DNA of 40,091 bases from positions 1,419 to 41,509 of the IMG/VR virus record IMGVR_UViG_3300029893_000503; one strand, 5' to 3'. The notes under the pieces are model-generated. The model was not told the DNA's origin, did not search any database, and saw only the letters and a list, made by a program, of their open reading frames with translations. The position numbers and the translations under genes were made by a program. Shown here piece by piece: positions 1 to 40,091 of this stretch (within the stretch, counting starts at the first letter, position 1; each line of letters opens with the position of its first letter). Source of the stretch: a virus.

Positions 1-442
1 CGAAGAAAAGCGGCCCGGACCAGCGGGTGCCGGTGATCTCGCGGGCGATCATGGACAGGCTCGGGTAGCGCCTGCCCTCGAACTCATACTGTCCGTCCTG
101 GGCGACCGTCACCCGGTGCTCGATCCCCTGATACTCCCGGGTGAGCACGGTGCCGGGCACCAGCCGGATGTCGCGATCGAGCTTGCGCGCCTTGCCGGTC
201 TCCAGCAGGGCCTTGATGCGCCGCTTGTTGCGCTCCAGCAGGTTGGGATCGACCTTGCGGAACTCGATCTCTTGCAGCTTGTAGGCGATCCGCCGCTCCA
301 TGAACTGGCGATTGGGCGTGGGGTTGTCGTTGCCGAACAGCCGACGCCAGAGCGCCTTGATCTCATCCATGGAGAGATCTGGCAGCCCGGCGATCTGGGC
401 GACGACGCTCGGCGGGGTGGGTGGGACGGTGTAAGCCTTCAT
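1..442 (-). CDS. DUF2924-like protein, 3' end cut by window edge
   Basis: Reading leftward from ATG at 442-440 gives an open frame that runs off base 1, so only about the first 147 residues are visible. Seen: an N-terminal helical part with MDEIKALWRRLFG and NRQFMERRIAYKLQE, then VPGTVLTREYQG, EHRVTVAQDGQYEFEGRRY and ITGTRWSGPLFF. This order is what I know of the DUF2924 family, whose function is unknown and which in proteobacterial phages commonly sits next to a large serine recombinase. A strong Shine-Dalgarno GAGGAGG lies 5 bases before the ATG. The start overlaps the stop of the upstream small gene as ATGA, suggesting coupled translation. The recombinase expected next to it would lie beyond the left edge; that is inference only. 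Confidence 0.85.
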   Translation of the reverse strand, partial: MKAYTVPPTPPSVVAQIAGLPDLSMDEIKALWRRLFGNDNPTPNRQFMERRIAYKLQEIEFRKVDPNLLERNKRRIKALLETGKARKLDRDIRLVPGTVLTREYQGIEHRVTVAQDGQYEFEGRRYPSLSMIAREITGTRWSGPLFF

Positions 443-657
443 GGAGCCTCCTCGTGCATGTTGTTGACGCGGTGGGTATGAAGGCGCTGGTGGCCGGAGA
501 AGCCAAGCTCAAACTCGCTCTCTGCGCAGTCGCCCGCGGACTGAGCGAGCTCGGTGTCGCGCAGTCGGACGAGGCCGTGCGCCAGCAAGGACGCGACTTC
601 GCGCCGACGCTGTTCCGGCGTCATCCGCTCGGGTGGTAGGTGGTTGATCGTGCACAT
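439..657 (-). CDS. Small protein coupled to the DUF2924 gene
   Basis: A 72-residue leftward frame starts at ATG 657-655, with an AGGA motif about 9 bases upstream, and stops inside the ATGA shared with the DUF2924 start. The central stretch MTPEQRRREVASLLAHGLVRLR resembles small proteins I remember upstream of DUF2924 genes. ATG at 624 (MTPEQ) is an alternative start but lacks a clear ribosome site. The last 22 codons begin with LGF and coincide with the 28-bp module that is repeated upstream of three other leftward genes near 17-18 kb, so the 3' end may have a regulatory as well as a coding role. No known domain or function is recognised. Confidence 0.6.
   Translation of the reverse strand: MCTINHLPPERMTPEQRRREVASLLAHGLVRLRDTELAQSAGDCAESEFELGFSGHQRLHTHRVNNMHEEAP
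481..508 (-). repeat. 28-bp leader module, copy 4 (divergent member)
   Basis: On the minus strand this unit begins GCTTGGCTTC and contains CAGCGC. It ends 38 bases before the ATG of the DUF2924 gene. It matches the modules at 17101-17128, 17720-17747 and 17991-18018. The ten bases GAAGCCAAGC and the six bases GCGCTG (plus strand) are identical in all four; this copy is the most diverged between them. Here it lies inside the coding sequence of the 72-residue gene. A role as promoter, operator or coupling leader is inferred. Confidence 0.6.
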
Positions 658-804
658 CGGTATCGGTCCTGAACGTCCAACTCGCTTGATGACGAGATTG
701 TCCGGTCAGGCCGCTACCGTGGCCATCAGGGAGCTTCGGGCCGGTGCGGAAGGATGCGGGTCGATGCCAACGGGGTAGCCGTCAGGAGGGCGATACGATC
801 AGCG

Positions 805-844
805 TTGTTTACAAAAATACGGTATGTCCGTAAAATGTAAACAA
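805..844 (+). promoter_or_regulatory. Promoter inside nested palindromic operator
   Basis: Outer arms TTGTTTACA (805-813) and TGTAAACAA (836-844) are perfect inverted repeats. Inner arms TACGG (818-822) and CCGTA (828-832) form a second dyad around TATGT. A near-consensus sigma70 promoter is embedded: TTTACA at 808-813, exactly 17 bases, then TAAAAT at 831-836. Transcription would start near 842-844, directly before the XRE/ImmA gene. The overlap of dyads and promoter fits autorepression by that gene's HTH domain (inference). The remaining 658-804 interval between the divergent genes holds nothing else I can name. Confidence 0.8.
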
Positions 845-858
845 AGAGGATGCCCAAA

Positions 859-1911
859 ATGTTCGGTGAAAGATTGAAGTTGGCCCGCAAGCGCGCCGGC
901 CTGTCCCTGCGGGGGCTGGCGGAAGCGGTCGACCACGCAGTCAGCGCCCAGGCAATCGGCCGCTACGAACGCGGCGAGATGCTGCCCGGGTCGAGCACCG
1001 CCCTCAAGCTCGCCAAGGCTCTCGGCGTTCAACTGAGCTACCTGTTCAACCCCTCCGAGATTCACCTCGAAGGGGTGGAATTCCGCAAGACGGCGACGAC
1101 CCGCGCCCAGGAACGCGCCATGGTCGAAGCGGCCGTCATCGATCATCTCGACCGCTACCTGCTCGTCGAAGACGTGCTGGAGATCGGCAGTCACGAATGG
1201 GATAAGCCCAAGGGGGCGCCCTTCGAAGTCGCCACCCTCGACGACGCGGAAAACGCGGCCGAACGGGTACGCAAGGCATGGAATCTGGGTGGCGACGCCA
1301 TCCAGAACATGACCGAGCTGCTCGAAGAGCACGGCATCAAGGTGCTCAAGCTCGACTTCCCGCTGTCGGTCGACGGGCTGACCTGCCGGGTGGCGCGACC
1401 GAACAAGGAGAAAGTTCCGGTCATCGTGGGTTCGGTGTCGAAATCGGTGGAACGCCGGCGATTCACCCTGGCCCATGAGCTCGGCCACATGGTCATGGCG
1501 ATCGAGGGTGACCTGGACGAGGAGAAGGCCTGTCAGCGTTTCGCCAGCGCCCTGCTGATGCCGCGCGAAGACCTGCTGTTCGAGGTCGGGCAACGCCGCC
1601 ACGCCTTCGGTTACGCCGAACTCATGCAGATCAAGCGCATGTACGGCGTCAGTGCCGCCGCGCTGATCGTCCGCCTGCGCGACCTCGGCGTCATTACTGA
1701 GGGCACGCTGCAGACTGTGTTTCGCGGCATCGGCCGAACCTGGCGGAAGGCGGAACCCGATCCATTACCGGAAAACGAGGAACCCAAGCGTTTCCAGCGC
1801 CTAGTGCTTCGCGCCCTGGCAGAAGATGTCATCTCACTTCCCAAAGCCGCAGAACTTCTGCGCAAGACCACGAGCGAGGTGAGCCGCATCATGTCGGGGC
1901 CTGCGGAGTGA
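859..1911 (+). CDS. XRE-family HTH / ImmA-IrrE metallopeptidase
   Basis: A 350-residue two-domain protein. Residues 1 to about 62 form an XRE helix-turn-helix (ERLKLARKRAGLSLRGLAEAV with the recognition segment SAQAIGRYERGE). The middle carries the zinc-protease signature HELGH at about 206-210, followed by the EEKACQRFASALLMP stretch typical of ImmA/IrrE (COG2856) proteins. Known family members derepress mobile elements or stress genes by cleaving a repressor, or act as antitoxins. The start is chosen at ATG 859 because AAAGAGG at 843-849 is 9 bases upstream. ATG at 850 abuts that site and would be almost leaderless. The gene is first in a four-gene cassette and probably autoregulated through the palindrome at 805-844. 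Confidence 0.88.
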   Translation: MFGERLKLARKRAGLSLRGLAEAVDHAVSAQAIGRYERGEMLPGSSTALKLAKALGVQLSYLFNPSEIHLEGVEFRKTATTRAQERAMVEAAVIDHLDRYLLVEDVLEIGSHEWDKPKGAPFEVATLDDAENAAERVRKAWNLGGDAIQNMTELLEEHGIKVLKLDFPLSVDGLTCRVARPNKEKVPVIVGSVSKSVERRRFTLAHELGHMVMAIEGDLDEEKACQRFASALLMPREDLLFEVGQRRHAFGYAELMQIKRMYGVSAAALIVRLRDLGVITEGTLQTVFRGIGRTWRKAEPDPLPENEEPKRFQRLVLRALAEDVISLPKAAELLRKTTSEVSRIMSGPAE

Positions 1912-1917
1912 TCCATC

Positions 1918-2427
1918 GTGCTGGTATTGGTAAGCGATGCCTCCATTCTGATCGAGCTTGCAAAATGGTCGCTGCTCGACGCGCTCTTCGAGTTGCCCTT
2001 CGAGTTCGCGGTCCCAGACGCCCTGTTCGAGGACGAGCTCATCGATCTCGGTGAGGTCGACCGCGGGCAACTCATGGAACTGGGTCTGCGGGTCGAATCC
2101 CTGGATGCGGAAGGCATGGCGCGTGCGGTCGCATATCAGACGGCCAAGCCAAAACTCACCATCCACGACTGCCTTGCCGTCACCCTAGCGGTAATCAACG
2201 ACTGGCCACTGCTCACCGGCGACAAGCGTATGCGCACCCTTGCTGACGAGGAGGATGTCGAGGTGCACGGTGTTCTGTGGATCATCGACCGGTTCGCCGA
2301 GCACCGCATCGTGCGCAAGCCAACGCTCGCGAAGGTGCTACGCGGCATGCTGGACGATCCGCGAACACGCCTGCCGCACGCCGAGATCAACAAGCGGCTG
2401 GCCATCTTGACCGCGAAACAAGGGTGA
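1918..2427 (+). CDS. PIN-domain nuclease (probable toxin-type RNase)
   Basis: 169 residues starting at GTG 1918, six bases after the stop of the XRE/ImmA gene. Acidic residues expected of a PIN active site are visible in order: Asp7 (VSDAS), Glu13 (IELAK), Asp84 (IHDCLA) and Asp102 (LTGDKRM). PIN proteins are metal-dependent ribonucleases and are the toxins of VapBC-type systems. No VapB-type antitoxin is adjacent; the upstream XRE/ImmA protein is the natural candidate partner, an arrangement reported for COG2856-linked PIN genes as I recall. The C-terminal 40 residues (about 125-169) are basic and helical. The family call is firm; the toxin role is inferred from context. Confidence 0.85.
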   Translation: MLVLVSDASILIELAKWSLLDALFELPFEFAVPDALFEDELIDLGEVDRGQLMELGLRVESLDAEGMARAVAYQTAKPKLTIHDCLAVTLAVINDWPLLTGDKRMRTLADEEDVEVHGVLWIIDRFAEHRIVRKPTLAKVLRGMLDDPRTRLPHAEINKRLAILTAKQG

Positions 2428-2475
2428 GCGGCCGGCATCGCCGCGCGCAAAGGAATCTATGGGAGACAAGAACGA

Positions 2476-3705
2476 ATGAACGACGCAGAAAACCTCGCCA
2501 AGTTGCTCGGGCACCTCAAGCCTGAGCTGTTTCGCACCTTCATGGCAGACGAATTCGGGGTCGCCATGCCGGCCTCCGAAAAGAAGCAGACGAAGACCGA
2601 ACAGCGCGAAGCCATGGCGGCGGTACTGTCGGCCTTGTCCGTGTCGGAGCGGCAGAAGATCGAAGAGGTGGCCGAGAAAATCATCCTGCTGACCGACGGG
2701 GCGGGCCAGGATGTGGTCGACGGATTCCGGGCCGACATCTTCGACGATGAGGATCGGGCCACCTTCGACGCTTTGCGCGACCAGTACGAGCGGGCCCTGT
2801 GGCTGTACGGCAATGCCGAAGTAATTTTCAAGGAGGCATTGGATGCCCGGCAGGCCGATATATTCCGGCAAAGCGTTTCGTGCTATTCGGGCTTCGTCGC
2901 CCCGACGAACCTCACCATGGCCGCCGACGAGAAGGCGAAGGCGTCTTTCCACGAGAGCGTCGCCCAGCAGCTGGGTTGCGCCAAGGACGATGTCGCCGTT
3001 CAGATCTTCAAACGCCTGCGCCCGAACACGCAGACCGGTGACGACGTCGACCTCTACCAGATCAGCGTCCACCACAATCGACCGCCGGAGATCATCGACT
3101 GTGTGCAGGCCAGCGAACTGGTGGCCCAGGAGGTGATCCGCGCGGTGTCCTCGCACATCACCTACGAGCCGGCCAACGGCCATCTAGAGGTGCTGTCGAA
3201 GGAGACCGACGGCCGTGAGGCACTGGCCCGCATCGCCGCCGATTGCCTGCTGCAGTCTCCGTTCTCGGGAGAGAAGATTCCGCTCAAGCAGTACGACTAC
3301 CAGAGTCTCGCGGCCCCCCGCCACTTCGACCTGTCGGGTGAGAACGTTAGCTCTGTGATGGTGGCCGAGCTTGGCTATTCCGATGCGGGCAGCCGCTCGC
3401 TCGTCGTCAAGGTCGGAGCCAAGGATCCGGACGGAATCCATGCGGCAGCCAAATCGCTGGTCGGCCCGTCGTTCGATTTCCGCCACCACCGTCTGAACTA
3501 CGCCAGGCTCTCGATCCGCCTGAAAAAGGTCGGCAAGGAGCGGGCGCGAACGATCTCGGTCATCCTGCGCGAAGACAACAAGTGCAACATCAAAACCAAG
3601 CGAGAAAAGGATCGCGCCCTGTGCGACCGGCTGCTCGCCAAATGGAAACTCATCAAGGAGATCGGTGTTGTCGTCGCAGCCCCTTTCGACGAAGTCGCTG
3701 CTTGA
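2476..3705 (+). CDS. Unrecognised 409-residue protein of the XRE/PIN cassette
   Basis: The frame begins at ATG 2476 after GGGAGA about 10 bases upstream, 48 bases after the PIN gene. I do not recognise the family. Residues 1-110 look helical and charged (KKQTKTEQREAMAAVLSALS, ERQKIEEVAEKI). The middle has an HHNRPPEIIDCVQ stretch. The C-terminal third is basic (RLKKVGKERARTISVI, NKCNIKTKREKDR), suggesting nucleic-acid contact. No signal peptide, membrane segment, Walker motif or obvious nuclease motif is visible. Codon use looks like that of its neighbours. Its 3' end overlaps the next gene by 41 bases, so the two are probably made together. Confidence 0.8.
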   Translation: MNDAENLAKLLGHLKPELFRTFMADEFGVAMPASEKKQTKTEQREAMAAVLSALSVSERQKIEEVAEKIILLTDGAGQDVVDGFRADIFDDEDRATFDALRDQYERALWLYGNAEVIFKEALDARQADIFRQSVSCYSGFVAPTNLTMAADEKAKASFHESVAQQLGCAKDDVAVQIFKRLRPNTQTGDDVDLYQISVHHNRPPEIIDCVQASELVAQEVIRAVSSHITYEPANGHLEVLSKETDGREALARIAADCLLQSPFSGEKIPLKQYDYQSLAAPRHFDLSGENVSSVMVAELGYSDAGSRSLVVKVGAKDPDGIHAAAKSLVGPSFDFRHHRLNYARLSIRLKKVGKERARTISVILREDNKCNIKTKREKDRALCDRLLAKWKLIKEIGVVVAAPFDEVAA

Positions 3706-4675
3706 GCTGACCGATCTGTTCGAGCGCTCCCGCCAGCCGCTCACAGACATCGAAGGGCAGCGCATTTGCGGCGTTCCCGGCTGGGCTGCCGCGCGCATGA
3801 CGTCCCTGGCGCCCGATGCGATGGAGGGATGGGTCGATTGCGTCGGCTATGCCGGTTCCTTTCCCGCGCCCTGCGGCGATGAGCGCGTTTCCGTCAATCT
3901 CGAAGACGACGACGATCCCTCCCGGTATCGGTATCGATGCCCGGAAACCTTCCGGCTGAAGTATGTCGCGGCCGCGGAGGCAGGAGTCTATGCCGTTCGA
4001 CCTGCTGCGTTTCTTGGCACCGTCGCCGAACTGCTCGCGATCCCACAAGCCCTGCGCAAAGGGATCGATGCGCCCACGATCAACGGCATCCTGTGGAATC
4101 TGGGCAAGGCACGGATCGGCCCGGCGCATACGGACGTTTGGTTCGTGCGTGGCCTCGCGCAGTCGGTGGAGGACGTCTTCCGGCATTTCCATGCACCGAC
4201 ACTGCCGGATCAGGGGCTGATCCTGACATCGGGCCGCCCCTTGCCCGAATTCGTCCGCCCACCCAAGAACTACCGCTTCGCCGCTTTGCGCGACGTGCTC
4301 GTCGATTACGTGACGACCCCCACCCTGGACATGGACTTACTTCACCGTATCCTGGCGGCGCCCGCCGACGGGACGCTTCGCCCGGTCCTGCCGGTGCATT
4401 TCGACGCGTACACCAACACGCTCACCATTCGCAGCAAGAGCAACAAGCCCTGGGTGATCAAGGGCGAGCGTCAAGCAGCAGCGGTTCGGTATATGTACGA
4501 GCAGGCCCTGAACAACCGTTGGTTGCTCCCGGCCGGGGAAATACTGGCCGCCGCTTACCCCGACAAGCCGACCGCGCGCAGCCAGCGCATGCAGAACCTC
4601 TTCAGCGGCAACACCGAGTTGGACGACTACATCTCCAATCCCGAGAAGGGCAAGTACGGGTTCCGTCTCGACTGA
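3665..4675 (+). CDS. Unrecognised 336-residue protein, last gene of cassette
   Basis: Translation can begin at GTG 3665 or TTG 3668. AAGGAG at 3655-3660 gives spacings of 4 or 7 bases, so TTG 3668 is slightly favoured. It overlaps the preceding gene by about 41 bases in another frame. No family is recognised. The N-terminal 60 residues look helical. The middle contains NYRFAALRDVLVDYV. The C-terminal part (WVIKGERQAAAVRYMYEQAL ... ILAAAYPDKPTARSQRMQNLFSG ... YGFRLD) has the look of a winged-helix or other small DNA-binding fold, which is a guess. An intrinsic terminator follows 31 bases after the stop, closing the cassette. Confidence 0.78.
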   Translation: MLSSQPLSTKSLLELTDLFERSRQPLTDIEGQRICGVPGWAAARMTSLAPDAMEGWVDCVGYAGSFPAPCGDERVSVNLEDDDDPSRYRYRCPETFRLKYVAAAEAGVYAVRPAAFLGTVAELLAIPQALRKGIDAPTINGILWNLGKARIGPAHTDVWFVRGLAQSVEDVFRHFHAPTLPDQGLILTSGRPLPEFVRPPKNYRFAALRDVLVDYVTTPTLDMDLLHRILAAPADGTLRPVLPVHFDAYTNTLTIRSKSNKPWVIKGERQAAAVRYMYEQALNNRWLLPAGEILAAAYPDKPTARSQRMQNLFSGNTELDDYISNPEKGKYGFRLD

Positions 4676-4705
4676 CGCCAACCGGCTGCCGTCAATGATC
4701 CGCAC

Positions 4706-4727
4706 AACCGCCTCCAGGCGGTTTTTT
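4706..4727 (+). terminator. Intrinsic terminator of the cassette
   Basis: A perfect 7-bp stem AACCGCC / GGCGGTT with loop TCCA runs directly into a T-tract (4722-4727). It follows the last cassette gene by 31 bases and precedes the early operon. With the promoter at 808-836 it makes 808-4727 a self-contained transcription unit. Confidence 0.88.
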
Positions 4728-4762
4728 GCTTCTGGAGCTTGGCATTACCCCGTATCAGCTGT

Positions 4763-4809
4763 GCCCGTACATCGGCCCGTACATGGCGGTGGCGGACGCC
4801 CGCACATCA
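4763..4809. repeat. Three copies of a GCCCGTACATSG-like 12-mer
   Basis: GCCCGTACATCG (4763-4774) and GCCCGTACATGG (4775-4786) are in tandem. A third copy with two changes from the first, GCCCGCACATCA, is at 4798-4809. They sit upstream of the first early gene, where an operator would be expected. The 4728-4860 gap holds no other feature I can support. A regulator-binding role is a guess. Confidence 0.35.
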
Positions 4810-4860
4810 TGAATCCGACACTGGCCTCACGTTTTCGCAACCACCCGAAAGGAGAAAAAC

Positions 4861-5073
4861 GTGAGTATCAAACACCTCAACCAACGGCAACTGGCCGACC
4901 GTTGGGGCGTCAGCGAAGCCACCTTGGAACGCTGGCGCTCCGAAGGAATCGGGCCGGTTTTTCTGAAAATCCAGGGGCGCGTGCTCTATCGCGTCGAGGA
5001 CGTCGAGTCCTACGAAGCGGACTGCCTGCGCAAGAGCACCTCCGAGCGCGCCAGCGCGGGAGGTGTCGCATGA
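4861..5073 (+). CDS. Small helix-turn-helix (excisionase/AlpA-like) protein
   Basis: 70 residues from GTG 4861, with AAAGGAG about 6 bases upstream. Residues 5-50 (NQRQLADRWGVSEATLERWRSEGIGP ... RVLYRVEDVESYE) are a typical helix-turn-helix with a short wing as in excisionase, AlpA and MerR-like small DNA-binding proteins. It is first in the early rightward operon and its stop overlaps the next start (ATGA at 5070-5073). It may be an excisionase, an early regulator or a replication initiator. Which one cannot be told from sequence alone, since no integrase lies in the window. Confidence 0.8.
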   Translation: MSIKHLNQRQLADRWGVSEATLERWRSEGIGPVFLKIQGRVLYRVEDVESYEADCLRKSTSERASAGGVA

Positions 5074-5540
5074 ACCGCCTCAGCCCCGACCAGGTGCTCG
5101 CCACCCCGGCCGGCGAACTCGCGGCGCTGCAGAGCGATGCGCTGTTCCAGCTCAAGAGCGATGCCACCGACCTGCTCTCCGCCGCCAAGGCGATCGTCGA
5201 GCACATCGACCGCGCGCTGGAACTGAAATACGCCGACCGCGCCCACGCCCTGCGTCTCGCCGCCGGCAAGGATACCGGCGTCGTGCATTTCGACGACGAC
5301 CGCGTGCGCGTCACCGCCGACCTTCCCAAGCGGGTCGAGTGGGATCAGCAGCGGCTCGCCGACATCGTGCGCCGCATTGCGGACAGCGGTGATAACCCGG
5401 CCGAGTACGTCGACGTCGCCTATCGCGTCTCCGAGACCAAGTTCAACGCCTGGCCCGAGTCGCTGAAGAGCGCCTTCGCCCCCGCCCGCACGCTCAAGAC
5501 CGGCAAACCCGGTTTCCGTCTCGCACTGCTTGAGGAGTGA
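5070..5540 (+). CDS. Conserved-looking early protein, 156 residues, unknown
   Basis: ATG 5070 overlaps the stop of the HTH gene. The protein is acidic and helical at its N-terminus (QLKSDATDLLSAAKAIVEHIDRALELKYADRA). It has a VHFDDDRVRVTADLPKRVEW stretch in the middle and a C-terminal RVSETKFNAWPESLKSAF segment. I do not recognise a named domain. Its position directly ahead of the Sak4-like ATPase suggests a role in replication or recombination, but nothing in the sequence proves it. No membrane segment or signal peptide. Confidence 0.75.
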   Translation: MNRLSPDQVLATPAGELAALQSDALFQLKSDATDLLSAAKAIVEHIDRALELKYADRAHALRLAAGKDTGVVHFDDDRVRVTADLPKRVEWDQQRLADIVRRIADSGDNPAEYVDVAYRVSETKFNAWPESLKSAFAPARTLKTGKPGFRLALLEE

Positions 5541-5545
5541 CCGCC

Positions 5546-5824
5546 ATGTTCAAGAAACGCACCCTGCTCGACAAGCTGAAAACCAAGTACCCCTATCTGC
5601 TGGAGTCCTTGCCGGAATCAATCCCGGCGAATGGTGCCGAGGTGGCCATCGAGGATGCCACCCTGGACCAGATCGCCTTCGCCGTCATCGCCCTGGAAAG
5701 TGAAGTCCGGCCCATCAGCCGCCGCATGAACGCCCTGCGCGAGCTTTACGACGTCGCCCGGAAACGTGGCGCGCTGGGCGCGCAATGCATCGGAGAGGCC
5801 TTTGCGCAGGAGGGCCGCTCATGA
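5546..5824 (+). CDS. Small early protein, 92 residues, unknown
   Basis: The start is set at ATG 5546 because TGAGGAG at 5531-5537 lies 8 bases upstream; an in-frame GTG at 5537 falls inside that ribosome site. The protein is helical, with a basic N-terminus (FKKRTLLDKLKTKYPYLLESLP) and an acidic middle (VAIEDATLDQIAFAVIALESEV). No family is recognised. It stops at 5824 inside the ATGA that starts the ATPase gene, so translation is probably coupled. Confidence 0.7.
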   Translation: MFKKRTLLDKLKTKYPYLLESLPESIPANGAEVAIEDATLDQIAFAVIALESEVRPISRRMNALRELYDVARKRGALGAQCIGEAFAQEGRS

Positions 5825-6678
5825 GCCTCCCCATCATCTCCGCCGACCAGCGCTTGGCGGAAAAGCGCGGCGTGAAAGGCGTGCTGGTCGGCAAGAGCGG
5901 CATCGGCAAGACCTCGCAGCTCTGGACCCTGGCGCCCGAGGCGACCCTGTTCTTCGACCTCGAGGCCGGCGACCTCGCCGTCGAGGGCTGGGCCGGCGAC
6001 ACGATCCGGCCGCGCACCTGGCAGGAGTGCCGCGACTTCGCGGTGTTCATCGGCGGCCCGAATCCGGCGCTACGCGACGACCAACCCTTCAGCCAGTCCC
6101 ACTTCGACGCGGTCTGCGCGCGCTTCGGCGACCCGTCCGCGCTCGACCGCTACGACACCGTGTTCGTCGACTCGATCACCGTCGCCGGGCGTCTGTGCCT
6201 GCAATGGTGCAAGGGTCAGCCGCAGGCCTACTCCGAGAAGACCGGCAAACCGGACACCCGCGGCGCCTACGGCCTGATGGGTCAGGAGATGATCGCCTGG
6301 CTCACCCACCTGCAGCACACGCGCGGCAAGAACGTGTGGTTCGTCGGCATCCTCGACGAGCGCTTGGACGATTTCAATCGCCGCGTCTTCCAACTGCAGA
6401 TCGACGGCTCCAAGACCGGGCTCGAGCTGCCGGGCATCGTCGACGAGGTGGTGACGCTGGCCGAGCTCAAGGCCGACGACGGCAGCGCCTACCGTGCCTT
6501 CGTCTGCCACACGCTCAACCCGTGGGGCTACCCCGCCAAGGATCGCTCCGGCCGCCTCGACCAGATCGAGGAGCCGCACCTCGGCCGACTGATGGCCAAG
6601 ATCGCCGGCCCGGCCCGCCCTGCCCACGAACGCCTCGACTTCGCGCGTCCAGCGCCTTCCGAACCCGTACAGCAATAA
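5821..6678 (+). CDS. Sak4-like RecA-fold ATPase
   Basis: 285 residues from ATG 5821 (ATGA overlap with the upstream gene). Walker A is GKSGIGKT at 24-31 and a Walker B-like strand TVFVDSI has its Asp at about 117. The domain is short, without the accessory domains of cellular RecA. This architecture fits phage single-domain RecA-like ATP-binding proteins (Sak4 group), which promote single-strand annealing with an SSB partner. The next gene looks like such a partner. The alternative is a generic phage nucleotide-binding AAA protein. The last 25 residues are Pro/Ala-rich and probably disordered. Confidence 0.78.
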   Translation: MSLPIISADQRLAEKRGVKGVLVGKSGIGKTSQLWTLAPEATLFFDLEAGDLAVEGWAGDTIRPRTWQECRDFAVFIGGPNPALRDDQPFSQSHFDAVCARFGDPSALDRYDTVFVDSITVAGRLCLQWCKGQPQAYSEKTGKPDTRGAYGLMGQEMIAWLTHLQHTRGKNVWFVGILDERLDDFNRRVFQLQIDGSKTGLELPGIVDEVVTLAELKADDGSAYRAFVCHTLNPWGYPAKDRSGRLDQIEEPHLGRLMAKIAGPARPAHERLDFARPAPSEPVQQ

Positions 6679-6690
6679 GGAGCTATGACC

Positions 6691-7287
6691 ATGAGCTATT
6701 TCGATTTCAACGATGCCAACGAGCAATCCTCTTTCGACCTGATCCCCAAGGGCACGCTGGTGCGCGTGCGCATGACCGTCCGCCCGGGCGGTTTCGACGA
6801 TGCGAGCCAGGGCTGGACGGGCGGCTACGCCACCCGCAATGACAACACCGGCTCGGTGTACCTCAACTGCGAATTCGTGGTGATGGAGGGCGAGTACGCC
6901 CGCCGCAAGATGTGGTCGCTGATCGGCCTCTACAGCCCGAAGGGCCCCGAGTGGGCCAACATGGGTCGCGCGTTCGTCAAGGCGATCCTGAACTCCGCCC
7001 GCGGCGTCCATCCGGGCGACGCGAGTCCCCAGGCCCAGAATGCCCGGCGCATCGCCGGCTTCGCCGACCTCGACGGCATCGAGTTCCTCGGCAAGGTCGA
7101 CTGGGAGAAGGACCAGAACGGCCAGGACAAGGCTGTCATCAAGCAGGCGATCCAGCCCGACCACAAGGACTACGCCGCGCTGATGGGCAACGCGCGCCCG
7201 TCCGCCCCGGCGCCCGCGACGCCGAACGCCTATGCCCAGGCCACCGGTCGCGCTCCGGTCACGGGCCGTCCGAGTTGGGCGCAGTAA
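6691..7287 (+). CDS. Putative ssDNA-binding protein, partner of the ATPase
   Basis: 198 residues from ATG 6691. AAGGAG at 6677-6682 is 8 bases before this ATG but only 2 before the alternative ATG at 6685. Residues 1-115 are rich in beta-strand patterns (GTLVRVRMTVRPGG, GSVYLNCEFVVMEGEYARRKMWSLIGLYS) as in OB folds. The C-terminal 40 residues are Pro/Ala-rich and end in PSWAQ rather than the acidic tip of bacterial SSB. Phage proteins of this type are usually found beside Sak4-like ATPases. The SSB role is an inference from fold pattern and position. Confidence 0.65.
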   Translation: MSYFDFNDANEQSSFDLIPKGTLVRVRMTVRPGGFDDASQGWTGGYATRNDNTGSVYLNCEFVVMEGEYARRKMWSLIGLYSPKGPEWANMGRAFVKAILNSARGVHPGDASPQAQNARRIAGFADLDGIEFLGKVDWEKDQNGQDKAVIKQAIQPDHKDYAALMGNARPSAPAPATPNAYAQATGRAPVTGRPSWAQ

Positions 7288-7300
7288 GGGGGCCGCCGTC

Positions 7301-8977
7301 ATGATGCTTCGTCCCCGCCAGGCCCTGCTGGTGGAGCGCTCGCTCGCGGCGCTGCGCCAGCACGGCAACACCCTGGCCATCGGTCCCACCGGTTCGGGCA
7401 AGACCATCATGCTGTCGGCGGTCGCCGGCGGCGTGCTGGAGGAGCTCGACGCGAAGGCCTGCATCCTCGCCCACCGCGACGAGCTCACCGCCCAGAACCG
7501 GGCGAAGTTCGGCCGGGTCAATCCGGGCGTCGTGACCTCGGTGTTCGACGCCAGGGAGAAGTCCTGGGCGGGCCGCGCCACCTTCGCGATGGTGCAGACG
7601 CTCTCGCGCGACACTCATCTCGAGGCGATGCCCATGCTCGATCTGTTGGTGGTCGACGAGGCGCATCACGCTGCTTCGCCGTCCTACCGACGCGTGATCG
7701 ACCGCGTGCTGTCGCGCAACCCGAAGGCGCTGATCTTCGGCGCCACTGCCACGCCTGCACGCAGCGACGGCAAGGGGCTGCGTGAGGTCTTTAGCAACGT
7801 GGCCGACCAGATCACCCTGGGCGAGCTCATCGCCTCCGGCCATCTGGTGCCGCCGCGCACCTTCGTCATCGATGTTGGCGCGCAATCGGCCCTCGCCCAG
7901 GTGCGCCGCACCGCCACCGATTTCGACATGAACGAGGTCGAGGCGATCCTCAACAGGACGCCGATCACCGACGCGGTGATCCGTCACTGGCGCGAGAAGG
8001 CGGGTGAGCGCAAGACCATCGTCTTCTGCTCGACCGTGGCGCACGCGCAGTGCGTGGCCGACGCCTTCCTCGCCGCCGGCATCCGCGCCGTACTGATCCA
8101 CGGTGAGCTGTCGGACGCCGAGCGCAAGGCGCGGCTCGCCGAATACGAGACCGGCGAGGCGCAGGTCGTCGTCAACGTGGCGGTGCTGACTGAAGGCTAC
8201 GACTACACGCCCACCTCCTGCGTGGTGCTGCTGCGCCCGAGCTCCCACAAGTCGACGCTGACCCAGATGATCGGGCGGGGGCTGCGCACCGTCGATCCGG
8301 CCGAGCATCCCGGCATGGTCAAGACCGATTGCATCGTTCTGGATTTCGGCACCGCGACGCTCATGCACGGCTCGCTGGAGCAGGAGGCCAACCTGGACGG
8401 CCACCAGCACCAAGGCGAGGCGCCGACCAAGGAGTGCCCCTCCTGCGAGGCGATGGTGCCGCTCGGCTGCCGCGAGTGTCCGCTGTGCGGCTTCGAGTGG
8501 GCCATTGATCCGGCCGAGCAGGCGGAAGCCATGGACGACTTCGTCATGACGGAGATCGACCTGCTCAAGCGCTCCAACTTCCGCTGGTGCGATCTCTTCG
8601 GCTGCGACGACGCCTTGATGGCCACCGGCTTCGGCGCCTGGGGCGGCGTCTTCTTCCTGAACGGCCGCTGGCACGCGGTCGGCGGCGGCAAAGATCTGCC
8701 GCCTCGTCTGCTGGCGGTCGGTGATCGCACCGTCTGCATGGCGAAGGCGGACGACTGGCTGAACGAGAACGAGTCCCTCGACACCGCCCACAAGACCCGC
8801 CGCTGGCTCAACGAGCCGCCTACCGAGAAGCAGTTGCGCTACCTGCCGCAGGCTGTGCGCGCCGATTTCGGACTCACCCGTTACCAGGCATCGGCGCTGC
8901 TCGCCTTCCAGTTCAACAAGTCGTCCATCCAGCGCCTGGTGCTGGCGGCCAACGATGAACACCGGAGGGCAGCTTGA
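7301..8977 (+). CDS. SF2 DEAH-box helicase with C-terminal zinc finger
   Basis: 558 residues; ATG 7301 (or 7304). Motifs appear in order: Walker A GPTGSGKT (28-35), DEAH (119-122), motif III GATATP (about 147-152), FCSTVAHAQ, TEGYD and motif VI QMIGRGLR (about 322-329). These define a complete ATP-dependent superfamily 2 nucleic-acid translocase of the type found in phage replication clusters (RadD/UvsW-like). A Cys4 zinc-binding segment CPSC...CRECPLC follows at about 379-401. The C-terminal 150 residues, containing WLNEPPTEKQLRYLPQAV, are family-typical but unnamed. The stop overlaps the next start as TTGA. It likely remodels forks or recombination intermediates. Confidence 0.93.
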   Translation: MMLRPRQALLVERSLAALRQHGNTLAIGPTGSGKTIMLSAVAGGVLEELDAKACILAHRDELTAQNRAKFGRVNPGVVTSVFDAREKSWAGRATFAMVQTLSRDTHLEAMPMLDLLVVDEAHHAASPSYRRVIDRVLSRNPKALIFGATATPARSDGKGLREVFSNVADQITLGELIASGHLVPPRTFVIDVGAQSALAQVRRTATDFDMNEVEAILNRTPITDAVIRHWREKAGERKTIVFCSTVAHAQCVADAFLAAGIRAVLIHGELSDAERKARLAEYETGEAQVVVNVAVLTEGYDYTPTSCVVLLRPSSHKSTLTQMIGRGLRTVDPAEHPGMVKTDCIVLDFGTATLMHGSLEQEANLDGHQHQGEAPTKECPSCEAMVPLGCRECPLCGFEWAIDPAEQAEAMDDFVMTEIDLLKRSNFRWCDLFGCDDALMATGFGAWGGVFFLNGRWHAVGGGKDLPPRLLAVGDRTVCMAKADDWLNENESLDTAHKTRRWLNEPPTEKQLRYLPQAVRADFGLTRYQASALLAFQFNKSSIQRLVLAANDEHRRAA

Positions 8978-9330
8978 TATGCGCGATCTGCGGACGGGAG
9001 GGACGTGGCTTTTGCTGGATATCGCCGAGAAACGGCCCGCGCACGCCGAAAGGCAAGCGGCTGTTCAGGCGCTTCTGCTCCATGCGCTGCATGGACATCC
9101 ATCTGCAACGACTGAACGAGGGAGACGGCGTCGTGATCGATCCCACCCATAACGAGAAGGCCGCGATAGAGGCCGTGCTGCCGCATCTCGGCGAGTACGT
9201 CGCCTCCATCGGCATGAACCGGCCGCTGTCGGACTACAGCCGTGCGGAGGTCCTGCAACTGGTCGACGTGGTGCTCACCGCCTACTTCGACAACCTGCGT
9301 GAGCTCACGCCCGACGATGTGCCGTTCTGA
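8974..9330 (+). CDS. Small zinc-finger protein (DUF6511-like)
   Basis: 118 residues from TTG 8974, chosen because this frame gives MICAICGREG and GGAGGG lies 4 bases upstream. The TTG overlaps the helicase stop. Two cysteine pairs (CAIC near residue 3 and CSMRC near 35) make a probable zinc-binding knuckle. The C-terminal half is helical (YSRAEVLQLVDVVLTAYFDNLREL) and ends in an acidic DDVPF tip resembling SSB-type protein-interaction tails. The DUF6511 resemblance is from memory. Function unknown; probably a replication accessory factor. Confidence 0.75.
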   Translation: MICAICGREGRGFCWISPRNGPRTPKGKRLFRRFCSMRCMDIHLQRLNEGDGVVIDPTHNEKAAIEAVLPHLGEYVASIGMNRPLSDYSRAEVLQLVDVVLTAYFDNLRELTPDDVPF

Positions 9331-9340
9331 GGGGGTGGCC

Positions 9341-10108
9341 ATGCTCGATTACAACCACCGCCCCAAGTTCCACGAGCGCGTCGCTACCGTCATCGACGAG
9401 GCGCTGGCGCGTGAACGTACCTCACAAACGCCGCGCCGGTATCTCGGCGCCTCACGGCTCGGTGTGACCTGCGAGCGCGCGCTGCAATACGAATACGCAC
9501 AGGCCCCCGTCGATCCCGGCCGCGAGTTGCCCGGGCGAGTGCTTCGGGTGTTCGAGGTCGGTCATGCCCTGGAGGATCTGGCGATCCGATGGCTGCGCCT
9601 GGCCGGCTTCGATCTCTACACGCGCAAGGCGGATGGCGGGCAGTTCGGGTTTTCCGTCGCCGGCGGCCGCATCCAGGGACACGTTGACGGCATCCTGGCC
9701 GCGGGCCCTGCCGACATTGAGGTCGACTTCTCCATGCGTTGGCCCGCGCTGTGGGAGTGCAAGACGATGAACGACCGGGCGTGGCGCGAGACCGTCAAGC
9801 AGGGCGTGGCCCGCGCCAAGCCGATCTATGCCGCCCAGATCGCCGTCTACCAGGCCTACATGGAAGGCGCGGTGCCGGGCATCGCGAGCAGTCCCGCGCT
9901 CTTCACCGCCATCAACAAGGACAGTCAGGAGATCTGGTTCGAGCTCGTGCCGTTCGACGGCGGGCTCGCGCAGCGCATGTCGGACCGGGCCGTGCGCGTC
10001 ATCACCGCCACCGAGTCGGGCGAGCTGCTGCCCCGGCACGCCACCACGCCGACCCACTTCGAGTGCAAGTCGTGTCCCTGGCAGGACCGCTGCTGGAGAC
10101 CGGCTTGA
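9341..10108 (+). CDS. Cas4/RecB-like PD-(D/E)XK nuclease with Fe-S cysteines
   Basis: 255 residues from ATG 9341. Nuclease motifs: Asp116 in GHVDG and Glu139-Cys-Lys141 in WECKTM. Four cysteines occur at 44 (VTCERALQ), 242, 245 and 251 (CKSCPWQDRC), the Cx(n)CxxCx5C spacing of the iron-sulphur clamp in Cas4 and AddB nucleases. Such phage enzymes resect or trim DNA ends. Position between the helicase/zinc-finger pair and the primase-helicase fits end processing for annealing-type recombination with the Sak4-like ATPase. There is no CRISPR array or other cas gene nearby, so a CRISPR adaptation role is not supported. The stop and next start overlap as TGATG. Confidence 0.87.
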   Translation: MLDYNHRPKFHERVATVIDEALARERTSQTPRRYLGASRLGVTCERALQYEYAQAPVDPGRELPGRVLRVFEVGHALEDLAIRWLRLAGFDLYTRKADGGQFGFSVAGGRIQGHVDGILAAGPADIEVDFSMRWPALWECKTMNDRAWRETVKQGVARAKPIYAAQIAVYQAYMEGAVPGIASSPALFTAINKDSQEIWFELVPFDGGLAQRMSDRAVRVITATESGELLPRHATTPTHFECKSCPWQDRCWRPA

Positions 10109-12291
10109 TGGCAGACGTCATTTGGCTCGATTACAACGACGCCCCCGAGCAGCATGGCGAGACGCCCTCCGACACCGAGGCGTTGCGCCGAGGACTACTC
10201 GACCGACTAGAGGCCGTGCTGCTCTACCTGTTTCCGCATGGCCGCATCCGAGGCGGCAAGTTTTATGTCGGCGACGTCGACGGCAATCCCGGCAAGAGCC
10301 TGGTGGTCGAGATCGAGGGCGAGCGGCGCGGTCTGTGGAAGGACTTCGCCTCCGACGAAGGCGGTGATGTCATCGATCTATGGTCGCGCTCGCGCGGTCT
10401 TTCCGCCCGGCACGACTTTCCCCGCCTCGCAGACGAGATCCGTCGATGGCTCGGCCTCGCACCGCCCATCGGCCGCGCGAAGCCATCGGATGTCCGCAGC
10501 GCAGCGGTCGACGAGCTCGGCCCCTACACTGCGAAGTGGGATTACCTCACGGCGGACGGTCGCCTCATCGCCTGCGTCTACCGCTACGACCCGCCCACTG
10601 GGAAGGAATACCGACCCTGGGACGTGCGCGCCCGCATGTGGCGCGCCCCCGACCCGCGTCCGCTCTACAACCTGCCGGCGGTCGCCAAGGTCAACGAGGT
10701 CGTGCTGGTCGAGGGCGAGAAGGCGGCTTCCGCCCTGATCGGTGCCGGCATCACGGCGACCACGGCTATGAACGGCGCGCGGGCCCCGGTCGAAAAGACC
10801 GACTGGTCGCCGCTTGCCGGCAAGCGCGTGCTGATCTGGCCGGATCGCGATGCCCCGGGCTGGGACTACGCGGAGAACGCCGCCCGTGCCTGCGTGACGG
10901 CGGGCGCGGCGTCGGTCGCCATCCTCGTGCCGCCCACCGATAAGTCCGACAAGTGGGACGCGGCCGACGCCGTGGCCGAGGGCTTCGATTGCGCCGAGTT
11001 CATTCGTGAGGGCGAGCGCAGGGTCGTGAAGACAGCCGCCCCTACGCTCCCGACCTTCACCCTGGGCATGCTGCTGGACGACGACTCGCCGCCGCCAGCG
11101 GATCTCGTCGCGCCCCGCGTGCTCACTCCCGGCGGCCTGCTCGTATTCGGTGGTGCCCCCAAGGTCGGCAAGAGCGACTTCCTGCTGGCCTGGCTCACGC
11201 ACATGGCCGCGGGCGCGACCTTCCTCGCCATGACGCCGCCGCGCCCGCTGCGGGTGTTTTATTTGCAGGCCGAAGTCCAGTACCACTACCTGCGCGAGCG
11301 CGTGAAGGACGTGCGCCTGCCATCACACCGGCTTTTGGATGCTCGCGCCAACTTCGTCGCCACACCGCAGTTGCGGCTGGTGCTCGATGACGCGGGACTG
11401 GCGCAGGTGATCCCGGCGATCGCGCAGGCTTTCGGCGGCGAGCCTCCCGACATCATCGCCATCGATCCGATCCGCAACGTGTTCGATGGCGGCGACGCCG
11501 GTGGCGAGAACGACAACGGCGCCATGCTGTTCTTCCTGTCCCAGCGGGTGGAGCGCATTCGCCAGGCAGTGAATCCGGACGCCGGCGTCATCCTCGCCCA
11601 CCACACCAAGAAGCTCGGCAAGAAGCAGTTCGAGGAGGACCCGTTCCAGGCACTGGCCGGCGCGGGAAGTCTGCGCGGCTACTACTCGACCGGGATGTTG
11701 TTGTTCAGGCCCGACGAGACCAGAACGACCCGCCAGCTGATCTTTGAGCTGCGCAACGGCGCAGGTATCCCGCAAAGGCATGTCGACAAGATCAACGGCG
11801 AGTGGCGCGAGGTCGATGCCAACGAGCGGCTGGTGATGAAGGACTACGGCGAGCGCTTGGATGCCGAGCGCCGCCGCAAGCGCGACGCCATCCTGCAGAT
11901 CCTGTTCGACGAGGCGGCCCAGGGGCGCTGCTACACCGCCAACCAGTTTGCAGAAAGCTTCGAGGGCAAGGCGGGGCTGGGCGGCGAGCGCACCATCCGC
12001 GAGCGCCTCTCCGCGCTCTCGACGCAGGGCTACATCAAATATTTCCGCAACGCTGCGGACTACGGTCTGCCGTCAAGCGGCCGCACCAAGTTCGGCTATC
12101 TCTGCGTCGAAGGCATGGTGCTGCGCATGCCAGCGGGCGAAGTCGACACGGCCACCGGCGAGTTGCCGATGCGCGAGTACACGGTGCTCCCGACCCACTA
12201 CAAGTGCCCGCATTCCGGCGCCTCGATGCCTGTCGAGAACCCCGAGGTGTGGGTCTACCACGACGAACTGAACGACCCGGAGGCCTCATGA
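10108..12291 (+). CDS. TOPRIM primase fused to RecA-fold (RepA/DnaB-type) helicase
   Basis: 727 residues from ATG 10108. The N-terminal 200 residues include a CHC2-less primase-like part (GKFYVGDVDGNPGKSLVVEI, GERRGLWKDFASDEGGDVIDLW). A TOPRIM domain follows with VEGEKAA (Glu at about 202) and PDRDAPG. The RecA-fold ATPase has Walker A GGAPKVGKS (348-356) and Walker B DIIAIDPI (Asp at about 453), with an AHHTKK stretch after it. The C-terminal part has a winged-helix-like region around AQGRCYTANQFAE. It is the central replication protein of the element, expected to prime and unwind DNA at the origin, for which the repeat block at 12308-12566 just downstream is the natural candidate. Confidence 0.88.
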   Translation: MADVIWLDYNDAPEQHGETPSDTEALRRGLLDRLEAVLLYLFPHGRIRGGKFYVGDVDGNPGKSLVVEIEGERRGLWKDFASDEGGDVIDLWSRSRGLSARHDFPRLADEIRRWLGLAPPIGRAKPSDVRSAAVDELGPYTAKWDYLTADGRLIACVYRYDPPTGKEYRPWDVRARMWRAPDPRPLYNLPAVAKVNEVVLVEGEKAASALIGAGITATTAMNGARAPVEKTDWSPLAGKRVLIWPDRDAPGWDYAENAARACVTAGAASVAILVPPTDKSDKWDAADAVAEGFDCAEFIREGERRVVKTAAPTLPTFTLGMLLDDDSPPPADLVAPRVLTPGGLLVFGGAPKVGKSDFLLAWLTHMAAGATFLAMTPPRPLRVFYLQAEVQYHYLRERVKDVRLPSHRLLDARANFVATPQLRLVLDDAGLAQVIPAIAQAFGGEPPDIIAIDPIRNVFDGGDAGGENDNGAMLFFLSQRVERIRQAVNPDAGVILAHHTKKLGKKQFEEDPFQALAGAGSLRGYYSTGMLLFRPDETRTTRQLIFELRNGAGIPQRHVDKINGEWREVDANERLVMKDYGERLDAERRRKRDAILQILFDEAAQGRCYTANQFAESFEGKAGLGGERTIRERLSALSTQGYIKYFRNAADYGLPSSGRTKFGYLCVEGMVLRMPAGEVDTATGELPMREYTVLPTHYKCPHSGASMPVENPEVWVYHDELNDPEAS

Positions 12292-12307
12292 ACATTGCCC
12301 AATCGGC

Positions 12308-12504
12308 AGTTGGCAGCGCCGTTGCCAACTGCACCCATTTCCTTGCCAACTTCCCGCAGTTGGCAAACCCCTGCCAACTGAAAGTCCAGGTAAATCAGGG
12401 TAATGCGGGAAATGACCCGCAGTTGGCAGTTGGTAACGCTGCCAACTTGCCAACTGGCGCAAACCCGCGTGGTTGCTGGAATTTCTCCCGTTCTCCAGTT
12501 GGCG
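12308..12504. repeat. Iteron block of AGTTGGCA / TGCCAACT, putative origin
   Basis: Eight exact copies of AGTTGGCA occur within 197 bases: plus strand at 12308, 12358 and 12421; minus strand at 12323, 12344, 12372, 12440 and 12448. Two one-mismatch copies are at 12428 (AGTTGGTA) and 12497 (AGTTGGCG). Two minus-strand copies (12440 and 12448) are directly adjacent. This density and mixed orientation is that of initiator-binding iterons. The 12292-12605 interval otherwise holds only the hairpins at 12515-12566 and an open frame continuous with the resolvase. Confidence 0.7.
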
Positions 12505-12514
12505 AAAACTCCCC

Positions 12515-12566
12515 CTCCTACTACGTAGGAGAGGGACCAGAGGGTCCCTCCACCCTACGTAGAGGG
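12515..12566. other. Three consecutive hairpins beside the iterons
   Basis: Stem 1: CTCCTAC (12515-12521) / GTAGGAG (12525-12531). Stem 2: GAGGGACC (12531-12538) / GGTCCCTC (12543-12550). The third is the palindrome CTACGTAG at 12555-12562, flanked by CCC and AGGG; the same 8-mer also occurs at 12521-12528. None has a following T-tract, so terminator function is unlikely. Together with the iterons they resemble a structured replication origin (inference). Confidence 0.6.
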
Positions 12567-12605
12567 CTTGCCGGCCACCCGGGCTCAGATCATCGGCGGC
12601 CATCC

Positions 12606-13067
12606 ATGCCCTCGATCCTGGCACTGGATCTCGGCACCCAGACAGGCTGGGCGCTGCGCGACCGCGATGGCGCAGTGACCAGCGGATCGGAATCCTTCAA
12701 GCCGCAACGCTTCGAGGGTGGCGGCATGCGCTACCTGCGATTCAAACGCTGGCTCACCGAGATCAAGCAGTCCTGCGACGGCATCGACGCCGTGTACTTC
12801 GAGGAGGTGCGCCGCCACGCCGGGGTCGATGCAGCTCACGCCTACGGCGGGTTCATGGCCCACCTCACCGCATGGTGCGAGCACCACCAGATCCCGTACC
12901 AAGGCGTTCCGGTAGGCACGATCAAGAAGCACGCCACCGGCAAGGGCAACGCGAACAAGGATCAGATGATCAGCGCCGCCCGGTTGCGTGGCCACGCACC
13001 GGCTGACGACAACGAAGCCGATGCCATTGCACTCCTGCACTGGGCCGTCGAGACACAGGAGGTGTGA
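12606..13067 (+). CDS. RuvC-like Holliday-junction resolvase
   Basis: 153 residues from ATG 12606, beginning SILALDLGTQTGWAL as in RuvC-fold nucleases. Acidic active-site candidates are Asp8, Glu66 (VYFEEV) and the C-terminal DDNEADA (Asp134, Glu137, Asp139). The length matches phage RuvC-type resolvases, which cut branched DNA before packaging. The reading frame is also open upstream to ATG 12288, which has a GGAGG 4 bases ahead of it, whereas 12606 has no clear ribosome site. A 259-residue form with a low-complexity, Asn-rich extension encoded by the iterons is therefore possible. I favour 12606 because the RuvC fold begins there. Confidence 0.82.
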   Translation: MPSILALDLGTQTGWALRDRDGAVTSGSESFKPQRFEGGGMRYLRFKRWLTEIKQSCDGIDAVYFEEVRRHAGVDAAHAYGGFMAHLTAWCEHHQIPYQGVPVGTIKKHATGKGNANKDQMISAARLRGHAPADDNEADAIALLHWAVETQEV

Positions 13068-13068
13068 G

Positions 13069-13281
13069 ATGAAGGTTCCGACTCCCGCCTACCGCTGTGC
13101 CCTGGCTCGACTGCACCCCGATCCGCGCCCCGATCCGGAGCAGATCAAGCGTGAGGGCTGGCGCGACCAGCAGATCCTCGTGATCTCGCCCGACGACGCG
13201 CGACTCGACTGGGTCGAACGCGAACTGCTGCGCCGGATCGGCGATCGGCTGTACGGGGCGAAGGAGCGTCGACATGGCTGA
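13069..13281 (+). CDS. Small early protein, 70 residues, unknown
   Basis: Starts at ATG 13069, one base after the resolvase stop codon, with AGGAGGTG upstream. It overlaps the next gene by 8 bases. The protein is basic and Pro-rich at the N-terminus (YRCALARLHPDPRPDPEQIKREG) and has an ISPDDARLDWVERELLRRIGDRLY helix. No family is recognised. It is supported mainly by the tight packing of the operon and good ribosome-site spacing. Confidence 0.65.
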   Translation: MKVPTPAYRCALARLHPDPRPDPEQIKREGWRDQQILVISPDDARLDWVERELLRRIGDRLYGAKERRHG

Positions 13282-13690
13282 GTGGACGATCGAGACCGTG
13301 GCCGACCGGTTCATCGAGGCCGCACGAACCGCCCACCGCCTTCCTCCGGTCCGCGTGCAGGGGTACTTCAACTGCTGGCCGGCGATCAAACGCATGCCAT
13401 GGGAAAACCTCGGCGCTGAGCCGCCGGTCTACCGCTTTCCTCCCGACCCTGCGGCCATCGACCGGATGCTGGAGACCATGCGGTGGGTCCAGTGGCTGGA
13501 AGAGGAACAGCGACACCTGGTCTGGATGCGGGCGCAGCGGTACCCGTGGAAAGAAGTCTGTTGCCGCTTCGCCTGTGACCGGACCACTGCCTGGCGTCGT
13601 TGGCAGGCGGCACTGGCGATCGTGGTCGAGCAGCTGCAAGCCGCGAGGAGACATGCCGCGGTCGCCAATTCGCGCGGACGTTGCGTGTAG
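13274..13690 (+). CDS. DUF6362-like helix-turn-helix protein, possible late regulator
   Basis: 138 residues from ATG 13274, with AAGGAG 7 bases upstream. The N-terminal WTIETVADRFIEAARTAHRLPPVRVQGYFNCWP stretch is what I remember of DUF6362 phage proteins. Residues about 85-120 (VWMRAQRYPWKEVCCRFACDRTTAWRRWQAAL) look like a sigma-region-4-type helix-turn-helix. It is the last early gene, immediately before a gap with palindromes and terminators, the position of late-gene activators or antiterminators such as lambda Q. The DNA-binding call is good; the late-regulator role is inferred. Confidence 0.75.
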   Translation: MAEWTIETVADRFIEAARTAHRLPPVRVQGYFNCWPAIKRMPWENLGAEPPVYRFPPDPAAIDRMLETMRWVQWLEEEQRHLVWMRAQRYPWKEVCCRFACDRTTAWRRWQAALAIVVEQLQAARRHAAVANSRGRCV

Positions 13691-13816
13691 TTGAGAACCG
13701 TTGCAAAGCCACTCGGAATCTTGCGGAACGCTGCGGGTTTTGACGCCTTTTCGGCGTGCAACATCTGGAGGTTTTTTCGCTAGTATTACGGCTAATCTCG
13801 CGAGCGAAGTACGTCT

Positions 13817-13844
13817 GAAGGCCACAGCACAGTCTGTGGCCTTC
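13817..13844 (+). terminator. Strong hairpin, possible terminator
   Basis: A perfect 11-bp stem GAAGGCCACAG / CTGTGGCCTTC with a 6-base loop, followed by the weak T-rich tail GTCGTTTCC. A smaller dyad ACGCC / GGCGT is at 13743-13757. Either could attenuate early transcription after the DUF6362-like gene. Confidence 0.5.
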
Positions 13845-13944
13845 GTCGTTTCCGGCTCGCGATGGCCACGACCTGCTGCCACGGGTCCTTCCTGGCCACC
13901 AAGCAATGCGGGGGGCGCGAGCGCGGCGCTTTTTTAGCGTCAGA

Positions 13945-13979
13945 CTGCAAACCTAGGTTTGCAGGGTTTGCAGTTTGCA
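13945..13979. promoter_or_regulatory. 20-bp perfect palindrome plus TTTGCA repeats
   Basis: CTGCAAACCTAGGTTTGCAG (13945-13964) is a perfect palindrome. GGTTTGCAG is repeated directly at 13956-13964 and 13965-13973, and another TTTGCA follows at 13974-13979. This is a textbook layout for a dimeric regulator's operator. In the gap 13691-14052 it is preceded by a GC-rich stretch ending in TTTTTT (13930-13935). I see no convincing -35/-10 promoter pair nearby. Which protein binds is unknown; the adjacent DUF6362-like HTH protein is the obvious candidate. Confidence 0.6.
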
Positions 13980-14004
13980 CCCGCCCATCCAGCACGTATC
14001 ACGA

Positions 14005-14042
14005 GCCCGCCCACGGTTTCCCGTCGGCGGGTTTCCTTTTTT
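14005..14042 (+). terminator. Intrinsic terminator just before the methyltransferase genes
   Basis: GCCCGCC (14005-14011) pairs with GGCGGGT (14026-14032; the loop-distal end is G-T wobble), with an inner ACGG/CCGT pairing, followed by TTTCCTTTTTT. It ends only about 11-14 bases before the probable start of the next gene, so that gene must be read through or antiterminated, or be transcribed from a promoter overlapping the hairpin. Confidence 0.6.
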
Positions 14043-14055
14043 CGAGGAACTGATT

Positions 14056-15465
14056 CTGAACACGCTCAACGTCGAGTACCGCAAGGTCGAGGCGCTGATC
14101 CCCTATGCCCGCAATCCGCGCACGCACACCGACGAGCAGGTGGCCAAGATCGCCGCCAGCATCGTGGAGTACGGCTGGACGAATCCGGTCCTGGTGGATG
14201 GTGACAACGGCATCATCGCCGGTCACGGCCGCATGGCCGCCGCGCGCAAGCTGGGACTCGATGAAGTCCCGGTGATCGAACTTGCTCATCTGTCACCGTC
14301 ACAGAAACGCGCCTACGTCATCTCCGACAATCGGCTGGCGCTCGATGCGGGCTGGAACGAGGAACTGCTGGCGCTGGAATTGGCCGAGCTGTCCGACGCT
14401 GGGTACGACCTTGCACTGACCGGCTTCGATGAGACTGAGATCGAGGCATTGCTCGCCGACGACGGCGTCACCGGTGATGCCGACCAGGACGATGACGCCA
14501 ATGCACCGGACGCGGCCGACGACGTGCCGGAAGCACCCATGGTGCCAGTGTCCCGCACCGGCGATGTCTGGGCCATCGGGCCGCACCGCATGATCTGTGG
14601 CGACGCCACCGATCCGACCGTGGTCGCCGCTCTGATGCAGGGTGACTTGGCACGGCTGTGCTTCACCTCGCCGCCCTACGGCAATCAGCGCGACTACACC
14701 TCCGACGGCATCGCCGACTGGGATGGCCTGATGCGCGGCGTGTTCGCCAAGGTGCCAATGGCGGACGACGGACAGGTGCTGGTCAACCTCGGGCTGATCC
14801 ACCGTGACAACGAAGTCATCCCGTACTGGGACGCGTGGCTCGGCTGGATGCGTACACAAGGCTGGCGGCGCTTCGCGTGGTACGTCTGGGATCAGGGGCC
14901 GGGGATGCCGGGCGACTGGGCGGGCCGCTTCGCGCCGAGCTTCGAGTTCGTTTTCCACTTCAACCGCCAGAGCCGCAAGCCGAACAAGATCGTGCCCTGC
15001 AAGCACGCCGGCCAGGAATCACATCTGCGTGCCGATGGCTCATCCACGGCAATGCGCGGCAAAGATGGCGAGGTCGGCGGCTGGACGCACAAGGGCCAAC
15101 CGACACAGGACACCCGGATTCCTGACTCGGTGATCCGGGTGATGCGCCACAAGGGCAAGATCGGGCAGGACATCGATCACCCAGCCGTATTCCCGGTGGC
15201 GCTGCCAGAGTTCGTGATCGAGGCCTACACCGAGGCCGGTGACATCGTGTTCGAACCCTTCGGCGGCAGCGGGACCACGATGCTGGCTGCACAGCGCACC
15301 GGTCGTGTGTGTCGCAGCGTCGAGATCGCGCCGGAGTATGTGGACGTCGCCATCAAGCGCTTCCAGCAGAACCACCCCGGTGTGCCCGTCACGCTGTTGG
15401 CCACTGTCCAGTCCTTCGACGAGGTGGTCAACGAACGTCTGGCCACCATGGGGGCCGCGCAATGA
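14056..15465 (+). CDS. ParB-like domain / DNA methyltransferase fusion 1 (SPPY type)
   Basis: About 469 residues. The N-terminus (EALIPYARNPRTHTDEQVAKIAAS, IAGHGRMAAARKLG) is a ParB/sulfiredoxin-type domain. The C-terminal methyltransferase has motif IV TSPPYG (SPPY at 14668-14679) and the AdoMet-binding motif FGGSGT (15259-15276) after it, the beta-class order. SPPY is more typical of N4-cytosine enzymes, DPPY of N6-adenine. The start is uncertain: no ATG, GTG or TTG lies between the terminator and the first conserved residues. GAGGAA at 14044-14049 points to CTG 14056 or ATT 14053. TTG 13975 would translate through the terminator. It may protect phage DNA from restriction or modify regulatory sites. 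Confidence 0.85.
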   Translation: MNTLNVEYRKVEALIPYARNPRTHTDEQVAKIAASIVEYGWTNPVLVDGDNGIIAGHGRMAAARKLGLDEVPVIELAHLSPSQKRAYVISDNRLALDAGWNEELLALELAELSDAGYDLALTGFDETEIEALLADDGVTGDADQDDDANAPDAADDVPEAPMVPVSRTGDVWAIGPHRMICGDATDPTVVAALMQGDLARLCFTSPPYGNQRDYTSDGIADWDGLMRGVFAKVPMADDGQVLVNLGLIHRDNEVIPYWDAWLGWMRTQGWRRFAWYVWDQGPGMPGDWAGRFAPSFEFVFHFNRQSRKPNKIVPCKHAGQESHLRADGSSTAMRGKDGEVGGWTHKGQPTQDTRIPDSVIRVMRHKGKIGQDIDHPAVFPVALPEFVIEAYTEAGDIVFEPFGGSGTTMLAAQRTGRVCRSVEIAPEYVDVAIKRFQQNHPGVPVTLLATVQSFDEVVNERLATMGAAQ

Positions 15466-16730
15466 CCGCCTCCTGGTTTGCCGACAAGATCGAGCAATGG
15501 CCGACAGCCAAGCTGCTGCCCTATGCCCGCAACGCACGCACCCATTCAGACGATCAGGTGGCGCAGATCGCTGCGTCGATTGCCGAATTCGGCTTCACCA
15601 ACCCGATCCTGGCAGGCAGCGATGGCGTCATCGTCGCCGGGCACGGGCGGCTGGCCGCTGCACAGAAACTCGGATTGGAAGTGGTGCCGGTGGTCGTGCT
15701 CGATCACCTGACGCCGACCCAGCGCCGAGCACTGGTCATCGCGGACAACCGCATCGCTGAAAACGCCGGGTGGGACGACGCGATGCTGCGCATCGAGATC
15801 GCTGCCCTGCAGGACGACAACTTTGACCTGTCGCTCACCGGCTTCGATGCCGACGCGTTGGCCGAGTTGATGGCTGGCGACGAGCCAGATGCTGAGGGCG
15901 AAACCGACGACGATGCTGTGCCCGAGATCAGTGAGAGGCCAATTTCACGCCCGGGTGACGTTTGGCTACTCGGCGGTCACCGCCTGCTGTGCGGTGACTC
16001 CACCGTGGCCGAAAGCTACGACCGGGTTCTCAACGGCGATCCGGTGGACATGGTCTTCACCGACCCACCGTACAACGTGAACTACGCCAACAGCGCCAAG
16101 GACAAGATGCGCGGCAAGGATCGCGCGATCCTGAACGACAACCTCGGTGACGGCTTTTACGACTTCCTGCTGGCGGCTTTGACGCCAACCATTGCGCACT
16201 GCCGGGGCGGGATCTACGTGGCGATGTCCTCCAGTGAACTCGACGTGCTGCAGGCCGCATTCCGTGCTGCCGGTGGCAAGTGGTCGACGTTCATCATCTG
16301 GGCCAAGAACACCTTTACGCTGGGTCGTGCCGACTACCAGCGCCAATATGAGCCGATCCTCTACGGCTGGCCCGAAGGCGCGCAACGTCACTGGTGTGGC
16401 GACCGCGATCAGGGCGACGTCTGGCACATCAAGAAGCCGCAGAAGAACGACCTGCACCCGACCATGAAGCCGGTGGAGCTGGTTGAGCGCGCGATCCGCA
16501 ATTCGAGCCGACCCGGCAACGTGGTGCTCGACCCCTTTGGCGGTTCCGGCACGACGCTGATCGCCGCCGAGAAGTCAGGGCGGTTGGCGCGGCTGATCGA
16601 ACTCGATCCGAAGTACGTGGATGTAATCGTGCGCCGCTGGCAGGACTGGACAGGCAAGCAGGCCACCCGAGAGTCGGATGGCGTGTTGTTCGATCAGGCG
16701 ACCAGCGATTCCTCGACGATCTCGCAGTGA
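15462..16730 (+). CDS. ParB-like domain / DNA methyltransferase fusion 2 (DPPY type)
   Basis: 422 residues from ATG 15462, overlapping the previous stop (ATGA). The N-terminus repeats the ParB-like domain of its neighbour (LLPYARNARTHSDDQVAQIAAS, VAGHGRLAAAQKLG), so the two genes are tandem paralogues. Motif IV is DPPY (16062-16073) and motif I FGGSGT (16536-16553), again beta-class order. DPPY predicts N6-adenine methylation. The segment between the motifs differs from fusion 1, so a different target site is likely. The 3' end overlaps the convergent gene at 16694-17062 by 37 bases. No cognate restriction endonuclease gene is seen. Confidence 0.88.
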   Translation: MTASWFADKIEQWPTAKLLPYARNARTHSDDQVAQIAASIAEFGFTNPILAGSDGVIVAGHGRLAAAQKLGLEVVPVVVLDHLTPTQRRALVIADNRIAENAGWDDAMLRIEIAALQDDNFDLSLTGFDADALAELMAGDEPDAEGETDDDAVPEISERPISRPGDVWLLGGHRLLCGDSTVAESYDRVLNGDPVDMVFTDPPYNVNYANSAKDKMRGKDRAILNDNLGDGFYDFLLAALTPTIAHCRGGIYVAMSSSELDVLQAAFRAAGGKWSTFIIWAKNTFTLGRADYQRQYEPILYGWPEGAQRHWCGDRDQGDVWHIKKPQKNDLHPTMKPVELVERAIRNSSRPGNVVLDPFGGSGTTLIAAEKSGRLARLIELDPKYVDVIVRRWQDWTGKQATRESDGVLFDQATSDSSTISQ

Positions 16731-17062
16731 ATCACGAAGCCCGTCAGGTAAGGCAGGCCGCGCGGGATGCCGAACTGCTTGCTGGTCTGGCGGCCAATCG
16801 TCCAGCCCATCCAGCGTTGGGTGGCGGCGTTGATCGCGTCCGCCAGGCCCTTGCCCTCGTAAAGCCCGTTCTCGACGTCGTCGGCAAAGTGGCGCCCGTG
16901 GCGGCTGTCAAGGAAGACTCGAACCGATTCGAGGGGTTGGCTGGTGGCGTCCGAGATGGCAGCCATCGCCAGGGGCCATCCGACGCTGGCATGCTCGTTC
17001 ATCGTGCCCCAGAAGCCCCATTCTTCGTTCTGGGTGGCAGGGATTTGGTTGGTGGCGTTCAT
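16694..17062 (-). CDS. Conserved phage protein of unknown function (122 residues)
   Basis: Leftward gene from ATG 17062. Sequence features WGFWGTMNEHASVGWPLAMAAIS, VRVFLDSRHGRHFADDV and RWMGWTIGRQTSKQFGIPRG match a small protein I remember as widely shared among proteobacterial prophages and integrative elements, always without a function. No membrane segment. Convergent with and overlapping methyltransferase 2 by 37 bases. A copy of the 28-bp leader module ends 38 bases before its start, and a conserved frame through the module stops at the ATGA over this start codon. Confidence 0.78.
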   Translation of the reverse strand: MNATNQIPATQNEEWGFWGTMNEHASVGWPLAMAAISDATSQPLESVRVFLDSRHGRHFADDVENGLYEGKGLADAINAATQRWMGWTIGRQTSKQFGIPRGLPYLTGFVIHCEIVEESLVA

Positions 17063-17100
17063 CGTTGGCTCCTTGGGGTGATCGTTGCGACACCCGTAGT

Positions 17101-17128
17101 AACGCGCTGTTCGATTGAGAAGCCAAGC
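17101..17128 (-). repeat. 28-bp leader module, copy 1
   Basis: Upstream of the 122-residue leftward gene, 38 bases from its ATG. Shares AACGCGCTGTTC and GAAGCCAAGC (plus strand) with copies 2 and 3. The LGF frame through it (CTT at 17127) stays open for 22 codons and ends in the ATGA at 17062-17059. The 17063-17158 gap holds only this module and its flanks. Confidence 0.7.
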
Positions 17129-17158
17129 GTGTCTTGGCCTCTTTCTCGATCTTTCTGA

Positions 17159-17680
17159 TCAGGCAATCCGATAGATCCGCTCACCACCCGGGGCCTTGTC
17201 CGAGACGATGGCCAGGCCGAGCTTCTTCTTGAAGGCTCCGGCAAAGGTGCCGCGCACCGTGTGCGCCTGCCAGCCGGTGGCCATGCAGATCTGGGCAATC
17301 GTGGCGCCCTCGGGGCGTTGCAGCATCCGGATGACTTCCGCCTGCTTGCTGTTCTCGCGGGTGCGCGGCTTGGCCTGCTCAGTGGTCGCGTCCTTGGCCC
17401 ACTCGGCCTCGGCTGCAGACACGGCGGCCTCGATCTCGGGATCGGTATCCAGGGGCGCCAGTACGGGTCGAGCGCGACCCATCGCATCGTAGCCCTCGGC
17501 AGCGACAAACCAGTCGGTGCCGTCGGTGGTGATTAGGGCGCGGTTGAACAGGCCATCGAGCACCTTCTTGCGTGCGCCGCCTTTGATGTTGTCGGGGAAC
17601 CAGTCGATCTTGCCGCCGGTATGTTCGAGGGCGTAGGCCAGGATCGCGTGCTGGGCCGGGGTCAGTTGGGTGGTGTTCAT
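17159..17680 (-). CDS. DUF3489-like protein
   Basis: 173 residues from ATG 17680. The N-terminal half (MNTTQLTPAQHAILAYALEHTGGK ... NIKGGARKKVLDGLFNRALI) and the C-terminal half (ENSKQAEVIRMLQRPEGATIAQICMATGW, HTVRGTFAGAFKKKLGL) are both winged-helix-like. The C-terminal half is the signature of DUF3489, common in mobile elements and probably DNA-binding. A strong GAGGAG ribosome site is present. The leader module upstream (17720-17747) reads in frame into this gene without a stop, unlike the other three copies; the ATG was kept because family members start near here. Confidence 0.85.
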   Translation of the reverse strand: MNTTQLTPAQHAILAYALEHTGGKIDWFPDNIKGGARKKVLDGLFNRALITTDGTDWFVAAEGYDAMGRARPVLAPLDTDPEIEAAVSAAEAEWAKDATTEQAKPRTRENSKQAEVIRMLQRPEGATIAQICMATGWQAHTVRGTFAGAFKKKLGLAIVSDKAPGGERIYRIA

Positions 17681-17719
17681 GTGCAGCTCCTCTGGAGTGG
17701 TTGATGGCGTGACCTGATG

Positions 17720-17747
17720 AACGCGCTGTTCGGGAGTGAAGCCAAGC
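17720..17747 (-). repeat. 28-bp leader module, copy 2
   Basis: Upstream of the DUF3489-like gene with 39 bases between module and ATG, one more than the other copies. This extra base puts the LGFTPEQRV frame in phase with the ATG instead of ending in an ATGA. The flanking sequence GAGAAAGAAGCAGAAGACG (minus strand) is also close to that of copy 1. Confidence 0.7.
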
Positions 17748-17763
17748 GTCTTCTGCTTCTTTC

Positions 17764-17952
17764 TCAGTCCTGTTTGGCGGCTTGCTGGCCCGCCTCATAG
17801 GCGGCGATCAGGGCGCTCTTGACGCCCCAGACGCTGACCTCGTGGAAGTCCAGGCGATCGCTGTTGCGGGTCTCCAGGGTGTCGATGAACAGGTGGTCCA
17901 GCGCGATTTGCTGCAGCAGGTTTTCCAGGGCTTTGTCGGTTTGCTTGGTCAT
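17764..17952 (-). CDS. DUF6900-like small protein
   Basis: 62 residues from ATG 17952. LLQQIALDHLFIDTLETRNSDRLDFHEVSVWGVKSALIAAYEAGQQAA covers almost the whole length of the DUF6900 family as I know it. Function unknown. AGGAGA lies 6 bases before the start. It is the promoter-proximal member of the leftward trio; copy 3 of the leader module precedes it by 38 bases with the conserved frame ending in the ATGA over its start. Confidence 0.85.
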   Translation of the reverse strand: MTKQTDKALENLLQQIALDHLFIDTLETRNSDRLDFHEVSVWGVKSALIAAYEAGQQAAKQD

Positions 17953-17990
17953 GTGCGTCTCCTGACGGCGTCGTTGATGGTGATGCCATG

Positions 17991-18018
17991 AACGCGCTGT
18001 TCCAGATGGAAGCCAAGC
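17991..18018 (-). repeat. 28-bp leader module, copy 3
   Basis: Upstream of the DUF6900-like gene. Minus-strand frame LGFHLEQRVHGITINDAVR is open to the ATGA at the start codon but has no upstream ATG, GTG or TTG: an in-frame TGA lies nine codons before it. This argues that here the conserved element acts as DNA or RNA rather than as the end of a translated gene. The 17953-18070 gap must also contain the divergent signals for the terminase operon; none is obvious. Confidence 0.7.
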
Positions 18019-18070
18019 TCAATCCAGAGGAATGACGATCAAATGATTGAAGGAGCCGCCGGTTCTCACC

Positions 18071-18607
18071 ATGGGCATTTCGATACGCGCATACGCCCGG
18101 CACCGCGGCGTGACCGACACCGCTGTTCACAAGGCGATTCGAGCCGGGCGCATCACGCCGGAACCTGACGGAACCATCGATGCCGACCGGGCGGATCGCG
18201 AGTGGGCGCGCAACTCGGATGTGCCCAAGGCAGGCACTCGTGCCAAGGCGGCCAAAGTGGTCGTGCCGGAGACCGGAACACCGTCGAGCGACGGGCCTGC
18301 TGCCTTGCCTACTGGTGGCACTTCGTTGCTGCAGGCACGCACGGTCAACGAAGTGGTCAAGGCGCAAACCAACAAGGTGCGACTGGCCCGCCTAAAAGGA
18401 GAGCTGGTCGATCGGCCACAGGCCATTGCGCATGTGTTCAAGCTGGCGCGCTCCGAGCGCGATGCGTGGCTTAACTGGCCCGCGCGCATTTCGGCGCAGA
18501 TGGCTGCCAGGCTCGATGTCGATCCGCACGCCATGCACGTGGCACTGGAGGCCGCAGTGCGCGAGCACCTGCAAGAGCTGGGCGAACTGCGCCCTCGAGT
18601 GGACTGA
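18071..18607 (+). CDS. Terminase small subunit-like DNA-binding protein
   Basis: 178 residues from ATG 18071. Residues 1-45 (GISIRAYARHRGVTDTAVHKAIRAGRIT) form the helix-turn-helix of Nu1-type small terminase subunits, which bind the cos/pac site. The C-terminal half is helical (RLARLKGELVDRPQAIAHVFKLARSERDAWLNWPARI), as expected for the large-subunit contact. The only good ribosome motif, GAAGGAG at 18049-18055, is 15 bases from ATG 18071. TTG 18047 is open in frame but overlaps the motif. The stop overlaps the large-subunit ATG by one base. The call rests on domain pattern plus position. Confidence 0.85.
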   Translation: MGISIRAYARHRGVTDTAVHKAIRAGRITPEPDGTIDADRADREWARNSDVPKAGTRAKAAKVVVPETGTPSSDGPAALPTGGTSLLQARTVNEVVKAQTNKVRLARLKGELVDRPQAIAHVFKLARSERDAWLNWPARISAQMAARLDVDPHAMHVALEAAVREHLQELGELRPRVD

Positions 18608-20568
18608 TGCTAGACGTGGACTACGAAGGCGCGGCGGAAATCGAGCGCGCTTGGCGCGAAGGACTGACGCCGGACCCATTGCTGACCGTGTCCGAATGGT
18701 CGGATCGGCACCGGATGCTTTCCAGCAAGGCGTCCGCCGAGCCGGGACGCTGGCGCACCAGTCGCACGCCGTACCTGAAGGCGATCATGGACTGCCTGTC
18801 TCCGACCTCGCCGGTCGAGCGCGTGGTGTTCATGAAGGCCGCTCAGCTTGGCGCGACCGAGATGGGCTCGAACTGGATCGGCTACGTGATCCACCACGCG
18901 CCAGGTCCAATGATGGCGGTCTGGCCGACAGTGGAGATGGCCAAGCGCAACTCCAAGCAGCGGATCGACCCCCTGATCGAGGAGTCGGGTGTTCTGGCCG
19001 AGTTGATTGCCCCGGCCAGGAGCCGGGACTCCGGCAACACCATTCTCGCGAAGGAGTTCCGGGGTGGCGTCCTGGTCATGACCGGTGCCAACAGCGCGGT
19101 CGGACTGAGGTCGATGCCTGTCCGATACCTGTTCCTCGATGAGGTGGATGGCTATCCTCTGGACGTCGAGGGCGAAGGCGATGCGATTTCACTGGCCGAG
19201 GCACGCACGCGCACCTTTGCCCGGCGCAAGATCTTCATCGTCTCGACGCCGACGATCTCTGGGGCGAGCGCCATCGAACGCGAATATGAGTCATCCGATC
19301 AGCGCCGCTACTTTGTGCCATGCCCGCATTGCTCGCATCGCCAGTGGCTGCGCTTCGAACAATTGCGATGGGAGAAAGGCCAGCCGGAGAGCGCCGCCTA
19401 TGTCTGCGAGTCCTGCGACGCACCGATTTCGGAGCATCACAAGACCTGGATGTTGGAACACGGCGAGTGGCGCGCACTGGCCCCAGAGAACGGAGCCAAG
19501 ACCGCAGGCTTCCATTTGTCGTCGCTCTACAGCCCGGTGGGCTGGCGCAGTTGGCGCGAAATCGCCGTCGCGTGGGAACTGGCCGTGAGCAAGGAGTCAG
19601 GATCGGCGGCGGCCATCAAGACGTTCAAGAACACGGAACTGGGTGAGACCTGGGTCGAGGAAGGTGAAGCACCGGATTGGCAGCGTCTTGTCGAGCGACG
19701 CGAGGACTACCCGGTCGGATCGATCCCTCCCGGTGGGCTGCTCCTGGTGGGTGGCGCCGATGTACAGAAGGACCGCATCGAGGCTTCGATTTGGGCCTTC
19801 GGGCGCGGCAAGGAATCCTGGCTGGTCGAGCATCGCGTGTTGATGGGCGATACGGCCCGCGACGCGGTTTGGAAACAACTGGCGGATCTGCTCGCGGAGA
19901 ACTGGACGCATGCATCCGGCGCGGCACTGCCGCTGGCACGGTTTGCCGTGGACACGGGGTTTGCCACCCAAGAGGCCTATTCCTTCGTGCGGGCCAGTCG
20001 GGACCCGCGTGTCATGGCGGTCAAAGGCGTCGCGCGCGGTGCAGCTCTGATCGGGACGCCCACCGCCGTGGATATCTCGAAGGGTGGCAAGAAGCTGCGT
20101 CGAGGCATCAAGGTGTTCTCGGTCGCGGTCGGCATTGCCAAGCTCGAGCTCTACAACAACCTGCGCAAATCGGCAGATGTGGCCGAAGACGGCATCACCG
20201 CGATCTATCCAGCCGGATTCATCCATCTGCCCCACGTAGATGCTGAGTTCATCCAGCAGCTCTGCGCAGAACAGCTCATCACCCGCCGCGACCGGAATGG
20301 CTTTCCCATCCGGGAGTGGCAAAAGATGCGAGAGCGCAACGAAGCACTGGACTGCTACGTCTATGCACGCGCCGCTGCTTCGGCGGCGGGACTGGATCGC
20401 TTCGACGAACGTCATTGGCGCGAGCTGGAGCGACAGCTGGGGATGGACGATCCACCCGACCCCACCACTACGACAACGACTGACGAGGCCACCCAACGCG
20501 GTGGCCTCGCTGCTTCTGGGCCAGGTCGCCGCGCACGCCAGTTGGTGCGCAGCCGTTGGCTCTCCTGA
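18607..20568 (+). CDS. Terminase large subunit (GpA family)
   Basis: 653 residues. ATPase: Walker A-like KAAQLGATE at about 77-85 and Walker B LFLDEVD (Asp178, Glu179). A CxxC pair at 239/242 and a second at 267/270 make the zinc-binding segment seen in GpA proteins. The nuclease domain opens with GGADVQKDRIE (Asp385). The C-terminal tail ends RRARQLVRSRWLS as in relatives. It is the DNA-packaging motor and cuts the concatemer; GpA relatives are cos-type, so a cos site should exist, though I could not locate it. A 10-bp perfect hairpin (20484-20493 / 20500-20509) lies in the codons for the Thr-rich linker. Confidence 0.95.
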   Translation: MLDVDYEGAAEIERAWREGLTPDPLLTVSEWSDRHRMLSSKASAEPGRWRTSRTPYLKAIMDCLSPTSPVERVVFMKAAQLGATEMGSNWIGYVIHHAPGPMMAVWPTVEMAKRNSKQRIDPLIEESGVLAELIAPARSRDSGNTILAKEFRGGVLVMTGANSAVGLRSMPVRYLFLDEVDGYPLDVEGEGDAISLAEARTRTFARRKIFIVSTPTISGASAIEREYESSDQRRYFVPCPHCSHRQWLRFEQLRWEKGQPESAAYVCESCDAPISEHHKTWMLEHGEWRALAPENGAKTAGFHLSSLYSPVGWRSWREIAVAWELAVSKESGSAAAIKTFKNTELGETWVEEGEAPDWQRLVERREDYPVGSIPPGGLLLVGGADVQKDRIEASIWAFGRGKESWLVEHRVLMGDTARDAVWKQLADLLAENWTHASGAALPLARFAVDTGFATQEAYSFVRASRDPRVMAVKGVARGAALIGTPTAVDISKGGKKLRRGIKVFSVAVGIAKLELYNNLRKSADVAEDGITAIYPAGFIHLPHVDAEFIQQLCAEQLITRRDRNGFPIREWQKMRERNEALDCYVYARAAASAAGLDRFDERHWRELERQLGMDDPPDPTTTTTTDEATQRGGLAASGPGRRARQLVRSRWLS

Positions 20569-20585
20569 ACGAAGAAGGACATCCC

Positions 20586-21077
20586 ATGAGTTTGCAGACC
20601 CGTATCGAGAGCCTGGTGATTCGCATCGCACAGGAGTTCAACACGCTCAACAGCAAGACCGGCACGCTGGCGAGCCTGACAACCACCGACAAGTCGAGTC
20701 TGGTGGCGGCCATCAACGAGCTCCAGTCCGCCGTTCTCAGCGGTACCGGCATCGACGACGCCAACGTGGCGCTGACCACGACCTACTCATCGTCGAAGAT
20801 CGTCACGCTGCTGGACACCCTCAAGGCCGAGATTCTTGGTGGTGCCGATGCTGCCTATGACACCTTGGTCGAGATCCAGCAGTTACTCCAGGACGGAACC
20901 AGCGGCCTCGATGCGCTGCTTGCCGCCGTCAACAACCGCGTGCGCTTCGATGCTGCGCAGACGCTGACAGTGATCGAGCAACAGCAGGCGCGCGAGAACA
21001 TCGGAGCGATTGCACTCAGCGCTATCGGGGACGCCGACACTGACTTCGTGGCGGTGTTCGAAGGAGCACTGGTCTGA
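20586..21077 (+). CDS. Fibre-like virion protein A
   Basis: 163 residues from ATG 20586, with GAAGGAC a few bases upstream. It starts MSLQTRIESLVIRIAQEF and contains helical repeats. It ends with FDAAQTLTVIEQQQARENIGA, a motif common in trimeric phage fibres just before a head or knob. The next gene begins with a similar peptide, MSLSDRIASLAARIGIEV, so the N-termini probably share an attachment function. Its position between terminase and the gpW-like joiner is unusual for a tail fibre and suggests a head- or neck-attached fibre. Function inferred from sequence pattern only. Confidence 0.6.
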   Translation: MSLQTRIESLVIRIAQEFNTLNSKTGTLASLTTTDKSSLVAAINELQSAVLSGTGIDDANVALTTTYSSSKIVTLLDTLKAEILGGADAAYDTLVEIQQLLQDGTSGLDALLAAVNNRVRFDAAQTLTVIEQQQARENIGAIALSAIGDADTDFVAVFEGALV

Positions 21078-21469
21078 TGTCGCTTTCCGACCGTATCGCA
21101 TCCCTCGCCGCGCGCATTGGCATCGAAGTTAAAAACAAGATCGATGGCTCGCATCCGGGTCTCGCACGCGTGTGGGTGAGCTTCGGCTACGTCAATAGCC
21201 AGATGGTGATGCACAGCACTCGCAACGTGATGAGCGTGGAACGCCTGGCGACCGGTCGCTATCGCGTCCATTTCACCCAGCCGATGCCGGACACGAACTA
21301 CGCCTGGATTGCGCTGGCCCGCAGTAGCACCGACAACGGCACGCAACGCATCGCCATCGCGCGTGCCACCGCCGACCAGAAAACCACCGAATACGTTGAT
21401 GTCGCCTGCGCCACGATGGCGACGTCGTTTGCCGACTCCACCGAGATCAACCTGGTGGTGTATCGCTGA
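21077..21469 (+). CDS. Fibre-like virion protein B with beta-rich C-terminal module
   Basis: 130 residues; ATG overlaps the previous stop (TGATG). After the shared N-terminal motif (MSLSDRIASLAARIG) comes a beta-rich domain, ARVWVSFGYVN ... MSVERLATGRYRVHFTQPMPDTNYAWIALA, resembling the C-terminal receptor or knob module found at the end of many tail-fibre proteins. With protein A it looks like a split fibre, one supplying the shaft and the other the tip. No enzyme motif is seen. Confidence 0.62.
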   Translation: MSLSDRIASLAARIGIEVKNKIDGSHPGLARVWVSFGYVNSQMVMHSTRNVMSVERLATGRYRVHFTQPMPDTNYAWIALARSSTDNGTQRIAIARATADQKTTEYVDVACATMATSFADSTEINLVVYR

Positions 21470-21690
21470 TGGCCTACACGCAATCCCAACTCGATGCGCT
21501 CGAAGCCGCACTGGCCAAGGGCGAGCGCCGCGTTAGCTTCGGCGACAAGACCATCGAATACCGAACCGTCGAGGAGCTGGCTGCCGCCATTCGCGAGGTC
21601 AAGCGCGGTCTGTTCGATGACGCCGTCGCCACCGGTCTCTGGCCGGGAGCTCCGCGCCAGATCCGCGTCACGACCCGGAAGGCCACCTGA
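21469..21690 (+). CDS. gpW-like head-tail joining protein
   Basis: 73 residues, starting at ATG 21469 over the previous stop and ending over the portal start. YTQSQLDALEAALAKGERRVSFGDKTIEYRTVEELAAAIREVKRGL has the helix-hairpin-helix layout of lambda gpW, the small connector that enters the portal channel after packaging. The length is normal for the family. Confidence 0.85.
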   Translation: MAYTQSQLDALEAALAKGERRVSFGDKTIEYRTVEELAAAIREVKRGLFDDAVATGLWPGAPRQIRVTTRKAT

Positions 21691-23174
21691 TGAGCTGGTT
21701 CGGAAAACTTCGACGCGGCCTGTTCGGCGGTACGTCACCCACCTATGACGGTATCGGCGGCGGTCGACGTGCGATCGCCTGGCAAGTCGGCAACCCTGGT
21801 GCGGTCGCCGCTCTGGCCTTCACACAGAATGAACTCCGAGCCAAGAGCCGTGATCTGGTCCGGCGCAACGCATGGGCTGCCGCCGGTGTGGAGGCCTTCG
21901 TCGCCAACGCGATCGGCACCGGCATCAAGCCGCAGTCGATGCTTGCGGACAACGCGCTGCGCGAATCCATTCACGCCCTCTGGTGGGACTGGTGCAGCGA
22001 TGCGGACGCGGCTGGCGTGACCGACTTCTACGGTCTGCAGGCACTTGCCTGCCGGGCCATGCTGGAAGGCGGAGAAGTCTTGGTGCGACTGCGCTATCGC
22101 CGACCCGAAGATGGTCTGGCAGTCGGCCTGCAACTTCAGGTGCTGGAACCCGAGCATCTGCCCACGACGATGAATCTTGAGCTTCCGTCCGGCAACGTGG
22201 TGCGGGCTGGCATCGAGTTCGATCGTCTCGGGCGTCGCGTCGCCTACCACCTGTATCGCTCGCATCCCGGCGACGGGACGCTGGCGCCGATGTCGGGCAC
22301 CGGCGGCATGGATACCGTGCGCGTGCCAGCTTCCGAGATCATCCACCTGTTCCGTCCGCTTCGCCCTGGCCAGATCCGGGGCGAGCCCTGGTTGGCGCGG
22401 GCACTGGTCAAGCTCAATGAGCTGGATCAGTACGACGACGCCGAACTGGTTCGCAAGAAGACGGCAGCAATGTTCGCTGGCTTCATCACCCGCCTGGCGC
22501 CCGAGGACAACCTCATGGGCGAAGGGCTGGCGGATGCCAACGGCGTGTCCCTCGCCGGACTGGAACCCGGGACCATGCAGCTCCTGGAGCCTGGAGAGGA
22601 CGTCAAGTTCAGCCAGCCGGCAGACGTCGGGGCCAGCTACGCCGAGTTCCTGCGCATGCAGTTCCGGGCGGTAGCGGCCGCAATGGGCATCACCTACGAG
22701 ATGCTGACCGGGGATCTCACGCAGGTGAATTACTCCTCGATCCGGGCCGGCCTGCTGGAGTTTCGCCGCCGCTGTGAAGCCATCCAGCATGGCGTGATCG
22801 TTCATCAGCTCTGCCGACCGATCTGGCGGGCATGGATGGAACAAGCCGCGCTCGAAGGCGCACTCGATCTGCCCGGCTTCAGCGATCACAAACGGGACTA
22901 CCTCGCCGTGAAGTGGATTCCGCAGGGCTGGCAGTGGGTCGACCCGAAGAAGGAGTTCGACGCGATGCTCACTGCGATTCGCGCCGGACTGCTTTCACGC
23001 TCCGAAGCCATTTCGGCCTTCGGCTACGACGCCGAAGACATCGACCGCGAGATCGCGGCCGACAACCAACGAGCCGACGAGCTCGGCTTGGTTTTCGATT
23101 CCGACCCGCGCCACGACAAAGCGCCCATCGCAACGGCCACCCCGTCTGCAGCGCAAGAACCCCAGGACAACTGA
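21690..23174 (+). CDS. Portal protein (lambda gpB family)
   Basis: 494 residues from ATG 21690. Typical family stretches: ARSRDLVRRNAWAAAGVEAFVANAIGTGI, EGGEVLVRLRYR, HLFRPLRPGQIRGEPWLARAL, DVGASYAEFLRMQFRAVAAAMGITYEMLTGDLTQVNYSSIRAGLLEFRR. It forms the dodecameric ring at the head vertex through which DNA passes. The length is close to gpB. The protease/scaffold gene starts one base after the stop codon. Confidence 0.95.
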   Translation: MSWFGKLRRGLFGGTSPTYDGIGGGRRAIAWQVGNPGAVAALAFTQNELRAKSRDLVRRNAWAAAGVEAFVANAIGTGIKPQSMLADNALRESIHALWWDWCSDADAAGVTDFYGLQALACRAMLEGGEVLVRLRYRRPEDGLAVGLQLQVLEPEHLPTTMNLELPSGNVVRAGIEFDRLGRRVAYHLYRSHPGDGTLAPMSGTGGMDTVRVPASEIIHLFRPLRPGQIRGEPWLARALVKLNELDQYDDAELVRKKTAAMFAGFITRLAPEDNLMGEGLADANGVSLAGLEPGTMQLLEPGEDVKFSQPADVGASYAEFLRMQFRAVAAAMGITYEMLTGDLTQVNYSSIRAGLLEFRRRCEAIQHGVIVHQLCRPIWRAWMEQAALEGALDLPGFSDHKRDYLAVKWIPQGWQWVDPKKEFDAMLTAIRAGLLSRSEAISAFGYDAEDIDREIAADNQRADELGLVFDSDPRHDKAPIATATPSAAQEPQDN

Positions 23175-23175
23175 T

Positions 23176-24495
23176 ATGCAGCTTGTACACCTGGCGTCCC
23201 GTCTCTACGGGACGCCGCTCCTCATTGCGCGCTCGAAACTGGATGTGATCCTGTCCGTACTCGGCCCGCGCATCGGACTGCCGGACATCGATGCCGCCGT
23301 CCCGCTTCCCGCCCCAAAGGCCAGCGCCTCGGCTGGGCAGCTCGGTATCGCGATCATCCCAGTACACGGCACCCTGGTGCGACGGGCAATGGGGCTGGAG
23401 GCGGCTTCCGGCCTGACCTCCTATGGCGAGATCGCTGCACGGCTCGACGCGGCACTCGCGGACCCACAGGTCAACGGCATCCTGCTCGACCTCGACTCCC
23501 CCGGCGGCGAGGCCGGTGGCGTGTTCGAGCTGGCCGAACGGATTCGCGCCGTCAACGACATCAAGCCGGTCTGGGCGCATGCCAACGACTCAGCGTACTC
23601 GGCGGCTTACGCCATCGCGGCCGCTGCATCGCGCCTGACCCTGTCCCAAACCGCTGGGGTTGGCTCCATCGGTGTCATTGCCCTGCACGTCGACCAGTCC
23701 GTCAAGGATGCCAAGGACGGGGTTGCCTACACGGCGATCTACGCCGGTCACCACAAGAACGACTTCTCTCCCCATGCACCGCTGTCGCCACAAGCGGCCA
23801 CCACCCTGCAGTCGGAGGTTGATCGGCTGTACGGGATCTTCGTCGACCAAGTCGCGCGGATGCGCGGTCTGGACAGCGATGCCGTGCAGGCGACGGAAGC
23901 AGGCTTGATCTTCGGGGATGCGGCGGTCGCCACAGGACTGGCCGACGCCGTGATGAGTTTCGACCAGGTCTTGGTCGAGTTCTCCAACGCGCTGGATGCC
24001 CAACGCCGACTGGCGACACCCAGTGCCAATACCGCGAAGCGCCGCCCACAAGCCCGCGCCTCGCCCGTGGCACTGAACGCCAACCATCAGATTCCCAGCC
24101 ATCAACACTCTCATTTGGAGCAGACCATGACCGATCAAGAACAGCAGTCCCCTCTGGACGACCCCGATACGGAGATCACGCCAGACCCGGCAGATACACC
24201 AGCGCAAGAGCCCGCAGCACCGCCCTTGGCCGCATTGATCACCGGTGCGACCACCAACGGCCGTATCGAGGCACAAGCCATTGCCGAGGTCTGCCTGATC
24301 GCCGGTACACCGCAGCGCACGGCGGAGTTCCTTGCCTCCGGGATGACCGAGGCTCAGGTCCGCCGCGCACTGCTCGAGGCTCGCGCCGAACAACCTGAGA
24401 TTGCCTCGCGCATCACCGCCGATGCGGGAACCACCATGCGACCGGAGAGCAGCCCGGTCGTTGCCGCCGTCAAAAAACTCGCCACGAAGGAGTAA
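23176..24495 (+). CDS. S49 prohead protease with C-terminal scaffold region (gpC-like)
   Basis: 439 residues from ATG 23176. The SppA/ClpP-fold domain has the DSPGGEAGGVFELAERI strand-helix, the probable nucleophile Ser142 in YSAAYAIA and the probable general-base Lys194 in GHHKNDFSP. After about residue 290 the sequence turns polar and Pro-rich, then helical, as in lambda gpC, whose 3' third also encodes the Nu3 scaffold. An in-frame ATG at 24127 with TGGAG 6 bases upstream supports the same nested arrangement. It matures the prohead by cleaving scaffold and itself. Confidence 0.93.
   Translation: MQLVHLASRLYGTPLLIARSKLDVILSVLGPRIGLPDIDAAVPLPAPKASASAGQLGIAIIPVHGTLVRRAMGLEAASGLTSYGEIAARLDAALADPQVNGILLDLDSPGGEAGGVFELAERIRAVNDIKPVWAHANDSAYSAAYAIAAAASRLTLSQTAGVGSIGVIALHVDQSVKDAKDGVAYTAIYAGHHKNDFSPHAPLSPQAATTLQSEVDRLYGIFVDQVARMRGLDSDAVQATEAGLIFGDAAVATGLADAVMSFDQVLVEFSNALDAQRRLATPSANTAKRRPQARASPVALNANHQIPSHQHSHLEQTMTDQEQQSPLDDPDTEITPDPADTPAQEPAAPPLAALITGATTNGRIEAQAIAEVCLIAGTPQRTAEFLASGMTEAQVRRALLEARAEQPEIASRITADAGTTMRPESSPVVAAVKKLATKE
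24127..24495 (+). CDS. Nested scaffold protein (Nu3-like), in frame within the protease gene
   Basis: A 122-residue product starting MTDQEQQSPLDDPDTEI. It is highly acidic and Pro-rich for 50 residues, then helical (GRIEAQAIAEVCLIAG, TEAQVRRALLEARAEQ). The TGGAG motif, 6-base spacing and conserved gene order (protease, D, E downstream) support independent initiation. Known from lambda: the overlapping scaffold shares the protease C-terminus. Proof would need protein data. Confidence 0.65.
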   Translation: MTDQEQQSPLDDPDTEITPDPADTPAQEPAAPPLAALITGATTNGRIEAQAIAEVCLIAGTPQRTAEFLASGMTEAQVRRALLEARAEQPEIASRITADAGTTMRPESSPVVAAVKKLATKE

Positions 24496-24498
24496 GCC

Positions 24499-24876
24499 AT
24501 GCCTGCCATTTCGGAAACCAACAACCTCGGTGATCTCCTCAAGTACGAGGCGCCGAATCTTTATTCACGCTACCTGACCACGGTCGCTGCCGGCCAGAAC
24601 CTGGTGCTCGGCACCATCGTCGGCCGCGACAGCACGACCGGCAAGCTGAAAGCACTCGACCCGGCTGCCACCGACGGCACAGAGAACGCAGTTGGCGTGC
24701 TCGCCGCCGATGTGGACGCGACCCTGATCGACCGCGAGGACGCGCTGCTGATCACCCGCCACGCCATCGTCGCCAGCCATGCCTTGGTGTGGCCGGTCGC
24801 CATCACCCCCACCGAGAAGACCACCGCGATCGCTCAGCTCGAAGCGCGTGGTGTCCTCGTCCGAATCGCTGCCTGA
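24499..24876 (+). CDS. Head decoration protein (lambda gpD-like)
   Basis: 125 residues from ATG 24499, with AAGGAG 7 bases upstream. LGDLLKYEAPNLYSRYLTTVAAGQNLVLGTIVGRDS ... GVLAADVDATLIDREDALLITRHAIVAS is the family pattern. gpD trimers bind the outside of the expanded capsid and stabilise it against DNA pressure. Order protease-D-E is exactly lambda's. Confidence 0.93.
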   Translation: MPAISETNNLGDLLKYEAPNLYSRYLTTVAAGQNLVLGTIVGRDSTTGKLKALDPAATDGTENAVGVLAADVDATLIDREDALLITRHAIVASHALVWPVAITPTEKTTAIAQLEARGVLVRIAA

Positions 24877-24891
24877 TCTAGGAGACACACC

Positions 24892-25893
24892 ATGCAGAAC
24901 CCCTTTACCAATCCCGCGTTCTCGATGGCAGCGCTCACGGCGGCCATCAACATTCTTCCCAACCGCTACGGCCGCATCGAGGACCTGGGCCTGATGCCGG
25001 CCAAGCCGGTGCGCCAGCGGCAGGTCATCGTCGAGGAGATGAACGGCGTGTTGAACCTGCTACCCACGCTGCCGCCGGGCGCGCCGGGCACGGTCGGTGT
25101 ACGAGGAAAGCGAACCCTGCGCTCGTTCGTGATCCCGCACATCCCGCACGACGATGTCGTCCTGCCCGAGGAAGTTCAGGGCATCCGCGCCTTTGGCTCG
25201 GAGACCGAAACGGAAGCCGTCGCAGGCGTCATCGCACGCCACCTGGAGACCATGCGCAACAAGCATGCGATCACGCTGGAACACCTGCGCATGGGTGCGC
25301 TCAAGGGTGTCATTCTCGATGCCGACGGCTCTGTGCTGTACGACCTGTTCGACGAGTTCGACATCACGCCGCAGACCATCGCTTTTGACCTCGGCAACGC
25401 CGGCACCAATGTGAAGTCGAAATGCCTCGCGACCCTGGCCGCGATCGAGGACAACCTCAAGGGCGAGTTCATGAGCGGCGTGCACTGCCTGTGCTCGCCC
25501 GAGTTCTTCACCGCGCTGACCGGTCATGCCAAGGTCGAGAAGGCCTTCGAAAACTGGCAGCAGGGCGCGATCCTGATCAACGACGTGCGCCGTGGCTTCA
25601 CCTACGCCGGCATCACCTTCGAGGAGTATCGCGGACAGGCGACCGATCCGTCTGGCACCACCCGTCGCTTCATCGCGGCTGGCGAGGCGCATGCCTTCCC
25701 TCTGGGCACGGTGGATACCTTTGGCACTTACTTCGCGCCGGCCGACTTCAACGAGACGGTCAACACCATCGGGCAGACGCTCTATGCCAAGCAGGAGCCG
25801 CGCAAGTTCGATCGGGGTACCGATCTGCATACCCAGTCCAACCCGCTACCCATGTGCCACCGTCCCGGTGTGCTCGTGAAGCTGACGGTGTGA
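24892..25893 (+). CDS. Major capsid protein (lambda gpE family)
   Basis: 333 residues from ATG 24892, with AGGAGA 8 bases upstream. Opening NPFTNPAFSMAALTAAINILPNRYGRIEDLGLM, then RTLRSFVIPHIPHDDVVLPEEVQGIRAFG and the C-terminal SNPLPMCHRPGVLVKLTV, are characteristic of the gpE-type HK97-fold shell protein. It builds the icosahedral head with gpD. The length is normal. Confidence 0.95.
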   Translation: MQNPFTNPAFSMAALTAAINILPNRYGRIEDLGLMPAKPVRQRQVIVEEMNGVLNLLPTLPPGAPGTVGVRGKRTLRSFVIPHIPHDDVVLPEEVQGIRAFGSETETEAVAGVIARHLETMRNKHAITLEHLRMGALKGVILDADGSVLYDLFDEFDITPQTIAFDLGNAGTNVKSKCLATLAAIEDNLKGEFMSGVHCLCSPEFFTALTGHAKVEKAFENWQQGAILINDVRRGFTYAGITFEEYRGQATDPSGTTRRFIAAGEAHAFPLGTVDTFGTYFAPADFNETVNTIGQTLYAKQEPRKFDRGTDLHTQSNPLPMCHRPGVLVKLTV

Positions 25894-26177
25894 TGCTGCG
25901 CATCGAGGATTTCTACGACGCCGCTGCACGATCTGGCTTGCTGGTGGATGCGGAAGTCGATGGTCAAACCGTCGCTGTCGACTTCCGCTCGCCAGACGAA
26001 ACCGTACTCGATGGGCTCGCCCTGTCCACCGACTACACCATGCATTTTCCAGCCTCGGCGTTGCCGAGCCTGGCAGCAGGCGACACCGTCGCCATCGGTG
26101 GCAGCGATTACCGCGTCCGCGATATCCGCAGCATCGGCGACGGCAGCGAAAAGCGCGCTTCACTTTCTCGACTCTGA
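25893..26177 (+). CDS. Head-tail connector (stopper-like, gpFII-type)
   Basis: 94 residues; ATG 25893 overlaps the capsid stop (TGATG). The small beta-rich sequence (VDFRSPDETVLDGLALSTDYTMHFPASALPSLAAGDTVAIGGSDYRVRDIRSIGDGSEKRASL) and the place directly after the capsid gene match the phage head-closure/stopper group. It is inferred to sit between the gpW ring and the tail terminator. Confidence 0.78.
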   Translation: MLRIEDFYDAAARSGLLVDAEVDGQTVAVDFRSPDETVLDGLALSTDYTMHFPASALPSLAAGDTVAIGGSDYRVRDIRSIGDGSEKRASLSRL

Positions 26178-26189
26178 GGACTCCCGTTC

Positions 26190-26615
26190 ATGAACTCCAT
26201 CCGCGAGCGCATCTTGCGGGAGGTCGTCGCACGTCTGATTTCTGCGGTGGCGCCTGTCCCGGTTCTACGGTTTCCGACCGTGCCGGTGACGCGAGAGGCC
26301 AGCCCCGCACTGCTGGTATTTGCCGAAGGCGACAGCATCACGGCGCATGCCAACAACCTCGTCGACCGATTGCTGATGGTCCGTTTGGTAGCCGTGGCCC
26401 GTGGGGACGATGCCTTCGACCAAGCCGATCTGGCGGTGGTCGCTGCCCACACAGCGCTGATGAGCGACACCAATCTCGGTGGCCTTGCTTTGGCCGTCCG
26501 CGAAGTCGATTGCGAGTGGGACCCGGAGGACGCTGACGCCGGAGCCGTGGCGTTGCCATCCCGCTACGAGATCCGCTACCGCACCCACGCAATTGATCTG
26601 ACCCGAACTGGATAA
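26190..26615 (+). CDS. Tail terminator / minor tail protein U-like
   Basis: 141 residues from ATG 26190. SIRERILREVVARLISAVAP at the start, VDRLLMVRLVAVARGDDAFDQADLAVVAAHTALM in the middle and ALPSRYEIRYRTHAIDLTRT at the end follow the alpha/beta pattern of tail-completion proteins that cap the tail tube. Position between the stopper and tube genes agrees. No other domain is visible. Confidence 0.78.
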   Translation: MNSIRERILREVVARLISAVAPVPVLRFPTVPVTREASPALLVFAEGDSITAHANNLVDRLLMVRLVAVARGDDAFDQADLAVVAAHTALMSDTNLGGLALAVREVDCEWDPEDADAGAVALPSRYEIRYRTHAIDLTRTG

Positions 26616-26622
26616 CCCAACG

Positions 26623-26802
26623 ATGAACATCGAACTACTGAAACCCCATACCCATGCCGGCACCAGCTTGGCGTCTGGTGATGTGCTGGACATCGACGAA
26701 GCCACGGGACGTTGGCTGATCGGCGCTGGCGTCGCCAAAGCCGCTGATGGACTCCAAGAGTCGACCGGCAAATCGCAACCCATCACACGCAAGGGAGACT
26801 GA
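26623..26802 (+). CDS. Small tail-region protein, 59 residues (DUF7210-like)
   Basis: ATG 26623 to TGA 26802, lying exactly between the terminator-like gene and the tail-tube gene (next ATG at 26805). ELLKPHTHAGTSLASGDVLDIDEATGRWLIGAGVAKAA is the pattern I recall for DUF7210, short proteins found in phage structural operons. Role unknown, possibly an assembly factor. The ribosome site is weak, but packing is tight on both sides and the sequence pattern is convincing. Confidence 0.72.
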   Translation: MNIELLKPHTHAGTSLASGDVLDIDEATGRWLIGAGVAKAADGLQESTGKSQPITRKGD

Positions 26803-26804
26803 CC

Positions 26805-27557
26805 ATGCCTTACTTTTCTGGACAGGGGCGCGTTTACATCGGCGCCCGCGACATCACCGGCAAGCCCCAGGGCTTGAACTACGTGGGCAATGTGCCCGAG
26901 CTCAAGGTCTCTCTCTCGGTGGAGACCCTGGAGCACCAGGAGTCCACCAGTGGCCAGCGTCTGACCGACCTGCAGCTGATCAAGACCAAGAAGGGCGAGT
27001 TCGCCTGCACGCTGGAAGAGCTGATCGCGGTCAACCTGGGTTTGGCGTTGTACGGCACGACCACCGACCAGGTCAGCGGCACGGTCACCGCCGAAGCGCT
27101 GCCCAATCCCGTCACCCTGGGCAGCCTCTACCTGCTGGCCAAGCAGAATGTGTCGACGGTCGTAGTCAAGGATTCCACGGCCACGCCCAAGACACTGCCG
27201 GCAGCTCAGTACACCCTCAATGCCAAGCACGGTTCGCTGGCGATCAACGACAAGACTACCGGCGGGCCCTACGTCGAGCCATTCAAGGTCGACTACGCCT
27301 ACGGCGCAGCACAGAGCACGGCGATGTTCACCCAGCCGCTGCCAGAGCGTTGGGTGCGCTTCGAGGGTCTGAACACGGCGGATGGCAACCGCGAAGTCGT
27401 GATCGATCTCTACCGCGTGGCGATCAATCCGGCCAAGGAGCTCTCGGTCATCACCGACGAGCTGCTCAAGTTCGAGCTGTCGGGCCAGGTACTGGCCGAC
27501 ACGCTGAAACCCGCGACCGGTGACCTGGGCCAGTTCGGCCGCATCGTGCTGCTGTGA
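26805..27557 (+). CDS. Major tail tube protein
   Basis: 250 residues from ATG 26805, with AGGGAG 6 bases upstream. QGRVYIGARDITGKPQGLNYVGNVPELKVSLSVETLEHQESTSGQRLTDLQLIKTKKGEFACTLEEL is typical of siphovirus tube subunits, and the C-terminal VDLYRV-type segment with DGNREVVIDLYRVAINPAKELSVITDELLKFELSGQVL completes the fold. Hexamer rings of this protein stack around the tape measure protein. Confidence 0.9.
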   Translation: MPYFSGQGRVYIGARDITGKPQGLNYVGNVPELKVSLSVETLEHQESTSGQRLTDLQLIKTKKGEFACTLEELIAVNLGLALYGTTTDQVSGTVTAEALPNPVTLGSLYLLAKQNVSTVVVKDSTATPKTLPAAQYTLNAKHGSLAINDKTTGGPYVEPFKVDYAYGAAQSTAMFTQPLPERWVRFEGLNTADGNREVVIDLYRVAINPAKELSVITDELLKFELSGQVLADTLKPATGDLGQFGRIVLL

Positions 27558-27565
27558 GGTGAGTG

Positions 27566-27964
27566 ATGAGCGACTTCGATGCATTTCCTCCCACCCCGCA
27601 ATCCATGGAGATAGCGGGCGTCGAATTGGCGATCACACCGATCCGCGTCGGCGAAATCCCGGCGCTGCTCGCTGCGGTTCGACCCTTCGCTCACCGACTG
27701 GTCGACGGCGAGCCGGACTGGCTCGAGCTGCTGGCCGACCACGGCGAAGCGCTGATTACGGCAATCGCCGTGGCCTCGCGCCAGCCCCAGGACTGGGTCG
27801 CGGCATTGGAGGTGGACGATGCCATACGTCTGGCCACCACCTTGTTCGAGGTGAATGCGGATTTTTTCGTGCAGCGGGTGGTGCCGACGATCCAGCACGC
27901 CGCCGCCCGGATCAACGCGCAAATGAGCGGTCCCTTGGCTGGGCTCACGCCATCCACCGTTTGA
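27566..27964 (+). CDS. Tail assembly chaperone (gpG-like)
   Basis: 132 residues from ATG 27566 (GTG 27563 is possible). The place between tube and tape measure, an acidic N-terminus (SDFDAFPPTPQSMEIAGVELAITPIRVGEIPALLAAVRP) and helical remainder match the phage tail chaperone group. The sequence T TTT TTC at 27862-27868 lies in the correct phase for a -1 ribosomal slip into the next frame, as with lambda G/GT. Without the slip translation stops at 27964. Confidence 0.8.
   Translation: MSDFDAFPPTPQSMEIAGVELAITPIRVGEIPALLAAVRPFAHRLVDGEPDWLELLADHGEALITAIAVASRQPQDWVAALEVDDAIRLATTLFEVNADFFVQRVVPTIQHAAARINAQMSGPLAGLTPSTV
27862..27868 (+). other. -1 frameshift slippery heptamer TTTTTTC
   Basis: In the chaperone frame the codons are GAT TTT TTC, so T TTT TTC fits the X XXY YYZ rule exactly. 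After a -1 slip the reading continues CGT GCA GCG and stays open to 28152. No stop lies in the -1 frame between the heptamer and the downstream conserved helix. Confidence 0.7.
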
Positions 27965-28152
27965 TCCACGCCGGACACCGACTGCCGGATGTCCTGGACT
28001 ACACGCTGGCACAGCTGACTGCGTTCCTCGATGCGGAAACACAACGGGATCGCGAGCACGCGAGCCTGCTTCTGGGCCTGACCGCTGTGGCCTGCCAGGG
28101 CGACAAGCGATCCATCGAACGATTGCAGCGGGAGTTGGACCGTGCGGATTGA
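27868..28152 (+). CDS. Frameshift extension of the chaperone (gpT-like part)
   Basis: Read as a fusion the product is about 195 residues: 101 from the first frame and 94 from this one. The added part includes WAHAIHRLIHAGHRLPDVLDYTLAQLTAFLDAETQRDRE, the helix pair typical of the second half of tail chaperones. A separate start at TTG 27961, overlapping the first frame's TGA, is the alternative, but it would cut the conserved WAHAIHRL segment. The end overlaps the next gene's GTG by 11 bases. Confidence 0.65.
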   Translation, partial: RAAGGADDPARRRPDQRANERSLGWAHAIHRLIHAGHRLPDVLDYTLAQLTAFLDAETQRDREHASLLLGLTAVACQGDKRSIERLQRELDRAD

Positions 28153-28783
28153 TCTGACGACTGCCGGGCTGTTCGATGCCCGGCAATTCAATGCCTGGTC
28201 CACCGAGCGTCGCGATGCCATTCGCGCGGCGCTGAAGCGCGGCATGCAATCGGGTGGGCGCGAAGTACGCGACGCAGCGCGCACACAGATGCGCGGCGCC
28301 TTCAACGTCAAGCGCAACAGCTTCGTCTCCTCGATGCAGGCCAAGGTGCTGGACAAGAAGACCGATCGTCTGCCGGCCTTGCTGATCGGCAGCAAGATCC
28401 CTTGGCTCGGGCTGCATGAAAAAGGCGGAACGGTCTCCGGCAATCTGCTGATCCCTCTGCTTCCGGGCCGAATCGGACCAAAACGGTTCAAGGCCGTCAT
28501 CGATGGTCTGCTGCGATCAGGCAATGCCTTTTTCGTCGAGAAGAACGGCAAGGTCATCTTGATGGCCGAGAACATCCGTGAAAACGCGTCCCAACTCAAC
28601 CGCTTCAAGCGGGCCGAGCGTGGGCGCACCGGAGCCAAACAGATCAAACGCGGCCAGGAGATCCCGATCGCCGTGCTGGTCAAGTCCGTTTCCCTCAAGC
28701 GGCGACTGGACCTGACCGGTGCCGTGCAGCGCTCCCTGCCGCGTTTGGCAAGCGCAATCCAAAAAGAACTGACGAAATCCTGA
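28142..28783 (+). CDS. Minor tail protein (DUF6441-like)
   Basis: 213 residues from GTG 28142, overlapping the chaperone extension. LKRGMQSGGREVRDAARTQMRGAFNVKRNSFVSSM ... IGSKIPWLGLHEKGG and a basic C-terminus (SLKRRLDLTGAVQRSLPRLASAIQKEL) follow the pattern I recall for DUF6441 proteins, found directly before tape measure genes. Probably a tail-assembly or tail-tip component. The stop overlaps the tape measure ATG. Confidence 0.72.
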   Translation: MRIDLTTAGLFDARQFNAWSTERRDAIRAALKRGMQSGGREVRDAARTQMRGAFNVKRNSFVSSMQAKVLDKKTDRLPALLIGSKIPWLGLHEKGGTVSGNLLIPLLPGRIGPKRFKAVIDGLLRSGNAFFVEKNGKVILMAENIRENASQLNRFKRAERGRTGAKQIKRGQEIPIAVLVKSVSLKRRLDLTGAVQRSLPRLASAIQKELTKS

Positions 28784-31470
28784 TGGCCAACAACCGCGCC
28801 CAACTCCTGATCACAGCCGTCGACCAGACCCGTGGCGCCTTCGATTCGATCAAGCGCAATCTGGGCGATTTGGGCAACGCCGCGCGATCCATCAATGGAT
28901 TGCTCGGCACGCTGGGTCTGGCCGTATCGGCAGCCGGTCTCGGCGCAATGGTCAAGGCCTCGCTCGACTCGGCGGACTCCCTGTCCAAGCTGTCGCAGCG
29001 GGTCGGGATCACCGTCGAGTCGCTGTCCACCCTGATCCCGGTCGCGGATCTCGCCGGCGTCTCGGGAGAGAAGTTCGAAGGTGGTTTGCGCAAGCTCGCC
29101 ACCCGCATGCTGGATGCCGCGACCGGATCGGACGAGGCTGCGCGTAGTTTCGCTGCGATTGGCGTCACCATCCAAAACCAGGATGGGACGCTGCGCGCGA
29201 CGGATCAGGTTCTGCTCGATCTGACCGACCGCTTCAAGGCGATGCCCGACGGTGCCGAAAAGACGGCGCTTGCGGTGGATCTATTCGGCAAGTCGGGCGC
29301 CGACCTCATTCCCTTCCTCAATCAGGGGCGGGATGGCGTCGAAGCGTTGACTGCCGAACTGCAGGCGCTGGGCGTGCAGATTGGCGGCGACACCGCCGTG
29401 CAGGCCGAGGTGTTCAACGACTCGCTCGCCAAGGTGCGGCTGGCGATCTCCAGCATCGGTAACCGGGTCATCGAAGCCTTCCTGCCGGCCATGAACGAGA
29501 TGGCCAATGGGATGGTGGAGTCGGCCAAACAGGGCGGTTCGCTGCGCGCCATCCTGGACGGCGTGGTCCTGGTCCTGAAAACCCTGGCGCTGGGTGCCGT
29601 CACCGTCGGCAAGGCCTTCGTGGCGCTGGGCGAAGCCATTGGGGCCGGCATGGCGGCCGCCGTCGAGGCGCTGTCGGGCAACGTGTCCGGCGCGAAAGCC
29701 ATTATCACGGAAATCAAGGGCAGCCTGGTTCAGCGCCTGGACGAACTCGCCGATTTCCGCGACAGCCTGTTCGACCCGAAGCCGATCGAAGTGCGTGCGC
29801 CGGCGATCGTTGCCGATCCCACTTTGATCGATCGTCTGCGCACTCCAGGAAGGGCCTCCGGAGACAACGGGGCTACCCGGTTGGCGTTGGCCAAGGCACT
29901 GGCCGATGCCGAACTGAAGCTGCTCAAAGATGCGCTGGATCGGCAATCACGCGACCTCGACGAGGCGCTCGATGGGCGCTTGATCTCGTTGGCGGACTAC
30001 TACGCCGCCAAGAGCGCCTTGGAAACCCGCGAGATCGATGCCGAGATCGCCCGCACGCGATCCTTGCTGGTGGAGCAACAGCGTATCGCCACATCGGGAT
30101 CTGATGAGGGCGCGCGACTCAAAGCCAAAGCCGAGGTAGCGAAGATCGAGGCCGATCTCATCGTGCTCAACAACAAACGAGCGGATGTCGAAGTCGCGAA
30201 CGCGCGCAAGGCCGCCGATGCCGAGCGCGAATTGGCCGATGCGCTGACCCAGGCCCGAGAGGAACTGGCGCAGATCACCGGGCAATCCAGTGCCGCCGAC
30301 CGTCGAGCCGCGATCGAGCGCGGTTACCGAGATTTGAGGGCCCGACTGTTGGCCGAGAGCGATGCCGACGGCGTTTCACTGATCGATCGGCTGATCGACG
30401 TGAAAGCGGCGCAAGCCAACCTGGCGGCGCTGGAAGTCGAGTGGCGGCTGGTGACCGAGCGACTGCGCAATGCGCAAGAAGCCATTCAGACGCAGCAGCA
30501 GGCGGGGTTGCTGACCGAGGCCCAGGCCCGTCAGCAGATCGTCACCCTGCAGCAGCAATCGGCCACCGAAATGGAGCGGCTGCTGCCGACCATGCAGCAG
30601 GCGGCGCAAGCCATCGGCCCCGATGCGGTCGTTCGGGTACAGGCATGGCGCAACGAACTGGAACGCACCAAGCTGGTCGTCGATGAAATGGCTCCACTGT
30701 GGAACCGCATCGGCGAGAGCTTTGGCGGTGCCCTCAACGGAATGATCACCGGTGCGCAAACCTGGCGCAGCGCTATCGCCACTATCTTCCAGCAAGTGGC
30801 CGACGCCTTCTTGCAGCAGATCGTCATTCAGCCTTTCCAGCAGTGGATCGCCATGCAGGCACGGATGCTGGCGCTCAAGCTGGGCTTCGTGCAGCAGGAA
30901 CAGGCCGTGGATGCAGCGGCCAGCGCCACGACCGTTGCGCAGAAATCGGCGGAAACCACTGCCGTGGTCTCGATGGACGCCGCCAAGGCGGGCGCCGGTG
31001 CGGCGGCTTCGCAAGCATCCATCCCCTATGTGGGGCCGGCGCTTGCGATAGCGGCGATGGTTGCCATGGTCGCGGCGGTGATGGGGCTGCTCGGGAATAC
31101 GAAGAAGTTCGCCTCGGGTGGCTTGGTGACTGGCCCTGGCACTTCGACCTCGGATTCGATCCCGGCGCGTCTCTCCGCCGGTGAATTCGTCATGAATGCC
31201 GCTGCGGTGAAACGGGTCGGCGTGGATTTCCTGCACTCCATCAACGGCCTGTCGTCCGGGCCGCGTGTTTCCGGCCACACCCTGGCCTTTGCCGCCGGTG
31301 GTCTGGTGCCGGAAGCAACGCCCCAGCAGGCACAAGGACAAGCGGTGCGTATCGTCAACGTCATCGACCCGGCGATGGCCGCCGATTACCTGAACTCGTC
31401 CTCGGGCGAAAAAACCATTCTCAACATCCTGCAGCGCAACGCGGGCGCGGTGCGGCAGGTGCTGGGCTGA
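28783..31470 (+). CDS. Tail tape measure protein
   Basis: 895 residues from ATG 28783. An N-terminal segment NLGDLGNAARSINGLLGTLGLAVSAAGLGAMVKASLDSADSLSKLS, long coiled-coil stretches between about 400 and 640, a hydrophobic region near residue 745-775 (YVGPALAIAAMVAMVAAVMGLLG) and the C-terminal GGLVTGPGTSTSDSIPARLSAGEFVMNAAAV box are all typical. Tape measures set tail length at roughly 0.15 nm per residue, so a tail near 130 nm is predicted. It likely also crosses the host inner membrane during DNA entry. Confidence 0.94.
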   Translation: MANNRAQLLITAVDQTRGAFDSIKRNLGDLGNAARSINGLLGTLGLAVSAAGLGAMVKASLDSADSLSKLSQRVGITVESLSTLIPVADLAGVSGEKFEGGLRKLATRMLDAATGSDEAARSFAAIGVTIQNQDGTLRATDQVLLDLTDRFKAMPDGAEKTALAVDLFGKSGADLIPFLNQGRDGVEALTAELQALGVQIGGDTAVQAEVFNDSLAKVRLAISSIGNRVIEAFLPAMNEMANGMVESAKQGGSLRAILDGVVLVLKTLALGAVTVGKAFVALGEAIGAGMAAAVEALSGNVSGAKAIITEIKGSLVQRLDELADFRDSLFDPKPIEVRAPAIVADPTLIDRLRTPGRASGDNGATRLALAKALADAELKLLKDALDRQSRDLDEALDGRLISLADYYAAKSALETREIDAEIARTRSLLVEQQRIATSGSDEGARLKAKAEVAKIEADLIVLNNKRADVEVANARKAADAERELADALTQAREELAQITGQSSAADRRAAIERGYRDLRARLLAESDADGVSLIDRLIDVKAAQANLAALEVEWRLVTERLRNAQEAIQTQQQAGLLTEAQARQQIVTLQQQSATEMERLLPTMQQAAQAIGPDAVVRVQAWRNELERTKLVVDEMAPLWNRIGESFGGALNGMITGAQTWRSAIATIFQQVADAFLQQIVIQPFQQWIAMQARMLALKLGFVQQEQAVDAAASATTVAQKSAETTAVVSMDAAKAGAGAAASQASIPYVGPALAIAAMVAMVAAVMGLLGNTKKFASGGLVTGPGTSTSDSIPARLSAGEFVMNAAAVKRVGVDFLHSINGLSSGPRVSGHTLAFAAGGLVPEATPQQAQGQAVRIVNVIDPAMAADYLNSSSGEKTILNILQRNAGAVRQVLG

Positions 31471-31500
31471 CAGAAACCCGATCCAGCAAGGACCACACAC

Positions 31501-32331
31501 ATGACTGCCTACGTCGGCTTCGTCGACAACACGATGATGCTCGCCCACCAGCAGATGCTCGAAACGATTCGCGACGTCTGCCTGGCCGAGGGCTGGACCA
31601 TCCTCCGTTACGACACCGCCATCACGAACCGCGAACTGCTGATGATGGCACCCGGCCTGTCCGGTACCGAGCAGATCTTCTGTGGGGTCTACTGCTACCA
31701 GGACAGCAACGCGGACTACTACAACCTGGCGGTGGCAACCATGAAAGGCTATGTCGCGGCCAACTCGTTCCTGACCCAGCCGGGCATCTCGCCGGTACTT
31801 GGTGTGCCCGCGCACAACCAGCGCATCGACTACTGGCTCTCCGTCAACGGACAGCGGCTGAATGTGGCGATGAAGGTCGGCACCCCGGTCTACGAATCGT
31901 TCGGCATGGGCAAGTTCTTCCCCTATGCGTCACCGGGCCAATACCCCCAGCCGCTATTCGCGGCCGGCATGCTGACCAGCGCATCGGCCACGCGCTACTC
32001 CGAGACGACCCACACCATGCCGTGGAAAGGCAATCGCAACAACCTGCGCATGCATTTCAACGACGGCACCTGGAAGGCGCCGCTCGCCACGCCCTGGGGC
32101 CAATCGACGATGGCCAATGCCTGCCGACCGGCGGAAACCACTTACGCACTCTATCCGGTGATGCTCTACGACTCCGGAAACATCTACGGCGCTCTGGACG
32201 GGATCTACCACATCACCGGCTTCGACAACGTCGTCGAGAACACCCTCGTCATCGACGGCAAGAACTACGTCGTCATCCAGGACGTCGGCCGCACGTCGTT
32301 TGGCGACTACATCGCGCTGGAGCTCTCCTGA
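31501..32331 (+). CDS. Virion structural protein, tail region, twin 1
   Basis: 276 residues from ATG 31501. No named domain is recognised. It is beta-rich and aromatic (YYNLAVATMKGYVAANSF, RIDYWLSVNGQRLNVAMKVGTPVYESFGMGKFFPY). The layout parallels that of the next gene: an N-terminal helix, a paired strand region ending in a GxG turn, and a C-terminal DGKNYVVIQDVGRTSFGDYIALEL close to the next protein's GQILTLGSERWFIAPVY. Position after the tape measure suggests a distal tail or baseplate part. The stop overlaps the next ATG. Confidence 0.8.
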   Translation: MTAYVGFVDNTMMLAHQQMLETIRDVCLAEGWTILRYDTAITNRELLMMAPGLSGTEQIFCGVYCYQDSNADYYNLAVATMKGYVAANSFLTQPGISPVLGVPAHNQRIDYWLSVNGQRLNVAMKVGTPVYESFGMGKFFPYASPGQYPQPLFAAGMLTSASATRYSETTHTMPWKGNRNNLRMHFNDGTWKAPLATPWGQSTMANACRPAETTYALYPVMLYDSGNIYGALDGIYHITGFDNVVENTLVIDGKNYVVIQDVGRTSFGDYIALELS

Positions 32332-33263
32332 TGCCTTACGTCACCGGACTGGCTAACAGCGCCAACGATCTGCTCAATGCCGTGGTCACTGCCGGAACCG
32401 ACAACGGTTGGTCCTGGGACGCCGGCAACAGCATGCTCTACAAGGGCGATATCTACGGTCGCCTGACGGTCAGCGGCTTGAACCTCCTGGTGCAGGCCGC
32501 CCTTGGCTACTCCGGCGCCACCCTGAGCACGCCGGCTGCTAAACTGGTCGGCATCACCAACCGGCTGGGGCAAGCGGGCAACACGCTGCTGAGCTACCCG
32601 GTGACCTACCACATCTTCGTGCACACGGCCCCGGACGACATCATCGTGGCCGTCAACTACCAGGTGATGTGGTGGCAATGGTTGGCGATCGGCCAGGCCC
32701 GCGGCTTTGGCGTGCTCGGCAACGCCGTGTGGCATTGGGGCACTGCGACCTCCGACATCAGCACCAGCGCCGGTGTGGCGATCGACTCGAATGGCAGCAC
32801 AGGCAGCGGTGGCGGCAACACCTCGGGCGCACCGTTCTGGCAATCCAACGACACCACTGGTGTCCAGAACAGCTCGATCTACCTGAACTTCAACGGACAC
32901 GGCTGGTGGAACAACCCCGTGGGCGTCTCCACGGCGAATCCAAATAATGCCCGCGCCACCATCTCGGTTCCCACGCTGCTGCTGACCCAGCCGAACAACT
33001 GGAACGGAGAGGCCGTGCTGACGCGCATCCACATCATGGCGGCGCAGCCCTCCAGCTTCTGGTCGCACGTCGCCGAGCTTCCGCATTTGCGGATGACCCG
33101 CAACGACAACATCGATGACGGCCAGATCCTGACGCTCGGCTCGGAGCGCTGGTTCATTGCGCCGGTGTATCGAAAAAACACCGCGAGCCGAGCCGCGTCG
33201 CCTTACAACGGCGCGACCCACTCGGGAACGATCGCGATGGCCGTCCGCTACGACGGCCCCTGA
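32331..33263 (+). CDS. Virion structural protein, tail region, twin 2
   Basis: 310 residues from ATG 32331. An N-terminal helix (ANSANDLLNAVVTAGTDNGWSWD), a strand region (TYHIFVHTAPDDIIVAVNYQVMWWQWLAIGQARGFG), a Gly/Ser-rich linker (SNGSTGSGGGNTSG) and a beta-rich C-terminus with RWFIAPVYRKN. The general order of segments resembles the preceding protein, suggesting an old duplication. No enzymatic motif. Probably a tail-tip surface protein; family unknown to me. Confidence 0.78.
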   Translation: MPYVTGLANSANDLLNAVVTAGTDNGWSWDAGNSMLYKGDIYGRLTVSGLNLLVQAALGYSGATLSTPAAKLVGITNRLGQAGNTLLSYPVTYHIFVHTAPDDIIVAVNYQVMWWQWLAIGQARGFGVLGNAVWHWGTATSDISTSAGVAIDSNGSTGSGGGNTSGAPFWQSNDTTGVQNSSIYLNFNGHGWWNNPVGVSTANPNNARATISVPTLLLTQPNNWNGEAVLTRIHIMAAQPSSFWSHVAELPHLRMTRNDNIDDGQILTLGSERWFIAPVYRKNTASRAASPYNGATHSGTIAMAVRYDGP

Positions 33264-33296
33264 TCCTCCACCTTCACCTCAACCGAGAGCTTTGAC

Positions 33297-34988
33297 ATGC
33301 CCGTCCTGACAGGCATGGTGCTCGATCGCGCCCAGGCAGGCTCATTGAACCCACTCCTGAGCGCTGACGGGTATCAGGTTGCCGCGATCTATCCGTACAC
33401 CGCCAGCGATACGCCACGAGCTGAGAGAGGCGCACGGAGCTACACCGCCGACATCTCGGTGCCTGCGCAGCGGGCGCTGACCGGCATGCGGGTGCCGAGC
33501 TACTTCGAGGACTACTACTTCCGCGTGCACCTGCTGCCCGGGCGCATCAACCTCGGCAGCCTGGCATCGGAGCAGAGCCGCACGATCGAGGTCTGGAATG
33601 CGAGGCTGACACCGAACAACCTGGCCTCGATCACCGCCACCGGTGCGGAAGGCATGACGCTGACCGGTCCAGCGCCGGCGCCGACCGTGTTTGCCGCCAA
33701 TGAATCGCGGCTCTATACGCTCGCGGTCACGCCGAATGGGCCGCCTACTGTGAACGCGACGTTCGTTTTCGCGTTTGCCCTCGACAGTTCCACCTTGCAG
33801 GCGACCGGGCGTCGCATCGTCGGTTGGATCTTTGCGCCGAACTGGGTACAGCCAGTTGTCGAACGGCTGGAATGGCTCACCGATGTGATGGAGTCTCATG
33901 CTGGTTTTGAGCAGCGCGTGCGCTTACGTGCTGGGGCCAGGCGCAGCTTCGAGTACAGCGCTCTGGTCGGCTCGGACACCGAGCGCGTGAAGATGGAGAA
34001 CCTGCTGCTGTCCTGGCAGGCACGGGTGTTTGGCTTGCCGCTTTGGACTGATGTCGCGCTTGCAGCAAACCCCATTCCTGCCGGCGCGACGTCCATTGCC
34101 GTGACGACTGCGCTTCGAGACTTTGCCGTCGGCGGCTTGGTGGGACTGGTTCTGGCAACGGAATCCGAGTTCGCCGAGATCACGGCGGTCCTGCCCACGT
34201 CGCTGACCATCAAGAGCCCGCTGGATTCGACCTGGCCGGTTGGCACCAAGATCCTGCCTGTCCAGCCTGCACGGGTGCAGAACGAACTCGGCCTGACCTA
34301 CTTGAGCGATGCCATCGGCCGGGCCACGGTCCGCTTCCAGCTCGAGGACGAGTGGTTGCTGCCCGCTGCCACCGAGACATTGGATTACCGTGGCTACCCC
34401 GTCCTGCTCACCGCGACCAACTGGACCGAGGACGTCGATACCGACTACGCCCGCAAGCTCAACGAGCTGGATTTTCTGACGGGCCGACGCGCCATCGATG
34501 ACCTGTCAGGGATTGGCACCGTGCGCCGGACGCATCGCTGGCTGATCAGCGGACGCGCCGCGATCGCGTCGTTCCGGTCCTGGCTGGCCGCTCGCGCCGG
34601 CCGACTGACGCCGTTCTGGATGCCCAGCTTCCAGTCCGACCTGAAGGTAGTTAGCCCCATCGGCGCCTTCGACTCGGCCATCACCGTGGAGAACCGCGCC
34701 TACGCCGCCAACGTGCCGGCCGCCGTTGGGCGGCGCGACATCCTGATTGCCACCACGTCCGGCAGCCGCTACTACCGGCGCATCACGGGCGCCACAGCTC
34801 TTACACCCAGCACTGAAAGCATCGCCATCGACAGCGTGGTGGGCGCGGCACTGCTGCCCGAGCAGATCCGCCATGTGTCGTTCATGAAGCTGGTGCGCCT
34901 GGACAGCGATGCCATCGAACTCGCTCACCACACTGACGATATGGCGGAGGTGTCCATCTCCGTCAGAAGCATTCGGGATGACACATGA
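33297..34988 (+). CDS. Distal tail protein, 563 residues
   Basis: ATG 33297 is about 33 bases after the previous stop, with a weak GAGAG ribosome site. It shows beta-rich segments and WLTDVMESHAGFEQRVRLRAGARRSFEYSALVGSDTERVKMENLL in the centre, then NWTEDVDTDYARKLNELDF and SWLAARAGRLTPFWMPSFQSDLKVV. The last features are what I associate with the distal tail proteins encoded just before the BR0599/DUF2163 gene in this phage lineage. A baseplate or hub role is inferred from the order. The stop overlaps the next ATG. Confidence 0.75.
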   Translation: MPVLTGMVLDRAQAGSLNPLLSADGYQVAAIYPYTASDTPRAERGARSYTADISVPAQRALTGMRVPSYFEDYYFRVHLLPGRINLGSLASEQSRTIEVWNARLTPNNLASITATGAEGMTLTGPAPAPTVFAANESRLYTLAVTPNGPPTVNATFVFAFALDSSTLQATGRRIVGWIFAPNWVQPVVERLEWLTDVMESHAGFEQRVRLRAGARRSFEYSALVGSDTERVKMENLLLSWQARVFGLPLWTDVALAANPIPAGATSIAVTTALRDFAVGGLVGLVLATESEFAEITAVLPTSLTIKSPLDSTWPVGTKILPVQPARVQNELGLTYLSDAIGRATVRFQLEDEWLLPAATETLDYRGYPVLLTATNWTEDVDTDYARKLNELDFLTGRRAIDDLSGIGTVRRTHRWLISGRAAIASFRSWLAARAGRLTPFWMPSFQSDLKVVSPIGAFDSAITVENRAYAANVPAAVGRRDILIATTSGSRYYRRITGATALTPSTESIAIDSVVGAALLPEQIRHVSFMKLVRLDSDAIELAHHTDDMAEVSISVRSIRDDT

Positions 34989-35794
34989 CCTACGCCAGCC
35001 GAGAAGCATCTACGGACGCCAGCAGTCCAGTGGAGTTGTACGAGTTTCGCCGAGGCGGTGAAACCTGGCGTTACACCAGCGCCGCGCAGGATGCGACGTA
35101 TGCGACCTACAGCTACAGCGCAGTGCCGATCAGTCGCGGCAGCATCGAACAAACCACGGAGATCGGCAAGGCGGGACTGCGCATCACCTTTGCGCGCGAT
35201 GTCGAGGTTGCCCAGGGATTCATCTCGACACCGCCGTCCGAAGTCACCTTGCTCACGCTGTACCGGCAACATCGCGGTGATGGCGAAACCGTCGCGGTGT
35301 GGATGGGGCGCGTGCTCAACGCGGAATGGCGTGAATCGGTCGTCGAGCTCAACTGCGAACCGGTTTACACCAGCCTGCAGCGCATCGGCCTGCGGCGGCT
35401 GTATCAACGCAACTGCCCGCATGTGCTCTACGGAACGGCGTGCGGGGCGAGCGCCGTCGTGTTTCGGGTCGCTGGGACGGTCACCTCGATTGCCGGCACC
35501 TTGCTGAGTGTTCCGGCCGCTGCAGGGTACGCCGTCGGGCACTTTGCGGGCGGCTACGCGACCTGGGCAGCCAACGGCATCACCGAAAAACGCATGATCG
35601 TCGGCCACAACGCCGATGCCATCACCTTGTCGGCCGTGCCACCGGGACTCGCCATTGGCGATGCCATCTATCTGTACCCCGGCTGTGATCGAACTTTGAA
35701 CACCTGCCACGCGAAGTTCGGCAACAGCGCCAACTTCGGCGGATTCCCGTTCATTCCGACCAAGAATCCCTTCGGTGGCAGCCCGATTTACTGA
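34985..35794 (+). CDS. Phage BR0599 / DUF2163-type tail protein
   Basis: 269 residues from ATG 34985. The N-terminal VELYEFRRGGETWRYTSAAQDATY and the C-terminal YPGCDRTLNTCHAKFGNSANFGGFPFIPTKNPF are the clear signature of the BR0599/DUF2163 family. The C-terminal cysteines (NCPHVLYGTACGAS, GCDRT, TCHAKF) may hold a metal. In related phages and gene-transfer agents this protein belongs to the tail hub. Confidence 0.9.
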   Translation: MTYASREASTDASSPVELYEFRRGGETWRYTSAAQDATYATYSYSAVPISRGSIEQTTEIGKAGLRITFARDVEVAQGFISTPPSEVTLLTLYRQHRGDGETVAVWMGRVLNAEWRESVVELNCEPVYTSLQRIGLRRLYQRNCPHVLYGTACGASAVVFRVAGTVTSIAGTLLSVPAAAGYAVGHFAGGYATWAANGITEKRMIVGHNADAITLSAVPPGLAIGDAIYLYPGCDRTLNTCHAKFGNSANFGGFPFIPTKNPFGGSPIY

Positions 35795-35817
35795 GACCAA
35801 TTAGCCGAGGGATTCCC

Positions 35818-36048
35818 ATGTGGGCAGCCATCGCCGTTCTGATCGTCAGCGTACTGATTCAGTACGCGTTGCAACCTAAGACACCACAGCCCCAGGCCGC
35901 AGAACTCAAAGACTTCGATGCGCCGACCGCCGATGAAGGCCGTCCCGTGCCGGTCGTGTTCGGCACCGTGCTGGTGAAGAGCGCCAACGTGGTGTGGTAC
36001 GGCGATCTGCGTACCACGCCGATCAAATCCAAAGGTGGAAAGAAATGA
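35818..36048 (+). CDS. Small tail protein with N-terminal hydrophobic segment
   Basis: 76 residues from ATG 35818. Residues 1-18 (MWAAIAVLIVSVLIQYAL) form one hydrophobic helix, followed by DEGRPVPVVFGTVLVKSANVVWYGDLRTTPIKSK. The VPVVFGTVLVKSANVVWYGD pattern equals the N-terminus of many tail-tip proteins, so this looks like a separately encoded N-terminal piece of the central tail protein at 36253. The stop overlaps the next ATG (ATGA at 36045). Confidence 0.78.
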   Translation: MWAAIAVLIVSVLIQYALQPKTPQPQAAELKDFDAPTADEGRPVPVVFGTVLVKSANVVWYGDLRTTPIKSKGGKK

Positions 36049-36263
36049 CCGACATTCTGGTGACCCATGGCGACATGCGTCGCCTGGGCTATTGCAATCG
36101 TGGCGCGCGGGAGTGGTTCGCGCGCCACCAGCTCGACTGGAGCCTGTTCATCGACCAGGGGCTGCCAGCGCCCATGTTGCTGGCAACCGGGGACAGCATG
36201 GCCGAGGACGTAGTCGCCGCCGCCCGAGAACGCATCGCCTCCGAGGTGAACGATGGGCGGTAG
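36045..36263 (+). CDS. Small conserved tail-region protein, 72 residues
   Basis: From ATG 36045 (overlap with the preceding stop); it overlaps the start of the large tail protein by 11 bases. ILVTHGDMRRLGYCNRGAREWFARHQLDWSLFIDQGLPAPMLLATGDSMAEDVVAAARER is a pattern I have seen for small genes placed just before the tail-tip gene in such phages. Possibly an assembly factor. Function unknown. Confidence 0.78.
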   Translation: MTDILVTHGDMRRLGYCNRGAREWFARHQLDWSLFIDQGLPAPMLLATGDSMAEDVVAAARERIASEVNDGR

Positions 36264-38439
36264 CAGCAAATCGCAGACGGTCGGTTACCGCTACTACCTG
36301 GGGATGCACCTCGCCATCTGCCACGGGCCGGTCGATGCCATCACCGAGATCCAGGTCGGCGAGCGCCAGGCCTGGAGCGGCAATCTCACGGCCAGTGGAC
36401 GGATCACGGTGAACATGCCGGAGCTGTTCGGTGGCGAGAAGCGCGAAGGCGGTGTCTCCGGCGCCATCGATGCCGCGTTTGGCCAGGCGGCACAGATACC
36501 GAATGATTACCTCGTCTCGAAGATCGGCTCGCCACAGCCTGCCTATCGCGGGATTTTGAGCTTGATTCTGCGGCAGGTGTACATCGCCGCGAACAACCCC
36601 TACATGAAGCCCTGGGCGGTGCGCGTGAAGCGCTGCTTCCGCGACTGGTACTCCGCAAAGTCAGAGATCAGCGGCGCCGCCAACCCCGCGCACATCGTCT
36701 ACGAGTGCCTGACAAACGCCGCTTGGGGAATGGGTTATCCGACGGCCAGCATCGATGACGCTTCGTTTCGTGCGACGGCTGATGTGCTCTACACCGAAGG
36801 GTTCGGCCTGAACATGATCTGGCTGCAGCAGAGCAAGATCGAGCAGTTCATCAAGGAGATCATGGATCACATCGGCGGCGTGCTCACGACCTCGCCGTCG
36901 ACCGGGCGCTTCGTCCTGAAGCTGGTGCGCGCGGACTACACCGTCTCGACGCTCCCCGTTCTGAACCCGGACAACATCATCGAGCTGGAAAGCTTTCAGC
37001 GGGCTGCGTGGGGTGAGACGACCAACGAGATCGTGCTCATCTACACCAAGCCAGACACCTTCAAAGAGACCAGCATCGCGGTCCAGGATCTGGCCAACAT
37101 CCAGGCGCAGGGTGCCGTGGTATCGCAGACACGGCGCTACCCCGGCATTACCTCGGACAACCTTGCTGCCCGGGTCGCCATGCGCGATCTGGCCGTCGTC
37201 TCCACGCCGCTTGCCAAGGTCCGCTTGAAGGTGAACCGCGCAGCCTGGAATCTCTATCCAGGTGATGTGTTCAAGCTGGAGTGGCCGGCGCTCGGGATCG
37301 CCGGTCTGGTGATGCGGATTGCAGGCGTCGATGGCGGCTCACTCACCAACGGCGCCATCAGCATCGACGCGGTCGAGGATGTGTTCGGACTGCCCTCGGC
37401 GGCCTACACCGCCTCACAGCCCACGGGATGGACCGATCCGGTTCCCGCGCCGACGGCGACCACACCCCGACGTCTGGTCGAAGCCCCGTACTGGGACGTT
37501 GCCCGCGCACTGTCCGCAGCGGAGCTGGCCTACCTCGATCCCACCGACTGCTTCCTGCAGACCCTGGGCGGGCGCCCAGTACCGGGCGCCATGAACTACG
37601 ACCTGTACAGCAAGACGAGTTCGGCATCGACCTACAACCAGCGCGGCCAGGGCGAGTTCTGCCCCACGGCGGTGTTGGCTTCCAGCCTCGCGCAAGAGGT
37701 GACCAGCACGGCCACCTACAGTGGCGAGCTCGACATCGATCTGGTCGCCACCGGGACCTATGCCTACATCAACGACGAAGTCGTCCTGGTCACCGCGATC
37801 AACACGACCACTCAAAGCCTGACGCTGACCCGTGGCGTGATGGATACCGTGCCGGTCAGCCACGCGATAGGCAGCCGGATCTGGTTTGCCGATGGCGCGC
37901 AAGGCATTGACCCGACCGAATACGCCGCTGGGGAAACGGTCAATGCTCGTCTGCTCACCGTGACCGGAAAAGGCACGCTGGCGCTGGCATCGGCTCCCAC
38001 CGATTCCCTCGCGATGAACCGCCGCCAGAATCGCCCGTATCCGCCCGGCAACGTCAAGATAAACAACGTGGCCTACCCGGCAGTCGCCAAGGGTGACCTG
38101 GTCATCTCCTGGGCGCACAGGGACCGGCTGAGCCAGACGGTGAGCCTGGTGTCCCAGACCAACGGCAACATCGGCCCGGAGGCTGGCGTGACCTACACGC
38201 TGCGCATCTACGGGGAAGCGGGCAGCCTGCGGCGTACCTACAGCGGTCTGACCGGCACCAGCCAGACCTACACCCTGGCCGACGACACCGCCGATTCCGG
38301 TCTTGGCCGACCCAATGCTGCGCTGCGAATCGAGCTCGAATCCAACCGCTCCGGCGTGATCAGCCAGCAGAAACACTCGATCGCCTTCGAGCGCGCCGGC
38401 TACGGACTTTCCTACGACAAATACTACGGAGGCATCTGA
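36253..38439 (+). CDS. Central tail-tip / host-specificity protein (gpJ-like)
   Basis: 728 residues from ATG 36253. The N-terminus GSSKSQTVGYRYYLGMHLAICHGPVDAITEIQVGERQAW, then PAHIVYECLTNAAWGMGYPTASIDDASFRATADVLYTEGFGLNMIW and YPGDVFKLEWPALGIAGLVMRI, are typical of the central tail protein that forms the tip and contacts the receptor. The C-terminal third has fibronectin-like beta segments (GVTYTLRIYGEAGSLRRTYSGLTGTSQTYTLADD). It is shorter than lambda gpJ. The stop overlaps the next ATG (TGATG). Confidence 0.88.
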   Translation: MGGSSKSQTVGYRYYLGMHLAICHGPVDAITEIQVGERQAWSGNLTASGRITVNMPELFGGEKREGGVSGAIDAAFGQAAQIPNDYLVSKIGSPQPAYRGILSLILRQVYIAANNPYMKPWAVRVKRCFRDWYSAKSEISGAANPAHIVYECLTNAAWGMGYPTASIDDASFRATADVLYTEGFGLNMIWLQQSKIEQFIKEIMDHIGGVLTTSPSTGRFVLKLVRADYTVSTLPVLNPDNIIELESFQRAAWGETTNEIVLIYTKPDTFKETSIAVQDLANIQAQGAVVSQTRRYPGITSDNLAARVAMRDLAVVSTPLAKVRLKVNRAAWNLYPGDVFKLEWPALGIAGLVMRIAGVDGGSLTNGAISIDAVEDVFGLPSAAYTASQPTGWTDPVPAPTATTPRRLVEAPYWDVARALSAAELAYLDPTDCFLQTLGGRPVPGAMNYDLYSKTSSASTYNQRGQGEFCPTAVLASSLAQEVTSTATYSGELDIDLVATGTYAYINDEVVLVTAINTTTQSLTLTRGVMDTVPVSHAIGSRIWFADGAQGIDPTEYAAGETVNARLLTVTGKGTLALASAPTDSLAMNRRQNRPYPPGNVKINNVAYPAVAKGDLVISWAHRDRLSQTVSLVSQTNGNIGPEAGVTYTLRIYGEAGSLRRTYSGLTGTSQTYTLADDTADSGLGRPNAALRIELESNRSGVISQQKHSIAFERAGYGLSYDKYYGGI

Positions 38440-38792
38440 TGCCCGCAATCACTGACCCGAACCTGGGACTCAACTACGGCTGGACGCTCGGCGAAAGCGG
38501 CTGGGGCGCCGGCATGGATGCCAACCTGAAGCGGCTGGGCGCCGTCGTCAGCCTGTCGGTCAAAGACCGCGATCTGGCCACACCACCTGCCAGCCCGGTT
38601 AACGGCGACCGTTACCTCATTCCCGCTGGCGCAACCGGCGTCTGGAGCGGCAAGACCGATCAGATCGCGGCGCGCATCGCGGGCGTCTGGGAATACCACA
38701 TCCCTAAAGTCGGTTGGCTCTGCTTCGTCGAGGACGAGGCAGTGCTCTCGGCCTACAAGGCCACCGGCTGGAGTCCCGGCATCGCCATCTGA
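38439..38792 (+). CDS. DUF2793 tail-associated protein
   Basis: 117 residues from ATG 38439. The N-terminal NLGLNYGWTLGESGWGAGMDANLKRLGAVVSLSVKDRDL and then PASPVNGDRYLIPAGATGVWSGKTDQIAARIAGVWEYHIPKVGW are the DUF2793 module, a beta-rich segment normally found in phage tail or fibre proteins. Here it is a short stand-alone gene following the tip protein. It probably decorates the tail tip. An intrinsic terminator follows 20 bases downstream. Confidence 0.88.
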   Translation: MPAITDPNLGLNYGWTLGESGWGAGMDANLKRLGAVVSLSVKDRDLATPPASPVNGDRYLIPAGATGVWSGKTDQIAARIAGVWEYHIPKVGWLCFVEDEAVLSAYKATGWSPGIAI

Positions 38793-38812
38793 TCGCTTTC
38801 CCCGGAACCCCG

Positions 38813-38837
38813 AAAACCCGCCCGAGTGGCGGGTTTT
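38813..38837 (+). terminator. Intrinsic terminator at the end of the structural genes
   Basis: A perfect 10-bp stem AAAACCCGCC / GGCGGGTTTT with loop CGAGT, the T-run being part of the stem. It separates the tail genes from the lysis genes. Because the stem has A and T runs on both sides it could work in both directions. Confidence 0.85.
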
Positions 38838-38857
38838 GCATTTCTGGAGCCTGCCTT

Positions 38858-39157
38858 ATGACTGACCCACAACAACCCGCACTGGTCGACAACATGCTCC
38901 TCCTGCGCAAGGAGGACTTCGAAGACCTTCTGGATCGCGCCGCCGAACGCGGCGCCAAACGTGCCCTGGCCGATGTTGGCCTGGACGGTGACGACGCCGC
39001 CCACGACATCCGCGAACTGCGCGGACTCCTCGATGCCTTCAACACCGCCAAGCACACCGCGTGGCAGACCGTCATCAAGATGGTCACCACCGGATTCCTG
39101 CTGGCTTTGGTAGCAGGCGCGCTCATCAAGCTCAAGGTGTTCGGAGGTGCCCAATGA
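38858..39157 (+). CDS. Small membrane protein of the lysis cassette (DUF6127-like)
   Basis: 99 residues from ATG 38858, with TGGAG 9-10 bases upstream. The N-terminal two thirds are charged and helical (NMLLLRKEDFEDLLDRAAERGAKRALADVG, HDIRELRGLLDAFNTAKHTAWQTV). One C-terminal transmembrane helix, IKMVTTGFLLALVAGALIKL, is followed by KVFGGAQ. The resemblance to DUF6127 is from memory. It may be a holin accessory, antiholin or pinholin-like factor; the overlap with the next gene (ATGA at 39154) ties it to the holin. Confidence 0.75.
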   Translation: MTDPQQPALVDNMLLLRKEDFEDLLDRAAERGAKRALADVGLDGDDAAHDIRELRGLLDAFNTAKHTAWQTVIKMVTTGFLLALVAGALIKLKVFGGAQ

Positions 39158-39630
39158 TCGAGACACTGCTTGGTGGTCTGCTCGGCGGTGCTTTCCGCCT
39201 CGCCCCCGAACTCCTCAAGTGGCTCGACCGGAAGGGCGAACGCGGCCACGAACTGGCGATGCAATACAAGGCGCTCGAGTTCGAGAAGCTGCGCGGCGCT
39301 CAACGCATGGACGAAATCGGTACCGGTGCCGATGCGGCATGGAACGTGGGGGCAATCGAAACGCTGCGTGAAGCCGTTCGCACCCAGGGTGAGAAAACCG
39401 GCGTCCACTGGGCCGATGCTCTGAGTTCCAGCGTCCGCCCAGTCATCACCTACTGGTTCATGGCGCTGTACTGCGCCGCCAAGACGGCCGCCTTCGTGGC
39501 TGCCATCGAAGGCGGCGCCGACTGGGGCGTCGCCATCGTCCATGCTTGGACCGAAGCCGACCAAGCCCTGTGGGCCGGGGTGCTGAACTTCTGGTTCCTC
39601 GGGCGCGTGTTCGACCGGGTGCGACCGTGA
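39154..39630 (+). CDS. Holin-like protein (3-TM type)
   Basis: 158 residues from ATG 39154. An N-terminal hydrophobic stretch (ETLLGGLLGGAFRLAPELLKWL), a charged central linker (DRKGERGHELAMQYKALEFEKLRGAQRMDEI) and two C-terminal membrane helices (SVRPVITYWFMALYCAAKTAAFVAA, and WAGVLNFWFLGRVFDRV) match the family known as phage holin of the 3TM type. It would permeabilise the inner membrane for the endolysin. The stop overlaps the endolysin GTG (GTGA). Confidence 0.82.
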   Translation: MIETLLGGLLGGAFRLAPELLKWLDRKGERGHELAMQYKALEFEKLRGAQRMDEIGTGADAAWNVGAIETLREAVRTQGEKTGVHWADALSSSVRPVITYWFMALYCAAKTAAFVAAIEGGADWGVAIVHAWTEADQALWAGVLNFWFLGRVFDRVRP

Positions 39631-40091
39631 TCGAGGTACCGCAGACGGCCATCGAACTGGCCAAGCGCTTCGAGGGATTCGAGCGCAGGGTGAAGCGTGG
39701 CATCGAGATCACCGCCGTCCCCTACATCTGCCCCGCAGGCTTTTGGACGATTGGGTACGGCCATCTCTGCGACTCCAAGCACCCGCCGATCACGGAGGCA
39801 GAAGCCGAGGTTTATCTGGCGCGCGACCTCCAATCGGCTCTTGCCGCCACGCTGCGCTACTGCCCGGTGCTGGCCACTGAATCCGAAGGACGGCTCGCAG
39901 CAATCGTGGATTTCACATTCAACCTTGGTGCTGGGCGATTGCAGACATCGACGCTGCGTCGGCGAATCAACCAGCGCAACTGGTCGGGCGCGGCCAAGGA
40001 ACTGCGGCGCTGGGTGTATGGCGGAGCGAATGTACTGCCGGGACTGGTGGTGAGGCGCGAAGCTGAAGTTCGTCTAATAGTGTCTTGCTGA
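39627..40091 (+). CDS. Endolysin, glycoside hydrolase family 24 lysozyme
   Basis: 154 residues from GTG 39627; the stop TGA is the last codon of the window. Catalytic Glu16 is in KRFEGFE, and CPAGFWTIGYGH supplies Cys35 and Thr41 where many relatives have Asp and Thr. Later motifs VDFTFNLGAGRLQTSTLRRRINQ and VRREAE are family-typical. It cleaves peptidoglycan. No N-terminal signal or anchor is present, so it depends on the upstream holin. Spanin genes, if present, would lie beyond the right edge. Confidence 0.92.
   Translation: MIEVPQTAIELAKRFEGFERRVKRGIEITAVPYICPAGFWTIGYGHLCDSKHPPITEAEAEVYLARDLQSALAATLRYCPVLATESEGRLAAIVDFTFNLGAGRLQTSTLRRRINQRNWSGAAKELRRWVYGGANVLPGLVVRREAEVRLIVSC

Follow-up and report, generated by a model that had tools for sequence, protein, structure and literature searches.

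The four genes P1 to P4, at positions 805 to 4727 of the window (the whole 40,091-nucleotide stretch analysed, positions 1,419 to 41,509 of IMG/VR record IMGVR_UViG_3300029893_000503), are proposed, with a probability of about 0.6 and from sequence comparisons, to control lysogeny in a temperate phage of the serine-recombinase kind and to fall into two exchangeable modules, in which P1 would act as repressor and P4 as activator of the next operon. P1 is predicted to act on a GTTTACA/TGTAAAC palindrome that covers the -35 and -10 elements of its promoter, thereby repressing itself, and probably restrains the PIN nuclease P2; the P1-P2 pair takes the place where most relatives carry a divergent XRE and ImmA pair, and P3-P4 would constitute a phage two-protein regulator under P1 control. 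P1, whose ImmA domain may serve in self-cleavage or sensing, would be inactivated by a signal, for which DNA damage or invading DNA is the likeliest candidate, so that the PIN protein and P3-P4 would be made together and the lytic programme would start. P4, probably with P3 as co-factor, may then bind three head-to-tail repeats through a PhoB-like winged helix predicted by structure modelling and activate, rather than repress, an excision and replication operon.

The unit comprises a palindrome-covered promoter (805-844), four tightly packed genes (850-4675) and an intrinsic terminator (4706-4727), all on the + strand and all as described in an earlier note on this DNA. The operator of P1 (TTGTTTACA-N22-TGTAAACAA, 805-844) spans a promoter-like TTTACA-17-TAAAAT at 808-836 (-35 at 808-813, -10 at 831-836) and includes a small inner inverted repeat at 818-832. 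The window has a single copy of GTTTACA-N22-TGTAAAC, whereas 0/100 shuffles contain one, and the exact motif is found 5' of P1 in 21 of 30 loci, with one mismatch in 4 more; the others have three perfectly symmetric variants, one near-symmetric form (L159) and, in one case (L127), none. From position 600 to P3 the promoter of P1 is the sole promoter-like site on the + strand, so the expression of P3-P4 should depend on P1. The unit ends in a terminator-like hairpin, and a similar hairpin followed by a T-run stands 3' of P4 in most of the related loci listed. The word self-contained in that note needs correcting: the transcription unit is framed, but among P3 loci the four genes do not form a conserved set, and the probable target, the three direct repeats, lies just outside 805-4727.

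P1 (850-1911, 353 aa) joins an XRE HTH to an ImmA/IrrE (M78) metallopeptidase, as had been read from its sequence (Pfam HTH_3 7.5e-14, Peptidase_M78 3.3e-15), and H209, E210, G212 and H213 are kept in 30/30 aligned relatives. P2 (1918-2427, 169 aa), which starts 6 bases after P1, is a PIN-domain protein and the putative RNase toxin partner of P1; its match to Pfam PIN is weak (E 0.0016, under the Pfam cut-off), and the acidic residues reported as intact are indeed present, D7 and D102 in 28/28 aligned relatives and E40 and D84 in 27/28. A P1-like gene adjoins 17 of the 20 P2 matches in the 321 genomes searched, and no P2 relative was found in 50,697 phage records. Against PADLOC, P1 matches RmrA, the RosmerTA antitoxin, over residues 7-350 (2e-58). 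This match and the immune-type neighbours of the pair on plasmids support the view that P1-P2 is a real, portable toxin-antitoxin-like pair of RosmerTA-like type, in which P2 would probably be toxic and held in check by P1.

Like RosmerTA, P1-P2 combines an XRE HTH and ImmA antitoxin with an adjacent toxin-like gene and occurs in phages and in immune neighbourhoods; it differs in that here the pair stands at the phage repressor position and the operon continues into putative phage regulators. In the published account, ImmA antitoxins are paired with PIN-like domains (NetFlax node D25), the RmrT toxins vary between RosmerTA systems and a RosmerTA of Gordonia phage Kita gives phage defence (PMC10440598).

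On plasmids, P1-P2 adjoins immune-type genes in 9/9 inspected loci, which were taken from the best-scoring matches, not at random, and three of which are from Sulfitobacter. The neighbours are CBASS, Shango-like and ubiquitin-like (multi-ubiquitin) operons; PADLOC models were applied to ten proteins from six of these loci (L148, L149, L151, L154, L155 and L156), the multiubiquitin protein matching none of the models, and the assignment in L150, L152 and L153 follows annotation. An extra operator half-site lies between the P1 operator and the divergent operon in 7/8 plasmid gaps. This further half-site, together with an HTH repressor and an ImmA-type peptidase beside CBASS and Bub-like operons, recalls CapH+CapP and other controllers of adjacent immune pathways (PMC13373217). 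P1, however, is one fused protein rather than two separate genes and comes with a PIN nuclease, and in the window P3-P4 rather than an immune operon follows P2, although the plasmid relatives do adjoin such operons; P1-P2 is not filed as CapH+CapP and may at most be said to work like it. In VapKSC, a CapK/CapS-like pair with a VapC RNase (PMC13373217), a damage-type sensor module is likewise coupled to a PIN-domain nuclease; the sensors there are kinase/STAS proteins and here XRE-ImmA, and no homology is claimed.

The surroundings of the unit are those of a temperate phage. A Resolvase/Recombinase gene lies at the left end of the record, which also encodes a Sak4-like protein, a primase/helicase and head and tail genes, and integrase, putative repressor P1 and early operon stand side by side. 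When 20 kb of the window were compared with phages by megablast, only a methylase was matched, in three records of Acidithiobacillus phage AcaML1. P1 gives the sole HTH_3 match over the cut-off and the sole M78 match in the whole 41.5-kb record, where a profile search recognised no S24 gene. This last result bears on a rather unlikely alternative, according to which P1-P2 is a RosmerTA-type defence or addiction cargo that guards the lysogen without being the lysogeny repressor, and P3-P4 is expressed by read-through. The RmrA match, the plasmid neighbourhoods and the defence provided by the Kita system (PMC10440598) would all suit a cargo; the pair nevertheless sits at the position of the repressor pair in relatives, the record has no further gene recognised as XRE, M78 or S24, and P1 has the only promoter-like + strand site found between 600 and P3.

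A role of P1 as lysogeny repressor also agrees with the survey of what stands in front of P3-P4 in the 72 loci where the start of P3 is intact and 1.7 kb or more of upstream sequence is present. P1-P2 is found there in 6 loci, a divergent ImmA-type repressor module in 60 (59 detected with the peptidase half of P1, and L026 by eye), a LexA-like (S24) repressor in 1 and nothing recognised in 5. The XRE gene beside the divergent ImmA gene was inspected in L043, L031, L026, L122 and L123, and in L043 both XRE repressor and ImmA are assigned by Pfam. Upstream of the divergent loci, 56/56 distinct sequences fit a loose TTGACA-like/16-18/NANNWT pattern and 52/56 contain a TTCGG..CCGAA palindrome. No repressor module was recognised in L030/L084 and L036/L087, nor in the contig of L067, whose P3-P4 are 91-95% identical to those of the window; P4 was not found beside P3 in L037, L088, L095, L101 and L102, several of which are at contig ends or have a broken P3. 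With the four upstream states the best P3 tree requires 5 changes and has P1-P2 at two places, which supported branches do not force (the least number there being 1). P3-P4 is the conserved part and P1-P2 the exchangeable one, and P3-P4 comes first among the early genes, behind repressor modules that are unrelated; L122, a distant locus, has its early genes, by eye, on the far side of the repressor pair and not behind P3-P4. ImmR/ImmA switches occur in integrative elements and prophages, and there, as in relatives of this phage such as L043, an XRE repressor and ImmA head the early genes; the difference here is that the output would be a two-protein regulator acting on a second promoter and not the excision genes directly.

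This distribution largely refutes the four-gene exclusion system put forward in the earlier note, in which P3 and P4 were additional effectors of the XRE/PIN pair in one toxin-antitoxin or exclusion unit. Six loci, spread over two places of the best P3 tree, do have the four genes as one operon, and early regions of prophages often carry exclusion genes. The co-occurrence survey which that note had called for, however, found P3-P4 apart from XRE/PIN in most loci (66 of 72 P3 loci are without P1-P2), the outcome that the note itself had named as refuting, and, conversely, P3-P4 after P2 in only 2 of 20 P2 matches (321 genomes; the flanks covered about 1.5 kb and in some cases reached a contig end); in addition, P4 has a predicted DNA-binding fold and tracks the operator repeats. 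Such a system is now highly improbable, and we infer that a phage regulatory role of P3-P4 is better supported than toxicity or exclusion.

P3 (2476-3705, 409 aa) and P4 (3665-4675, 336 aa, GTG start, overlapping P3 by 41 bases) had been said to match nothing known, and they have no match in Pfam, PADLOC or NCBIfam up to E 1, no relatives in 50,697 phage records by tblastn and none by sequence among solved structures (best E 0.057 and 1.8, respectively). In PHROG, P3 has one match, phrog_37634 (function unknown, 5.6e-28), and P4 none, and by structure comparison the models of both proteins may resemble known folds. The AlphaFold model of P4 has a mean pLDDT of 87.0, and its C-terminus models as a PhoB/OmpR winged helix: in VIA-align it is closest to CovR (Z 8.0, rmsd 3.2, 90 aligned) and VanR (Z 7.9), and all of the first 29 ranks are taken by DNA-binding domains of the response-regulator, ToxR/CadC or AfsR type, although Z values near this level are possibly common. 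Whole P4 gave no Foldseek match at E 0.001 or better. P4 would share with PhoB/OmpR-family activators this C-terminal domain and head-to-tail repeats at the -35 side of a promoter; it differs in having no receiver domain by Pfam, an unmatched N-terminal part, a 12/23-bp repeat spacing and P3 as a partner.

P3 is modelled less confidently (mean pLDDT 74.9, pTM 0.45; the other four models 57.8-64.4) as a helical N-terminus followed by a beta domain. Foldseek relates the model to RdgC (E 3.1e-4), yet with a TM-score of only about 0.2, and in VIA-align ranks 1-15 are all inner-kinetochore chains of the CENP-N/Chl4 or CENP-L/Iml3 kind, with Z from 8.2 to 6.5 against 6.0 for RdgC; a Z of about 8 can, for P3 as for P4, reflect a common arrangement. 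CENP-N begins with a death fold. The predicted beta domain ranks these folds above other solved ones; P3 has no sequence similarity to them and its model is of moderate confidence. The likeness between RdgC and CENP-N/CENP-L (Chl4/Iml3) is itself described in a published report (PMC4080450). Among the publications listed, none that dealt with P3-P4 or with any prokaryotic CENP-N relative was conspicuous, which does not prove that nothing has been printed.

Beyond the terminator, which separates the P1-P4 unit from the next operon so that the latter needs its own start, three direct repeats are found on the + strand: CCCGTACAT at 4764-4772 and 4776-4784, and CCCGCACAT at 4799-4807. The -10-like hexamer GACACT (4817-4822) follows repeat 3 after 9 bp; in 53/53 distinct segments its second base is A and its sixth T, and no -35 is evident. 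The 12/23-bp repeat spacing was recovered in 79/80 loci by a scan with a mild preference for that spacing, and in 40/40 among the loci listed by a scan without it. The triplet of the window was equalled in 0/1000 shuffles; the one in L117 is weaker (7/1000 as good), as many as 18/1000 were as good for the plain 12-bp pair of Candidatus Tenderia, and in L121, a distant P3-P4 pair, the repeat scan found no such triplet. The first gene behind the repeats (4861-5073, + strand) is excisionase-like (Pfam HTH_17 2.2e-7; PHROG excisionase and transcriptional regulator 2.9e-8). In PhoB-type activation, pho-box repeats lie ahead of a -10 without an evident -35, and the repeats here likewise have the position of an activator site at a bare -10.

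Plasmid and phage origins, too, typically contain direct repeats (iterons), recombination and replication genes lie downstream of P3-P4, and RdgC, the nearest Foldseek fold of P3, is by its entry title a DNA-binding protein. P3-P4 could on these grounds bind the repeats as a replication initiator or a second repressor instead of an activator, which seems unlikely in view of the 9 bp between repeat 3 and the invariant hexamer, the PhoB-type layout and the terminator that leaves the downstream operon in need of a start.

That P4 is the protein that binds the repeats is suggested by covariation together with the model. The three repeats change in concert across loci, and P4 residue 314 tracks them, being K in 4/4 CC-type loci and S in 61/61 others; these and the other locus counts include near-copies (e.g., L002, L068 and L079), so the loci are not independent; L040 and L121 were dropped before the 66-locus set and L025, with a truncated P4, before this count. 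Column 311 is D/D/E/H in CC-type loci against N/S in the others, and no column separates the two groups among 330 variable ones in P3 or 55 in the next gene. A natural swap is provided by L009 and L004, in which P3 (95%), the next gene (97%) and the leader (50/50 bases) are nearly or fully identical, whereas P4 has 46% identity and all three repeats are changed. An independent-pairs test for K314 gave 2 pairs on supported branches and 4 on all branches (sign test p 0.5), and when the real set was counted among 63 comparable four-row sets, a second set also proved to have a P4 column to itself (A68), which lies outside 300-318.

Other readers of the repeats were considered and rejected. When L009 or L024 is compared with loci that have other repeats (six pairings), the identity is 94-99% for the next gene (HTH_17), and P3 is 90-96% identical in the same pairs; in the L026-L080 pair the identity of the next gene is 81%. 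The P4 types have about 50% against 70% identity to the P4 of the window, and P4 type alone does not set the repeat, as an L004-type P4 keeps CCCGTACAT. Repeats and P4 are adjacent, and one recombination could move both without any binding; the recurrence of K314 counts against such a co-transfer, but its origins are few.

A distant P3-P4 pair on a plasmid of Candidatus Tenderia stands ahead of a multi-ubiquitin operon, with triple repeats in the gap. In a broader reading, offered tentatively and rated at less than even odds, released activators would be a general class of which P3-P4 is the first member to be recognised, each consisting of a protein with the RdgC/CENP-N fold and one with a PhoB-like winged helix, which would read triple repeats before the next operon in prophage lysis as well as in the Tenderia multi-ubiquitin operon, with damage-sensing modules swapped in front, and prophage and immune switches may share one pool of parts. 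The swapped modules are XRE-ImmA-PIN, XRE plus ImmA and LexA-like, the first being the same as that beside CBASS, Shango-like and ubiquitin-like operons. Should the RdgC/CENP-N fold of P3 be real, phages would bring into a prokaryotic context a fold that is known above all from the kinetochore. If the proposal is correct, two conserved unannotated phage proteins would gain a testable job, for which a DNA target and a specificity residue are predicted, and prophage induction would be linked to what controls CBASS and ubiquitin-like immune operons: the same repressor-protease-nuclease module fronts both.

The virus record is 41,509 bases long, with the window covering its positions 1419-41509, and it is from a temperate-type tailed phage, since DUF2924 and serine recombinase genes lie on the minus strand at the left end of the record and an excisionase-like HTH gene, a Sak4-like protein, a primase/helicase, two ParB-like/methyltransferase genes and then terminase, portal, major head and tail genes follow downstream of P1-P4. 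These four genes are placed between the recombinase and the early genes. The genomes of relatives include Thermomonas, Luteimonas, Pseudomonas, Cupriavidus and other records, mostly proteobacterial. The ParB-like/methyltransferase genes (13975-15465 and 15309-16730) are consecutive, each with a ParB-like and a DNA methyltransferase match (phrog_498), their listed ends overlap, and they are perhaps a tandem duplication.

The promoter, palindrome, four genes and terminator (4706-4727) named in the earlier note were all found where it had placed them. The palindrome, GTTTACA-N22-TGTAAAC, occurs once in the window and in none of 100 shuffles, and its arms cover the -35 (TTTACA, 808) and the -10 (TAAAAT, ending at 836) of the promoter of P1 (850-1911), a putative repressor with XRE HTH and ImmA/M78 domains. 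This operator is exact in 21 of 30 loci, carries one mismatch in four, has a symmetric or near-symmetric variant in four and is missing in one. Across the whole record HTH_3 was matched above the cut-off once and M78 once, no S24 domain was recognised in its 41,509 bases, and P1 is the sole recognised repressor-type gene. Because of this, and because no further promoter-like site was found on the plus strand from the P1 promoter to P3, expression of P3 (2476-3705, 409 residues) and P4 (3665-4675, 336 residues) should answer to P1.

Relatives of P3 were found at 43 loci in IMG/VR, where P4 relatives occur at 26, and at 36 loci in a species-level genome set; a P4 lies behind P3 in 42 of the 43 IMG/VR loci and in 32 of the 36 others. 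When 91 loci were sorted by upstream module and the 72 whose P3 start was intact and whose upstream sequence ran to 1.7 kb or more were counted, P1 and the PIN-domain gene P2 (1918-2427) stood ahead of P3 in the same direction in just six (the window and loci L002, L068, L079, L124 and L125), which speaks against the proposal that P1-P4 form one four-gene toxin-antitoxin or exclusion system; on this comparison P1-P2 and P3-P4 are best regarded as two modules. An ImmA-type gene pointing away from P3 is present in 59 of the 72, and seven have neither arrangement by that sorting. These seven include L026, in which a divergent XRE and ImmA pair is seen by eye, and L098 (Limnohabitans), where a LexA/S24-type repressor (6250-6879; Pfam 1.2e-27) lies ahead of P3-P4 as a third kind of control module. 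No recognised repressor module was found upstream of P3 in L030/L084, L036/L087 and L067. The divergent pair of L043 was assigned by Pfam to HTH_3 (4.9e-11) and M78 (2.7e-18). A loose TTGACA-like promoter pattern toward P3 is found in all 56 distinct upstream stretches of the divergent loci and a TTCGG..CCGAA palindrome in 52; this is consistent with the XRE protein directly repressing P3-P4. Mapping the four module kinds onto the best tree, built from 58 P3 proteins, takes five changes and puts P1-P2 at two places; supported branches force just one such place, L124 being a long branch.

The P1-P2 pair is also found elsewhere. P2 relatives gave 20 matches in 19 of 321 genomes, 17 adjoined by a P1 relative and two with P3-P4 behind them, and occur in 49 plasmid records. 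In all nine plasmid loci inspected, taken from the best-scoring P2 matches, P2 stands behind an XRE/ImmA gene, and immune-type genes lie next to the pair. In L148 (NZ_CP069372.1, 2401-4495) the pair diverges from a multiubiquitin-E2-ThiF operon, whose E1 was assigned to E1-E2 by a PADLOC model (9.3e-12); the multiubiquitin protein matched no PADLOC model. The neighbours are a nucleotidyltransferase and SLATT in L149, L150, L152 and L153, a nucleotidyltransferase and an AAA ATPase in L151 and L154, and, in L155, a CBASS operon that includes HORMA and AAA genes. Among PADLOC models, those for CBASS cyclases matched the cyclases of L149, L151, L154 and L155 (1.2e-193 to 4.5e-127), one for a CBASS effector matched the L149 SLATT protein, and TRIP13 matched the L151 and L155 ATPases. 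In L156 (NZ_CP005085.1, 3933-10474) the pair lies directly upstream of, and in the same direction as, a TerB/SngB-like ATPase/helicase set that looks like Shango, its ATPase matching SngB (PADLOC, 4.4e-177). An extra half-site lies between the P1 operator and the divergent operon in seven of eight plasmid gaps. The HExGH motif of P1 is kept in 30 of 30 relatives and the PIN acidic residues of P2 in 27-28 of 28. By eye, chromosomal P1-P2 pairs lie near AbiE-like, DarT/macro-domain and HsdM/HsdR-like genes (L159, L160, L163, L164 and L169).

P1-P2 match RosmerTA, with which they share an ImmA antitoxin and a PIN-like partner, a combination already reported (PMC10440598). They also resemble CapH+CapP, described in PMC13373217 as controlling immune operons next to it once DNA is damaged, and VapKSC, described there as a PIN nuclease driven by a sensor pair. 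P1-P2 is a further member of a kind already known.

Close relatives of the window carry three direct repeats between the terminator and the next gene, an HTH_17 excisionase-like gene (4861-5073); those of the window start at 4764, 4776 and 4799, and none of 1000 shuffles reached their score. A scan that mildly favoured spacings of 12 and 23 bp gave them in 79 of 80 loci, and a scan without spacing preference gave them in 40 of 40 among the loci listed. With numbering from 0 at the start of the third 10-mer, all 53 distinct segments have A at position 20 and T at position 24. These invariant bases behind the third repeat correspond to the second and sixth positions of a -10 hexamer, so the repeats occupy the -35 side of a promoter that lacks an evident -35 of its own, as in PhoB-type activation. 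The copies vary in concert in each locus, reading CCCCCACAT in L024 and L026, CCCATACAT in L090, CCAGTACAT in L099 and CCCCCATAT in L098.

The repeats co-vary with P4. Across 65 loci (66 distinct minus L025), P4 residue 314 is lysine in the four with CC at repeat positions 5-6 and serine in the 61 others, and residue 311, N or S in the 61, is D, D, E and H in the four. The 323 variable columns of P4 include no other that is fixed and exclusive, and neither P3 (330 variable columns) nor the next gene (55) has a column that separates CC from other loci. The P4 model places residue 311 inside a helix (309-312) and 314 just past it, ahead of a C-terminal hairpin; the C-terminus aligned best to CovR (Z 8.0), VanR (7.9) and many further PhoB/OmpR-type domains. 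L090, the tree sister of L009 and L024, has serine in P4 and T at repeat position 6. L009 and L004 constitute a natural swap: P3 is 95% and the next gene 97% identical and the leader agrees at 50 of 50 bases, whereas P4 is 46% identical and all three repeats differ. P4 and the repeats could have been carried together on one recombined piece. The CC type arose few times (four changes on the best tree, two forced by supported branches), and an independent-pairs test, for which significance was out of reach, gave p 0.5. As a control, 63 four-row sets of like make-up, the real one included, were compared, and an exclusive column within 300-318 appeared in the real set alone.

The P3 model is moderately sure (pLDDT 74.9, pTM 0.45). 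Its top Foldseek match was RdgC (E 3.1e-4, TM-score about 0.2), and VIA-align ranked CENP-N/Chl4- and CENP-L/Iml3-kind inner-kinetochore chains 1-15 (Z 8.2-6.5), with RdgC next (Z 6.0). These matches agree, because Chl4/Iml3 are reported to be like RdgC and TBP (PMC4080450). Among solved structures, no sequence relative of P3 was matched that backs an RdgC/CENP-N-CENP-L fold. The helical N-terminus (residues 1-70, window 2476-2685) is weakly CARD-like (ARC, VIA Z 4.5; too weak to claim); CENP-N starts with a death-fold domain.

A profile search of 321 genomes from the class to which Ectothiorhodospira shaposhnikovii belongs gave P3 relatives in 10 of them, and distant pairs share 14-25% P3 identity. 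By eye, the pairs of L117, L119 and L121 adjoin the recombinase gene, with the excisionase-like and Sak4-like genes behind them, whereas the pair points away from such genes in L122 and lies in a different element type in L120. There (8335-10648) the P3-P4-like pair is followed by AlpA-like and large primase-like genes, with type I restriction-like genes nearby, perhaps a satellite-type element with the same regulators. The repeat set of L117 has other letters and is weaker (7 of 1000 shuffles as good). A Candidatus Tenderia electrophaga plasmid (CP013100) encodes relatives of P3 (29% identity) and P4 (hhalign probability 95.6, E 1.1e-8), with Multi_ubiq (1.6e-34) and then ThiF/E1 (9.1e-35) downstream on the same strand and a weak Prok-JAB match (0.0054, under the cut-off) between them. 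In this locus (L065, CP013100.1 371-17354; region 7812-12493) the pair lies directly upstream of the Multi_ubiq, JAB-like and E1/ThiF genes, and a Pfam scan of ten neighbours found no XRE/ImmA gene. The gap from the P4 relative to Multi_ubiq holds a triplet (attcacac, tttcacac, attcacac) at 12 and 21 bp, with a score that none of 1000 shuffles reached. Relatives of both P1-P2 and P3-P4 were thus found beside ubiquitin-like operons, in different organisms (L148 and CP013100).

For P3-P4 with the co-varying triple repeat, no described function was found in the family libraries and literature searched, P3 alone matching a PHROG, itself of unknown function; the pair would work in a known way. The simplest account of these arrangements would be a two-step switch, in which loss of P1 repression, for which DNA damage may be the signal, leads to production of P3-P4 and of the PIN protein, presumably a toxin, and P4 then turns on the excision/replication operon, probably by activating it rather than controlling it otherwise.
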